A stretch of 48,829 nucleotides of DNA, taken from positions 1 through 48,829 of the forward strand of contig QZKV01000061.1 in NCBI GenBank assembly GCA_003599575.1, read 5' to 3'. Within the stretch, counting starts at the first letter, position 1. Every line of letters starts with the position of its first letter. Below the pieces are notes generated by a model. It was not told the DNA's origin and made no database searches. It saw only the letters and a list, made by a program, of their open reading frames with translations. This DNA is from Desulfobacteraceae bacterium. Its GTDB lineage: Bacteria; Desulfobacterota; Desulfobacteria; Desulfobacterales; Desulfosarcinaceae. Position numbers and translations under genes: made by a program. Positions 1 to 48,829 of the stretch are shown here, in pieces.

Positions 1-243
1 GGTCAGCAGGCGCCGCATTACGGTGGCGACCGGATAGGCCCCGGTTCGAAGCAATAAGTGAAAATGGTTAGGAATAAGGGCCCAAGCATAGCAGGCCGTT
101 TGGGTTTGTTCCAGGATATGGCCGATGCGCTCTAGAAAATCAAATCTATCCTCGTCATCATTGAATATCTTGCGACGCTCAATCCCGCGAACGATGATGT
201 GATGCAAGACGCCGGGTGCGTCTATACGGGCTTGTCCTGGCAT
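1..243 (-). CDS. REP-associated tyrosine transposase (RAYT, Y1_Tnp family), 3' part beyond the window
   Basis: The open frame runs on the minus strand to base 1, so only the first 81 residues are visible. It begins MPGQARIDAPG and contains HHIIVRGIERRKIF and the HUH metal-binding motif in PNHFHLLLR (residues about 59-67). This is the hallmark of IS200/IS605-like Y1 transposases of the single-copy RAYT type, which cleave and join single-stranded DNA at REP hairpins. The catalytic tyrosine would lie further left, outside the window. In-frame ATG codons also occur at 255 and 273. I prefer 243 because family members typically start with MPRQARI-like sequence, although no clear ribosome binding site is visible. 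A REP-like palindrome lies at 7471-7496, but whether this enzyme acts on it is unknown. Confidence 0.88.
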   Translation of the reverse strand, partial: MPGQARIDAPGVLHHIIVRGIERRKIFNDDEDRFDFLERIGHILEQTQTACYAWALIPNHFHLLLRTGAYPVATVMRRLLT

Positions 244-588
244 GCGCGAAACCATATCAAGACGATTGTGCATCAAGTTAATATAATATAATAAGTTAAG
301 GGCGTCCCTGTCACCCCCACTGTCACCCAGTCGCTTGACTTGCCCGTTGTGCGTTACAATTTTTGGGTGCTCTTTTTTCGATTCCGTGATGCAAAGAAAA
401 TGGAGCCCAAAAGAGTCGAACATTCTGCTTCATTAGGCTGACGGACCACGCGCACAAAACGACAGCTGAAAATGTTGCGCGTCGTACGCTTTTGCTGCCG
501 AGAGTGTGCATGCGCGAATGGGCGGCCGGGTAGACTTTATCCAAATGCAACGGAAGGCCGCGCGGTTATATAGCGAGCCTCACCTGGG
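244..588. other. Divergent intergenic region between RAYT and hybrid kinase
   Basis: No convincing gene. It has an AT-rich stretch at 274-298 just upstream of the transposase, which could hold its promoter. A 9-base direct repeat CTGTCACCC occurs at 309-317 and 320-328 (GGGTGACAG on the transposase strand). Such repeats beside RAYT genes may be part of the conserved upstream element. No recognisable promoter was found for the kinase at 589. Confidence 0.5.
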
Positions 589-3507
589 ATGATGCGGATG
601 AATGCGCCGAACAACCGATTCAAGCGATATGCCATTTTATCGGCAATGTTCGTTCTGCTGATCATCCTGGGCGCCCATTTTCTACTTTCCGATGCTTTCC
701 TATTAAGGCATGTCTTTTCTCCGCCGTTGGTATTGCCGATCCTGAACATGCTGTTTCTCGGCATCGGCTTCCTAATTGCGAGCTACCTGGCCGCCAGAAG
801 CTACCTGAACATCGGTTCCCCGGGCCTCCTGTCCTTCGGCAGCGGCGCCCTGGTTTTTGGTTTGAACGGAATGATTTCAGGATGGTTCATGGAATCTCCG
901 GCCGGCGTAAATGCCGTCGTTACCTTGTATAATCTCTGTTCGTTGCTGTCGGGGCTGTTTTATCTGTCCGGCGCCGCCATGATCCTGATCGACAAGCCCA
1001 ATGAAAAGAGACTTATACGCAGAAAAGGAAAGCTGGCTGTTGGATATGCCGGTGTGGTTTTGGTCGTGGGCCTCTTGATCGCGGCAACCCGCTATGGGTG
1101 GTTTCCCGTTTTTTACACCCCCGCACAGGGGTTTTCGGTTTTCAGGCAGGTGATCATATCCAATGCCATTTTGCTGCTGCTGATATCCGGGTTGATTCTC
1201 TGGCTGGGCCAGTTGAAATTTAAAAGTGATTTCGTTTTCTGGCACGCGCTGGCCCTGATTCTGATTGCTGAGGGGCTTTTGGGGATAGCCATAGCACGCT
1301 CGGTGGGCGGTATACTCGGTTGGACAGGAAGGCTGGCCCAATATCTGGGAGGCATTTATCTCATCATCTCGGTCGTGAGGGCGGTCCGCGAACGGTCCCT
1401 GGACGAGATGCTGGCGGAGCTTCTAAAACCGGGGTCCCTGCATACATCCGTTTTCGAGAACAGTTTTGACGGCATCGTGGTGGCGGTCTGCGAAGGCCTG
1501 ATTCTCAGCGCCAATCCCCAGGCGTCCCGCATGCTGGGGTATCCCGAAGCGGAGTTGCGGCGGATGAGTATGGATGACCTTCTGAAAGGCGGCCGTCCGG
1601 CAGTGCCCCATTTTTTGGAAAAAACCGGCCCCAAGGAGCGATACAGAGGCGAACTGGTCTTTACCCGCAAAAGCGGCACCTGCTTCCCTGCCGATGTCTC
1701 CTGCTCGGCGTTCGAGGACAGCAGTGGGAAAGAACTTTTGGCTTTCGTGTTGCGCGACATCAGCCGGCAAAAAGAGGCGGAAGCCGCTATGCGCTATAAC
1801 ATGGAGCGGTACGAACTCCTATCCAGCACCGGCCATGAGTTGTTGCATGCCTCCGAACCGAACGGGGTTCTACATGCGCTTTGCATAAAAGCAATGGATT
1901 TCTTAGGCTGCAACACGTTTTTCAATTACATGATCGATCCGGTTCAAGGAAGACTCCACCTGAATGCTTATGCAGGCATCGCGCCCGAGCAGGCGCTGGA
2001 AATAGAATGGCTGGATTACGGCGCCGCTATATGCGGATATGTCGCTGAGAAAGGCTCTGCCATGATCGCCGAGCATATCGGCGACAATCAGGATGCCCGC
2101 GTCGTGTTGGCGAAGCGACTGGAAATCCGGGCGTATGCCTGCAACCCTTTGCTCAACGTGGATGGAACCGCTATCGGAACTCTGTCTTTCGGAGCCAGAA
2201 CCCGTGATGCCTTCAGTGCGGAGGATCTGTCATTGATGCGTACCATTACCAATCTCCTGGCCATGGCCATTGTCCGAATGCGACATGAAGAGGAACTGCG
2301 CCGCAGCCGGGCCGATCTGGCCAAAGCCAATGAAGAGCTGGAGCGGAAGGTGCAGTCCCGCACCAAGGAGTTGACGAATGCAGTACAGGCATTGAAGACC
2401 ACCAACGAGAAGCTGAACGCCTACTCGGACCAACTGCGATCGCTGGCCGGCGAAATCACCATGGCCGAGCATCGCGAACGCAAACGACTTGCCATCATGC
2501 TCCATGACGGCCTCCAACAATTGTTGGCGGCCGCCAAATTGCAAGTTGGATATCTGGGCGACCAAGAAGATGATGATGGGCACCGCCGGTCGGCTTTGGA
2601 GGTTGAACACCTGCTTGGAGAAGCAATCCAAATGTCGCGCGATCTCACCGCTGAGCTGAGCCCGCCGATCCTGCACAGGGGAGATCTGCAGGATGGTCTG
2701 AAGTGGCTTGCCCGCTGGATGCTTGAAAAGCACCGCCTGGAAGTCAATCTGGAGGCCGAGAACATTTCGGTCCTGAACGACACCATCAAAATCATGCTGT
2801 TTGAAACAGTGCGCGAATTGCTTTTCAATGTGGTTAAACACAGTGCGGTTCAGCGTGCGCAGGTCGACCTCCGAAAAACCGGCAGTGACAAGTTGCAGAT
2901 CATGGTCAGGGACGAAGGGGTGGGTTTTGATCCCGCCATCCTGCAGTCGCCGGAAACCGCAGGCAGAGGATTCGGGTTGTTCAGCATCCGCGAACGGCTT
3001 GACCTGATCGGGGCACGGATGTCGATCGAAAGCAGCCCCGGAAAAGGCAGCCGTTTTACGATCGCAGCGCCTCTCGGTCTGACGCAGGAAGCCAAAATGC
3101 ACTCGGTCGGTGGCGATTTCCCTCCGAGAAAGGCGGCAGGCCGTGTGCGCCTGCTCGTGGCCGACGATCATGCCGCCCTGCGTGCTTCCTTATGCCAAAT
3201 GCTCGCCGGAGAGCAAGATATCGAAATCATCGGGGAAGCTCAAAACGGAGCGGAGGCGGTACGGCTGGCCCAAGCGTTGAAGCCGCATATCATTTTGATG
3301 GATCTCTCCATGCCGCAGATGGACGGCATAGAAGCCACCCGCATCATTCACCGGTCCTTTCCGGAAATATGCATCATCGGTATGTCCATGTATGAAGAAA
3401 CAGAGCACATGCAAACGATGCAGGTCGCCGGAGCGGCAGGATATGTGCTTAAAAGCACGGGCAAAGGAGATTTATTGAAAGCCATACGCGCATGCATCCA
3501 GGAATAA
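589..3507 (+). CDS. Membrane hybrid histidine kinase (7+ TM, PAS, GAF, HisKA_3, HATPase, REC)
   Basis: 972 residues. Residues about 10-270 form a run of hydrophobic helices (membrane sensor or anchor). A PAS domain follows at about 285-400 (FDGIVVAVCEGLILSANP), then a GAF domain at about 415-560 and a coiled linker. The kinase core is of the NarX/DegS (HisKA_3) type: phospho-accepting His639 lies in ERKRLAIMLHDGLQQ, the N-box Asn747 in ELLFNVVKH, and the ATP-lid glycines in DEGVGFDP and GRGFGLFSIRERL. The C-terminus is a receiver domain with an acidic pocket (ADDH) and phospho-acceptor Asp905 in LMDLSMP, with no DNA-binding output domain after it. The signal is therefore probably passed to another protein. 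ATG codons at 589, 592 and 598 are all possible starts. It converges with cusA, and no cognate regulator is adjacent. Confidence 0.93.
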   Translation: MMRMNAPNNRFKRYAILSAMFVLLIILGAHFLLSDAFLLRHVFSPPLVLPILNMLFLGIGFLIASYLAARSYLNIGSPGLLSFGSGALVFGLNGMISGWFMESPAGVNAVVTLYNLCSLLSGLFYLSGAAMILIDKPNEKRLIRRKGKLAVGYAGVVLVVGLLIAATRYGWFPVFYTPAQGFSVFRQVIISNAILLLLISGLILWLGQLKFKSDFVFWHALALILIAEGLLGIAIARSVGGILGWTGRLAQYLGGIYLIISVVRAVRERSLDEMLAELLKPGSLHTSVFENSFDGIVVAVCEGLILSANPQASRMLGYPEAELRRMSMDDLLKGGRPAVPHFLEKTGPKERYRGELVFTRKSGTCFPADVSCSAFEDSSGKELLAFVLRDISRQKEAEAAMRYNMERYELLSSTGHELLHASEPNGVLHALCIKAMDFLGCNTFFNYMIDPVQGRLHLNAYAGIAPEQALEIEWLDYGAAICGYVAEKGSAMIAEHIGDNQDARVVLAKRLEIRAYACNPLLNVDGTAIGTLSFGARTRDAFSAEDLSLMRTITNLLAMAIVRMRHEEELRRSRADLAKANEELERKVQSRTKELTNAVQALKTTNEKLNAYSDQLRSLAGEITMAEHRERKRLAIMLHDGLQQLLAAAKLQVGYLGDQEDDDGHRRSALEVEHLLGEAIQMSRDLTAELSPPILHRGDLQDGLKWLARWMLEKHRLEVNLEAENISVLNDTIKIMLFETVRELLFNVVKHSAVQRAQVDLRKTGSDKLQIMVRDEGVGFDPAILQSPETAGRGFGLFSIRERLDLIGARMSIESSPGKGSRFTIAAPLGLTQEAKMHSVGGDFPPRKAAGRVRLLVADDHAALRASLCQMLAGEQDIEIIGEAQNGAEAVRLAQALKPHIILMDLSMPQMDGIEATRIIHRSFPEICIIGMSMYEETEHMQTMQVAGAAGYVLKSTGKGDLLKAIRACIQE

Positions 3508-3525
3508 TGCGACTACAATACTGTA

Positions 3526-3559
3526 CATCGGCAGGCAACTTCTTTTGCAGCCGCCGATG
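3526..3559. terminator. Weak hairpin between convergent kinase and cusA genes
   Basis: Seven-base arms CATCGGC (3526-3532) and GCCGATG (3553-3559) enclose a 20-base loop in the 66-base convergent spacer. There is no good T-tract on either side, so its role as a bidirectional terminator is only a possibility. Confidence 0.25.
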
Positions 3560-3573
3560 GAAGGGATCTCTTC

Positions 3574-6500
3574 TTACCGGTCTGTCTCCATGCCGCGGCG
3601 CAGGCGCGCCTCTTCGCGCCAGCAATAGACCACCGGCACCACCAGCATTGTGATGGTTTCAAAGAGCATGCCGCCGAACGTGGGTACGGCCATCGGCACC
3701 ATGATATCCGCGCCGCGCCCAGTGGCGGTCAGCACAGGGATCAAGGCCAGAAGCGTCGTGGCGGTGGTCATCAGGCACGGCCGGACGCGGCGCAAGCCTG
3801 CCTCCAGCACGGCCTGGCGAATACCCGCGACGCTGCTCACGCGGTTTTCGGCAAAGGCTGTCTTCAAATAGGTGGCCATCACCACGCCGTCATCCGAGGC
3901 GATCCCGAAAAGGGCCAGAAAACCCACCCAGACCGCCACACTGAGGTGGATGGGATGCACCTGGAACAAGTCGCGCATGGATACGCCGAACACATCCAGA
4001 TTTAAAAACCAGGGCTGCGCATACAGCCAGATCATGATAAAGCCGCCGGCCCAGGCCACGATGATGCCGGCAAACACCATCATGCTGGTCGATACCGAAT
4101 TAAATTGCAGGTACAGGATGAGAAAGATGATGATCAGCGCCAATGGCAGGATCAGGGCCAGACGCTTTTCGGCTCGGATCTGGTTTTCATACGTACCTGT
4201 AAAGGCGTAGCTGACGCCGTCCGGCAGGACCAGTTGCCCGTTGTCGATAGCCTGCAGCAGGTGTTCGCGGGCTTCTTCGACCGCATCGGCGTCCGCATTT
4301 CCGGGAATCTTGTCGAAAAGGATGTACCCTACCAGAAACGTATTTTCTCCTTTGATCACCTCAGGGCCCGGTGTATATTCAATGCGCGCCATCTGCAGCA
4401 GAGGGATCTGCGTACCATCCGGCGCGGGCACCAGTACCCGGCCGAGAGTTTCCGGCGTATCGCGCAGCTCACGCTGATAGCGCACCCGCACTGGATATCG
4501 TTCGCGTGCTTCCACCGTGGTGGTCACGCGTTTGCCGCCGATGGAATATTCGATGACGTCGAGCACCTGCTGCAGGTTGACGCCGTATTGGGCGATGGCC
4601 TGGCGATCGATATGTATTTCCAGGTACGGCTTGCCCATCAGCCGATCGGCAATCACCGTGCCTGGGGATATGGAACGCACATGGCGCAGTTGTTCTTCAA
4701 TCAGGATCGAGGCGATGTTGATGCTTTGTAAGTCCGGTCCCATGACCCGGATGCCCATGGCCGACCGGATGCCGCTTTGTAACATCACCATGCGCGCCGA
4801 TATCGGCTGCAGCCGAGCGGCCGGCGTGGTGCCCGGCAGGTAGGCGGCCCGGCTTACGGCGTTCCAGATATCGTCCGGCTTGCGGATGCCCGGCCATGGC
4901 GCGCGTCCACGGTTGAGCTTTGGATCCAGCACCGGACGCCACAATCGAAACGGTTTGCCTCCGGCATCCGGAATCAAGCGTTTGTGTTCGTCTCTTAAAA
5001 ATCGTCCACGCACCACGTAAGGCTTTCCGTCCGCGGCCGCCAGCGGCGTTCCATCCGGGCTGCGGAAATAATCATTTTCCTGCATGCTGTGTCGAAAGCG
5101 CAGCGGCTGGCCGTTGGTCCCTTGCAAATATTCTGTACGGTAGTTGATCAAGGTTTCGATCATCGCGACGGGCGCCGGATCCAGCGGGCTTTCGGCCCTG
5201 CCCAGTTTGCCCACTGCGTATTCCACCTCCGGCAGCGCTTGGATGGCTGCGTCCTGTATCTGGATCACTTCCAGCATTTCAGCGATGGAAGCATGCGGCA
5301 TATTGGTGGGCATGAACAGGAAAGCGCCCTCATTGAGCGGCGGCATGAATTCGCGTCCCAGACCGGGGAAACGCGCTGCCGCATATTCGCCCAGAGCCGA
5401 CTCATGCACCAGGCGCGGCAGCCAGCCGAACAGCTTGCCGTACCCCTGCCACACCGTGGCTCCCAGGAGCAAACCGGCCAGCGGAAAAGACAGAAAAAAC
5501 ATCTTGTGAGCGAGGCACCAGCTCAGAATGCGCCGGTAATTTTTCTGGAACGCGTAGAAAAAGGCCAGTAAGCCGCCCATCAGCGTGCCCGCGAAAAGGA
5601 TGTTGCGCCACAGTCCCTTTTCCGGTCCCAGAGGCAACCAGTGCGCGGCCAGCGTGATCAAGACCGCCGCGACGATCGCGGCCGTGCCGGCCAGGCGCAA
5701 TTTTTTCTGCAGCGGCAAGCTCAGCCTGCGCTGAATAAGATGATACACGCCAATCAACGCCATGCTGGCGCCGATGCGCCAATCGACCAGAAAAGAAAGC
5801 CCGATGCCCAGGTAGACCAATCCTTCGAACAGTATCCAACCCGGTTTGCCTGTTCCGGACCGCCGGCCCAATACAAGGTGCGAAAGCGGCGGAATGATCA
5901 CCATGGCGATGGTCATCGATGCGACCAAGGCAATGGTCTTGGTGAATGCCAGGGGTCTGAACAGTTTGCCTTCGGCCGCCTCCATCGTAAACACCGGCAG
6001 GAAACTGACCACCGTGGTCGCCGTGGCGGTGAGCACGGCCCCGCTGACTTCCCGGGTTGCCGTCAGTACGGCGTTGAAGCGGTCGATCTGCGCAGCTTTG
6101 CTGTCGCCAAGATGCCGGTAGATATTTTCCGTGAGAATGATCCCCATGTCCACCATGGTGCCGATGGCGATGGCGATGCCCGACAGCGCCACCACATTGG
6201 CATCCACTCCAAACAGTTTCATACCGATGAAACACGTCAGGACCGCAAGTGGCAGGAGTCCCGCCACCGTCAACGAACTGCGCAGGCTGGCCAGCATCAC
6301 CACGACGACCAGCAGGGTCACCAATACTTCGCTGGTGAGCGCTGTCTCCAGTGTCCCGAGGGTCTCACGGATGAGGCCGGATCGGTCGTAAAAGGGTACG
6401 ATGCGGACCTGACTCGAGTCGCCCCCGGCCAATTGCTTGCGCGGCAGCCCGGGCGAGATCTCGGCTATTTTACGCTTCACGGCGGCAAGGACCTCGTACG

Positions 6501-7440
6501 GATTTTCTCCGAAGCGGGCCACCACCACGCCGCCGACGCTTTCGGCGCCGTTTTTGTCCAAGGCCCCACGGCGCGGCGCCGGCCCCAATGTCACGCGAGC
6601 CACATTACCGACGAACACCGGCACATTGTCGTTGAGCTTGATTACAGCGGTCTCCAGATCCTGCAATTTTTTGATGAAACCCAGGCCGCGGATGAGGTAC
6701 TCCACCCGGTTTACTTCGATTGTCTGGGCGCCCACATCCTGGTTGGTCCCCCGTACGGCCGCCAGCACTTCATTGAGCGATACCTTGTTGGCGCGCATCA
6801 GATCGGGATCCAGATCGACCTGGTATTCCTGGACAAATCCGCCGATCGAGGCGACCTCGCTGACGCCGGGAACCGAAAGCAGGGCATAACGCACGTACCA
6901 GTCCTGAATGGTGCGCAGTTCATGCAGGTCCCAGCCGCCCGTGGGGCGACCCTGCGGATCGCAGCCTTCCAGGGTGTACCAGAACACCTGACCCAGGCTC
7001 GTGGCGTCCGGCCCAAGGGTGGGCTGGACATCGGCAGGCAGCGTGCCGGACGGCAGGCTGTTGAGTTTTTCCAGGATGCGCGTGCGCGACCAGTAAAAAT
7101 CGACGCCGTCTTCGAAGATGAGATAGATCGTGGAGAAGCCGAACATCGAAAATGTGCGGATGGTTTTTACTTTCGGTATGCCGAGCAAAGAGACGCTCAA
7201 TGGATAGGTGATCTGATCTTCGATGTCCTGAGGTGAGCGTCCGGTCCACTCACAAAAGACAATCTGCTGATTTTCGCCGATATCCGGAACGGCATCCACC
7301 GGCACCGGATCGCGCAGAAAACCGCCGATGCGCCAGTCAAAAGGTGCAGTGAGGATGCCCCAACCGGTCAGCAGCAAAACCAGTAAAAACACGAAAAATT
7401 TACGTTCCAGACAGAATGTGATGATCTTTTTCAGATGCAA
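3574..7440 (-). CDS. cusA: CusA/CzcA-family heavy-metal RND efflux pump, probably Cu(I)/Ag(I)
   Basis: 1288-residue inner-membrane proton antiporter that exports metal ions through a CusBA-type tripartite channel. The N-terminal helix is followed by VDAVPDIGENQQIVF. TM4 has GIAIAIGTMVDMGIILTEN, with the acidic residues needed for proton relay. The methionine triad that binds copper in E. coli CusA (M573, M623, M672) has counterparts here in FLFMPTNMP, APVAMIETLIN and ARMVMLQSGIRS, which supports Cu/Ag specificity. It is about 240 residues longer than E. coli CusA because of an extra membrane segment (about residues 525-640) and a roughly 100-residue periplasmic insertion after the second triad methionine. 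The start is a TTG; an in-frame TAA lies three codons upstream, so no earlier start exists. cusB precedes it by 164 bases. No outer-membrane CusC or CusF is in the window. Confidence 0.95.
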   Translation of the reverse strand: MHLKKIITFCLERKFFVFLLVLLLTGWGILTAPFDWRIGGFLRDPVPVDAVPDIGENQQIVFCEWTGRSPQDIEDQITYPLSVSLLGIPKVKTIRTFSMFGFSTIYLIFEDGVDFYWSRTRILEKLNSLPSGTLPADVQPTLGPDATSLGQVFWYTLEGCDPQGRPTGGWDLHELRTIQDWYVRYALLSVPGVSEVASIGGFVQEYQVDLDPDLMRANKVSLNEVLAAVRGTNQDVGAQTIEVNRVEYLIRGLGFIKKLQDLETAVIKLNDNVPVFVGNVARVTLGPAPRRGALDKNGAESVGGVVVARFGENPYEVLAAVKRKIAEISPGLPRKQLAGGDSSQVRIVPFYDRSGLIRETLGTLETALTSEVLVTLLVVVVMLASLRSSLTVAGLLPLAVLTCFIGMKLFGVDANVVALSGIAIAIGTMVDMGIILTENIYRHLGDSKAAQIDRFNAVLTATREVSGAVLTATATTVVSFLPVFTMEAAEGKLFRPLAFTKTIALVASMTIAMVIIPPLSHLVLGRRSGTGKPGWILFEGLVYLGIGLSFLVDWRIGASMALIGVYHLIQRRLSLPLQKKLRLAGTAAIVAAVLITLAAHWLPLGPEKGLWRNILFAGTLMGGLLAFFYAFQKNYRRILSWCLAHKMFFLSFPLAGLLLGATVWQGYGKLFGWLPRLVHESALGEYAAARFPGLGREFMPPLNEGAFLFMPTNMPHASIAEMLEVIQIQDAAIQALPEVEYAVGKLGRAESPLDPAPVAMIETLINYRTEYLQGTNGQPLRFRHSMQENDYFRSPDGTPLAAADGKPYVVRGRFLRDEHKRLIPDAGGKPFRLWRPVLDPKLNRGRAPWPGIRKPDDIWNAVSRAAYLPGTTPAARLQPISARMVMLQSGIRSAMGIRVMGPDLQSINIASILIEEQLRHVRSISPGTVIADRLMGKPYLEIHIDRQAIAQYGVNLQQVLDVIEYSIGGKRVTTTVEARERYPVRVRYQRELRDTPETLGRVLVPAPDGTQIPLLQMARIEYTPGPEVIKGENTFLVGYILFDKIPGNADADAVEEAREHLLQAIDNGQLVLPDGVSYAFTGTYENQIRAEKRLALILPLALIIIFLILYLQFNSVSTSMMVFAGIIVAWAGGFIMIWLYAQPWFLNLDVFGVSMRDLFQVHPIHLSVAVWVGFLALFGIASDDGVVMATYLKTAFAENRVSSVAGIRQAVLEAGLRRVRPCLMTTATTLLALIPVLTATGRGADIMVPMAVPTFGGMLFETITMLVVPVVYCWREEARLRRGMETDR

Positions 7441-7451
7441 TCCCCGTTATG

Positions 7452-7496
7452 CTCGTTCCCAAGTTATTCTCGTTCCCAAGCTCCAGCTTGGGAACG
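7452..7496. repeat. REP-like palindrome in the cusB-cusA spacer
   Basis: A perfect palindrome with 12-base arms (CGTTCCCAAGCT, 7471-7482; its complement, 7485-7496) and a two-base CC loop. It is preceded by an extra direct copy of CTCGTTCCCAAG (7452-7463, repeated at 7469-7480, 17-base period). This is the usual look of a dispersed REP element. It sits only about 12 bases upstream of the TTG start of cusA and could form an mRNA hairpin affecting cusA expression or message stability. Confidence 0.75.
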
Positions 7497-7604
7497 CCTC
7501 CTCCGGCCCCTGCTTGCATGCCTCGTAACCCATGCCGGACAGGAACATCAAGAGCAATGAATCGGGTTAAACCTGCCCGGGCGAGGGAAGAGGGAAAAAA
7601 CTCA

Positions 7605-9173
7605 TCAATGGTGCATGTGTTCCGTCCGGGCAGGCGTTTCGGAATCCGGGTCGGGTGCCGGTGCCTTGACATCCTCCATCTGCAAGGCCTGTGCATCCAA
7701 ACGGCGACCCATGCGGTTGCGGTGGTCGGCCGCCATCGCCTCGGAGCCACCGGAGTGATGATGGGCGTCGACGCGCTCTGCTCCTTTCATCGACATCATG
7801 CTGGCCTTGGCCATGATCTGCACCTGACTGTCGATTTTGAAATTGCCGTTCACCACGACCTCTTCGCCCGACTCCAGCCCCTCCCGGACGATGTAATGCT
7901 GCCGGGTCCGTGGGCCGAGTACGATTTCACGGCCTTCGTATACCCCTTCTTCGCCCGGAACGGCCACATAGACCAAGGCCCGCTTGCCGGTGATCAACGG
8001 CGCTGCGTCGGGGATCACCAGGGGTGCCAGGCCGACCGGATTTTCTTCGGCGGCGACACGGCCGTCGGCAGTCAACTTGGCCTGGATCAGGGCGCGAACG
8101 TTCATTTTGGGCCGAAAGCGCCCGCTGCTGTCGGCGAAGATGACTCCCACATCAAAAGTTCGGGAGGTCTGATTGAAAAGGGGATCGATGAAGGCGACTT
8201 TGCCCTCGAATACTTCACCCGGATAGGTATCGGTCACGAATTCGGCGGTTTGCCCGATGCGCAGCCAAGGATAATCCGATTCATAAGCCTCCAGCCGGGC
8301 CCAGACGAACTTTGGGTTGGCTATGGCAAACACCGGCGTTCCGGTATTGACGAAGGTTCCTTCAAAGGCTTTTTGTTCGATGACGATGCCGGTGCGCTGG
8401 GCGTAAATGGTGGCAATGCCGCTTGGCTCCCCCTTTTTCATCAACTCGTCAATATCGACTTTTTCCATACCGATAAGAGTGAGTTTATGGCGTAAGGCAT
8501 TGATCGTCTCCAAGGCCTTTTTTTGTTCCGCCGTCGGCTTGTGAAGATTGCCCGGACGGTTGAGCAGGACTTCCGAACGGGCACGGACATGCGGTTTGTT
8601 CATATCCAGGCTGTAGAAGCCGGGTACGAGCTTTAGGGCCTCCACCAGTTGTTCTTCGATCATCAGGATTTCAGGAGAGCGGATATCGAATAAGGGATCC
8701 CCCCAACGCACAGTTTGTCCGGCCCGTTTGACATAGATCCGATCGATCACCCCCGGCACATAGGCGGAAGCATAGCTGATATGGACGGGATCGTACTCGA
8801 TCTGCCCGAACAGCCGGACTTCGGCCGAAACGAACCGGCGTTCGACCGGCGCGGTCATGATCCGGGCCTGCTTGACCGTCTCCGGCGCCAACCGCACCCG
8901 CGGGTGCGGCGATGCTTCGCCGACAGGCGTGGCCATCAGCTCCATGCCGCAGATCGGGCAATCGCCGGGATGTTCGCGGGGCGGCACGCACAGCATCGGG
9001 CAAACATAAATTTGGGCGGTTTCACCGGCGGCGAACATAGCATCCTGCTGCTCCGGCGCGGCGGAGCGATCTTCAGTCTGCAACCAATAGCCCAAACTTA
9101 CTCCCGCGATCAAAACGGCCAAAAGCCTCAGCCACGGCTTGTTATGCTTCAGTATATCGATAAAAAGCTTCAT
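7605..9173 (-). CDS. cusB: CusB-type periplasmic adaptor (membrane fusion protein) with heavy-metal-binding domain
   Basis: 522 residues. An N-terminal signal anchor (residues about 13-31) is followed by a small heavy-metal-binding domain with CPM at 58-60 and CPICGM at 72-77, as found in many CusB proteins. Next come the barrel-sandwich/helical hairpin region (YVKRAGQTVRWGDPLFDIRSPE and the long helix near EQKKALETINALR) and beta-barrel segments (GTPVFAIANPKFVWARL). The adaptor links CusA to an outer-membrane factor and passes copper to it. The C-terminal 60 residues are rich in His and Met (DAHHHSGG, EHMHH) and may add metal binding. I chose the ATG at 9173 because GGAGAAG sits just upstream; the longer frame to 9275 lacks a ribosome binding site. 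cusA follows. Confidence 0.93.
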   Translation of the reverse strand: MKLFIDILKHNKPWLRLLAVLIAGVSLGYWLQTEDRSAAPEQQDAMFAAGETAQIYVCPMLCVPPREHPGDCPICGMELMATPVGEASPHPRVRLAPETVKQARIMTAPVERRFVSAEVRLFGQIEYDPVHISYASAYVPGVIDRIYVKRAGQTVRWGDPLFDIRSPEILMIEEQLVEALKLVPGFYSLDMNKPHVRARSEVLLNRPGNLHKPTAEQKKALETINALRHKLTLIGMEKVDIDELMKKGEPSGIATIYAQRTGIVIEQKAFEGTFVNTGTPVFAIANPKFVWARLEAYESDYPWLRIGQTAEFVTDTYPGEVFEGKVAFIDPLFNQTSRTFDVGVIFADSSGRFRPKMNVRALIQAKLTADGRVAAEENPVGLAPLVIPDAAPLITGKRALVYVAVPGEEGVYEGREIVLGPRTRQHYIVREGLESGEEVVVNGNFKIDSQVQIMAKASMMSMKGAERVDAHHHSGGSEAMAADHRNRMGRRLDAQALQMEDVKAPAPDPDSETPARTEHMHH

Positions 9174-9255
9174 AAACTTCTCCATGGATGCCAAATACTT
9201 CAACTTTTTTCCGAGCCGCATCGGTTGGGCGTTTTCATGCTGCGACGCGGAACGT

Positions 9256-9261
9256 ATTATA
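9256..9261 (-). promoter_or_regulatory. Possible -10 hexamer upstream of cusBA
   Basis: On the minus strand TATAAT lies 83 bases upstream of the cusB start, in the 147-base gap after the preceding gene. No matching -35 at 16-18 bases is evident, so an internal promoter for cusBA is only suggested. Confidence 0.25.
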
Positions 9262-9320
9262 ATTGGCTCAACCACTTAGAGCGTGAAGAACGCCTGAATA
9301 TACACCTAAATTCTTTTTAA

Positions 9321-10318
9321 CTAGTACCCCTCCAGCCTGAAATCCGAGAAAAGCATGGGAAAAGCGGCAATGGCAGCAAAGCACACATATCCGAGCACGG
9401 AGAACAGGCACAGTCTTTTTTGCAGCCGCGGGACCGTCGATTGAAGGGAAACGACATTCCGGTAGCGACCGGTCAGCCCGACGCCCGCGCCGGCAATGCC
9501 GCCCATGAACAGAGACAGGTACAGCGGATAACCGATAAATCCATAATCGCTCTGCAACAGGCAAAAAGGACAGTGATGGGTAGGCAATTCATAGTAGTAA
9601 ACCGATATCACACCGATGACCGCGGCGATTCCGAAGAGCAGCAGACCGGCGCTCAGGATGCCGAAAACGCGTGCCCCGCGGCCGGTGGTCCACAGATGGA
9701 TGCCGCTGCGCAAATGGATCGCGATACCCAAAAACAGAAGCACCTTGGTGCCGTAGGACGGCAGCGCTGCCAGATCGCCGCTGATCGCTTGCGTATCCTG
9801 GCTGAACAGCGTGCCGCAGCAAGAGGTGATCACGTCTGCGCGCAGTGCGCCGAAATACTTTAATGTCAACCAACTGTCCAGGCCCAGTAGGACGGCGATC
9901 GCAATCAAAAAGCGGTATTTGGTCCGGATCAGGGGGTAGTCATAGGCCTGTCCGTCCAGGTGGTTTAAAATAAGCCACAGACCGCACAAGGAAAAATTGA
10001 GCACCTTGATCATCAAGAGCGGATAGCCATATGCATTGACGTTGAAGGTACCGGCCGCACACATGGCCCCCACGAACAGGCGGTGGAGATGATCGCCGGT
10101 GAAGACAAAAAGAAAGGTTGTAAACAGCACCAGTCCGAACAGGTAGGCCATCGTGGTGGAAATCAGGTATGTTTTGCGCTCCAGGACCATCTGGTGCTCG
10201 CTGCCGCTGTTTAAATCCCATCCGCGGATGATGCGCAATCCGAAGGATGCGGCAAAAGCCGCGTAGGCGCTCACCATCAATGTACCGGCGACGATGGCGA
10301 TGATGGCCGGATTGAGCA

Positions 10319-10319
<1 letters not shown>
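9321..10319 (-). CDS. Polytopic membrane protein with CC and CPFC cysteine pairs, unknown family
   Basis: 332 residues with about eight hydrophobic helices and no known-family match that I can name. Two cysteine features stand out. One is a vicinal pair in VITSCCGTLF, in the loop before a short amphipathic segment. The other is a CxxC in THHCPFCLLQ at the start of a later helix. Two cysteine pairs at membrane boundaries recall DsbB/VKOR thiol oxidases, but the rest of the sequence does not let me assign it to them; copper binding is equally plausible. The start ATG overlaps the stop of the upstream ATPase gene (TGATG), so the two are translationally coupled and the protein probably works with that ABC transporter. 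A TTG three bases further upstream is also possible. Confidence 0.7.
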
Positions 10320-11008
<689 letters not shown>

Positions 11009-11037
11009 GGGAGTATTAGGTCCTTTTTTCGGAATCT

Positions 11038-12174
11038 CTATCGCATCACCGTATCCGGATCGGTACTGGCGGCGCGCCAGGCCGGCACAAGCGTGATCAG
11101 CAGATAAGGCCCCACGCTCAAGCCGAAAACCGCTGAAAGCTGATACGCATTGAAAACGGGAGTCAACTCAAACGATGGATAGAGAATCGCCCATCCCTTG
11201 AGCGCATGCTCGAAGGGTGAGCCGTCCGCCCAGAAAACATAGGCGTAAGCTGCGGCCGTGCCCAGCACGAAGGCCGTCAGGCAGATGGTCAGGCCTTCCC
11301 AGAACTTGAGCAGCAGTACATCGGCCGTGTCCCAGCCCAGGGCCTTGAGAATGCCGATCTCGCTTTTCTCTTCCGCGGTCAAGCCCGTGGCCTTGTCCCA
11401 GGCGAAAATCAGAAAAGAGATGATGGCGGCGCTGAGCAAGACGACGACGTAGCCGCCGCGCCAGTCGAAAAGACTTCCATACGTGCGCGCTATTTCTTCG
11501 CGCAGCACCGGACGGGTGTCGGGCAGTCTTTCCACCACTTTTTCGGCGATGGTGGGGCATTCCGCAAGGTTGCGGATCCGGGCGGTTATATCGGTCGCGA
11601 ATCCTTCCGCGATGCCGAAGATGCGTCGAAAAGCGGGTGTGCTGACCAGGATCAGGTCCGAGGAGACCAGGGCCGTATCCGCGCTGAATTCGTCCCGAAT
11701 CCGCAAAGCCACCGGTTCTCCGGTATAGGCCTTGAAAAACAGCATGCTGTCCTGCGTCCCCTGCCAGGTGCGGCGCACACCTTCGCCGATAATGATTTGA
11801 TCTTCCTGCAAGTCGAAGAGTTCAGTGGCCATCACGGTATAATTGGCCCGCGAGGCCGGGTGATAGTAGTATCCCCAAAGCCGGGCTTCCACATTGCGGA
11901 CACCGCGTATGGACCTGATTTTTTCAATGTAGGCGAGAGGGATCAATTCATGCCGTCCGGCCAAGTTGCGCTGGACGATCATTTCCGGCGCGCCGGCCAA
12001 AACCCTTTCGGCCTCACCGCGAATGGCTTCGGTGAACAGCAGCACGGCGTTGAGCAGGAATACCACAAGGGCGAAGACCAGCACCAGGGAGATGTTCTTG
12101 GCCTTGCGCCGCATCAGCGCGGAAAGCGTGAAATCCAGAAAATAGCGATGCCGTTCGATCCAGCGCATGTTCAT
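11038..12174 (-). CDS. FtsX/MacB-family ABC permease
   Basis: 378 residues. One N-terminal helix (SLVLVFALVVFLLNAVLLF, about residues 29-47) precedes a large periplasmic domain of about 190 residues. Three C-terminal helices follow (GGYVVVLLSAAIISFLIFAW; LTICLTAFVLGTAAAYAYVF; SVGPYLLITLVPAW), with the conserved cytoplasmic segment SEIGILKALGWDTADVL between the first two. This is the FtsX/MacB permease layout. The start ATG overlaps the stop of the small upstream membrane gene (ATGA), which indicates coupling. It pairs with the ATPase just downstream. In copper contexts, NosL is often accompanied by NosDFY ABC transporters, but this permease is of the FtsX type and not NosY. Confidence 0.9.
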   Translation of the reverse strand: MNMRWIERHRYFLDFTLSALMRRKAKNISLVLVFALVVFLLNAVLLFTEAIRGEAERVLAGAPEMIVQRNLAGRHELIPLAYIEKIRSIRGVRNVEARLWGYYYHPASRANYTVMATELFDLQEDQIIIGEGVRRTWQGTQDSMLFFKAYTGEPVALRIRDEFSADTALVSSDLILVSTPAFRRIFGIAEGFATDITARIRNLAECPTIAEKVVERLPDTRPVLREEIARTYGSLFDWRGGYVVVLLSAAIISFLIFAWDKATGLTAEEKSEIGILKALGWDTADVLLLKFWEGLTICLTAFVLGTAAAYAYVFWADGSPFEHALKGWAILYPSFELTPVFNAYQLSAVFGLSVGPYLLITLVPAWRAASTDPDTVMR

Positions 12175-12500
12175 GGTTTGCTTGAGCCCCCCTTCGACCG
12201 CGCCGGTAGCGGCGTATAGCGAACCGGCGGCATGGTCAGCCCGCCGGAAGGAAAGTGTTCAAAACTCATCGGATGGTCCTGGAAAGCTGAAAAAAGGTCG
12301 GCCTGGGACAGGTGACGGGTATAGCGCGCCTCCGTAAACAGGCACAAATCGGTGAGTTGCAGCATTCCCACCAACAATTTTCTCTGAGCCTGGTCCCGCC
12401 TGTGTCCCGGCATGTCCAAAAACGGGTGGATCACCATGAAGAACAGGAGCATGGCGCTGCAGATAAGCATGAAAATGATATAGAAAGATGATTTTCTCAC
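12171..12500 (-). CDS. Small single-pass membrane protein, unknown function
   Basis: 109 residues from a GTG start. One hydrophobic segment lies at residues about 6-26 (FYIIFMLICSAMLLFFMVIHP). It is followed by a polar periplasmic part with no cysteines but several His and Met (HPFLDMPGHRR, DHPMSFEHFPSGGLTMPP). I do not recognise a family. Its TGA overlaps the ATG of the FtsX-type permease, and NosL lies 96 bases upstream, so it is probably an accessory part of that ABC system. No clean Shine-Dalgarno is visible. The coupling is the main reason to accept it as a gene. Confidence 0.65.
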   Translation of the reverse strand: MRKSSFYIIFMLICSAMLLFFMVIHPFLDMPGHRRDQAQRKLLVGMLQLTDLCLFTEARYTRHLSQADLFSAFQDHPMSFEHFPSGGLTMPPVRYTPLPARSKGGSSKP

Positions 12501-12596
12501 GTCCCGGCCCTGTACTGAAGGCAGAAATAATCATGGTGATCTCGAAAAAAACCCTGCGCGCGTCCCTGCTTTTATCGAGAAAACACTGAACCGCGT

Positions 12597-13094
12597 TCAA
12601 TCCAACTGGTCGATGACGGCCCTGGATATCTGGTCGAAAGTCAAAATCTTTGTTCCGCCATGATCATTTTTGAATTCTTCGGCCGCTGCCTGAGTTTTAA
12701 ATGGGATCGGTTCCTTGCCCATAGGCCCGAAAACATCGCTGCCGATCACATAAAAAGCCGCCCTGGCATTGATGATCTGCATGTCATAGTACTCGGTTAC
12801 CCGCATGACAGCAATATCAGCCGCGGTCTTGCCCGGGTTGTATTTAGCCACATTGAAATAATACTTGAAAAGATCCTTGGCCCCGTCGAAAAAGAAGGTC
12901 TTGCCGTCCGCAAAGCTGATCTGTCCTACCCAGTCTGGATACTTGTAAACAAACATTCCGCAAACCGGGCACTTATCTTTTTTCCCCGGTGAGGCTGGTT
13001 TTGGATCCGCCGCCGCAGCCAACGCCATCGCCATGAAGAACAGCGCGATCGTCGGGATGAGGAATTTTTGCATCGTGCGACCAATCCAATTCAT
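12597..13094 (-). CDS. nosL: NosL-family periplasmic copper-binding protein
   Basis: 165 residues. It has a signal peptide (hydrophobic core about residues 12-28, then AAAADPKP) and the diagnostic motif CPVCGM at 42-47. The family fold follows, with YKYPDWVGQISFADGKTFFFDG and a C-terminal YYD-containing segment. NosL binds Cu(I) through Cys and Met residues and delivers copper to the nitrous oxide reductase CuZ site; homologues without a nos cluster are common. No nosZ is present here, so delivery to the multicopper oxidases downstream of the sigma-54 promoter, or to CusB, is a reasonable inference. Its ATG overlaps the TGA of the lipoprotein gene (ATGA), indicating coupling. The lack of a lipobox makes it a soluble periplasmic or signal-anchored version. 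Confidence 0.88.
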   Translation of the reverse strand: MNWIGRTMQKFLIPTIALFFMAMALAAAADPKPASPGKKDKCPVCGMFVYKYPDWVGQISFADGKTFFFDGAKDLFKYYFNVAKYNPGKTAADIAVMRVTEYYDMQIINARAAFYVIGSDVFGPMGKEPIPFKTQAAAEEFKNDHGGTKILTFDQISRAVIDQLD

Positions 13095-13558
13095 TCTACG
13101 GTAAGATTTTCCATCCGCAAGTCGCCGAGCACCACGGTTACTGCGCTGCCCCGTTTTACGATGCCGCCGCTTGAAAACATGACCGCGTAAACGCGCCCTG
13201 CTACCGGTTTGATGCCGGTGCCGCGCAGTTGGCCTACCTTCGTGAGCGGCACGGGCAGTTTCGCGCTCGTGGCCTGATCGATGAGGTAGGCTTCATCTCC
13301 CCGGTGCATTACGTTTTGCGCTTTTTCGGGATCGGTTACGCGATAGCGGAAATCGACCAGATGGCCCACTGCGGTCAGGCGTATCCCTTCCACATGGATG
13401 CCCCAACTGGCCTCTGGTTCGCCGGCCTGCATCCGATCATCCTGGGTGGCGACACCTGTGGATGACGCGCAACTCATGATTAGAATGGCAAAAAAAAGGC
13501 TCAACAAAATAGCCCATGTGGGTGAGGGGACTTTTAAAATGCTCTGTCTGTTGTGCAT
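13091..13558 (-). CDS. Predicted lipoprotein, copper-cluster associated, unknown function
   Basis: 155 residues. The start at 13558 is supported by GGAGG six bases upstream; a longer frame to 13639 has no such site. The signal peptide ends in a lipobox-like ILIMSC, so the mature protein begins with Cys (about residue 31) and would be lipid-anchored. The mature part, about 125 residues, is beta-rich (EGIRLTAVGHLVDFRYRV, GRVYAVMFSSGGIVKRGSAVTVVLGD) and has no extra cysteines. It is translationally coupled to nosL, which suggests a joint periplasmic role. I recognise no named family. Confidence 0.8.
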   Translation of the reverse strand: MHNRQSILKVPSPTWAILLSLFFAILIMSCASSTGVATQDDRMQAGEPEASWGIHVEGIRLTAVGHLVDFRYRVTDPEKAQNVMHRGDEAYLIDQATSAKLPVPLTKVGQLRGTGIKPVAGRVYAVMFSSGGIVKRGSAVTVVLGDLRMENLTVE

Positions 13559-13672
13559 CGCAACCTCCGCAATTTTTTTCTCTGGTCGATGAGATCGGTC
13601 ACTCCCATCGGCGTCACAGATGGTTAAAAAGCATACCACGTCAAATGATTCGAATAAAGCCGCGATCCCTGT

Positions 13673-14323
13673 TCAAGGTGAAGTCGAAGGCCCATTTTTA
13701 TCCCTGTTCATTTCAGCCAGGATCTGCTGGTATTCTTCCCTGCTGATTTTGCCGGACGCGAGCATCTGGTCAATGAACGATTTGATCTCCTGATCCAGTT
13801 GTTCGATATCTGCGGGGGGCGCTTTCGATGTTTGCACGGCTTGATTATCGTTTGCATAGTTGAAAGACGGTTCGCCGGTCATGGAAGACTGTCGCAGCGG
13901 CCGCTCGATCCGTGCGGGGACTCTCGTAAATCGAACAATGGCTTCCCCCTGGTAGATGGTCAGCTCGCTGACCGCGGCGACACCGCCATTCGCGGAATCG
14001 GCACCGCCCACAATCAAGGTGTAATTATACCTGTTGTTGCGGATGATCTTACGGATGAGCTCTTCGGAGGTGATGTTTTCGAAACGAAGGCTGATGTTGC
14101 CCGGCAGCACGCCACTGACCGTGCAACCAAAATCCCTACCCTGTAGCAGATCCCGCAGAACTCCGCTGACAGGCACATCCTTCAACTCCCCGCTCAGCCG
14201 GCCGTTGTTCCATTTCACTCCCGGCTCGGTGAGATATTTTGGCCGGCTCTGGCTCAGAGCGGGCGGCGGCTGGAAGCTAAGCAGAAAAAGAATAGCCGGA
14301 TATAGTAAGCAGCGCACCCACAT
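13673..14323 (-). CDS. Exported protein with STN (secretin/TonB N-terminal) domain
   Basis: 216 residues. The ATG at 14323 has GAGGAA upstream; the frame stays open to 14494 but without a signal peptide at that end. A signal peptide (about 1-24, ending PPALSQS) precedes an STN-like module at about 35-105 (VKWNNGRLSGELKDVPVSGVL, then LRFENITSEELIRKII). This module normally sits at the N-terminus of secretins and TonB-dependent receptors, but no barrel follows here. The C-terminal 80 residues are polar and end in a helical segment (EQLDQEIKSFIDQMLASGK). It lies 44 bases downstream of the subtilase gene. It may be a periplasmic partner of a secretin or other outer-membrane channel encoded elsewhere. 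Confidence 0.75.
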   Translation of the reverse strand: MWVRCLLYPAILFLLSFQPPPALSQSRPKYLTEPGVKWNNGRLSGELKDVPVSGVLRDLLQGRDFGCTVSGVLPGNISLRFENITSEELIRKIIRNNRYNYTLIVGGADSANGGVAAVSELTIYQGEAIVRFTRVPARIERPLRQSSMTGEPSFNYANDNQAVQTSKAPPADIEQLDQEIKSFIDQMLASGKISREEYQQILAEMNRDKNGPSTSP

Positions 14324-14367
14324 GGCATTCCTCGCTGGCAACAATTTGATTGACCTGCTGTTCTGCA

Positions 14368-16326
14368 TCATTGGCAAACAAGGCAATTGCTGCGGCCGTA
14401 GTCCTTTCGCAATAATACCAGATCGGTCAAGTTGACTATCAAGTCGCCGTTGATGTCTCCGATACACTGTTCCTGCGGGGGAAGTTGACGACAATCCTCT
14501 CCGTAATTTGACCGCAACAGGACTAAATCGCTTAAATTAATGGTACCATCATCGTTTAAATCCGCCGGACATGTGTTTTGGCATGCAGTCGTTGTTGAGC
14601 TTTCAGCGCCCTCGATGCCATTGACAACAACAATGCCTGGATCGCTTGCTGCATTGACAAGCATTACCCAGCGGTTTGAAGCATTATCCCAGTTCATCGG
14701 ACCGAAGCCTTCCAGATTCAAAGCCGCCGCCTCCGCCAGAGCGCTGGTGGCGTGAACTTTCAATACATTGGTGTCGACGCGATAAACGGCGCTGCCGATG
14801 ACGATGGACAGATCATAACCGTTGCAGTCCTGATCGACGCCATCGCCTTTGATTTCCGTCGAGCTGGGATGAATGCCGGCATCGGCGTCATCGCAATCCT
14901 GCGCTGTCCCGCAGACCGCTTCGAGGTAGTAGCCGTCGCCGTCACCGTCGGTGCACCCGGCCTGCAGTCGATATGCCGCCAGCACGTCGATCATTCCGTG
15001 GCCGTAGTCGTTGTCCGGCCCGGTCGCACCCAGATCGACGGCCGATTGCTTCAGGGCGGTTTCCAGTTCTGATACGCTCGTGCCTGGAAGCGCTTCCAGC
15101 AGCAGGGCCAAGGCGCCGCTGACATGCGGGGCGGCGAAAGAGGTCCCGGTAACGACCGTATATGCGTTAGGCAATGTGCCGTTGAGGCTGAGGCCGGCGG
15201 TCCTGACACTTAACCCCGGGGCCACCGCTTCCGGGTATGCATCATCAGCCGCATCGCAAGCGCCCGGACCTCTGCTGCTGAGGCTGACGATATCCTGGGT
15301 GGATGAAACCATACCTACCGCGAAGCTTTCCGGATTGTTGGACGGGCTGATACTGGTGGCCGGCCCCGGACCTTCGTTGCCGGCCGAAAAGACGACGGCG
15401 ATGCCGGCGGCCCGCAAAAGTTGAAGGTCGGTTTGGAATTCCAGCATGCATTCGTTGACCAGCCCGTCATACCCCCACGAGTTGTTCACGATATCGGGCG
15501 CATCGTCGGTAGCGGGATTCTGATCCGGGTCGAGCAGCCACTGGAAACCGGCGTGGATGACGCTCGTTGAGGCATCCCCGGCATCGTTGAAAATCTTCAC
15601 CGCGATCCATTGCGCCCCCGGCGCAATGCCGATGGCCGTCCCGGTGGCGTCACCGCCCAGCATGACCCCCATCGTGCCGGTTCCGTGTCCGCTCTTGTCA
15701 TACGGTACGGCCGGGTGCTGCCCATTGGGGTCGAACCAGCTGTTGGCCCCGCCGCGCCAGCGGCCGGCCAGGTCATTGTGCTGGAAATCTACCCCGCTGT
15801 CCATGCTGGCTACGACGATGCCGGATCCGTTGATTCCCATCTGCCACAAGGCAGGCGCACGGACGGCGTCGATATTCCACTCGACCGGCGCCGCCCCGGC
15901 CGCCATGACCTCGGGCAGATGGATGACCTCATCCAGTCGCACGCTGGCGACGCCGGGAAAAGAACGCAACAGCCGTTCGACCGCGGATGCGGGTACGTGC
16001 GCCGCCATGCCGTTGATTATCCATAGCTCGCGCACCTTGCGGGCCGAGTTGTTTTGTAAAAAATTTTTCAGCGGAGGCAGTTTCAGGGCCGCTTTGCTGC
16101 GCAAGGCCGAAACGAGCTTGCGCCGCCGAACGGACCGCAAGCGGTCGCGGTATGTACCGGCATCGACCCGATCGGCCAGGGTGATGATCACCGGGATCTC
16201 GGCATCGGGTGCGGCAGCGTTCAAGCGCGACTGCAGCCCTGGGGATAAGACCTCCGCGCCGGCGATTAGGACCGGTGATGGCGCCATTAAGAAAATCAGA
16301 AGAACGGTGCAGAAAAGCTTGCGCAT
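14368..16326 (-). CDS. Subtilisin-like (S8) serine protease with MopE-like motif and C-terminal cysteine-framed dockerin
   Basis: 652 residues. A signal peptide (1-24) is followed by an I9-like propeptide (about 43-135). The catalytic domain (about 150-455) has Asp176 (SMDSGVD), His214 (SGHGTGT), oxyanion Asn317 (SAGNEGP) and Ser396 (GTSFAAPH), so it should be active. Residues about 455-505 carry a DGDGDGY / DCDDADAGIHP / DGVDQDCNGYD motif of the type found in copper- or calcium-binding MopE-like proteins. The C-terminus (586-652) is a duplicated dockerin type I module with loops DLNDDGTINLSD and DINGDLIVNLTD, framed by four cysteines. The protein is probably secreted and either docks to a cohesin or matures its neighbours. 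SD GAGG lies about 10 bases before the ATG. Confidence 0.92.
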   Translation of the reverse strand: MRKLFCTVLLIFLMAPSPVLIAGAEVLSPGLQSRLNAAAPDAEIPVIITLADRVDAGTYRDRLRSVRRRKLVSALRSKAALKLPPLKNFLQNNSARKVRELWIINGMAAHVPASAVERLLRSFPGVASVRLDEVIHLPEVMAAGAAPVEWNIDAVRAPALWQMGINGSGIVVASMDSGVDFQHNDLAGRWRGGANSWFDPNGQHPAVPYDKSGHGTGTMGVMLGGDATGTAIGIAPGAQWIAVKIFNDAGDASTSVIHAGFQWLLDPDQNPATDDAPDIVNNSWGYDGLVNECMLEFQTDLQLLRAAGIAVVFSAGNEGPGPATSISPSNNPESFAVGMVSSTQDIVSLSSRGPGACDAADDAYPEAVAPGLSVRTAGLSLNGTLPNAYTVVTGTSFAAPHVSGALALLLEALPGTSVSELETALKQSAVDLGATGPDNDYGHGMIDVLAAYRLQAGCTDGDGDGYYLEAVCGTAQDCDDADAGIHPSSTEIKGDGVDQDCNGYDLSIVIGSAVYRVDTNVLKVHATSALAEAAALNLEGFGPMNWDNASNRWVMLVNAASDPGIVVVNGIEGAESSTTTACQNTCPADLNDDGTINLSDLVLLRSNYGEDCRQLPPQEQCIGDINGDLIVNLTDLVLLRKDYGRSNCLVCQ

Positions 16327-16359
16327 GAGTATCGATCCTCAATGCAATTTCAGATCAAA

Positions 16360-16428
16360 GTCCGGTGAAAAGCAGATCAACACCGGACGAAAGACCTGCA
16401 TCGGCATGGTTATGGCGATGCAGGTCTT
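16360..16428 (-). other. Two perfect hairpins upstream of the protease gene
   Basis: Between the VPLPA protein gene and the protease gene there are two inverted repeats. The first has 13-base arms AAGACCTGCATCG (16391-16403) and its complement (16416-16428). The second has 8-base arms GTCCGGTG (16360-16367) and CACCGGAC (16381-16388). Neither is followed by a strong T-tract on the transcribed strand. They may stabilise or attenuate the message at this junction of the operon. Confidence 0.6.
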
Positions 16429-16468
16429 CACCCCTAGCTGATTCTACTTCAGCTTTATAGCAAACGAC

Positions 16469-17077
16469 TTAAAAACCGATTCTTCTGCGCAGCCCCAACA
16501 GGCCGAGCAGTCCGGAGCCAAGCAGCAGCAAGGCCGGCGGAACCGGCACGGCATTCAAGGTCACAGTGGCATAAATATCGGCCGTGCCGTCCGGTCCCTG
16601 CCACAGCCAGTTGAAGTGGTTCACATCGCTCAGGTCGACCGAAAAGTCGATACCTGAACTCGTGACGATACGCACCGGATCCATCCATTCAAGATTCCAT
16701 CCCTGGAAGAAATTCCACAGGGCGGAGAAGCCCACGGACGAACCGCCGATGCTTTGGACCAGATCCGGGCTGTCGAAGTCGACGAACGCCGTGACCCCGG
16801 CAGGTTGAAGATCGTCACGGTTGATCCATGACTCGGTGGTTCCGATGGTGGCGAAATAAAAAGAACCGGAGGTCTGCCCGACGTCCAGATCGAAGAAAAT
16901 GTCGTCCAAATCGGGATTCATCTGGACAACATCCAGCCGGAGGGCAGCGTTGGTCGCCGAAGTATCGATCGAGGAGCCCGCGCCCATGTCGAAGACAAAG
17001 GCCAGGGCTTTCCCGTTGACCGCTACGCCTATGACGACCCATCCAAGCAGGATGAGCACCTTCAACGCTATTTTCAT
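16469..17077 (-). CDS. VPLPA-CTERM sorting-domain protein, unknown function
   Basis: 202 residues from the ATG at 17077, which has GAGGTG eight bases upstream. The signal peptide is at about 1-24. The mature part is acidic and beta-rich (DIFFDLDVGQTSGSFYFATIG, GIDFSVDLSDVNHFNW), without cysteines. The last 28 residues are a sorting signal: NAVPVPPALLLLGSG, a short hydrophobic helix, then a basic end RRRIGF. This matches the VPLPA-CTERM variant of PEP-CTERM that is processed by exosortase XrtD, which is encoded in this window at 44985. The product should be sorted to, and probably glycosylated at, the cell surface. It follows the cohesin-like gene by 52 bases. The ligand or partner is unknown. 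Confidence 0.88.
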   Translation of the reverse strand: MKIALKVLILLGWVVIGVAVNGKALAFVFDMGAGSSIDTSATNAALRLDVVQMNPDLDDIFFDLDVGQTSGSFYFATIGTTESWINRDDLQPAGVTAFVDFDSPDLVQSIGGSSVGFSALWNFFQGWNLEWMDPVRIVTSSGIDFSVDLSDVNHFNWLWQGPDGTADIYATVTLNAVPVPPALLLLGSGLLGLLGLRRRIGF

Positions 17078-17129
17078 AGGTTTGCACCTCATCTGTTTTA
17101 CTCTTGGTGAATGCTTCGAGATACGGCCA

Positions 17130-17687
17130 TTAGCTTCTTTTCTTTCGCCCCAGGCCCACAAGGCTTATCAGACCGGAGCCCAGCAGCAAGAGCGAGCCGG
17201 GAATCGGCACTGCGTTTACTGAAACCGAGGTTCCCACCTCATTGAAAGACAGGCTTGCGAAAACTTCATCAAAATTGATGTCAAACCATGGTGAAATTGC
17301 ACTCAACGCAAAATCAGCCGTACCGATGTCTTGCGCCAAAAAAGACAGTGTGCCGATATCGAGATCCTGATTTATAGCAAAGCCATTAGTGAAGTCGGGT
17401 GTTGAGAAATCAATTGTGGAGTCGGGATAAGCAGCCGCCGTGTCTATGTCGGCTCCCGGAGTAAGGCCCTGAAATGTCACCAGCGCAGGGTTGAAGGTGA
17501 AGCTCAGGGTTCCACCGAACAAACCGGCCGTGTCGGTATTGAGAATCAGGTCAAGATCAAATTGGTTGCCCACCAAAACAGAAGATCCTTGTACTGGAAC
17601 CAGGCTGAGCGTAATTGCAGCCTGAACGCCATTGACCATGATGACTGAGAACAAAGCAATCGAGACTAAAAAAAGCATCTTTTTCAT
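17130..17687 (-). CDS. Cohesin-like domain protein with VPLPA-CTERM anchor
   Basis: 185 residues. Signal peptide 1-23 (VQA), then one domain of about 130 residues that fits the cohesin fold pattern. The features are LVGNQFDLDLILNTD, a glycine step (LFGGTLSFTFNP), LVTFQGLTPGAD, a later GTLSFLAQDIGTADFAL and the closing strand FNEVGTSVSVN. These correspond to the VGxxF / GxxFxLxYDP / xxPG / LxFxA positions of cohesins and of the cohesin-like domains in PEP-CTERM proteins. The C-terminus is a VPLPA-type signal: NAVPIPGSLLLLGSG, helix, GRKKRS. Cohesins bind dockerins, and three dockerin-bearing proteins are encoded in the same gene run, one directly upstream. It may therefore be their surface receptor. 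SD AAGGAG precedes the ATG. Binding itself is not shown by sequence. Confidence 0.82.
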   Translation of the reverse strand: MKKMLFLVSIALFSVIMVNGVQAAITLSLVPVQGSSVLVGNQFDLDLILNTDTAGLFGGTLSFTFNPALVTFQGLTPGADIDTAAAYPDSTIDFSTPDFTNGFAINQDLDIGTLSFLAQDIGTADFALSAISPWFDINFDEVFASLSFNEVGTSVSVNAVPIPGSLLLLGSGLISLVGLGRKKRS

Positions 17688-17737
17688 ATTAAGCTCCTTT
17701 TGATTGATTTATGACCTAAAACAGAAGTGCTTCAGAA

Positions 17738-19024
17738 CTATTCTATCGGACAATCCGCTCTTCCATAGTTACGCTCCAGAAGAGCTCTATCCACCAGATT
17801 AACTCTATTGTCTTTGTTGATATCTCCAAGACAAGGAGTGCCCGGATCACAGACCAGCCCTTGATTGCGCTGAACGGTTACGCGATCCACCAGATTGACT
17901 CGCCCGTTGTGGTCCAGGTCGCCGGCGCAGGCCACGTCGTAGTAGGCCAGCATGCCTCCTGTAGTCGCCGCTCCGTTGTTGGTCAGGTTCAACATGGCAT
18001 CGTGGATGGAATACTTTCCGTCCACGGTGGGCTCTAGAACTGCATCGACGGTTTTGCCGGCCGGCAGCTGAAAACCATACTGCTGTTTGCGGTAGGGAAT
18101 GGAAACGCCCGTAGTAGTATTGCGATATGTGAACGGGTATCCATCTTCGGCCACGAGCTGCAGGTAGGTATTCAGAAACTGCGGCACATGGATGTCGTAG
18201 CCGGCATTGAGAGACCGTACCAGCACCTTTTCATAGGGTTCAACGAAAATCACAGGATTCAGCCCGCCTCCGTCTGACGCCGTCGGATCGTAGGCCTTGC
18301 CGTTGATCAGGTAGTATTTGGGATCGCGATGTACGCTGCTGGTGATGACGCCGCCCGTCCCATAGGTCCCGCCGGACACGGCGGCATGGATCGCGGGGTC
18401 GATTTCGCTGTAAACCAGGATGAGTTCCTTTGTGTAGGGTACGCCGGTATAGGCAACACCTCCGGCCGTGTCTTTCTTGATGGCCGCATACAGACCCATC
18501 TGAACCTGTTTGGCGGGATTGGTACCGCTCTGCAGCAGGTAGGTTCCGGCTTTGAAGTTGTTCCAGGTGTAGCTGCTCGTGGCGCCTGGGGCGGTTTCAT
18601 GGGCGAAAGAGCGCACCCGCGAGGTTAAATCATTTCTCGCTCCCATGGAGGAGACGGTGTTGCTCAGACCGGACGTCCAGACCGGGCCGCCGGCCGGCGC
18701 CAGGATCTGTCCCAGGATCGAAAGGGACACCGGTTCGGGCAGGTTGTTGGTCAGGTTGATCGTCACCGAGGTTTCGCCCGGCGGGACCACCAGCGGGTCG
18801 CCGGGCACCTTCACGATCCCGTCGCCCGGGGTGATCACGCCGCCGACATCGGTGGCGTCGAGGGCGAATCCCCACATGTCGATAACGGCCGCATCCGGCA
18901 TGGTCAAGGTCGTTGGCCCGGCGGTCATGTTGAAGGTGACCGCCGCCGCGGAGCCCGCCCAAATGCCCAGGATCACCAGGCAAAGGAGGGCCCCCATAAA
19001 TGATTTGCTCTTTTTGTTGTCCAT
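17738..19024 (-). CDS. Ligand-less multicopper-oxidase-like protein with cysteine-framed dockerin (MCO-C)
   Basis: 428 residues. A signal peptide (about 1-28) is followed by cupredoxin-type repeats that align with the next two genes. At the site where a copper oxidase has YHCH or HSH, this protein reads GTYLLQSGT; where HPMHYHG would stand it reads IHVPQFLN. So almost all copper ligands are missing. Only a degenerate YSIHDAMLNLTNNG remains near the end of the cupredoxin part. Residues 366-428 are a duplicated dockerin with loops DLDHNGRVNLVD and DINKDNRVNLVD, framed by four Cys at fixed spacing. It is probably a structural subunit that carries the docking module for the two ligand-bearing paralogues upstream. 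SD AGGGGGAAA precedes the ATG, and the gene is 18 bases from MCO-B. Confidence 0.88.
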   Translation of the reverse strand: MDNKKSKSFMGALLCLVILGIWAGSAAAVTFNMTAGPTTLTMPDAAVIDMWGFALDATDVGGVITPGDGIVKVPGDPLVVPPGETSVTINLTNNLPEPVSLSILGQILAPAGGPVWTSGLSNTVSSMGARNDLTSRVRSFAHETAPGATSSYTWNNFKAGTYLLQSGTNPAKQVQMGLYAAIKKDTAGGVAYTGVPYTKELILVYSEIDPAIHAAVSGGTYGTGGVITSSVHRDPKYYLINGKAYDPTASDGGGLNPVIFVEPYEKVLVRSLNAGYDIHVPQFLNTYLQLVAEDGYPFTYRNTTTGVSIPYRKQQYGFQLPAGKTVDAVLEPTVDGKYSIHDAMLNLTNNGAATTGGMLAYYDVACAGDLDHNGRVNLVDRVTVQRNQGLVCDPGTPCLGDINKDNRVNLVDRALLERNYGRADCPIE

Positions 19025-19042
19025 AATGGTTTCCCCCTTTCG

Positions 19043-20392
19043 CTATCGTATGGGTACCGTGGGATGCTCGAGAACCACGAAGGTCAGCGAGCCGCCCGGG
19101 AAGACGTCGTTGCTGGTCAACTCCTTTTCGCTGTGGGAGTGCCAGGGGAACAGGAACCCGCCGCCCGTATTGAGGCCGGGGTGCCCGGGGGGCAGATCGC
19201 CCATGCCGCCAAGGAACGGGCTGCCGCTCCAGAACTGCCCGAAGGCCAGGTCGTCGCGCTCGGCCAGAATCACCGGAAAAGGCTGACCGTGGTCGGGGTA
19301 GTTCACGCCGTCCGGCGTGTATTCATATCCTACGATCGGCTGGTCTGCGGGCAGAGTGCTGTCAGGCGCATGGCCGTACGGATCCCAGCCCAGGTCCGCG
19401 CCGGTCCATTCCCAGATCATGTCCGCTGTCTGCCCGGGCGTGAACTGGATGGTCGAGAGCTTGTAGCCCAGGTCCGGCCCTGCCGTTCCACCGCTGGTGA
19501 GCAGGCGGCCGTCTTCGGCAATCACCAGAGGATCCTGACCGTGATAGTGCATGGGGTGCAGTTGCAGCCCGGCTCCGATCACGCGGATGAGCACTTTCTC
19601 GAAGGGATGGGTGCGCGGCACGCAGTTGTACGGCTGGGTGGGGAACCAGGGCACGCCCGGCGGCTGCAGCAAGTCCGGAAAGGCGCGGCCGTTGACGAAC
19701 CAGTGGACCGGAAACCAGTCGGTCATGTCGACCTGGGCGATTTGACCGGCTTCCACCATGTCGTGAATTTTGATATCGATTTCGGTTAACAGGTACAGGT
19801 ACTCATGGTGATAGGCCGTGCCGGCGTGGTTATAGGCGTAGTGGATCTGGTCGGTGTAGGGCCGGCCGTCGGCATGTGAAGCCATGCTGGACCGTACGAT
19901 AAGCGCGCCCACCAGGCCCATTTCGACCTGCAGGTCGGGCCGGGTGCCGCTTCGGTAAAGATAGGTTCCCGGTTGCGCGGCGGTAAAGCGGTAAGTCACC
20001 AGACCTCCGTTGGATGCCGCCTCGCGCGTCAGGGCGCCGGCGACGCCGCCGCTGGCCGTGACCGCGTGGCCGGGAAAGACGATGGATACGTTCTGGCCGT
20101 GGGCCACGGGCAGTTGATTGGTCAAGTTGATGGTGACATTGGCGCCCTGGTTGACGATCAGGGTGGGCCCGGGATACTGCATGCGTCCCCCGCCGTTGGC
20201 GTAACCCCACATGACGATGCTGTCGCCGTCCGGGGAGCTGATGTAGTCCTGCCTGGCCACGAGGTTAAAGACAGGATTTTGGCTGGTATCTGAGATCCCG
20301 TCCACGACCGCCTGCGCCGGCGCGCCCCACAGCATAAGCATGGCCAGGATCCCAACAATGAGACCGCCGCTTCGTTTCAAACCTGAGTTCAT
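19043..20392 (-). CDS. Multicopper-oxidase family protein with partial ligand set (MCO-B)
   Basis: 449 residues. The start at 20392 has a strong GAGGAGG seven bases upstream, which overlaps an alternative ATG at 20407, so 20392 is preferred. Signal peptide about 1-28 (PAQA). The first cupredoxin domain has lost its ligands (GTYLYRSGT where YHCH would be). Later motifs keep HPMHYHG (His279, His282, His284) and FPWHSHSEKE (His418, His420): two His-x-His pairs but no type 1 copper cysteine. Alone it cannot form a complete laccase site. The upstream paralogue MCO-A supplies the complementary motifs. It lies in a tight run: 17 bases after MCO-A and 18 bases before MCO-C. There is no dockerin on this subunit. 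Confidence 0.9.
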   Translation of the reverse strand: MNSGLKRSGGLIVGILAMLMLWGAPAQAVVDGISDTSQNPVFNLVARQDYISSPDGDSIVMWGYANGGGRMQYPGPTLIVNQGANVTINLTNQLPVAHGQNVSIVFPGHAVTASGGVAGALTREAASNGGLVTYRFTAAQPGTYLYRSGTRPDLQVEMGLVGALIVRSSMASHADGRPYTDQIHYAYNHAGTAYHHEYLYLLTEIDIKIHDMVEAGQIAQVDMTDWFPVHWFVNGRAFPDLLQPPGVPWFPTQPYNCVPRTHPFEKVLIRVIGAGLQLHPMHYHGQDPLVIAEDGRLLTSGGTAGPDLGYKLSTIQFTPGQTADMIWEWTGADLGWDPYGHAPDSTLPADQPIVGYEYTPDGVNYPDHGQPFPVILAERDDLAFGQFWSGSPFLGGMGDLPPGHPGLNTGGGFLFPWHSHSEKELTSNDVFPGGSLTFVVLEHPTVPIR

Positions 20393-20409
20393 GGTATGCC
20401 TCCTCATTG

Positions 20410-21651
20410 TTAGTTGATCACGATTTCGGTCATCAGGCCGCCGCGTTCTTCAGCCTTGTTGCTGAGAAACTGCAGGTTGGTCGTGTACAGAAAATAGGTG
20501 CCGCTAAGAACGCCGGTGGTGTCGATGATGACATCGAAGGCCTGCCCGCCGCCGACATTCAGCACGCTGACTTCGTACGAGGTGTCTTTGGGGTTCGGGC
20601 CCGGGCCACGCAACAGTTCGGCGCCGCGGCCGACCACGCGCATGGGAACGCCCAGGGTGGTGGCGATTGAAATGATGTCCGTCGTGGAGACGTTGCTGAT
20701 CCGCAGGGAAATCTTGTCCCCGCTGTTCGCTTGGATCAAGGCGTTCATGCGCTGGGCGACATAGTCTGTACCGTAGTAATCTCCTGCTCTATTGACCATA
20801 TCGCCGTCGGCGGTGCTCAGGTCATTGTCGCTGGTATTGACGGTGTCCGGATAGCCGCGGCCGTTGATCATGAAGTAGTCATCTTTCATCTCCGCGAACG
20901 GCAGGGGCTGGACGGCCAGATGCTTGTTGTGGAAATTGGAGTCGAACGAGGTCATCTGAATGGGGTAAGTCACATCGTAGTAAGTGGAGCCGTCGCCGTC
21001 ATTGTAAACATACTGGAAGCCGGCTTGATGAATGAAGCCCTTCAGGCTGGTCCCGGCCGGCAGGTCGTTCTGGCGCGGGGTCACCCACAGATTGCCGATC
21101 ATGCCCATCTGCATGTGCTCGGTGGCTTCCACGTGGCAATGGTAGAAAAAAGTGCCTTCCTTGGCGGCCAAGTAATAGAAGGGCATCGTCGCCAGCATGT
21201 TGGAGGCCGGAGACACCTCGGGCACGCCGTCGAAGACCGAGGCGGCATTGATGAAACCGTGCCAATGGACCGAGTGGGCGTCGAACAGGTCCGGCCGCAT
21301 AACCATGCCCACATTGGTCAGGCTTAGATAAAGCTCCTGGTCCTGCTTCAATTGGATGGTGGGGGCCGGAAACAGGGCCCGGCCGGTGAAGCTGGGGACG
21401 AGGTCGGTCACCGCCATGGCGGGGGGCACCTCGGCAAAGCTGAAGATGTACTGCAGTTCACCGTCGGCCATGCGCGTAAATCCATCGCCCGACGCCAAGT
21501 GGGTGCAAATGACGTTGGGGTCCTCCGATATGCCGTCGCCGTTTGTATCCGTCGGGCACTGGACCAGGACGCCGGCCCCGGACGATGCAGCACCCAGGAT
21601 GACGAGCAGCAGCGATAAGGCGTATCTCAAGTATCGCTTCCGTGCTTTCAT
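20410..21651 (-). CDS. Multicopper-oxidase family protein carrying the type 1 copper site (MCO-A)
   Basis: 413 residues. Signal peptide about 1-27. A calcium-loop-like DTNGDGISED lies at 35-44. The first cupredoxin domain has a full set of T1-side motifs: HSVHWHG (His126, His129, His131) and YHCHVEATEHMQMGM (His171, Cys172, His173, His179, Met184). The second domain lacks histidine pairs where they would be expected (DIISIATTLGVPMRVVG; GTYFLYTTNLQF). So this polypeptide provides the type 1 copper centre and half of a trinuclear cluster; the other half could come from MCO-B. Substrate is unknown; extracellular metal or phenol oxidation and oxygen or nitrogen-oxide reduction are options for the family. 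SD GGAGG precedes the ATG. No dockerin is present. Confidence 0.92.
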   Translation of the reverse strand: MKARKRYLRYALSLLLVILGAASSGAGVLVQCPTDTNGDGISEDPNVICTHLASGDGFTRMADGELQYIFSFAEVPPAMAVTDLVPSFTGRALFPAPTIQLKQDQELYLSLTNVGMVMRPDLFDAHSVHWHGFINAASVFDGVPEVSPASNMLATMPFYYLAAKEGTFFYHCHVEATEHMQMGMIGNLWVTPRQNDLPAGTSLKGFIHQAGFQYVYNDGDGSTYYDVTYPIQMTSFDSNFHNKHLAVQPLPFAEMKDDYFMINGRGYPDTVNTSDNDLSTADGDMVNRAGDYYGTDYVAQRMNALIQANSGDKISLRISNVSTTDIISIATTLGVPMRVVGRGAELLRGPGPNPKDTSYEVSVLNVGGGQAFDVIIDTTGVLSGTYFLYTTNLQFLSNKAEERGGLMTEIVIN

Positions 21652-21687
21652 GTTTTTTCCTCCATTTATGGAAGTTATAAATTTTTT

Positions 21688-21723
21688 CTTTCCCCCGCCG
21701 ATGCTTGCTTCGGCGGGGGAAAG
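21688..21723 (-). other. Strong hairpin between the giant exoprotein and MCO-A genes
   Basis: Perfect 14-base arms (CTTTCCCCCGCCGA at 21688-21701; complement at 21710-21723) with an 8-base loop, 14 bases after the stop of the 1798-residue gene. On the transcribed strand it is followed by an A-rich rather than T-rich run, so it is not a classical intrinsic terminator. It could protect the 3' end of the upstream message or partly stop transcription, so setting different amounts of scaffold and oxidase. Confidence 0.7.
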
Positions 21724-21737
21724 ATTTCGATTGCGGC

Positions 21738-24700
21738 TTAGGGGCAGGTGGTTCCGTAGACAGCTCTGAGTGCGGCCAAATCACTCAGATTGACAACACC
21801 GTCACCATTTATATCTCCTGTGCACGGCTGACCTGCCTGGCATTGTTTTCCATAGTTGGCCCTTAACAGGACCATATCTGCCAAATTGATAAAACCGTCG
21901 CCGTTCAGGTCTGCCGGACAGATAGCTGCAGGAGCCGCTGCCGCGACATACTCGTCGGCACCGATATCAACCAAGGCGGGCCGCGTATCGTTGTCGATGT
22001 CCATATCGAGCAGGTCGTCCAACGCTGCCGGCGTAAAGGCTTCGTTCGTACCCGCATCGATCGCCGGTGAACCCCCGGTGCCGCCAGTGAGGTGGTAATC
22101 ACCGAAGAGCTGGCCGTTTGACGGATTCCACAGAGTCAGCGGGCTGAAGCGCAGGTCGATGAAGTTGCCGCCCTCGTCCACGGCCGCGGCCACACTGAAA
22201 TTCACCGTGGCTTCGGGCATTCCGAAGATGTAGCCCAGGCCGCCGTTGAAGTACTCGTACACGAAATGCGGATCGCCGCTGATGTTGCCATCCATGCTGG
22301 TGGTCAGCAGGCAGAAGCGCGGGGCAAGCGCCCCGGCCCCGGGAGGCAGGACCGCCAGATCATTGTAGGGAACAGGACTGGCCAGGAGCGTTCCTGTGTT
22401 GCCGGCCAGATCGAGCTCAAAGTAGAACGACCGGTTGTGCCAGATGATGTTGTTGACCAGCTGCGGGTTGCTGAAGCCCCTGTAGAATGGACCGGTAGCA
22501 CCGCCGGACACCAGGCCGTTGATCAGGGCGGCCAGTCCGGCACTGTGCGAGCGGCTCACCACACCGGCGGGCTGCGGTGTCGATTGGCCGGGGGTGAAGC
22601 CGGCCTGTGCTTCGAAGGCCAGGCCCGCCGTGGCGCTGCTGTCGTTGTTGGCGATGGTGTTGTGGATGATACTGGGCCGGGCCGCGTCCTGCATTGAAAT
22701 GCCGCCGCCGGCCAGACCCGCGACATTATTGACAATGATGTTGTTGACGATATCCACAGTGTGCCAGTTGAGCGGGTTGGCTTCGTACTGCTCGATATCC
22801 TGCCCGTTGATATTGACCAGGCGGATGCCGCCGCCGTCACCGGCGCCAGCCAGGTTGCCCTGGATCAGGTTGGAGTCGATCACCACCGAACCCGAGCCTT
22901 CGGTCAACCCCACGCCTCCCGGAGGAGATTCGCCGCTGATGGAAATGCCGCCGCCGGAGACGCTGGTGCCCTGGTTGAAGCTCTGGTTAAAGATGATGGT
23001 GTTGTCGACAATGCGGCCATTGTCGCTAAGGCCCAGGTGGCCGATACCGCCGCCGGAGCCGATGGAAAAGTTGCCGCAGATATAGTTATCGGTGATGGCA
23101 TAGTTGTCGGTGCCGTTGTAGAGCGAAATGCCGCCCCCGGCGCCGACCCCCGTCGTGCCGTTCTGAGTCACCTGGTTGTGGTGGATCAGGATGTTGTCAT
23201 TGACGTTGTCGACCAAATCGACATTGTTGATAAAGGGGTGCCCGGAGCGGATGCCGCCGCCGAACACGCCGGAGTTGCCGCTGACCCGGTTGTTGCTGAT
23301 TTCAACATGCTGGGCATAGCCGTTGAGCACCACGCCGCCGCCCAGGGTGGAGCCTGTGACGGTGAAGCCGTCGATGCGAGGCCGCGGGTTGGGCGTGAAC
23401 TTGTTCGGTCCGCTGCCGTCCGGGTTGCTGGCCAGGACCACGATTCCGGCGCCTTCCTCGGTGAACAGGGCTTGAGGCTCAAACAGGCCGAAGCCGGGAT
23501 CCTGGAAGGGCAGCAGATCTATGACGCCGGTGTTAATCAGGCTGTCGATCTTCTGGCGCCAGGCAAGGAGTTTCTCACCCGGTGCGTTAAGGGCGCTGAT
23601 TATGGTGGATGGGGCGCCTGAACCCTGCAGCTGCACATCCTTCCACAGGATCAGCATTTCCGGGTAGTATCCGGGCGCCACCAGGATGAGGCTCCCGGGC
23701 CGCGCCAGGTCGATGGCATCTTGGATCGGTGTCGCGTTGGGGTTGCTGCTGGGACTGACTTCGACCACTCCGCCTCCAGTGGGACCGATGACCACCGATA
23801 CGCCCATGATCGTAGACAGGCCCGTGTCGCCTCGTGTCACTGAAAGCTGGTAGGTGCCGGGCGGTGTGCCGGCCGGGACGGTACCGGTAATCACCCCATT
23901 ATTCCAGATAACGTTCTGCAAGGCGATGTTGCCGATTCTGACCGAGCTGCCGGACTGGAAGGTGCCGAAGCCGAAGTCGCGCGGAATCGTCTTGCGGGGG
24001 TCGCCGCCGAGGCTGAAAGCCGGGTTGGGCACTTCGGTCATACCCAGCGACGTAATTTGCAGGGTGCGATTCTGAGTGGTCATATCGATGTAGGGGCCGT
24101 TGCCGCCCGAGCGTTTGGCCGAGAAGATCACCGGCGTGCCGTCGCCGAACTCGCAGTCCAGCGGGAACTGGTTCTGGCCGGCAAAGGCCGCCACCGGAAC
24201 GACCGGGGTGTCAAGATAGGTGATTGCCCCCGGCATGTACTGGAAGGTGTAGCAGAACTGGCTGTATTGGGGATTGAATTGCGGATCGATGATCATCTGG
24301 TCTCGTGTCGGCGAGCCCGGCCGGGTATCGAGGATCGGACCAGGGTCGTTCATGCAGCCCACCAGCATGGCCGGGGAGAATCCGCTGGCATTGGGCACGT
24401 TGGCCGTGTAGGTGGAGGGTACCAGCAGGTTGTAATTGCCGTATTGATCGGAATAAACGCGCGTGATCTCCTTGCCGGTCCAGTCGCGGAAAGCCACGGG
24501 CATGAACGGCGGAGCGTATTTTTCGCCGAAATTGGGGTTGTTGGGATCGAATTCGTTGGCCAGATCGTCCAGAATGAAGCCCTTGATGCGGGCCGACGGC
24601 GGCACTGCGGTGAAGAGGAAGAAATCCGCGGCTGTGTTGGCGGTCTGGACCACCTGGACGTGCTTGCGGTTGCAATCGCTGAGCACCACCGGATTGCTGG

Positions 24701-27134
24701 CCGGATTGAAACCCGGCTTGTAGTCCTTGTCGCCCGGATCGTAATAGGGATGTCTTACCCCCGGGAAGAGGGACAAATATTCCGGAACATTGTAGGAATC
24801 CCCGACGCAGACCGGCGGCAGCAGCAGCTCGCTGGGCGTGAACTCATCGCCGAAATCCACATTCTTGTCCTGGGACTTGACCACATCGTAAATCCGATGC
24901 CGGCCGACTTCCACGATGTAGAATCCCGAATCAATGCCGGAGAAGGCATACCCGCCGTCGAACACCGCCGGGCGGACCTGGTTGAAGTTGCGCAGCCCGT
25001 CGTAGCATTTGCCGCTGTAATAGAAGGGATCATTTGGATCGCCCGGGCAGCCGGTGGGCACTTCGTCGTCCCAGCTGTCGGAGTAGGTGATCTGGATGGC
25101 GTCGCCCATGTCGAATATGGTATCGCCGTTTTGGTCAAAATCCTCGGGGCCGCGGGTCCCGGGACAGGGGGTGTTGCCCTGGCAGTACCAGTCGAAAGGA
25201 TAGTTGTCGACATCCGCCAGCTGCACGCCTGCGGGTGTGTTGATGTCATCGATTTGCCCGTCGCCCTCGGCATCCCGGTACAGGTTCAGCTGGATGCGCG
25301 GGATGCCAGGCTGCCACAGTTCACCGAAATTTAATTGCGGATCGTTTTCGGCGCGCGTGGTGTCGTAGAAAACGATGCCGGAGATGCCGCCGTTGGGGAA
25401 AGGATCGTTGACGGGATCGTAAACGCGTTTGCCCCAGTCGATGACGTTGGTCTGCCCGAGAAAGGTCTGGATGCCCAGCGAGAGCAAATCCTCACCGGGG
25501 ATGGAGGTTTCCGTCCAGAAAAGTCCCCCGTCCGCCTGCACCTGGGGATTGAGACGGTTAAAGGAGGGCATTTCCCAGCCCATATCCGCTGGGACGGGTC
25601 CGCCGGCGTCCACCACAACGGTTGCCCCGGTGGCTGTGAAGCGGGCAAAATCGACTTCCGCCACCAGCCAGCTGAAAAAGGGGAATACCTTGTTGAAGGC
25701 GTATGCACCCGTGCTGTCGGTGGTCGTATTGTCATAAACGGTCCCATCGCGGAAGCGCAGTTGGACCAACTGTTCCGGCAGACCGAGCTCACCGTCGTCA
25801 CGGAACCCGTTGCTGTTGCTATCATAAAACACCGATCCTTGCAGATGCCCGAACCAGTCAAAATAGCCCACATCGCCCAGCGCAAGGGTCGCCGGCGCCG
25901 GATTGGGCACCACCACCTGTTTCAGGCCGATGACGCGCAGCAGGTTTTTATCCCACAGCACGAGCTCGTAATTTCCGGGCGGGACATTGGGGATGCTGAA
26001 AGTGCTGTCATTCGGGTTGGCCGGAGCGGCCCAGACACCGCGGCCGATGCCCACCGACAGATCGTTCAAGCCGATCCAGGCTTCGGGAACGGGGTTCCCA
26101 TTGTACCATGTGTACACAGGCGGGCGCGACAGGTGATTGTTGACGGCCCGGCCCGTAATGGTGGTTGCACCGTTGAGCACCGAAGTATCGTTCATTCGCT
26201 TGACAAAACCTGCGAAGACATGCTGACCCGGAGGTCCGAATTCCGTAAAAAAAGGCGGTTCGTTGGCTTTGACCCAGGCATCGATGGTTGTCGTGCCTTC
26301 GATGGTGGTGGTTTGCTGCCAGCCCTGTCCGGCCGGCGGCGTTATCACGATGCCGTATTTGCCCGGGGCCAGGTTTTTGATGATGGCAAAACCGTCCGAA
26401 TCGGTGATGACGGTGCCGCTGCCCAGAACACCCACATCCGGGGAGCCGTCGCCGTCCACATCGCAGAGGCTGTTTCCGCTGCCCGGATTCTGGCCCGCGG
26501 CATCACAGGTGCGCAGATAGGTCGTCAGGAACGGATTGCCGAAAGCATCCGTGAACTGCTGCCCGCCGACCACGCCGTAGCGGCCGCCGGCATCGAACAC
26601 CTTCACGTCGAATCCCGCCAGTCCCTGTTCTTCGGGCAGGTCGGGCGCGTTGTTGATCGGGAAGTTGTCATGAAATACGAAGATGGAAATCTGCGCCGTA
26701 GGGACCGGGTGCGGGTTGACCGTGACGGTCACATTGGTTTGCCCGGCAGCCACCGGTGCGCCTCCCATCGTATATCCTCCGGGATAGGGCAGGATGGATA
26801 CGAAGTAACGCTTGGTCGAGGGAACACTGATTTCGACCGGATTCCTGGTCCCTGAGCCCTTGGCGACAACCGGCATGTAGCTTTTATGAAAATTAAGCCC
26901 CAGGACATCGGTGTCCGGGGCCGGGTTGGCCGGGTCCACCGGGTAGGTTACATCTTCTTCCACCAGGTAGTCAAAACCGGCAAGGATGGGGTTGCCGTTC
27001 TGATCGACCACATTGAGGAAGAAGGCCGACGCAGTGCCCTGCAACATCAACAAAAGCACCGGAATCATCAGGGCAAACAATAGCTTGCCGGCACCAGTTT
27101 TCCTCTTTTTCATCACCTGGATAACTTTTTGCAT
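21738..27134 (-). CDS. Giant exported SdrD-B-like/parallel beta-helix protein with C-terminal cysteine-framed dockerin
   Basis: 1798 residues. After a signal peptide (hydrophobic core about 18-38, TASA) come several prealbumin/CnaB-like and SdrD B-like modules. Examples are PPGNYELVLWDKNLL at about 390, GSVFYDSNSNGFRDDGELG at about 430 and GGISGIVFYDTTRAEND at about 583, with Ca-loop-like DVDGDGSPDVG near 225. An IPT/TIG-like segment lies at about 1030-1115. From about 1120 to 1640 there is a pectate-lyase-like right-handed beta-helix (IQDAIDLARPGSLILVAPGYYP, then repeated NNxIxxN motifs). The final 60 residues are a dockerin with loops DLNGDGFINLAD and DINGDGVVNLSD, framed by four Cys. No catalytic residues of a polysaccharide lyase were identified. 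It may be an adhesive or structural scaffold. SD AGGAGG precedes the ATG. It opens the exoprotein series downstream of PilZ. Confidence 0.9.
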   Translation of the reverse strand: MQKVIQVMKKRKTGAGKLLFALMIPVLLLMLQGTASAFFLNVVDQNGNPILAGFDYLVEEDVTYPVDPANPAPDTDVLGLNFHKSYMPVVAKGSGTRNPVEISVPSTKRYFVSILPYPGGYTMGGAPVAAGQTNVTVTVNPHPVPTAQISIFVFHDNFPINNAPDLPEEQGLAGFDVKVFDAGGRYGVVGGQQFTDAFGNPFLTTYLRTCDAAGQNPGSGNSLCDVDGDGSPDVGVLGSGTVITDSDGFAIIKNLAPGKYGIVITPPAGQGWQQTTTIEGTTTIDAWVKANEPPFFTEFGPPGQHVFAGFVKRMNDTSVLNGATTITGRAVNNHLSRPPVYTWYNGNPVPEAWIGLNDLSVGIGRGVWAAPANPNDSTFSIPNVPPGNYELVLWDKNLLRVIGLKQVVVPNPAPATLALGDVGYFDWFGHLQGSVFYDSNSNGFRDDGELGLPEQLVQLRFRDGTVYDNTTTDSTGAYAFNKVFPFFSWLVAEVDFARFTATGATVVVDAGGPVPADMGWEMPSFNRLNPQVQADGGLFWTETSIPGEDLLSLGIQTFLGQTNVIDWGKRVYDPVNDPFPNGGISGIVFYDTTRAENDPQLNFGELWQPGIPRIQLNLYRDAEGDGQIDDINTPAGVQLADVDNYPFDWYCQGNTPCPGTRGPEDFDQNGDTIFDMGDAIQITYSDSWDDEVPTGCPGDPNDPFYYSGKCYDGLRNFNQVRPAVFDGGYAFSGIDSGFYIVEVGRHRIYDVVKSQDKNVDFGDEFTPSELLLPPVCVGDSYNVPEYLSLFPGVRHPYYDPGDKDYKPGFNPASNPVVLSDCNRKHVQVVQTANTAADFFLFTAVPPSARIKGFILDDLANEFDPNNPNFGEKYAPPFMPVAFRDWTGKEITRVYSDQYGNYNLLVPSTYTANVPNASGFSPAMLVGCMNDPGPILDTRPGSPTRDQMIIDPQFNPQYSQFCYTFQYMPGAITYLDTPVVPVAAFAGQNQFPLDCEFGDGTPVIFSAKRSGGNGPYIDMTTQNRTLQITSLGMTEVPNPAFSLGGDPRKTIPRDFGFGTFQSGSSVRIGNIALQNVIWNNGVITGTVPAGTPPGTYQLSVTRGDTGLSTIMGVSVVIGPTGGGVVEVSPSSNPNATPIQDAIDLARPGSLILVAPGYYPEMLILWKDVQLQGSGAPSTIISALNAPGEKLLAWRQKIDSLINTGVIDLLPFQDPGFGLFEPQALFTEEGAGIVVLASNPDGSGPNKFTPNPRPRIDGFTVTGSTLGGGVVLNGYAQHVEISNNRVSGNSGVFGGGIRSGHPFINNVDLVDNVNDNILIHHNQVTQNGTTGVGAGGGISLYNGTDNYAITDNYICGNFSIGSGGGIGHLGLSDNGRIVDNTIIFNQSFNQGTSVSGGGISISGESPPGGVGLTEGSGSVVIDSNLIQGNLAGAGDGGGIRLVNINGQDIEQYEANPLNWHTVDIVNNIIVNNVAGLAGGGISMQDAARPSIIHNTIANNDSSATAGLAFEAQAGFTPGQSTPQPAGVVSRSHSAGLAALINGLVSGGATGPFYRGFSNPQLVNNIIWHNRSFYFELDLAGNTGTLLASPVPYNDLAVLPPGAGALAPRFCLLTTSMDGNISGDPHFVYEYFNGGLGYIFGMPEATVNFSVAAAVDEGGNFIDLRFSPLTLWNPSNGQLFGDYHLTGGTGGSPAIDAGTNEAFTPAALDDLLDMDIDNDTRPALVDIGADEYVAAAAPAAICPADLNGDGFINLADMVLLRANYGKQCQAGQPCTGDINGDGVVNLSDLAALRAVYGTTCP

Positions 27135-27218
27135 GCTATTTCCTCCTTTTCTTGCGAAAGCATCATATGGAGAAAAGCTCCGTCGTTGCCCTCAACAAAT
27201 GGTCTTGCATGGTTGCAA

Positions 27219-27602
27219 TCATTCTTTTTTGCCGTTTTTAGAGGCAGAGCGCCGGGCTATAAGTTGATAAAGGATGTTTTCCTGTAATTGCGTCAATTCG
27301 TTAAATGCCAATCCGCAGAGCCGGACATTCAAGCCGCGGAAAGAACCCTCTTCCATCAGGCTTTGTATGTCATAGGCGACCTGGCAGCTGACATCTGCGA
27401 TCAGAATCTGGCTGCAATTGCCGCCGATGATAGTAAGCCGCTGCCATTGGTCTGCTCTGCCGATTTCCGATACATATTGCAGCTGCAGGCCGCCGGCGCC
27501 GGCATTTTGGACGAATGCCAGCATGTCCGTGTTGCGGCCGATGGCTACGAATTCGCCGTTATTCAAGCGATAACGGGGATGTTTCCGTCTATCCACTTCC
27601 AT
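27219..27602 (-). CDS. PilZ-domain protein (predicted c-di-GMP effector)
   Basis: 127 residues from the ATG at 27602, preceded by GAAGG; the frame stays open to 27827 but that extension has no ribosome binding site and would cover the sigma-54 promoter. It starts MEVDRRKHPRYRL, which contains the RxxxR arm of PilZ. A later NAGAGG corresponds to the (D/N)xSxxG motif with Ser replaced by Gly, so c-di-GMP binding is likely but not certain. The protein is a single domain with no output module, and would act by protein contact in the cytoplasm. It is the first gene after the sigma-54 promoter and lies 84 bases upstream of the giant exoprotein gene. This links the exoprotein cluster to c-di-GMP and the surface-attached lifestyle. 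Confidence 0.88.
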   Translation of the reverse strand: MEVDRRKHPRYRLNNGEFVAIGRNTDMLAFVQNAGAGGLQLQYVSEIGRADQWQRLTIIGGNCSQILIADVSCQVAYDIQSLMEEGSFRGLNVRLCGLAFNELTQLQENILYQLIARRSASKNGKKE

Positions 27603-27783
27603 GAATGCCTTCAATTTAAATTCAAGAAGAAGACTTTGTCCGCCCTCAGAAAAAAACGAAGCAGTGCAGTGAATTGAGCACACGGGGGAACACAAAAAGA
27701 GATGCGGGGGCTTATAGTACCGGGGAAGTTGGAACTTGAGCAGGTGAACCAGTTCATTCAGAATTATTGCTAACGGAAATGCT

Positions 27784-27799
27784 TGCAATAGAGGTGCCA
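27784..27799 (-). promoter_or_regulatory. Sigma-54 promoter driving the PilZ-exoprotein gene run
   Basis: On the minus strand the sequence TGGCAC-CTCTA-TTGCA matches the -24/-12 consensus TGGCAC-N5-TTGCW at every consensus position, with the required ten bases between GG and GC. The predicted start of transcription is near 27773, giving a leader of about 170 bases before the PilZ ATG. An NtrC-type activator is encoded next door. Confidence 0.85.
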
Positions 27800-27885
27800 T
27801 ATTCGATTTCCGTGTAAATCCGGGCAATACGGCAGGGCCCGTGCCATCTGCGACGGTTTGGATGCCCCGGAAGCGTCTAAAGGGC

Positions 27886-27959
27886 TACCATTTTGGGAGG
27901 GGAGGGTCGAAGAAGATGTTGGAATAACGGGAATCTACAGAAAACATCCCAAATTGGGA
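27886..27959 (-). promoter_or_regulatory. Candidate pair of enhancer sites for the sigma-54 activator
   Basis: A perfect 13-base palindrome TCCCAAATTGGGA at 27947-27959 and a related copy TACCATTTTGGGA (10 of 13 identical) at 27886-27898. Their centres are 61 bases apart and lie about 120 and 180 bases upstream of the predicted start site. This is the classic placement of upstream activating sequences for NtrC-type proteins. The rest of 27603-28127 holds the leader and no gene. Confidence 0.6.
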
Positions 27960-28127
27960 CCGGGTCATTTCGGTAGTCCCGCGGGTTGATGGATTTGGCG
28001 TTAGGGAAACACTCCCTTAAGCAGAGGTTCGCTGAATGACAAAAGGGCTGCTTTTGCACATTGCTTCACGCGCACGTACATCCGGACCCGGTACCCTCAA
28101 GGGTGATAGAAGCAATGGCGGTGCATG

Positions 28128-29492
28128 CTAACTTACACCGTAGCCGGCAAGCTTGCGGCGCAAGGTGTTAATGCCGATATCCAGCGCGCGGGCGCATTCG
28201 GCTTTGTTGTTGTTGCGCATGCGGTAGACTTTTAAGATGTGCTCCTTTTCCAGCTGCGCCAGGGTAGGTAATGCCGCTGATGATTCCCTGGCCGATGCCG
28301 GATTGTGAGGCGTTTTCTGAAGTTGGGGCGGCAGGCAGGCGATATGGATCGGTTGGCCCTGGGCCAGGCTGACGGCCGACTTGATTATCGATTTCAACTC
28401 GCGGATATTGCCGGGGTAATCGTAAGCCATCAAGAAACCCATGGTCTCGGGCTCCAATTCAGCCCCGCCGGGACCGCAAAACTCTTTCAAAAAACCATCG
28501 ATTAACAAGGGAATATCGTCTTTTCTCTCCCGCAGGTGCGGCAAGTGCACCCAGCCGCCGCTCAAGCGATAGAAAAGATCTTTGCGGAACTGGTTTTTGC
28601 TCATCATCCGGTCCAGATCCTTATTGGTCGCCGCGATAATCCGCACATCGACTTTGCGCGGACGGTTGGTGCCGATTTTGATGAATTCGCCGTCTTGCAA
28701 TACACGCAGCAAGCGGCCCTGAAGTTCCAAAGGCAGATTGCCGATCTCGTCCAAAAACAGGGTACCCTTATGGGTGCTTTCCAGAAACCCGGCCCGATCC
28801 TGGTCGGCTCCGGTAAAGGCGCCCTTGGCATGTCCGAAGAATTGATCATCGAACAGCGTTTCGGACAGCGCATCCATGTTAATGGGTGTGAACGGGTAAT
28901 CGCAACGCGGGCTGGCAGTGTGAACGGCCCGGGCGAGCAACTCTTTACCGGTGCCGGTTTCCCCCGTGATCAGGACCGGAGAATCGCTGCCTGCGTGCAG
29001 TTCGGCCACCTTCAAAATCTTTAGCATGTGGGCATTGCGGGTTTTAATGGCCGCGAACGCCTCGGGATTGCTCAATGCAGGTATCGAGCGTTTTTGATCG
29101 ACGCTCAGGATGTCGCGCAAGCGCTTGCGCTCCAGGGCGCGGTTGATGGAAGAAAGCAGGTTCTCCTTGGATACCGGTTTGACCAGGTAATCGTAAGCGC
29201 CCTTTTTCAAGCATTCGACGGCCGTGCGGGCCTCATCCAGCGCGGTGATCATGATGCACTCGGTGCTGGGGTGGGTCTTCTTGAAAAATTCCAAAAGCTC
29301 GATCCCGCTCATGGCCGGCATGGTGATGTCGATCAGAGCCACATCGAAAGACTCCCCATTTTCGAGCGCGGATGCAGCAGCGTGCGGGTCTGATTCAGTG
29401 CGGATGCCCTTAAAGCCGGAGGTGATCAATCCCCGGCGGATACTTTCAAGGAAATCGGATTCATCGTCCACCACGAGTATTTTGTTTTTCAT
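28128..29492 (-). CDS. NtrC-family sigma-54-dependent response regulator
   Basis: 454 residues. The receiver domain (1-120) has phospho-acceptor Asp55 (LIDITMP) and Lys105. The AAA+ domain has Walker A GETGTGKE (177-184), the sigma-54 contact loop GAFTGA (224-229) intact, Walker B GTLFLDE, and the sensor region around DLFYRLSGGWVHLPHLRERKDD. The C-terminal Fis-type helix-turn-helix is about 410-452 (AECARALDIGINTLRRKL). It therefore activates sigma-54 promoters when phosphorylated. The sensor kinase gene lies directly upstream on the same strand. The nearest downstream target on the same strand is the perfect sigma-54 promoter at 27784-27799 with its two palindromes. The ribosome binding site is weak (GGGAT), so translation may depend on the upstream kinase gene. 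Confidence 0.95.
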   Translation of the reverse strand: MKNKILVVDDESDFLESIRRGLITSGFKGIRTESDPHAAASALENGESFDVALIDITMPAMSGIELLEFFKKTHPSTECIMITALDEARTAVECLKKGAYDYLVKPVSKENLLSSINRALERKRLRDILSVDQKRSIPALSNPEAFAAIKTRNAHMLKILKVAELHAGSDSPVLITGETGTGKELLARAVHTASPRCDYPFTPINMDALSETLFDDQFFGHAKGAFTGADQDRAGFLESTHKGTLFLDEIGNLPLELQGRLLRVLQDGEFIKIGTNRPRKVDVRIIAATNKDLDRMMSKNQFRKDLFYRLSGGWVHLPHLRERKDDIPLLIDGFLKEFCGPGGAELEPETMGFLMAYDYPGNIRELKSIIKSAVSLAQGQPIHIACLPPQLQKTPHNPASARESSAALPTLAQLEKEHILKVYRMRNNNKAECARALDIGINTLRRKLAGYGVS

Positions 29493-29513
29493 TTTATATC
29501 CCGGCGTTCACTG

Positions 29514-29586
29514 GGTTTGTTGAGTTTGTTGGGTTTGTTGAGTTTGTTGAGTTTGTTGGGTTTGCTGAGTTTTATTGGGTTTGATG
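29514..29586. repeat. 9-base tandem repeat across the kinase stop codon
   Basis: Eight units of (A/G)GTTTGTTG-like sequence on the + strand: six close matches from 29514 to 29567, one 10-base degenerate unit (29568-29577) and one variant (29578-29586). On the coding strand of the kinase they read as Gln-Gln-Thr type codons. The TAA stop of the kinase lies inside the degenerate 10-base unit. Tandem repeats of this kind can change copy number by slippage. Confidence 0.85.
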
Positions 29587-32226
29587 GGGTTGCCCCCGAA
29601 CCTGCTTCCGCCGGTCCTTGTCCGGCAGAACAATTGTAAAGGTGCTGCCGACATCCGGCTGGCTCTCTACTTCGATGCGCCCACCCAGGGTCTGGATCAG
29701 GTTGTGACATACATACAGACCCAAGCCGGTTCCTTCACTGGGCGATTTGGTGGTAAAGAAAGGATCGAAGACTCTGCGCATCGTTTTCGGGTCCATGCCG
29801 CAGCCGTTGTCGGCTACCCTGATGATCGTATGTTCCTTCCATGAATGGCCTGGGGCCGCGCTCAACTTTACATAGGAATCATTTTTATCGGCCGCTTGCA
29901 CTGCGTTGACAATCAAATTGAGCAAGACCTGCTCCAATGAGTATTCATCCACATAGATCGCCTCTATCTTTTCTGAAATATCGAAAGTGAAGGATTTTAC
30001 GCCCTTTTTGATCTGGCTGCGGCAAATGGAAAGTACTTTTTCCACCACTGAAGCCAAATCGATCCATGTTTTGCGCCGCTCGCCGTTGTTTTGCGAGAAC
30101 TCCCTGAGGTTGGCGACAAAATTGCTTATTCGGCTGGCACCGTGCTCGATATTGTCCACGAGTTTAAAGACATCCTTGCGGAATTCGGGATAAGTCATGT
30201 GAAACAGTTCCAAATCATTTTGATGCTCGGCGTATTGATCGGAGATGCGGGTCAGCTCTTCCAGATAGTCTCTTAATATCGGTATGTTGAAAGTGACAAA
30301 GCTGTTGGGATTGTTGATTTCATGGGCGATGCTGGACACCAGTATGCCCAGCGAAGCCATTTTTTCGCTTCGGATCAACTGCTGTTCCAGACGTTTCTGC
30401 TCGGTGATATCGGTAATTCGAATGATCGCCCCGCCGGCCTCCTGTTCTTTTTCGGATACCGGGTAAATGGAAACTTGCTCCAGACCTTCTCCATCTTTCA
30501 TGAATGGGCGTTCAAAGGTCAGTACTTCGCCTTTGGCAACGCTTTCGGGAACCCTGCATGCAGCGCATGCCCCGATTCTGTTCGCGCAGGCGACCTGGCG
30601 GCAGTTCCGGCCGATTGCGTTTTCGGCCGTAACGCCGAATATCTCCATGGCCGTGCGATTGAGCATCCTGATGTGCAGATCGTTGTCGACCAGCATCAAG
30701 GCATCCTGAATGCCGTCAATCACGGTTTGCAGTGTATTACGGCTTTTGCGCAGGCGTTCCTCGGCGCGCCGTCGTTCTTCCACCTCACACTGCAAGTCCG
30801 TATTGATTCGGGACAACGCCAGGGTGCGTTCTTGAACACGCTTTTCCAACTCACTGTAGGCAGTCTTTAAGGCATCTTCCGCGCGCATGCGCTGGACGGC
30901 TGTGCCGATTTGCATGGCGGCCGTTTCAATCACTTCCAGCATGTCTCTGGTCAAAAGACCGGGCTTGCGATCGGCGATCTGAATCAAGCCAAGGATCTGA
31001 TCCCCTATTCGAATCGGTATCAGGCCCAGCGCGCGCTGCTCTCTCAGAAAACAGCCTTTCTCTGCACATGTCGGTATGGATTGAAATTCTTCCGGACCGC
31101 ATGTCGGAATAACAAAAGACCCATAGGTGGTGGTGGCCGGGAGCTCGTTTTGGAGTTGATTGCGCAGGATCTGTGCGCAAATGGATCGATTGGATGCCAG
31201 GGCCAAGGGCCTGTTCAGATCGCATGCACCGTTTAGCATATCTCCGCGGGCTTGCATCGCGGCATATCCGGTATCGTCCAAGATACGGACTGCGCATGAC
31301 CGGAAGCCGGTCTTGGATAGAATGGCGGATATGAATTCGCCGAGCATCTTGTGGATATCAGTGTGACGGTTGGCAATTTGAAGGAATTCGTAAGAGGCTT
31401 GCAGCTTTTCGAACAAGCCCCTGAATTGTTCTTCACTGCATTGCAGCCGTTGATTGACCTCATTTAAGGCGGAATACCCCTGCCTGCGCCGGCGCTCGTA
31501 CCGATGAACGGTAAAGCCCACCAGCAGGGTCATGGCCAGGCAGAAGAGAATCAGGCCGATATGCGTATAGTGGTAGTGCATCCGTTCGCTGGCGATTGAC
31601 TGTAAGATGCCGGTTTCGATCCGATTAAGGTTGTTTAAAAAGGCATCGAAATAGAGATCGTAAGAATACTTAAGTTCGCCGATTTCCTGTGGTGAATTCG
31701 GGGGGGCTTGCTGTGCGAAATAATTTTTGAGAGCGTCCAAATGCTTTTGGATTTCCATGATGGGATCGGCGGGCTCATCCGGCTGGCCGTCGGAGAGGGT
31801 CCATTTGATCAAGTCAAGTTGTCTGGTGTTCACTAAATTTTGCAGATACCATATGGCCTGGTCGAGATACAGCCATGGATTTGGATTGTCAATATCGGCC
31901 CTGCCGTGCAGGATATCGCTTATTTCATGCTGTGCCGCGCCGGCTTCCAGGCGGACTTCTCTGACCGCCGCCAGCAAAGGCGAGGTCATGCGATTAAGCC
32001 GCTCGCCATTGTAATACCCGTAAAAGATCAAGGCCTGCATGACTACGCCGGCCAAAATGATCAGACTGTAAATACGCTTGAGAGAGATGTCCTGCGGCTG
32101 CTTGAGTGCGCCTGGGCTGGCCGCTATGGGGGAAGAATTCCGCCTTAAATGCTTCCGGATGGCTGTGCGCTCGGAATAAAAAAGCTTTTTTGCATTGACC
32201 GTGCAAACGCTTTCCTTAAACTTCAT
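29572..32226 (-). CDS. Membrane sensor histidine kinase (periplasmic sensor, GAF, PAS, HisKA, HATPase)
   Basis: 884 residues. A first TM helix at about 50-70 (IYSLIILAGVVMQALIFYGYY) and a second at about 222-240 (IGLILFCLAMTLLVGFTVH) enclose a periplasmic domain of about 150 residues, predicted helical. Then come a GAF domain (about 285-450, with cysteines in RSCAVRIL, GACDLNRP, NRSICAQIL and IPTCAEKGCF), a coiled coil, and a PAS domain (about 500-600) with CRQVACANRIGACAACR, a cluster of cysteines that could sense redox or metal. HisKA has His635 in SIAHEINNPNSF. HATPase motifs are NLIVNAVQAAD, DNGCGMDP and GTGLGLYVCHNL. It is of the NtrB/AtoS type and should phosphorylate the adjacent NtrC-type regulator. 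SD GAGGG precedes the ATG. The stop falls in a tandem repeat. Confidence 0.94.
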   Translation of the reverse strand: MKFKESVCTVNAKKLFYSERTAIRKHLRRNSSPIAASPGALKQPQDISLKRIYSLIILAGVVMQALIFYGYYNGERLNRMTSPLLAAVREVRLEAGAAQHEISDILHGRADIDNPNPWLYLDQAIWYLQNLVNTRQLDLIKWTLSDGQPDEPADPIMEIQKHLDALKNYFAQQAPPNSPQEIGELKYSYDLYFDAFLNNLNRIETGILQSIASERMHYHYTHIGLILFCLAMTLLVGFTVHRYERRRRQGYSALNEVNQRLQCSEEQFRGLFEKLQASYEFLQIANRHTDIHKMLGEFISAILSKTGFRSCAVRILDDTGYAAMQARGDMLNGACDLNRPLALASNRSICAQILRNQLQNELPATTTYGSFVIPTCGPEEFQSIPTCAEKGCFLREQRALGLIPIRIGDQILGLIQIADRKPGLLTRDMLEVIETAAMQIGTAVQRMRAEDALKTAYSELEKRVQERTLALSRINTDLQCEVEERRRAEERLRKSRNTLQTVIDGIQDALMLVDNDLHIRMLNRTAMEIFGVTAENAIGRNCRQVACANRIGACAACRVPESVAKGEVLTFERPFMKDGEGLEQVSIYPVSEKEQEAGGAIIRITDITEQKRLEQQLIRSEKMASLGILVSSIAHEINNPNSFVTFNIPILRDYLEELTRISDQYAEHQNDLELFHMTYPEFRKDVFKLVDNIEHGASRISNFVANLREFSQNNGERRKTWIDLASVVEKVLSICRSQIKKGVKSFTFDISEKIEAIYVDEYSLEQVLLNLIVNAVQAADKNDSYVKLSAAPGHSWKEHTIIRVADNGCGMDPKTMRRVFDPFFTTKSPSEGTGLGLYVCHNLIQTLGGRIEVESQPDVGSTFTIVLPDKDRRKQVRGQPHQTQ

Positions 32227-32911
32227 CTGCCCTCGCTGCCTTAAAATAATGTCGTGGTATCTATTATAAGCTGTACTAGAAGGCCGGTTATAAAATTTGC
32301 TGGAATGAAAGCGAGCTTCGGCTTCAGCTGGAATACATGACTCCTGGGGAACGGTTTTGAATCTTTCAATTGGCAGTTGGACCTGATTCAGGTCATCGAA
32401 TGCTGCATTGCTACCATTTCGGCCGGGCTGTTAGTATGGGTGAAATCACCCATTTTTCAGAACTGGATAACCCACCCTATTTTTGAAAATATTATAAATA
32501 CAGATGCTTAAAACATATGGGGCATAATGCTTACAATTTCACTCCGGAATATATGTTGCCAAGTTCGCATACGTATTGGTATGTACCATTTACTTCACCA
32601 TCATTCCTTCGGCGGTTCCGTTCCATCTTCTCCCACCAGAGGCAGGCTTCTTCCATATCTCGAGTCTAACGTGGCGATGTAAATCGAGGGGCGGAGCTAC
32701 ATTTAAATTTATGTAATGCTCCTGAAAGGACGAGCCACACGTTGCGCAGCGGCCGAATTGCATAGTGACCCTGGAAGGCTATTATAGAAATTTGATGGGC
32801 CGCAAAACTCTGCTGGATTTTCCCCAGGAACGACTTTCCGGTTACACGGGGGGACTTTTTTTGCCTATTTTTACATCATAATGTAAGTCGACTGCCATCA
32901 TCATAAAAAAC
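32227..32911. other. 685-base divergent intergenic region (kinase / toxin-antitoxin)
   Basis: No gene supported. It contains two perfect palindromes upstream of the sensor kinase: GACCTGATTCAGGTC (32380-32394) and ATGGGTGA-AA-TCACCCAT (32436-32453), with centres about 57 bases apart. They are candidate operators. An imperfect hairpin lies around 32693-32722 (GGAGC ... GCTCC). The antitoxin operator candidate lies at its right end. I could not identify a convincing sigma-70 or sigma-54 promoter for the kinase. Confidence 0.6.
32871..32886. promoter_or_regulatory. Candidate autoregulatory operator of the toxin-antitoxin pair
   Basis: TTACATCATAATGTAA is an inverted repeat (TTACAT / ATGTAA) 25 bases before the antitoxin ATG. 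RHH antitoxins bind short palindromes at this position, usually together with the toxin, to repress their own operon. Confidence 0.5.
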
Positions 32912-33127
32912 ATGCTTAAACGCACCCAAATCCAAATTGAATCCGAAGAGCTTCACTGGTTGAAGCAACATGCCCTGGGCCGGAACGTTTCCATGTCTCA
33001 AATCATCCGCGAATGCATCGCTTTCTATCGTACGCATATAGAAAAGGCAAAGCTGTTGAATTCGAAAAAAGAGAAAGCGCTTACGGTGGTCGGTAGTTTC
33101 TCTTCGAAAAAAGGCCCGGAACGTTGA
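32912..33127 (+). CDS. Ribbon-helix-helix antitoxin (CopG/Arc type)
   Basis: 71 residues. The N-terminal strand KRTQIQIESEELHWLKQHA is followed by the helices NVSMSQIIRECIAFYRTHI, the compact RHH pattern in which two chains form a DNA-binding ribbon. The basic, disordered C-terminus (SKKEKALTVVGSFSSKKGPER) would wrap the toxin. A PIN-domain gene follows 52 bases downstream, the usual VapBC-like order. No clear Shine-Dalgarno is seen before the ATG. It probably neutralises the downstream PIN protein and represses its own promoter at the palindrome 32871-32886. Confidence 0.85.
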   Translation: MLKRTQIQIESEELHWLKQHALGRNVSMSQIIRECIAFYRTHIEKAKLLNSKKEKALTVVGSFSSKKGPER

Positions 33128-33179
33128 TAAGTAATGAACAATAGGCCCGAATGTACCAAGCCAAGGCTTCAGCCGTCGT

Positions 33180-33674
33180 ATGATGGAACATAAAAAACGG
33201 ACTCCGGCTCAAGGTTCGAAAGTTTTCGCACAGGAAAACATCTTTATCGATACGTCTGCCTTCTACGCCTTGATGGACCGCTCCGATCGCTACCATGAGT
33301 TCGCCAAAGCCCAATGGCCGGCGCTGCTCGAAGATGAAATCATCCTGCAAACATCCAATTACACCGTCAATGAAACCCTTACGCTGCTTCAGTACCGCCT
33401 CGGATCGGAAGCCGCTATGCGCTGGTCCAGAGATGTTCTTGCGGTCATGCGGGTCCACTGGGTCAATGAAACCCTGCACCGCCAGGCCTACGAGCTGTGG
33501 TTGACCCTGGGCCGCCGCAATTTCAGCCTTGTGGATTGCGTCAGCTACATCACCATGCACCAGAACCAGATCGAAAAGGCCTTCTGCTTTAAAAACGGAT
33601 ATGCCCAGCAGGGATTCAAGCTGGTGCCGGAATCAAGAGAGTATCATTTCAAGGTTTTTCCAAATGCAGATTAG
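33180..33674 (+). CDS. PIN-domain ribonuclease toxin (VapC-like), fourth acidic residue replaced
   Basis: 164 residues, or 163 from the second ATG. The PIN pattern is clear: Asp24 in FIDTSAFYALMDRSDRYH, Glu65 in NYTVNETLTLL and Asp119 in FSLVDCVSYITM. At the position of the last Asp in the usual FxFDxHF motif the sequence reads AFCFKNGY, so Lys138 stands in place of the fourth acidic residue. Many PIN enzymes tolerate variation there, so activity is uncertain. VapC toxins cut tRNA or rRNA. The pair may stabilise this region, which adjoins an AT-rich polysaccharide segment. The next gene begins nine bases later. Confidence 0.88.
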   Translation: MMEHKKRTPAQGSKVFAQENIFIDTSAFYALMDRSDRYHEFAKAQWPALLEDEIILQTSNYTVNETLTLLQYRLGSEAAMRWSRDVLAVMRVHWVNETLHRQAYELWLTLGRRNFSLVDCVSYITMHQNQIEKAFCFKNGYAQQGFKLVPESREYHFKVFPNAD

Positions 33675-33683
33675 GCGAATAGC

Positions 33684-34910
33684 ATGAAAATTTCTAGACT
33701 TGATATTGCACCAATAAGATGTGGCGGTTTGCTGTTGGCAATTTTAGCGTTTTTTACGATGGGACTGATTTATACCAATTCGCAAGCAAGTGATGAAACA
33801 ACTATCTATACGGTTCAAAAAGCTATTCTGCCGGTCTGGATAAAAGATCAAAAAATCAGAGCGGGCTATTTATATTTCTATAATGATACAAGCAAAATAA
33901 GTGAGATAAAGAAATCAGGCCTAAATATGATAATTGTAAAAGCCTGGCAGTTTCATGAGAAACAAACTCATCAAACGCTGCTTCGGTTTAAGAGGTGGGG
34001 CGAAGCATGCTACAGGCATGATCTACACATGTTGGCTGCATATAATTGGCAACCCCAAGGAGTAGTGCTTGCGAAATTCAGACCGGCGGTATTCTCGGAT
34101 GGTAGTGAAGCTACGTTTGTTTGTCCATTGGATAGGAACTTTTGGGAAATGCATATGTCGGAAATAGGGGGTCACATTGCCCAGCTATCTTTGAAGAAAG
34201 GATTGTCTATTGATGGAGTTTTGATAGATCTGGAGATGTATGGAACTGAAAAATTACCTAACAATCGCAGGAATTACTCGGATGAGACCTGCTATTGTGA
34301 TGTATGTTTTTCGGATTATATAGCAGAAAAAAGTCTAAACTCGAATATAGTGGCCGTGGATAGAAGGTATAGAGCCAGCTTTCTTAAAAGAAACTCCTTG
34401 TATGAGGATTATCACGATTATATAGCCGGCATGCTGAACAATTATGCAAGACATTATAGGGCAGCATTACATTCAATAAACCCTCAATTATTTTTAGGCG
34501 TATATCCGTATACAACCCAGCCCAATTGGGTAATAGAAGGCATGGCTCGCGCTTTTGGTACCCCGGAAAATCCAGTATTGCTCTATGCAGTGGATACCTA
34601 CTATAAAGGTGGATATAAGAATATACCGGAGCGATACGAAGAAAAACTGGAAGAATTGGGTATAAATGGACTCTATGTGCCAGGATATCTATTTCGAAAA
34701 TATTCTAGTTCTATGATCAATGAAAATATTGTAAAATCCCTTGAAAAGTCCGATGGCTACTGGCTATTTAAGATACCTCAGTTGTGGTATAATTATACAG
34801 ATAAGAATGAAAAGCTGGCAAATGGTTCTCAGAGGGAATACTGGGATTCTATTTGCGATGCAAACAAAAAATCAGGCAAAGATCCGATAGAAATAAATAC
34901 TACACAATGA
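33684..34910 (+). CDS. Exported glycosidase-like protein of unknown family
   Basis: 408 residues. A signal anchor at about 13-33 (GGLLLAILAFFTMGLIYTN) is followed by what looks like an alpha/beta barrel: repeated strand-like segments NMIIVKAWQFHE, HMLAAYNW, IDGVLIDLEMYG, LFLGVYPYTTQP, VLLYAVDTYY and GLYVPGYLF. Acidic residues at strand ends (LIDLEMYG; AVDTYY) suit a glycoside hydrolase. CYCDVCFSDYI resembles the CxCxxC found in several putative glycosidases. I cannot name a family. The base composition is AT-rich compared with the flanks, like the next two genes. It is coupled by ATGA to a 38-residue mini-protein and then to the polymerase, so a role in trimming or releasing the polysaccharide is likely. 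Confidence 0.75.
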   Translation: MKISRLDIAPIRCGGLLLAILAFFTMGLIYTNSQASDETTIYTVQKAILPVWIKDQKIRAGYLYFYNDTSKISEIKKSGLNMIIVKAWQFHEKQTHQTLLRFKRWGEACYRHDLHMLAAYNWQPQGVVLAKFRPAVFSDGSEATFVCPLDRNFWEMHMSEIGGHIAQLSLKKGLSIDGVLIDLEMYGTEKLPNNRRNYSDETCYCDVCFSDYIAEKSLNSNIVAVDRRYRASFLKRNSLYEDYHDYIAGMLNNYARHYRAALHSINPQLFLGVYPYTTQPNWVIEGMARAFGTPENPVLLYAVDTYYKGGYKNIPERYEEKLEELGINGLYVPGYLFRKYSSSMINENIVKSLEKSDGYWLFKIPQLWYNYTDKNEKLANGSQREYWDSICDANKKSGKDPIEINTTQ

Positions 34911-35023
34911 GTAATGATAATTCATTATTCATAGCCGTATGGGCATCGGTTATTTATACACTGGACGCGATTATAATTTTCATAATCCAGCGATTTACTA
35001 ACTTGTCATTTGCAAGTGTCTAA
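34907..35023 (+). CDS. 38-residue membrane mini-protein, coupled on both sides
   Basis: ATG at 34907 overlaps the upstream stop (ATGA), and its TAA overlaps the next ATG (TAATG). The product starts MSNDNSLFIAVWASV and consists mostly of one hydrophobic helix (about residues 7-28, IAVWASVIYTLDAIIIFII) followed by QRFTNLSF. I recognise no family. The two exact overlaps and the amphipathic ends make a real gene more likely than chance. It may be a small partner of the Wzy-type polymerase. Confidence 0.6.
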   Translation: MSNDNSLFIAVWASVIYTLDAIIIFIIQRFTNLSFASV

Positions 35024-36507
35024 TGATGTTCGCAGCAAGAGAAGAAAAGAAACTTGATGTGTCGGCGCGTAGACCCAGCATCCTATATTTAGGTATTCTA
35101 TTCCTTTCTATTATCTTTTCGCTTATCCTGAACCTATCAAATGAAGGAAATTCTGAACCCTCTGACTTCCGCCTCATCATTTATAACCTAATAATTATAC
35201 TCATCGCTTTTAGCATACGAAAAACTGCAGAAAAGAAACCGTCAAATTATTTAAGTCCAGATGTAATTTTTACTGCTATTTATTCAGTTTTTCATTTCTT
35301 CTATATCTTTTTATATACATTTGGGGTCGTAGGTATTGATTGGGAGGTTTTCTGGAAGCCGGAAAAGGTAGTTCAGGCAACAATTTACAGTGTTATGTGT
35401 CTATCTATATTCTTATTCGCATACGAATTAACTGGGGCGGTTTTCAGGGCGAATGATGGATTGATAAGTCCTTACACAATAGATAACAAAATATTAGTTT
35501 CTTCAAAAATACTCCTTTTATTTTGTTTTTCTTTATTCTGGGGGTTTCTGCTTTATGTGGGTTTATCTGGAGGACTGAAAGAATATAGAGAAATTATAAG
35601 ATTAGGAAACAATCCAGGTGGTCGTTTGTTTTGGTTTTCACAATATCTTGCTATGGTTGGGCTATGTATATACTGTGCTGGGAGCGGAATTCTATATCAT
35701 AAAACAATGCACGGTAAAATCTTTTCCGTTTTGGTCTTCCTGTTTATCAGCTCTGTATTGTTGTTAGGTGATAGGGGAGGCTTCATATATTTAGCCATAG
35801 TGCCCGTTATGACTTATCACTACTTTCAAAATAGGATTAAACTATATGTCATGTGCATCTCAGTTCTGGTCACCTTTTTTATAATGGGATTTATCGGAAT
35901 TACAAGAAGCGCGGCCGTGTTAGATTTACCGAAAGCAACAGAAGTTTATGAAAAAAAAGTCTCAGAGAACAATGTGATCATTCAAACAGGGCTTGAATTC
36001 GGTACAACATTGAAGACTGTCGTTATAGCCATTGCTTTAGTACCTTCAAAACACGACTACTGGTTAGGGAAATCCTATATTGATGCCTTTAAAATTGTCG
36101 TTCCAAACGTTATGCCTGGAGCAACTCGCATATCAAAAGGTTTAGCCGTGTGGCTCACAGAGTCTGCTTTTGGAAAATTGGACAATACTCATGGAAGGGG
36201 TGGATCAATTGCCATGGAGGCGTATATGAATTTTGGATTTTACGGAGGCGCTTTATCATTTCTCTTTGTTGGCTGGTTCTTTAGATTTATTTATGAGAGA
36301 TACCTTAGTAAGCCTAATCTAATGAACGCTGTTGTATTGCTATCCGCCTCCAGCGGTTTAATGCTGTGGGTTAGAAACACAAGCAATGCAATGCCAAGAA
36401 ACATCATATGGGCAATGGTTACATGCTGGATTTTAATTAACATGAGCAAATTATTTCGAGACTCACATCAAAATAAAAAGAGGCAAGATTCGTCAATCGG
36501 GGTGTAG
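35023..36507 (+). CDS. Wzy-type polysaccharide repeat-unit polymerase
   Basis: 494 residues with about 11-12 hydrophobic helices and a large central extracytoplasmic loop (about 300-380) holding RITRSAAVL-like and TRISKGLAVWLTE segments. The closing part (GRGGSIAMEAYMNFGFYGGALSFLFVGWF) is typical of O-antigen/exopolysaccharide polymerases, where a short GxxGG motif and aromatic residues recur. It would join lipid-linked repeat units at the outer face of the inner membrane. The start overlaps the TAA of the mini-gene. The gene is AT-rich relative to its neighbours, which is common for polymerases exchanged between strains. Confidence 0.85.
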   Translation: MMFAAREEKKLDVSARRPSILYLGILFLSIIFSLILNLSNEGNSEPSDFRLIIYNLIIILIAFSIRKTAEKKPSNYLSPDVIFTAIYSVFHFFYIFLYTFGVVGIDWEVFWKPEKVVQATIYSVMCLSIFLFAYELTGAVFRANDGLISPYTIDNKILVSSKILLLFCFSLFWGFLLYVGLSGGLKEYREIIRLGNNPGGRLFWFSQYLAMVGLCIYCAGSGILYHKTMHGKIFSVLVFLFISSVLLLGDRGGFIYLAIVPVMTYHYFQNRIKLYVMCISVLVTFFIMGFIGITRSAAVLDLPKATEVYEKKVSENNVIIQTGLEFGTTLKTVVIAIALVPSKHDYWLGKSYIDAFKIVVPNVMPGATRISKGLAVWLTESAFGKLDNTHGRGGSIAMEAYMNFGFYGGALSFLFVGWFFRFIYERYLSKPNLMNAVVLLSASSGLMLWVRNTSNAMPRNIIWAMVTCWILINMSKLFRDSHQNKKRQDSSIGV

Positions 36508-36525
36508 GCACTCAAAGCCATCGGG

Positions 36526-38385
36526 GTGGTTCACACATTGGGATTGTTTCGTTCCCATAACAACCTGTCGCTAAGCACGAATGTTTTCTACGCATTCGTC
36601 GGAAATATCGGATATGCCGGTTTTACATGGCTAATTCTGATTGCTCTGACCAAAGTCGGCAGTGTGGGAGAGGTGGGTTTGTTTGCCATCGCCCAGGCGG
36701 TCGCTCTACCGGTGCAAATGTTTTACACATTTAAGCTGCGCACCGTACAAATTACTGACCATGCTTCACAATTTTTTGCGGCTGATTATTTGGGCATAAG
36801 TGTGTGCAGCGCCATTTGCAGTGCTGTCACTGCCACTTGCATCTCCCTGTTTATTTACCCATGGGAAGTTGTCCGGCTGGTGATCATTATCTCAGCAGGA
36901 TACGGAATCATGATCATCAGAGAATTTTACCTGTCGATCATGCAGAAAAACGAGAGGATGGATCTGGTTGCCTTATCCAATATTTCCAACGGTCTTCTTT
37001 GCTTTATCGTTTTCGCCGGCACTTATACTGCGACTGAAAAACTTTGGTTGGCATTGGGATGGATGGCCGTTGCACGATTTGTGTTGTTGTTCCTCTTGGA
37101 TCACCGGCTCTGCACTTTCTACATCAGAGATGAACCCAATTTAAATTTGCCTTATTGGAAAAGCAAGGAATTTTACCAACGCGCCGCCCGCCTCCTTAAA
37201 ATCGGTGTTCCCATGGGCTGCGTCGCCCTGATGGGCACCTTATTTGTCAGTGTTCCACGCTTTGTCTTGGAAAGGCATAACGGCATGGAGGCTGTAGGAT
37301 ATTATGCCGCGTTATCTTCGGTCATCGTGATCCTCAACTTGTTCGCCACTTCTTTCGGCCAGGTGTTCGCGCCCGTTTTATCCAAACACTACATAGGGGA
37401 TAAAAACAAATTCGTCGGGCTGTTTCTTCGATATCTTGCCATCAACACCCTATTTTCGATTGCGTGCCTGTATATTGTCCACCTGCATGGCCCGGTTATC
37501 CTTTCCCATCTGTTCAAGCCGGAATATGCATCCCACGCCGATGTTTTTACCTTGATTGTTTTGGCCGGCGGAATGCTCGCCCTGTTTTCAGCCTTTAACA
37601 CTGGCATTTCCGCTCAACGTGCGTTTTCTGTACAATTTCCGATTTACGCTCTGTGTGTGGTTGTCATATCGGTCTTTGCCTTTAAATGGGTACCTTCTTT
37701 ATCGCTCGAAGGGGCTGCGTGGGCCAGCGTATGTTGCTATGCGACCGGCATTATTCTCTGCGGCCTGGTGTTTATCAGCAACTTGAACTGTCATAAGGAT
37801 GCTCCCATGTCGCTTTACGATGAAATACTGCTGGATTATCAGGCATCTTGTAAAAAACCTGGAGGATTTTTAAGTGTGATTGTCGCCATGCTGCAGATCG
37901 CCGGCTTCAGGGCTTCGGTCTTTTACCGGCTGGGGCATAGGCATTGGAAAAAGGGACATCGGATCCGGGCGGCCGTGTTCACAAGATTGATCCGTTTTTC
38001 ATGTCATATGGACTTGGAAATTGCCGCTGAAATAAAGCCAGGTATTTGTTTCCCTCACACTTGGGGGATCGTAATCGGAGGACTTTGTAAGGTGGGGTCC
38101 AATTGCAAAATCATGCAGGGTGTGGGCCTGGGCGGAGCAGGCGGGAAAAAAAGAGAATGCGGTCAAAGCCAGCCGTGGGTGGGAGAAAACGTTCTTATCG
38201 GCGCCGGTGCCAAGATCATCGGTCCTGTAAGGATCGGCTCCGGGGCGCAGATCGGAGCCAACGCCGTAGTGGTCAAAGATGTGGATGAAAATGATGTAGT
38301 CATAGGGATCCCCGCAAGATCCATCAAAAAAGACAAATATATCCTGCTGAAAAGAAGAGAAAAAGTTAAGAGCACTATCCACTAG
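36526..38385 (+). CDS. Fusion: Wzx-like flippase plus serine-acetyltransferase-like (LbH) domain
   Basis: 619 residues from a GTG. Residues about 1-425 form a 12-14 helix transporter of the MATE/polysaccharide-exporter type, the flippase that carries lipid-linked repeat units across the inner membrane. Residues about 430-619 are a CysE-like acyltransferase: a helical lead (DEILLDYQASCKKPG), FYRLGHRHWKKG, then a left-handed beta-helix with hexapeptide repeats (VGSNCKIMQGVGLGG, GENVLIGAGAKIIGPVRIG, GAQIGANAVVVKDVDEND, GIPARSIKKDK). A histidine in CFPHTWGIVIGG is in the position of the catalytic His. The reading frame is continuous through the junction (about 37800-37830). Fusion suggests acetylation of the repeat unit at the time of export. 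The ribosome binding site is poor. Confidence 0.85.
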   Translation: MVHTLGLFRSHNNLSLSTNVFYAFVGNIGYAGFTWLILIALTKVGSVGEVGLFAIAQAVALPVQMFYTFKLRTVQITDHASQFFAADYLGISVCSAICSAVTATCISLFIYPWEVVRLVIIISAGYGIMIIREFYLSIMQKNERMDLVALSNISNGLLCFIVFAGTYTATEKLWLALGWMAVARFVLLFLLDHRLCTFYIRDEPNLNLPYWKSKEFYQRAARLLKIGVPMGCVALMGTLFVSVPRFVLERHNGMEAVGYYAALSSVIVILNLFATSFGQVFAPVLSKHYIGDKNKFVGLFLRYLAINTLFSIACLYIVHLHGPVILSHLFKPEYASHADVFTLIVLAGGMLALFSAFNTGISAQRAFSVQFPIYALCVVVISVFAFKWVPSLSLEGAAWASVCCYATGIILCGLVFISNLNCHKDAPMSLYDEILLDYQASCKKPGGFLSVIVAMLQIAGFRASVFYRLGHRHWKKGHRIRAAVFTRLIRFSCHMDLEIAAEIKPGICFPHTWGIVIGGLCKVGSNCKIMQGVGLGGAGGKKRECGQSQPWVGENVLIGAGAKIIGPVRIGSGAQIGANAVVVKDVDENDVVIGIPARSIKKDKYILLKRREKVKSTIH

Positions 38386-38392
38386 TGTAAAC

Positions 38393-39625
38393 ATGCCCCT
38401 GATGCCTATGCGGATTATCCATTTCGATTTTACCATCAATTTCGGCGGCGCACCCCAAGGTACAGTATACCTGGCGATGCGGTTGAACCAATTTTTGGAT
38501 GTGCATATTCTCGATGCTTACGGTGCGTGCAAGGCGTACTGTGACAAAATCCGGGCTGCCGGTATTTCTTTGCACATTCTGGCGCCTCAGGCCAAACGGC
38601 ATTACATCGGATTTAGCACCCGACCGTTCAAACGCATGGCCGCCGCCTTGCTGAGTCTTCCCGATCTATTGTCGCTGAGGCGATCTTTCATCAATAAGGT
38701 GGATGCCCTTAAACCTTCCGCGATTTGGGTGAACAATGAAAAATCACTTGTTTTTGCCGCTTCCTGCTTAAGGTTGAGGAACATCCCCCTAATCGTCTAT
38801 CTGCGGAACTGGGCCACACCGGATCAAATCAGCTACCTTTTCCGCTGGCTGCTGAAAAACAAGGTGAACGCCATTATTGTTCATTCCAGAGCCACTTATA
38901 CTCAAATCGTTCGAATGGGGATATCCGAAGGCAAAATCAGCTATGCTCCAAATGTGATCGATCCGCAGGAAGTTTCGGCCCTATCCAAAAGGCCACCGGA
39001 CCTGCCCCTCCCCGGCATGCCGAAGCAGATTAAAATCCTTCTGCCGGCTGCACGCCCTGTGCATGAGAAAGGACACTTGACAGCCGTAAAAGCACTGAGC
39101 CGGATACGCAAAGCGGGTGTCGATGCGGTTCTCTGGTTCCCGGGGAAAATTGCTGCCGGCGTCGACGCAAGCTTTGTTCGTTTCCTCGATAGAAAAATCG
39201 CCGAACTCGGACTGCTGCATGTTGTAAAATACATTGGATGGCGCGACGACATGCCCGCTGTCATTAAATGCGCCGACATCATCATTCTGCCCACCCATAC
39301 GGAAGGTTTCCCTAGGGTCGTATTGGAAGCCGCCATCTTGAGAAAGCCGGTGTGTGCCACGCCGGTGGGCGGTATCCCCGAGGTCATCGATCATGACCGC
39401 ACCGGTCTGCTTTTCCCTGTTGATGACGACCATGCACTGGCCCGGCATATTCTGCGCCTGAGTGCGGATCCGGCTTATGGCCAAAAATTGGCGGATGCTG
39501 CTTTTGAGCGCGTGCTTAAAGACTATAGCCCCATCCGGAATACCGAGATAGTCAAAAGCGTTTTTTACAGCTGTTCAACTTTTCACCGCGCGACATGGGC
39601 GGAAAAGCTACCGGAGGGTCTGTGA
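38393..39625 (+). CDS. Glycosyltransferase family 4 (GT-B)
   Basis: 410 residues, or 405 from the third in-frame ATG at 38408, which begins MRIIHFDFTINFGG as in the family. The N-terminal Rossmann part has the glycine loop INFGGAPQG. The C-terminal part has the donor-binding motif TEGFPRVVLEAAILRKPV (EX7E) and VGGIPEVIDHDRTGLLFP. It transfers a sugar from a nucleotide donor to the growing lipid-linked oligosaccharide at the cytoplasmic face. Specificity cannot be read from sequence. It follows the flippase by seven bases and its stop overlaps the GTG of the next gene. Confidence 0.92.
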   Translation: MPLMPMRIIHFDFTINFGGAPQGTVYLAMRLNQFLDVHILDAYGACKAYCDKIRAAGISLHILAPQAKRHYIGFSTRPFKRMAAALLSLPDLLSLRRSFINKVDALKPSAIWVNNEKSLVFAASCLRLRNIPLIVYLRNWATPDQISYLFRWLLKNKVNAIIVHSRATYTQIVRMGISEGKISYAPNVIDPQEVSALSKRPPDLPLPGMPKQIKILLPAARPVHEKGHLTAVKALSRIRKAGVDAVLWFPGKIAAGVDASFVRFLDRKIAELGLLHVVKYIGWRDDMPAVIKCADIIILPTHTEGFPRVVLEAAILRKPVCATPVGGIPEVIDHDRTGLLFPVDDDHALARHILRLSADPAYGQKLADAAFERVLKDYSPIRNTEIVKSVFYSCSTFHRATWAEKLPEGL

Positions 39626-40584
39626 AAAGTCCGCTGGTCAGCATCACAAGCGCCTTTTTCAATGCTGAAAGCACATTGGAAGAGGTGGTCAAATCGGTTG
39701 TGGCGCAAACCTACACGCATTGGGAGCTGGTTCTCCTGGACGACGGCTCTACCGACAACAGCTTTAAACTTGTCCAATCCATCTGCCACCCCCAGATAAA
39801 GGTCTACCGCAATGGGAAAAACCTGGGACGCGCAAGAAGCTTGAACAAATTAACAGCATTGTGCCAAGGCAAGTATATTGCCCGAATGGATGCGGACGAC
39901 CTGTGCGCCCCTCTTCGAATAGAAAAGCAGGTCGAACTGCTTGAATCCAAACCCTGGATCGATCTTGCCGGAACAGGCATATGTTATCTGGATGGATGCG
40001 ATCATCCGGTCGGCTATACTCAGGTGCCGCAGGACCACGAGCAGATATGTCGTCACCCCTCACGGACGTTCGGCCTATGCCATGGTTCAGTTCTAGGCCG
40101 CAAGGTATGGTTTGAACGGAACCGGTATGACGAGTCGCTCAAAATTGCCGTAGATTTCAACCTGTGGCTCAGAACCTATCAAAAGAGTGTTTTTTCAAAC
40201 ATCCCGGCTCCTTTGTATTTCTACAGGTTGGACAATTCCTTTCATATAAAGAAACTGACCTCCGCGCGTATGACCAGCGCCAGGTTTTTATTTCATTATT
40301 TCAGGTCCGTGAAAAACAATGGGGCCGCCCTCAAGGGATGTGCGGCACAATACCTCAAACTGATCATCACCATTACGGCATTCTTGAGCGGCCAGCGGGC
40401 AGCGCTCATGAAGAGAAGATATCTTCCCTGCAGCCGGAAGCAGAGAGACGCATTTCAAAATGAAATTAGAACAATCAAAGGGATTAAACTCGATCAGTTC
40501 GCGAAAAGTCCACCAGGCCGTCCTCCCGTCGTAGTGCGGAGGCCAGATGATTTGATCAGTATCTATCGAGTCCATCTTTCGTGA
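39622..40584 (+). CDS. Glycosyltransferase family 2 (GT-A)
   Basis: 320 residues. The preferred start is the GTG at 39622, which overlaps the upstream stop (GTGA) and has GGAGGG just before it; an ATG at 39595 is in frame but lies inside the previous gene. GT-A motifs: ITSAFFNAESTLEEVVKS, LLDDGSTDNS (nucleotide binding) and ARMDADD (the DxD metal site), with GHGSVLGRK-like acceptor region LCHGSVLGRKVWF. It adds a sugar to the repeat unit. Coupled to the next glycosyltransferase by GTGA. Confidence 0.92.
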   Translation: MKSPLVSITSAFFNAESTLEEVVKSVVAQTYTHWELVLLDDGSTDNSFKLVQSICHPQIKVYRNGKNLGRARSLNKLTALCQGKYIARMDADDLCAPLRIEKQVELLESKPWIDLAGTGICYLDGCDHPVGYTQVPQDHEQICRHPSRTFGLCHGSVLGRKVWFERNRYDESLKIAVDFNLWLRTYQKSVFSNIPAPLYFYRLDNSFHIKKLTSARMTSARFLFHYFRSVKNNGAALKGCAAQYLKLIITITAFLSGQRAALMKRRYLPCSRKQRDAFQNEIRTIKGIKLDQFAKSPPGRPPVVVRRPDDLISIYRVHLS

Positions 40585-41735
40585 AAACGATGCGCGCACT
40601 TCACTTGGTAAAAACGTCAACGGGCGCAACTTGGGCACTGAGACAGATGCGCGAGTTGTGCAAACTCGGCGTTGAAGTGCATGCGGTCATACCGGATGAG
40701 GGCCCGCTTTCACGCGTTTACCGTGAAAACGGCATCCAGGTTCACCGGGTGAATTGTGATTTCCCACTCAATCACCCCTGGTTGCTTCCAGGAAGAATAA
40801 AGAGATTAAAGCGGCTGGTCGGCAAGGTTCAGCCCGATCTTATACACAGCCATTTCGTGGGAACCACGCTGATCTTGAGAATGGCCATGCGGGGAAAAAT
40901 CAAGCCGCCTAGAATTTTTCAGGTTCCCGGCCCCTTGCATCTGGAGAAAACCTTTTTCCGCACGGCCGAGATTTCAACGGCCGGTCCAGGCGACTACTGG
41001 ATCGCAACGTGTCGTGACACGCAAAAGCGTTATCTTGCGGCCGGTGTCGCGCCTCAAAGGGTTTTCATGTCTTATTACGGCTGCGATGTGGATGGATTCA
41101 GGCAGATTTCCGAGCGCGGAAAACTGCGCGCAGAATTAAATATCGGTCACGATACGCCACTCGTAGGCATGGTGGCTTACATGTATGCGCCGAAAAAATG
41201 GGCCGGGCAGATTCGCGGAATCAAGGGACATGAGGATTTGATCGATGCGATTGCCCTTGCGGCGGAGACGATCCCCGATATCAAGGTCGTCTTCATTGGC
41301 GGACCTTGGGACGGCGCGCACGCATACGAAAAAGCGATTCACAACTACGCACGACATAAGATTCCCGGGCGGGCCTATTTTTCGGGGACGCGCCATGATG
41401 TGGCGGAGCTTTATCCGGACTTCGATGTGGCCGTGCATCCATCCCATTCCGAAAATCTGGGCGGTGCGGCTGAATCATTGTTGATGGAGATCCCGACGAT
41501 TGCCGCCAATGTCGGTGGTTTCCCGGATCTTGTCATACCTGGGCATACCGGGGCGCTGGTGGCCCCCCGACAGCCCGTCGAGCTGGCGCGTGCTATTGTC
41601 CACATGATGCGCAACCTTGAACAGGCCAGACAAATGGCAGTTCGGGGACGTGCCCGGGTCATAGCGGCCTGCGATGTTCGAGACACCGCCAAACAAGTGC
41701 TCGGCATCTACCGACAAGTGCTTTCAACTGCCTGA
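40581..41735 (+). CDS. Glycosyltransferase family 4 (GT-B)
   Basis: 384 residues from a GTG that overlaps the upstream stop; an ATG at 40590 is an alternative. N-terminal domain MRALHLVKTSTGATWALRQMRELCKLG; mid-part DLIHSHFVGTTLILR. C-terminal donor site HPSHSENLGGAAESLLMEIPTIAANVGG and DLVIPGHTGALVAP, the EX7E arrangement with E-N-L-G-G-A-A-E. It is probably the third transferase of the repeat unit. It immediately precedes the initiating sugar-phosphate transferase. Confidence 0.92.
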   Translation: MKTMRALHLVKTSTGATWALRQMRELCKLGVEVHAVIPDEGPLSRVYRENGIQVHRVNCDFPLNHPWLLPGRIKRLKRLVGKVQPDLIHSHFVGTTLILRMAMRGKIKPPRIFQVPGPLHLEKTFFRTAEISTAGPGDYWIATCRDTQKRYLAAGVAPQRVFMSYYGCDVDGFRQISERGKLRAELNIGHDTPLVGMVAYMYAPKKWAGQIRGIKGHEDLIDAIALAAETIPDIKVVFIGGPWDGAHAYEKAIHNYARHKIPGRAYFSGTRHDVAELYPDFDVAVHPSHSENLGGAAESLLMEIPTIAANVGGFPDLVIPGHTGALVAPRQPVELARAIVHMMRNLEQARQMAVRGRARVIAACDVRDTAKQVLGIYRQVLSTA

Positions 41736-41744
41736 TGGGATCTG

Positions 41745-42401
41745 ATGATGACTTCTTTTTCAAGATCTTTGGCAGTCAAGCGTTGTTGCGATATTATGGG
41801 GGCCATGGCCGGGATCATGCTGTCGGCCCCGGTGATGTGCATCATAGGGGGCTTGATTGGGTGGAAAATGGGGCTTCCGGTGTTTTTCAAGCAAAGCCGA
41901 CCCGGCAGGCTGACAAAACCTTTTCATCTATTTAAATTCCGCACAATGACCGGCCAGCCAGATCCTCAGTCCCGATGCCTGCCTGATGAGCAACGTCTGA
42001 CGCGTCTGGGCAAGCACCTGCGAGCCTCCTCACTGGACGAATTGCCAGAGCTTTTCAATGTGATCAAGGGCGACATGAGCCTTGTGGGACCCCGCCCTTT
42101 GCTGATGCAATACCTGAAACGATATACGCCCGAACAGATGCGCCGTCACGAAATGAAACCGGGTCTGACCGGATGGGCTCAGGTCAACGGGCGCAATGCC
42201 ATCGGGTGGGAGGAGAGATTCAAGCTGGATGTGTGGTATGTGGACCACTGGTCGTTGTGGTTGGATGTAAAGATCATACTGCTGACCATGAAACAGATTA
42301 TCAGAAGAGAAGGCATCAACCATCCCGGAGAGGCAACCATGAGCGAATTCAATCCTGTACGTCATGGTTGTTTGACTCTACGGGCATCAAGAAAAGGATA
42401 G
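41745..42401 (+). CDS. Initiating sugar-1-phosphate transferase (PglC/WcaJ-type, short monotopic form)
   Basis: 218 residues, the length of monotopic phosphoglycosyl transferases. A re-entrant hydrophobic segment at about 14-40 (CCDIMGAMAGIMLSAPVMC), then FKQSRPGR, FHLFKFRTM, the catalytic Asp-Glu dyad in SSLDELPELFNVIKGDMSLVGPRP and GLTGWAQVNGRN. It attaches the first sugar phosphate to undecaprenyl phosphate in the inner membrane. The next enzymes (PglD-, PglE- and PglF-like) make a 2,4-diacetamido sugar, which is the usual substrate of PglC. Two ATG codons at 41745 and 41748. Confidence 0.93.
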   Translation: MMTSFSRSLAVKRCCDIMGAMAGIMLSAPVMCIIGGLIGWKMGLPVFFKQSRPGRLTKPFHLFKFRTMTGQPDPQSRCLPDEQRLTRLGKHLRASSLDELPELFNVIKGDMSLVGPRPLLMQYLKRYTPEQMRRHEMKPGLTGWAQVNGRNAIGWEERFKLDVWYVDHWSLWLDVKIILLTMKQIIRREGINHPGEATMSEFNPVRHGCLTLRASRKG

Positions 42402-42406
42402 AATAC

Positions 42407-43066
42407 GTGGCCGCACCCAAAGACATAGCCGTCTTCGGCGCCGGAGGCTTCGGGTTGGAAGTGGCTATGCTCATCGGCCATATCAATGCGAACCGGTCGC
42501 AATGGAAGTTGCTCGGCTTTTTTGATGACGGCAAGCATTCCAGTCACACCACCAACGGGCTGCCGTTGCTGGGCGGCTTAAATGAGCTGAATGCCTGGCC
42601 GGAGCCCCTGGCCGTAGCATTCGCCCTCGGCCTGCCCAAAACCAGGAAAATCGTGCTGGATAAAATATCCAACGCCAATTTATCTTTTCCTTCCCTCGTC
42701 CACCCATCGGTCATCATAGGCCCTCTTGAATATGTGCAGATCGGCGAAGGCACGATCATCTGTGCGGGCAACATCATCACCACCCATATTCATATAGGCA
42801 GGCATGTGATCATCAACTTGGCCTGTACGATCGGTCATGAAACGGCCATCGGCGATTATTGCTCCTTCATGCCGGCTTGCAATATTTCAGGAGAAGTCCG
42901 GATCGGACATTCATCCTACTGGGGAACCGGAGCCAAAGTCATCAACCGGAAAGTGATCGGGAATGAAACCATCATAGGCGCCGGTGCCGTGGTGATCACG
43001 GACATTCCGGACCGCGCGACCGCCGTCGGCGTGCCTGCCAGAATCATCAAACAAGAATCCGCCTGA
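42407..43066 (+). CDS. NeuD/PglD-family sugar O- or N-acetyltransferase
   Basis: 219 residues from a GTG at 42407 with AAAAGGA upstream; an open frame extends to 42173 but overlaps the previous gene. N-terminal Rossmann part with KDIAVFGAGGFGLEVAML (donor sugar binding), then hexapeptide-repeat beta-helix: HPSVIIGPLEYVQIGEG, GNIITTHIHIGRHVIINL, CTIGHETAIGDY (probable catalytic His), NISGEVRIGHSSYWGTGAKVIN, GAGAVVITDIPD. In PglD this enzyme uses acetyl-CoA to acetylate the C4 amine of UDP-4-amino sugar. Its neighbours supply that amine. Confidence 0.92.
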   Translation: MAAPKDIAVFGAGGFGLEVAMLIGHINANRSQWKLLGFFDDGKHSSHTTNGLPLLGGLNELNAWPEPLAVAFALGLPKTRKIVLDKISNANLSFPSLVHPSVIIGPLEYVQIGEGTIICAGNIITTHIHIGRHVIINLACTIGHETAIGDYCSFMPACNISGEVRIGHSSYWGTGAKVINRKVIGNETIIGAGAVVITDIPDRATAVGVPARIIKQESA

Positions 43067-43069
43067 ACC

Positions 43070-43735
43070 TTGCAAACCCGAATTTTGAAAAAATTGTGCC
43101 GGTTCTCTGCGGCCTGCGGTGCACTGGCCCTTGTCCTTATTGTTCTTCAAGCCGCGTATTTTCATTACATTTTCTATAAGCCCGCAAACGTCCATGAAGC
43201 CGATGCCGTAGTCGTATTTGCAGGCTCCCCGGCCCGCATCCAGGAGGGTTTCCGGGTGGTCGAGGATGGACTGGCGGCTCGGATGATCATTTCGCCTGCA
43301 TCCGATGAAAGGCTTAAAGACTATGGGCGGAAATATGCCGGTGGGAATCGGCCGATATTTCATAAAGAAAACCTGGCGCGCACCACATTCGAGAACGCTT
43401 TGTTTTCAGCCCGTATAATCGATTCCGCCAAATTATCTTCGGTCATTCTCGTCACTTCGGATTTTCACATGCCGCGGTCCTGGTTCCTACTGAAAATGAT
43501 GCTTCTGGGAGATGGCGTAAGGGTAGAAAGATTTGCAGTGGCCGCTCCAACCGGCCGAGCTTCACGGGGAGCCCGGCAGTGGCGCAATGAGAAGATGATT
43601 TACAATGAGATGGTCCAGTTTTGGGGCAGTTTATATGAACTGGCATATCATCGGGTCACGGGGGAGTTGGCGGCGACAAAGCTGAACGATTCGAAAATGG
43701 TAAGACAAATGAAAGCTGCTTTGCTGTTCGATTGA
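43070..43735 (+). CDS. YdcF/SanA-like DUF218 membrane protein
   Basis: 221 residues from a TTG four bases after the previous stop. One N-terminal helix (about 14-33) anchors a domain with the DUF218 pattern: EADAVVVFAGSPARIQEGFRV, ARTTFENALFSARII and VILVTSDFHMPRSWFLLK. Related proteins (SanA, ElyC, YdcF) affect envelope integrity and lipid-carrier metabolism; the exact reaction is not established. It sits between the PglD-like and PglE-like genes and is often found in exosortase-linked polysaccharide loci. It could act on the lipid carrier or in stress protection. Confidence 0.85.
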   Translation: MQTRILKKLCRFSAACGALALVLIVLQAAYFHYIFYKPANVHEADAVVVFAGSPARIQEGFRVVEDGLAARMIISPASDERLKDYGRKYAGGNRPIFHKENLARTTFENALFSARIIDSAKLSSVILVTSDFHMPRSWFLLKMMLLGDGVRVERFAVAAPTGRASRGARQWRNEKMIYNEMVQFWGSLYELAYHRVTGELAATKLNDSKMVRQMKAALLFD

Positions 43736-43791
43736 AACAAATCCGCGGGTACACCCATTCCATCTTTTCAGCAGGTTTATACGAGGCGAAT

Positions 43792-44982
<1,191 letters not shown>

Positions 44983-44984
44983 AA

Positions 44985-46553
44985 ATGAAATCAGTTTCAA
45001 CTCGGGATAAAAATTGGGTCAAAGTCCTGATTCCCCTTTTGGGTATTCTGGCCGTTGTTGCCATGGCATACGCCGAAACGATCGACTTGCTCGTGCGCCA
45101 GTGGCTCAAAAACGACGATTTTTCACACGGTCTGTTGATTCCCCCGGTGGCTGCCTACCTGGCCTGGCAGCGCAGGGAGCTGCTGCGCCGGACGACCATA
45201 AAAACCGACTGGCGCGCGCTGCTTGTGCTCGTCTCCGCCCTGGGCGTTTACCTGGTGGGCGAACTGGGCGCGGAGCTGTTTACGGTACGGGTCTCCATGC
45301 TGCTGCTTTTCATCGGCGCCATCTGGCTGGTGTACGGCTTGCAAGTGATGCGCATCCTGCGGTTCCCCCTGGCCCTGCTCTTTCTGATGCTGCCGCTGCC
45401 GGGTTTTATTTACCGCAACATCACCTTTCCACTGCAATTGCTCTCTTCCAAATGGTCGGTGAACCTGCTCCAGGCGTTCGGGGTGAGCGCCTTCCGGGAA
45501 GGCAACATCGTTGATCTTGGCTTTAACCAGCTGCAGGTCGTGGAGGCCTGCAACGGCCTGCGCTTTATCCTGCCGTTGTTTACTTTGGGGGTCCTGTTGG
45601 CCTTCATGGGACGGTTTGTATGGTGGAAGCGTCTGGTCATCATTGCGGCCACCATTCCGATCGCGATTATGGCCAACATCCTGCGCATCGCCGGAACCGG
45701 GATCGTTTCCAATACCTGGGGAGCCGGGGCGGCCCAGGGGTTTTTTCACTCGTTTTCCGGATGGGTGGTCTTCATGGTCTGCCTGGTATTTTTCGGCATA
45801 CTGGCCTGGATACTGTATCTTCTGCCGGGAAAACCGGCTCCAGCGCGCCAGGCGCCGGCGCAGGCCGGCACGGCGGCTCCCGATGCACTCACGATTTCGC
45901 GTCTTTCCTGGACCTCCCTGATAATCGTGTTGCTTCTGATAGCCTTGGTGCCAGCCGTGGTCGGCCGGATGGCCCAACTGCCCGCCCGGCAGCTCAAAAA
46001 GCCGCTGCAGGAATTTCCGGCCTATTTCGAAGGCTATTCGGGCGTTTTCTCAGAAATGGACGAAAAAATGTGGGAGCGGGTCGGCGGTCAGAATTATGCG
46101 CTCATTCAGTACCGGGCCCAGTCCCGGCCGCCGGTCCATTTTTACACGGCCTATTACGAATACCAGCGCAAGGCCGGCGACTTCATCCATTCGCCCAAGT
46201 TGTGCCTGCCGGGCGCGGGCTGGTTCATCCAGGAAAACCGAACGCGCACAGTGCTCTTTGATCAACCGGTGGAAATGATCGGTGCGGGCCTGACCTTCAA
46301 CGAGTTGGTGATCAGCAACATGGGTCAGCGGCAGCTGGTCTACTACTGGTACCAGGGACGCAATCGCAACTTCACCAATGAATACCTGGCCAAATTCTAC
46401 CTGATTTGGGACGGGATCTGGCGGAGGCGCACGGATGGCGCCCTGGTGCGGCTGGTGCTGCCTCTGGAAGGTGTCGATCTGGTTGAAGCCCGCCAATTGC
46501 TGGATCGTTTCGCCGTGTTCGCCAGCAACCGCCTGACGGAATTTCTGCCCTGA
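44985..46553 (+). CDS. xrtD: Exosortase XrtD fused to EpsI (VPLPA-CTERM specific)
   Basis: 522 residues from the ATG at 44985. The frame is open further upstream, but only inside the aminotransferase gene. About eight TM helices carry the exosortase catalytic residues: Cys189 (VVEACNGLRF), Arg234 (ANILRIAGTG) and His255 (GFFHSFSGW). After a linker (about 310-335) and another helix comes an EpsI domain (about 370-520: ALIQYRAQSRPPVHFYTAYYEYQ, SPKLCLPGAGW, VYYWYQG). This fusion is the XrtD type, which processes VPLPA-CTERM signals in Deltaproteobacteria. The two VPLPA proteins at 16469 and 17130 are its likely substrates. Its place inside the polysaccharide locus agrees with the known link between exosortases and exopolysaccharide. 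Confidence 0.93.
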   Translation: MKSVSTRDKNWVKVLIPLLGILAVVAMAYAETIDLLVRQWLKNDDFSHGLLIPPVAAYLAWQRRELLRRTTIKTDWRALLVLVSALGVYLVGELGAELFTVRVSMLLLFIGAIWLVYGLQVMRILRFPLALLFLMLPLPGFIYRNITFPLQLLSSKWSVNLLQAFGVSAFREGNIVDLGFNQLQVVEACNGLRFILPLFTLGVLLAFMGRFVWWKRLVIIAATIPIAIMANILRIAGTGIVSNTWGAGAAQGFFHSFSGWVVFMVCLVFFGILAWILYLLPGKPAPARQAPAQAGTAAPDALTISRLSWTSLIIVLLLIALVPAVVGRMAQLPARQLKKPLQEFPAYFEGYSGVFSEMDEKMWERVGGQNYALIQYRAQSRPPVHFYTAYYEYQRKAGDFIHSPKLCLPGAGWFIQENRTRTVLFDQPVEMIGAGLTFNELVISNMGQRQLVYYWYQGRNRNFTNEYLAKFYLIWDGIWRRRTDGALVRLVLPLEGVDLVEARQLLDRFAVFASNRLTEFLP

Positions 46554-46597
46554 GATGGGGGGAAAGCCCGTAGGTTGAAAAGCTTTAAGGTGCAGCC

Positions 46598-48667
46598 ATG
46601 AATGTTTTGCAGTGGAGTTATACCGGGATTTACAGAGCACTCAATCATCCACGAATGCGCTATCTTGCCGGCCGGCTGGTTCCTTTGCGCTTGTGGATCA
46701 TTCTGGGCCTGCATCTGGTCCTGTTCGCGGCGAGCTTTTTGGCCGGGGTCTGGCTGGTTTATGGCACCTTCGACCAGGCCATCATCTTGGAAAACCTGCA
46801 GTATACCCTGTTGCCGCTGGTGTTGATCAAATTGCTGGTTTTCTTCCATTACGAGTTGTTTCAGGGCATGTGGCGGTACGTCTCTTTCGAGGACCTGCTG
46901 AACATCATCCGCGCCAGCCTGGTGAGTATCGTGATCTTTTACTTCGTCGGCCTGGTTTGGGGACGCTTTGCGATGTACGAGCAGCTCTACTGCATCGATG
47001 CCTTGCTGACGATTGTCTTTATCGGCGGCATTCGCATGGTCGTTCGAAATGTGCGCGAGAATTTCATTCAAACACGCGCGGCGGGCGATCTTAAAAATAT
47101 GCTGCTGGTCGGGCCGGTCGGCATGGTCATTCCGCTGGTCAAAGAGATGCTCGGAAATCCGTACAGCATTTATCAACCGATCGCCATCGTTGATCCTGAA
47201 AAAACACCTCACTTCGGGATGGCCCGTGTCAGCGACGTGCCTGTCTATTCGTATGAACAGTTTTTGTCCAAAACCAAATACGCCCGCCACATCGATGAAA
47301 TCGTCCTGTGCTGGCCTCAGGCGACCCGCACCCAATTGGAAAATGTGGTCGAGGAACTCAAAGAGCTGAAGGCGCCTTTTAAAAAACTGCCGCATGTCGA
47401 GGAGATTTTATCAGGCAAAATTCAAATCAGCGAAATCCGCGAGGTCGAGATCCAGGATTTACTGGACCGGCCCAGCGTACACATCGATATGGAACAGATC
47501 CGGGCCGACTTGAAAGACAAGGTCGTGCTCGTGTCGGGCGGCGGTGGATCGATTGGTTCGGAACTGTGCCGGCAGATCGCCGAATATGGCCCCAAACAGC
47601 TGGTGGTGGTCGAACGGTCGGAAAGCAATCTGTACAACCTGCGGTTGGAGTTGAAAGAACGCTTTCCGCGTTTGAACCTGCTGGCCTCGATTTCATCGGT
47701 CAACAACCAGCCCGGGCTGGAACAGCTCATGAAAAAGAACAAGGTGGATGTTATTTTTCATGCCGCCGCCTACAAACATGTGCCTCTGATGGAAGATGTG
47801 CCCATCGAATCGTCTTACAACAATATTGTGGGCACCTATAATCTGGCCAAAAGTTCTTTAAATGCCGGCGTGCGGCGTTTTGTGATGATTTCAACCGACA
47901 AGGCGGTCAATCCCACCAATATCATGGGCGTTACCAAGCGGGTGGCCGAAATGATCGTGCAAAGCATGAATGCCGCCGGAAAGACCCAGTTCATGACCGT
48001 CCGGTTCGGAAATGTGCTGGGCAGCGCGGGCAGTGTGATCCCGATTTTCAAGGAGCAGCTGCTGCAGGGCAAACCCCTGACTGTGACGCACCCTGAGATC
48101 GAACGGTTCTTTATGACCATACCCGAGGCGGTGCAACTGGTGCTGCAGGCCGGCTGCATGGGTAAGGGCGGCGAGGTTTTCGTTCTGGACATGGGCAAAC
48201 CGGTGAAAATTCTGAAATTGGCCGAAAAACTGATCAGCCTGGCCGGAAAGAGGCCTTACAAGGATGTGGAAATTCGATTCACCGGGCTGAGAGCCGGTGA
48301 GAAAATGTACGAAGAGCTGTTTACTCCCAGCGAGTGCGTGGTGGCCACCGGGCATCCCCGCATACAGGTGGCGGTTTGCGAAAAAGTGGACGCGCAGTGG
48401 ATCGCTGCCTGCATTGAGCGGATCATCGGCATGATCCATGCTCAGGATGAAGCGGGCATTCTGCAGGCTTTTATCGACCTGGTGCCGAGTTATCGTCCCT
48501 CAGAAATCGTTGAAAAAAAATTGCACGGATCATCACCGGCCGAAGATGACCCTGCGTCGAAAAATAACCACCCCGCCGAGGCCAAGCCCGGGATCACATC
48601 CAGGGTTCGCCTGATCGAATCACGGCCCAGCCGCATGCGTCTGGGTGAAGGGGGGCAGGTGCATTGA
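46598..48667 (+). CDS. Membrane nucleotide-sugar 4,6-dehydratase (PglF/WbpM/CapD type)
   Basis: 689 residues. Four N-terminal TM helices (about 25-150), a degenerate Rossmann domain (about 165-260), then the catalytic SDR domain: NAD-binding VLVSGGGGSIGSE (about 309-321), HAAAYKHVPLMED, and ISTDKAVNPTNIMGVTKR. Here Met443 replaces the usual SDR tyrosine four residues before Lys447, the Ser-Met-Lys triad of large UDP-GlcNAc 4,6-dehydratases such as WbpM and PglF. It makes UDP-4-keto-6-deoxy-GlcNAc for the aminotransferase upstream. SD AAGG precedes the ATG. The last 60 residues are polar and not conserved in the family. Confidence 0.93.
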   Translation: MNVLQWSYTGIYRALNHPRMRYLAGRLVPLRLWIILGLHLVLFAASFLAGVWLVYGTFDQAIILENLQYTLLPLVLIKLLVFFHYELFQGMWRYVSFEDLLNIIRASLVSIVIFYFVGLVWGRFAMYEQLYCIDALLTIVFIGGIRMVVRNVRENFIQTRAAGDLKNMLLVGPVGMVIPLVKEMLGNPYSIYQPIAIVDPEKTPHFGMARVSDVPVYSYEQFLSKTKYARHIDEIVLCWPQATRTQLENVVEELKELKAPFKKLPHVEEILSGKIQISEIREVEIQDLLDRPSVHIDMEQIRADLKDKVVLVSGGGGSIGSELCRQIAEYGPKQLVVVERSESNLYNLRLELKERFPRLNLLASISSVNNQPGLEQLMKKNKVDVIFHAAAYKHVPLMEDVPIESSYNNIVGTYNLAKSSLNAGVRRFVMISTDKAVNPTNIMGVTKRVAEMIVQSMNAAGKTQFMTVRFGNVLGSAGSVIPIFKEQLLQGKPLTVTHPEIERFFMTIPEAVQLVLQAGCMGKGGEVFVLDMGKPVKILKLAEKLISLAGKRPYKDVEIRFTGLRAGEKMYEELFTPSECVVATGHPRIQVAVCEKVDAQWIAACIERIIGMIHAQDEAGILQAFIDLVPSYRPSEIVEKKLHGSSPAEDDPASKNNHPAEAKPGITSRVRLIESRPSRMRLGEGGQVH

Positions 48668-48745
48668 AGATTGACTGGGCTTTGCCATACCGTGGCGTTC
48701 GTTAGCGTCCATCCAGAAATGGCTATTTTTGCCGATTTCGGTGTT

Positions 48746-48805
48746 GGGCGAAAATTTTAATCCTCGAAATATGTCCATATATTCCTGCGGTTAAAATTTC
48801 CGCCC
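48746..48805. repeat. Imperfect long palindrome after the dehydratase gene
   Basis: Arms GGGCGAAAATTTTAA (48746-48760) and TTAAAATTTCCGCCC (48791-48805) are complementary except for one position, and weaker complementarity continues inward through AAATAT / ATATTC to a centre near 48775. It could be an intergenic dispersed repeat or a processing structure. There is no T-tract typical of a terminator. The rest of 48668-48829 shows no gene. Confidence 0.6.
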
Positions 48806-48829
48806 GCCTTGAACTCGACGAAAATATCT

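Follow-up and report, generated by a model that had tools for sequence, protein, structure and literature searches.

Four-cysteine dockerins and a candidate exosortase-sorted cohesin-like socket in a multicopper oxidase-type operon of a Desulfobacteraceae bacterium

Introduction

The closest described systems are the type I cohesin-dockerin pairs of the cellulosome (R. flavefaciens ScaC, C. thermocellum CipA). Like them, the locus described here has type I dockerins on enzymes that are predicted to be secreted, and a cohesin-like fold is predicted, with middling confidence, for the candidate partner. Unlike them, it has a single cohesin-like domain with an exosortase-type tail rather than an SLH or sortase anchor, its cargo is cupredoxin-type proteins and a protease, and its dockerins contain four framed cysteines. 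An earlier note on this DNA had likened the locus to a cellulosome-type plug-and-socket system. The locus is not itself a cellulosome: such a system is recognized by cellulases and a scaffoldin with several cohesins, and here we found one cohesin-like domain and a cargo of a protease, MCO-C and a 1798-aa protein, while searching the whole genome for the cohesin family PF00963 gave no match at E <= 0.001.

Non-cellulosomal cohesins and dockerins are described in methane-oxidising archaea and their sulfate-reducing partners (PMC9012536, PMC10553843, PMC5244752), likewise organisms not thought to be cellulose degraders, some of them sulfate reducers; according to PMC5244752, the function of these modules outside cellulosomes is not known. 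The proteins in the relevant passages are adhesins, ABC substrate-binding, S-layer and scaffoldin-like proteins, and these passages mention neither a copper oxidase operon nor a PEP-CTERM socket. The word 'multicopper' does not occur in PMC10553843 or PMC9012536, nor 'PEP-CTERM' in PMC10553843. On the cargo side, Sideroxydans lithotrophicus ES-1 is described as having three tandem extracellular multicopper oxidase (MCO) genes that are candidates for extracellular electron transfer (PMC5566968); by description it resembles our locus in having three such genes in tandem. Geobacter dockerin, cupredoxin and laccase genes are described as expressed in Fe-reducing soil (PMC6199725), a co-mention of dockerin and cupredoxin. 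The passages on ES-1 and Geobacter contain no socket, tail exchange or cysteine frame.

In the open-licence literature we found no paper joining dockerin with PEP-CTERM, with or without multicopper oxidase, and none joining choice-of-anchor with PEP-CTERM. What would be new here is an exosortase-sorted, single-socket form of cohesin-dockerin display, with four-cysteine plugs and an operon-wide tag, apparently for redox proteins. We propose, as slightly better than an even bet, that the four-cysteine dockerins of an S8 protease, MCO-C and the 1798-aa protein plug into a neighbouring, predicted cohesin-like socket of 185 aa that is sorted by an exosortase. The three proteins, all predicted to be secreted, would dock by their C-terminal dockerins, and processing of the socket's VPxPx-CTERM tail by the exosortase XrtD would lead to surface sorting.

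Results

The operon and its copper motifs

The window (the whole stretch of DNA analysed, 48,829 nucleotides) corresponds to contig C35 in a draft genome of 6.45 Mb (G000). Its minus strand carries, in order, the 1798-aa protein, MCO-A, MCO-B, MCO-C, the 185-aa protein, a second PEP-CTERM protein and the S8 protease. Past the protease follow an ORF at 13673-14494, the 13091 protein, NosL, an FtsX/ABC pair and the 9321 protein, and then what we take to be RND-type efflux genes. The main features are:

21738..27134, minus strand: 'big', the 1798-aa protein and first operon gene; SdrD_B, CarboxypepD_reg and TIG domains, C-terminal dockerin; orthologues in the operons of other genomes
20410..21651, minus strand: MCO-A, cupredoxin-type; HWHG and HCH...H...M copper motifs, no dockerin
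19043..20407, minus strand: MCO-B, cupredoxin-type; HPMHYHG and WHSH motifs, no dockerin
17738..19024, minus strand: MCO-C, cupredoxin-type; no HxH copper motif, C-terminal dockerin
17130..17687, minus strand: predicted socket of 185 aa; signal-like N-terminus, predicted cohesin-like domain, VPxPx-CTERM tail
16469..17077, minus strand: second PEP-CTERM protein, which probably starts at 17077 (the ORF as listed begins too early, at 17161); it has a paralogue in cluster C59
14368..16326, minus strand: S8 subtilase; MopE-type metal-binding motif, C-terminal dockerin
13091..13639, minus strand: conserved operon protein, in many relatives between MCO-C and S8; no match in Pfam or NCBIfam
12597..13094, minus strand: NosL-family protein (copper handling); PF05573 116 bits

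The copper motifs are unevenly distributed. MCO-A keeps HxxHxHG and HCH..H..M in 31/31 orthologues and MCO-B keeps HxxHxHG in 28/28; both window proteins agree, MCO-B with WHSH in addition. The HxH copper motif is absent from MCO-C of the window and from 29 of its 30 orthologues. The best solved matches of MCO-A and MCO-B include the two-domain laccase 2zwn, and the two proteins may jointly hold the motifs of one multicopper oxidase. Across 17738-21651 the arrangement, with motifs split over MCO-A and MCO-B and none in MCO-C, looks like one oxidase spread over three genes.

Because MCO-C lacks copper motifs and the motif-bearing MCO-A and MCO-B lack a dockerin, MCO-C is more likely a tethering subunit, through which the other two, with their copper, would reach the socket in a putative complex of the three. 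The earlier note had placed dockerins on copper oxidases and on a protease. The protease does end in a four-cysteine dockerin; for the oxidases the claim stands only in part, since the dockerin is borne by MCO-C, without copper motifs.

A recurring four-cysteine dockerin

The three dockerins have the following frames:

21741..21920, minus strand: dockerin of the 1798-aa protein, C1739-x25-C1765-x5-C1771-x25-C1797
17741..17929, minus strand: dockerin of MCO-C, C366-x25-C392-x5-C398-x26-C425
14377..14571, minus strand: dockerin of the S8 protease, C586-x25-C612-x8-C621-x26-C648

Two tandem dockerin Ca-loop/helix repeats lie inside each frame, as judged from sequence and from profile matches to solved dockerins, the nearest of which is 2y3n (E 1.1e-8). 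The duplicated loops and cysteine spacings agree with those first reported. Against PF00404 (Dockerin_1, cut-off 22.9 bits) the 1798-aa protein scores 26.3 and S8 falls short at 18.2, while MCO-C scores 21.0, or 22.9 in the whole-genome search, where it is counted above the cut-off. The GC-type dockerin NF041540, which we take to be a named dockerin variant, has a cut-off of 29 that is reached neither by the 1798-aa protein (17.8 bits) nor by MCO-C of genome G678 (16.2 bits); S8 and MCO-C of the window are unlisted. A profile built from the three dockerins, which recovers its own three proteins by construction, revealed a single additional dockerin protein across the 6.45-Mb genome; it is encoded on contig C59, and its two halves match at E 9e-6 and 5e-4.

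The four-cysteine frame is found in 19 of the best 120 of 1374 MCO-C homologues, one of the 19 being the window's own, and this recurrence argues against chance. Dockerin proteins encoded away from the operon have it too, as in G983 and G678. We therefore regard it as a recurring dockerin subtype, as had been suggested, in which the cysteines may form disulfides. The first spacing, described before as exactly 25, is 25 in all three window dockerins and 25-28 in the homologues, whose spacings are x25-28, x2-8 and x25-29; the usual value of 25 mostly reflects how long a single loop-helix repeat is. Dockerins within one operon are 39-51% identical in the window and 39-44% in G413, and those of MCO-C and big are 58% identical in G678 and 64% in G983. 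Orthologous dockerins can be similar as well (big of G678 versus big of G983, 60%).

C-terminal tails co-vary within operons

MCO-C was found in 17/395 genomes of the phylum and MCO-B in 9/379 genomes of the window's order, the window's own included in both, as well as in 15/257 genomes of the order of G678. Selection by an MCO-C or MCO-B match gave 39 genomes in all, and the stretches read contain core genes in 38. The order big, A, B, C, 13091, S8 is kept in many of these. Although big, MCO-C and S8 have cores from different families, their last 90 residues are often alike within an operon. Over 31 operons the alignment score of tails across proteins averages 60.9; shuffled tails average 28.0 (sd 2.1), with 0/5000 shuffles reaching the observed value. 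Shuffling ignores relatedness, which is answered in part by a run with one operon per family (17 operons; 67.3 versus 28.8). With the three dockerin operons omitted, the remaining 14 family operons still score 47.4 versus 27.2 (0/5000). These statistics leave aside C-terminally truncated tails (MCO-C of G646 and G481, S8 of G792), the 'big' ORF of G070, which runs on into MCO-A, and operons left with one usable tail or none.

In 5 of the 38 operon-bearing genomes, two or all three of the proteins big, MCO-C and S8 carry dockerins. A four-cysteine dockerin is the shared tail in G000, G678 and G983, and dockerins without cysteines are the common tail in G413; all three proteins carry dockerins in G000, G983 and G413, while the S8 tail of G678 is only partly dockerin-like. 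In G028, big has a four-cysteine dockerin and MCO-C a weakly dockerin-like tail (E 0.036); the contig ends before S8. A weak internal dockerin match in MCO-C of G904 (E 0.038) is not counted as a tail. Other operons share other modules, named here by eye: an FSHFYT repeat (G414), a DUF4214-like module (G676), Ig/FnIII-like modules (G606, G684) and a short Gly-rich CF tail (G535, G204). Many operons have no common tail.

Because the tails of big, MCO-C and S8 co-vary within operons, the C-terminus appears to behave as an exchangeable address, with the dockerin as one of several tails. In the proposed mechanism the plug would be such an address, and several related operons would put other common C-terminal modules on the same proteins. 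In 'choice-of-anchor' families, one surface family carries different anchors. The idea of a varied anchor is the same; here the module is common to two or three genes of one operon.

The candidate socket and its sorting tail

The 185-aa protein combines a signal-like N-terminus with a sorting tail (VPIPGSLLLLGSGL..RKKRS), and the window also encodes an exosortase:

17235..17624, minus strand: predicted cohesin-like beta-sandwich, residues about 22-151 (the model range of the VIA matches)
17133..17213, minus strand: exosortase-type sorting tail VPIPGSLLLLGSGLISLVGLGRKKRS of the 185-aa protein (from sequence; TIGR03370 17.5 bits, below cut-off)
44763..46553, plus strand: VPLPA-CTERM-specific exosortase XrtD; TIGR04152 447 bits, above the cut-off of 400; PF09721; ORF as listed, the true start probably further in

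The tail, VPIPG...RKKRS, fits the VPLPA class by eye and is matched at 3e-11 by a tail profile from family A3. It stays below the cut-offs of the sorting-tail models (TIGR03370, 17.5 versus 25.35; PF07589, 13.3 versus 20.7). The VPLPA-CTERM anchor assigned earlier accords with tail pattern and XrtD and not with the TIGR03370 cut-off. XrtD, one of two exosortases in the genome, likely processes this tail. The genes beside XrtD are presumably of polysaccharide type; this cluster, XrtD included, occupies 33684-48667 on the plus strand, and the operon adjoins it on the minus strand.

Whether the domain ahead of the tail is a cohesin, as the earlier note had it, depends on the kind of evidence. Against PF00963 the protein scores 15.1 bits with a cut-off of 24.1, and as the genome yields no match at E <= 0.001, no stronger cohesin candidate was found. 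The structure model, of middling confidence (pLDDT 63, pTM 0.53), is cohesin-like: the first 22 PDB rows in Foldseek are cohesin or cellulosome structures by title. The outcome that the earlier note had named as refuting it, a predicted structure lacking the cohesin fold, did not arise. In VIA, pilin, integrin and YcnI folds come within 1 Z of the cohesin matches. The model was built from five rows, among them P0003 and the corresponding sockets of G678 and G983, which means that its resemblance to cohesins is not independent of them. We considered a role as copper carrier, suggested by the tied YcnI fold, and regard it as unlikely because the protein has no His and no Cys.

Profile comparison (hhalign) gave the window socket domain alone a score of 17.5 against cohesins, with controls up to 20.4 and 100 shuffles of the domain giving a 95th percentile of 15.7 and a maximum of 18.1. 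The controls were chosen by tail pattern among the sampled loci; one protein is represented twice (as L019 and L021), and one or more of the ORFs are doubtful. Freed of its tail, the window domain matches neither P0003 (14.0; controls up to 17.5) nor the G678/G983 socket family (16.9; controls up to 18.0). The database match of the window socket to P0003 therefore rests largely on the shared tail, and P0003 is ruled out as its link to cohesins; the remaining sequence link runs via P0002. P0003 does support the G678/G983 sockets, matching that family at 35.8 over 112 columns (best of 27 controls, 18.0). The G678/G983 pair itself scores 20.5 against cohesins, barely over the best control of 20.4, and the profile drops to 16.5 when the third paralogue is added; the G983 operon socket alone gives no signal (12.8). 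A cohesin fold is unsupported for the adjacent PEP-CTERM proteins of C59 and G028 (13.7 and 11.7 against cohesins), and the model of the G678 socket (pLDDT 35) is too poor for a fold search. Overall, the comparisons provide weak evidence that the window socket is a cohesin, and firmer evidence for the sockets of G678/G983 and G413; the case for the window rests mainly on the middling model.

PEP-CTERM genes adjoin dockerin operons

A PEP-CTERM gene lies on the same strand within 500 bp of a core gene in 4/5 dockerin operons and in 3/33 others (Fisher p = 0.002), a comparison whose independence is lowered because G000 and G028 form one family and G678 and G983 another. The dockerin operon without such a gene, G413, has a cohesin-like protein downstream instead (PF00963 17.8 bits, below cut-off; hhalign probability 94%) and two stronger Pfam cohesins elsewhere. 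This downstream protein (L106:16160-17443) has 427 aa, a cohesin-like N-terminal domain and a C-terminal dockerin-like loop.

The sockets of G678 and G983 are homologous (47-50% identical) and lie directly upstream of big. A paralogue in G983, 43% identical to the G678 socket, precedes by 64 bp the gene of a 783-aa protein that carries five CxxCH motifs together with a four-cysteine dockerin. At 6/7 of the further dockerin loci examined in G983 and G678, no PEP-CTERM neighbour is present within the stretch. Both genomes also encode dockerin-tagged multihaem cytochromes, with 12 CxxCH motifs, an N-terminal four-cysteine dockerin and a MopE-type metal-binding motif (L183:6069-8072, which passes PF00404, and L184:4555-6552, found by the four-cysteine profile only). 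The second dockerin cluster in the window's genome (L022, on contig C59, 7360-12836) contains a row of a 1360-aa di-haem peroxidase-type protein with a dockerin, a PEP-CTERM protein, and a paralogue 65% identical to the window's second PEP-CTERM protein.

Discussion

The evidence also has to be read against an arrangement in which an ordinary PEP-CTERM matrix protein of Ig type, the 185-aa protein, lies in the operon by chance and the dockerins bind another cohesin, of the same or another species, or the exopolysaccharide matrix. The Pfam score below cut-off, the Ig-type folds tied in VIA and the failed tail-free match to P0003 all fit such a protein, as does a second PEP-CTERM family that occurs elsewhere mostly without dockerins; cohesin-dockerin pairs have moreover been proposed to serve partner contact in methane-oxidising consortia (PMC10553843). 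Yet PF00963 gave no stronger cohesin candidate in this genome at E <= 0.001, the 185-aa model has a cohesin-like fold, PEP-CTERM genes adjoin dockerin operons, and in G983 a copy of the socket family adjoins a dockerin multihaem protein. We consider a plain matrix protein rather unlikely. Still less probable, and to our minds a long shot, is that the dockerin pairs are partner-free tags for Ca- or metal-binding stability or maturation, with the four cysteines stabilising a C-terminal cap. EF-loops bind Ca, the cysteine frame recurs, and the dockerin partner here is a predicted one, all of which such a tag would accommodate. Against it, operons without dockerins often give the same proteins other common modules, which argues for a role in location or assembly rather than local folding, and the dockerins of one operon are alike, though those of orthologues can be too.

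We thus prefer docking onto the socket, with binding and surface anchoring that would keep the protease and the extracellular redox proteins side by side on the cell surface. An extracellular redox role is favoured because of the tandem MCO genes of Sideroxydans, the dockerin and cupredoxin expression of Geobacter and the dockerin-bearing multihaem proteins. A wider reading, somewhat short of an even chance, is a 'redoxosome' in which one exosortase-anchored socket gathers a giant protein, a protease and a split copper oxidase, the last of these held through the subunit that lacks copper; plugs would also sit on multihaem cytochromes and a di-haem peroxidase, and the tag would be exchanged operon-wide. 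If this is true, a tail common to two or three genes reports the surface scaffold of a lineage; more generally, where adjacent genes have nothing else in common, a tail that they share probably indicates a shared address. The operon offers a small set for study, with one socket candidate, three plugs and one sorting enzyme, and the four-cysteine dockerin could serve as a robust tethering pair for engineering.

The second PEP-CTERM protein was also considered as a dockerin-specific partner and rejected: no dockerin gene adjoins its relatives in 19 stretches of other genomes (L023-L026 and L045-L059, two contigs being counted twice). A few kb off in two of these lie a weak dockerin match (L059, E 0.003) and a gene with one EF-type loop (L026). 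The family has 37 database members at E <= 0.001, query included, shares a conserved GT[TN]E[ST]WIN motif, and occurs in 17/389 genomes of the order at E <= 1e-10, the window's included. On what equal length and source indicate to be two contigs (P0048/P0010 and P0050/P0014), an MCO-C dockerin protein seems to be paired with a member of this family.
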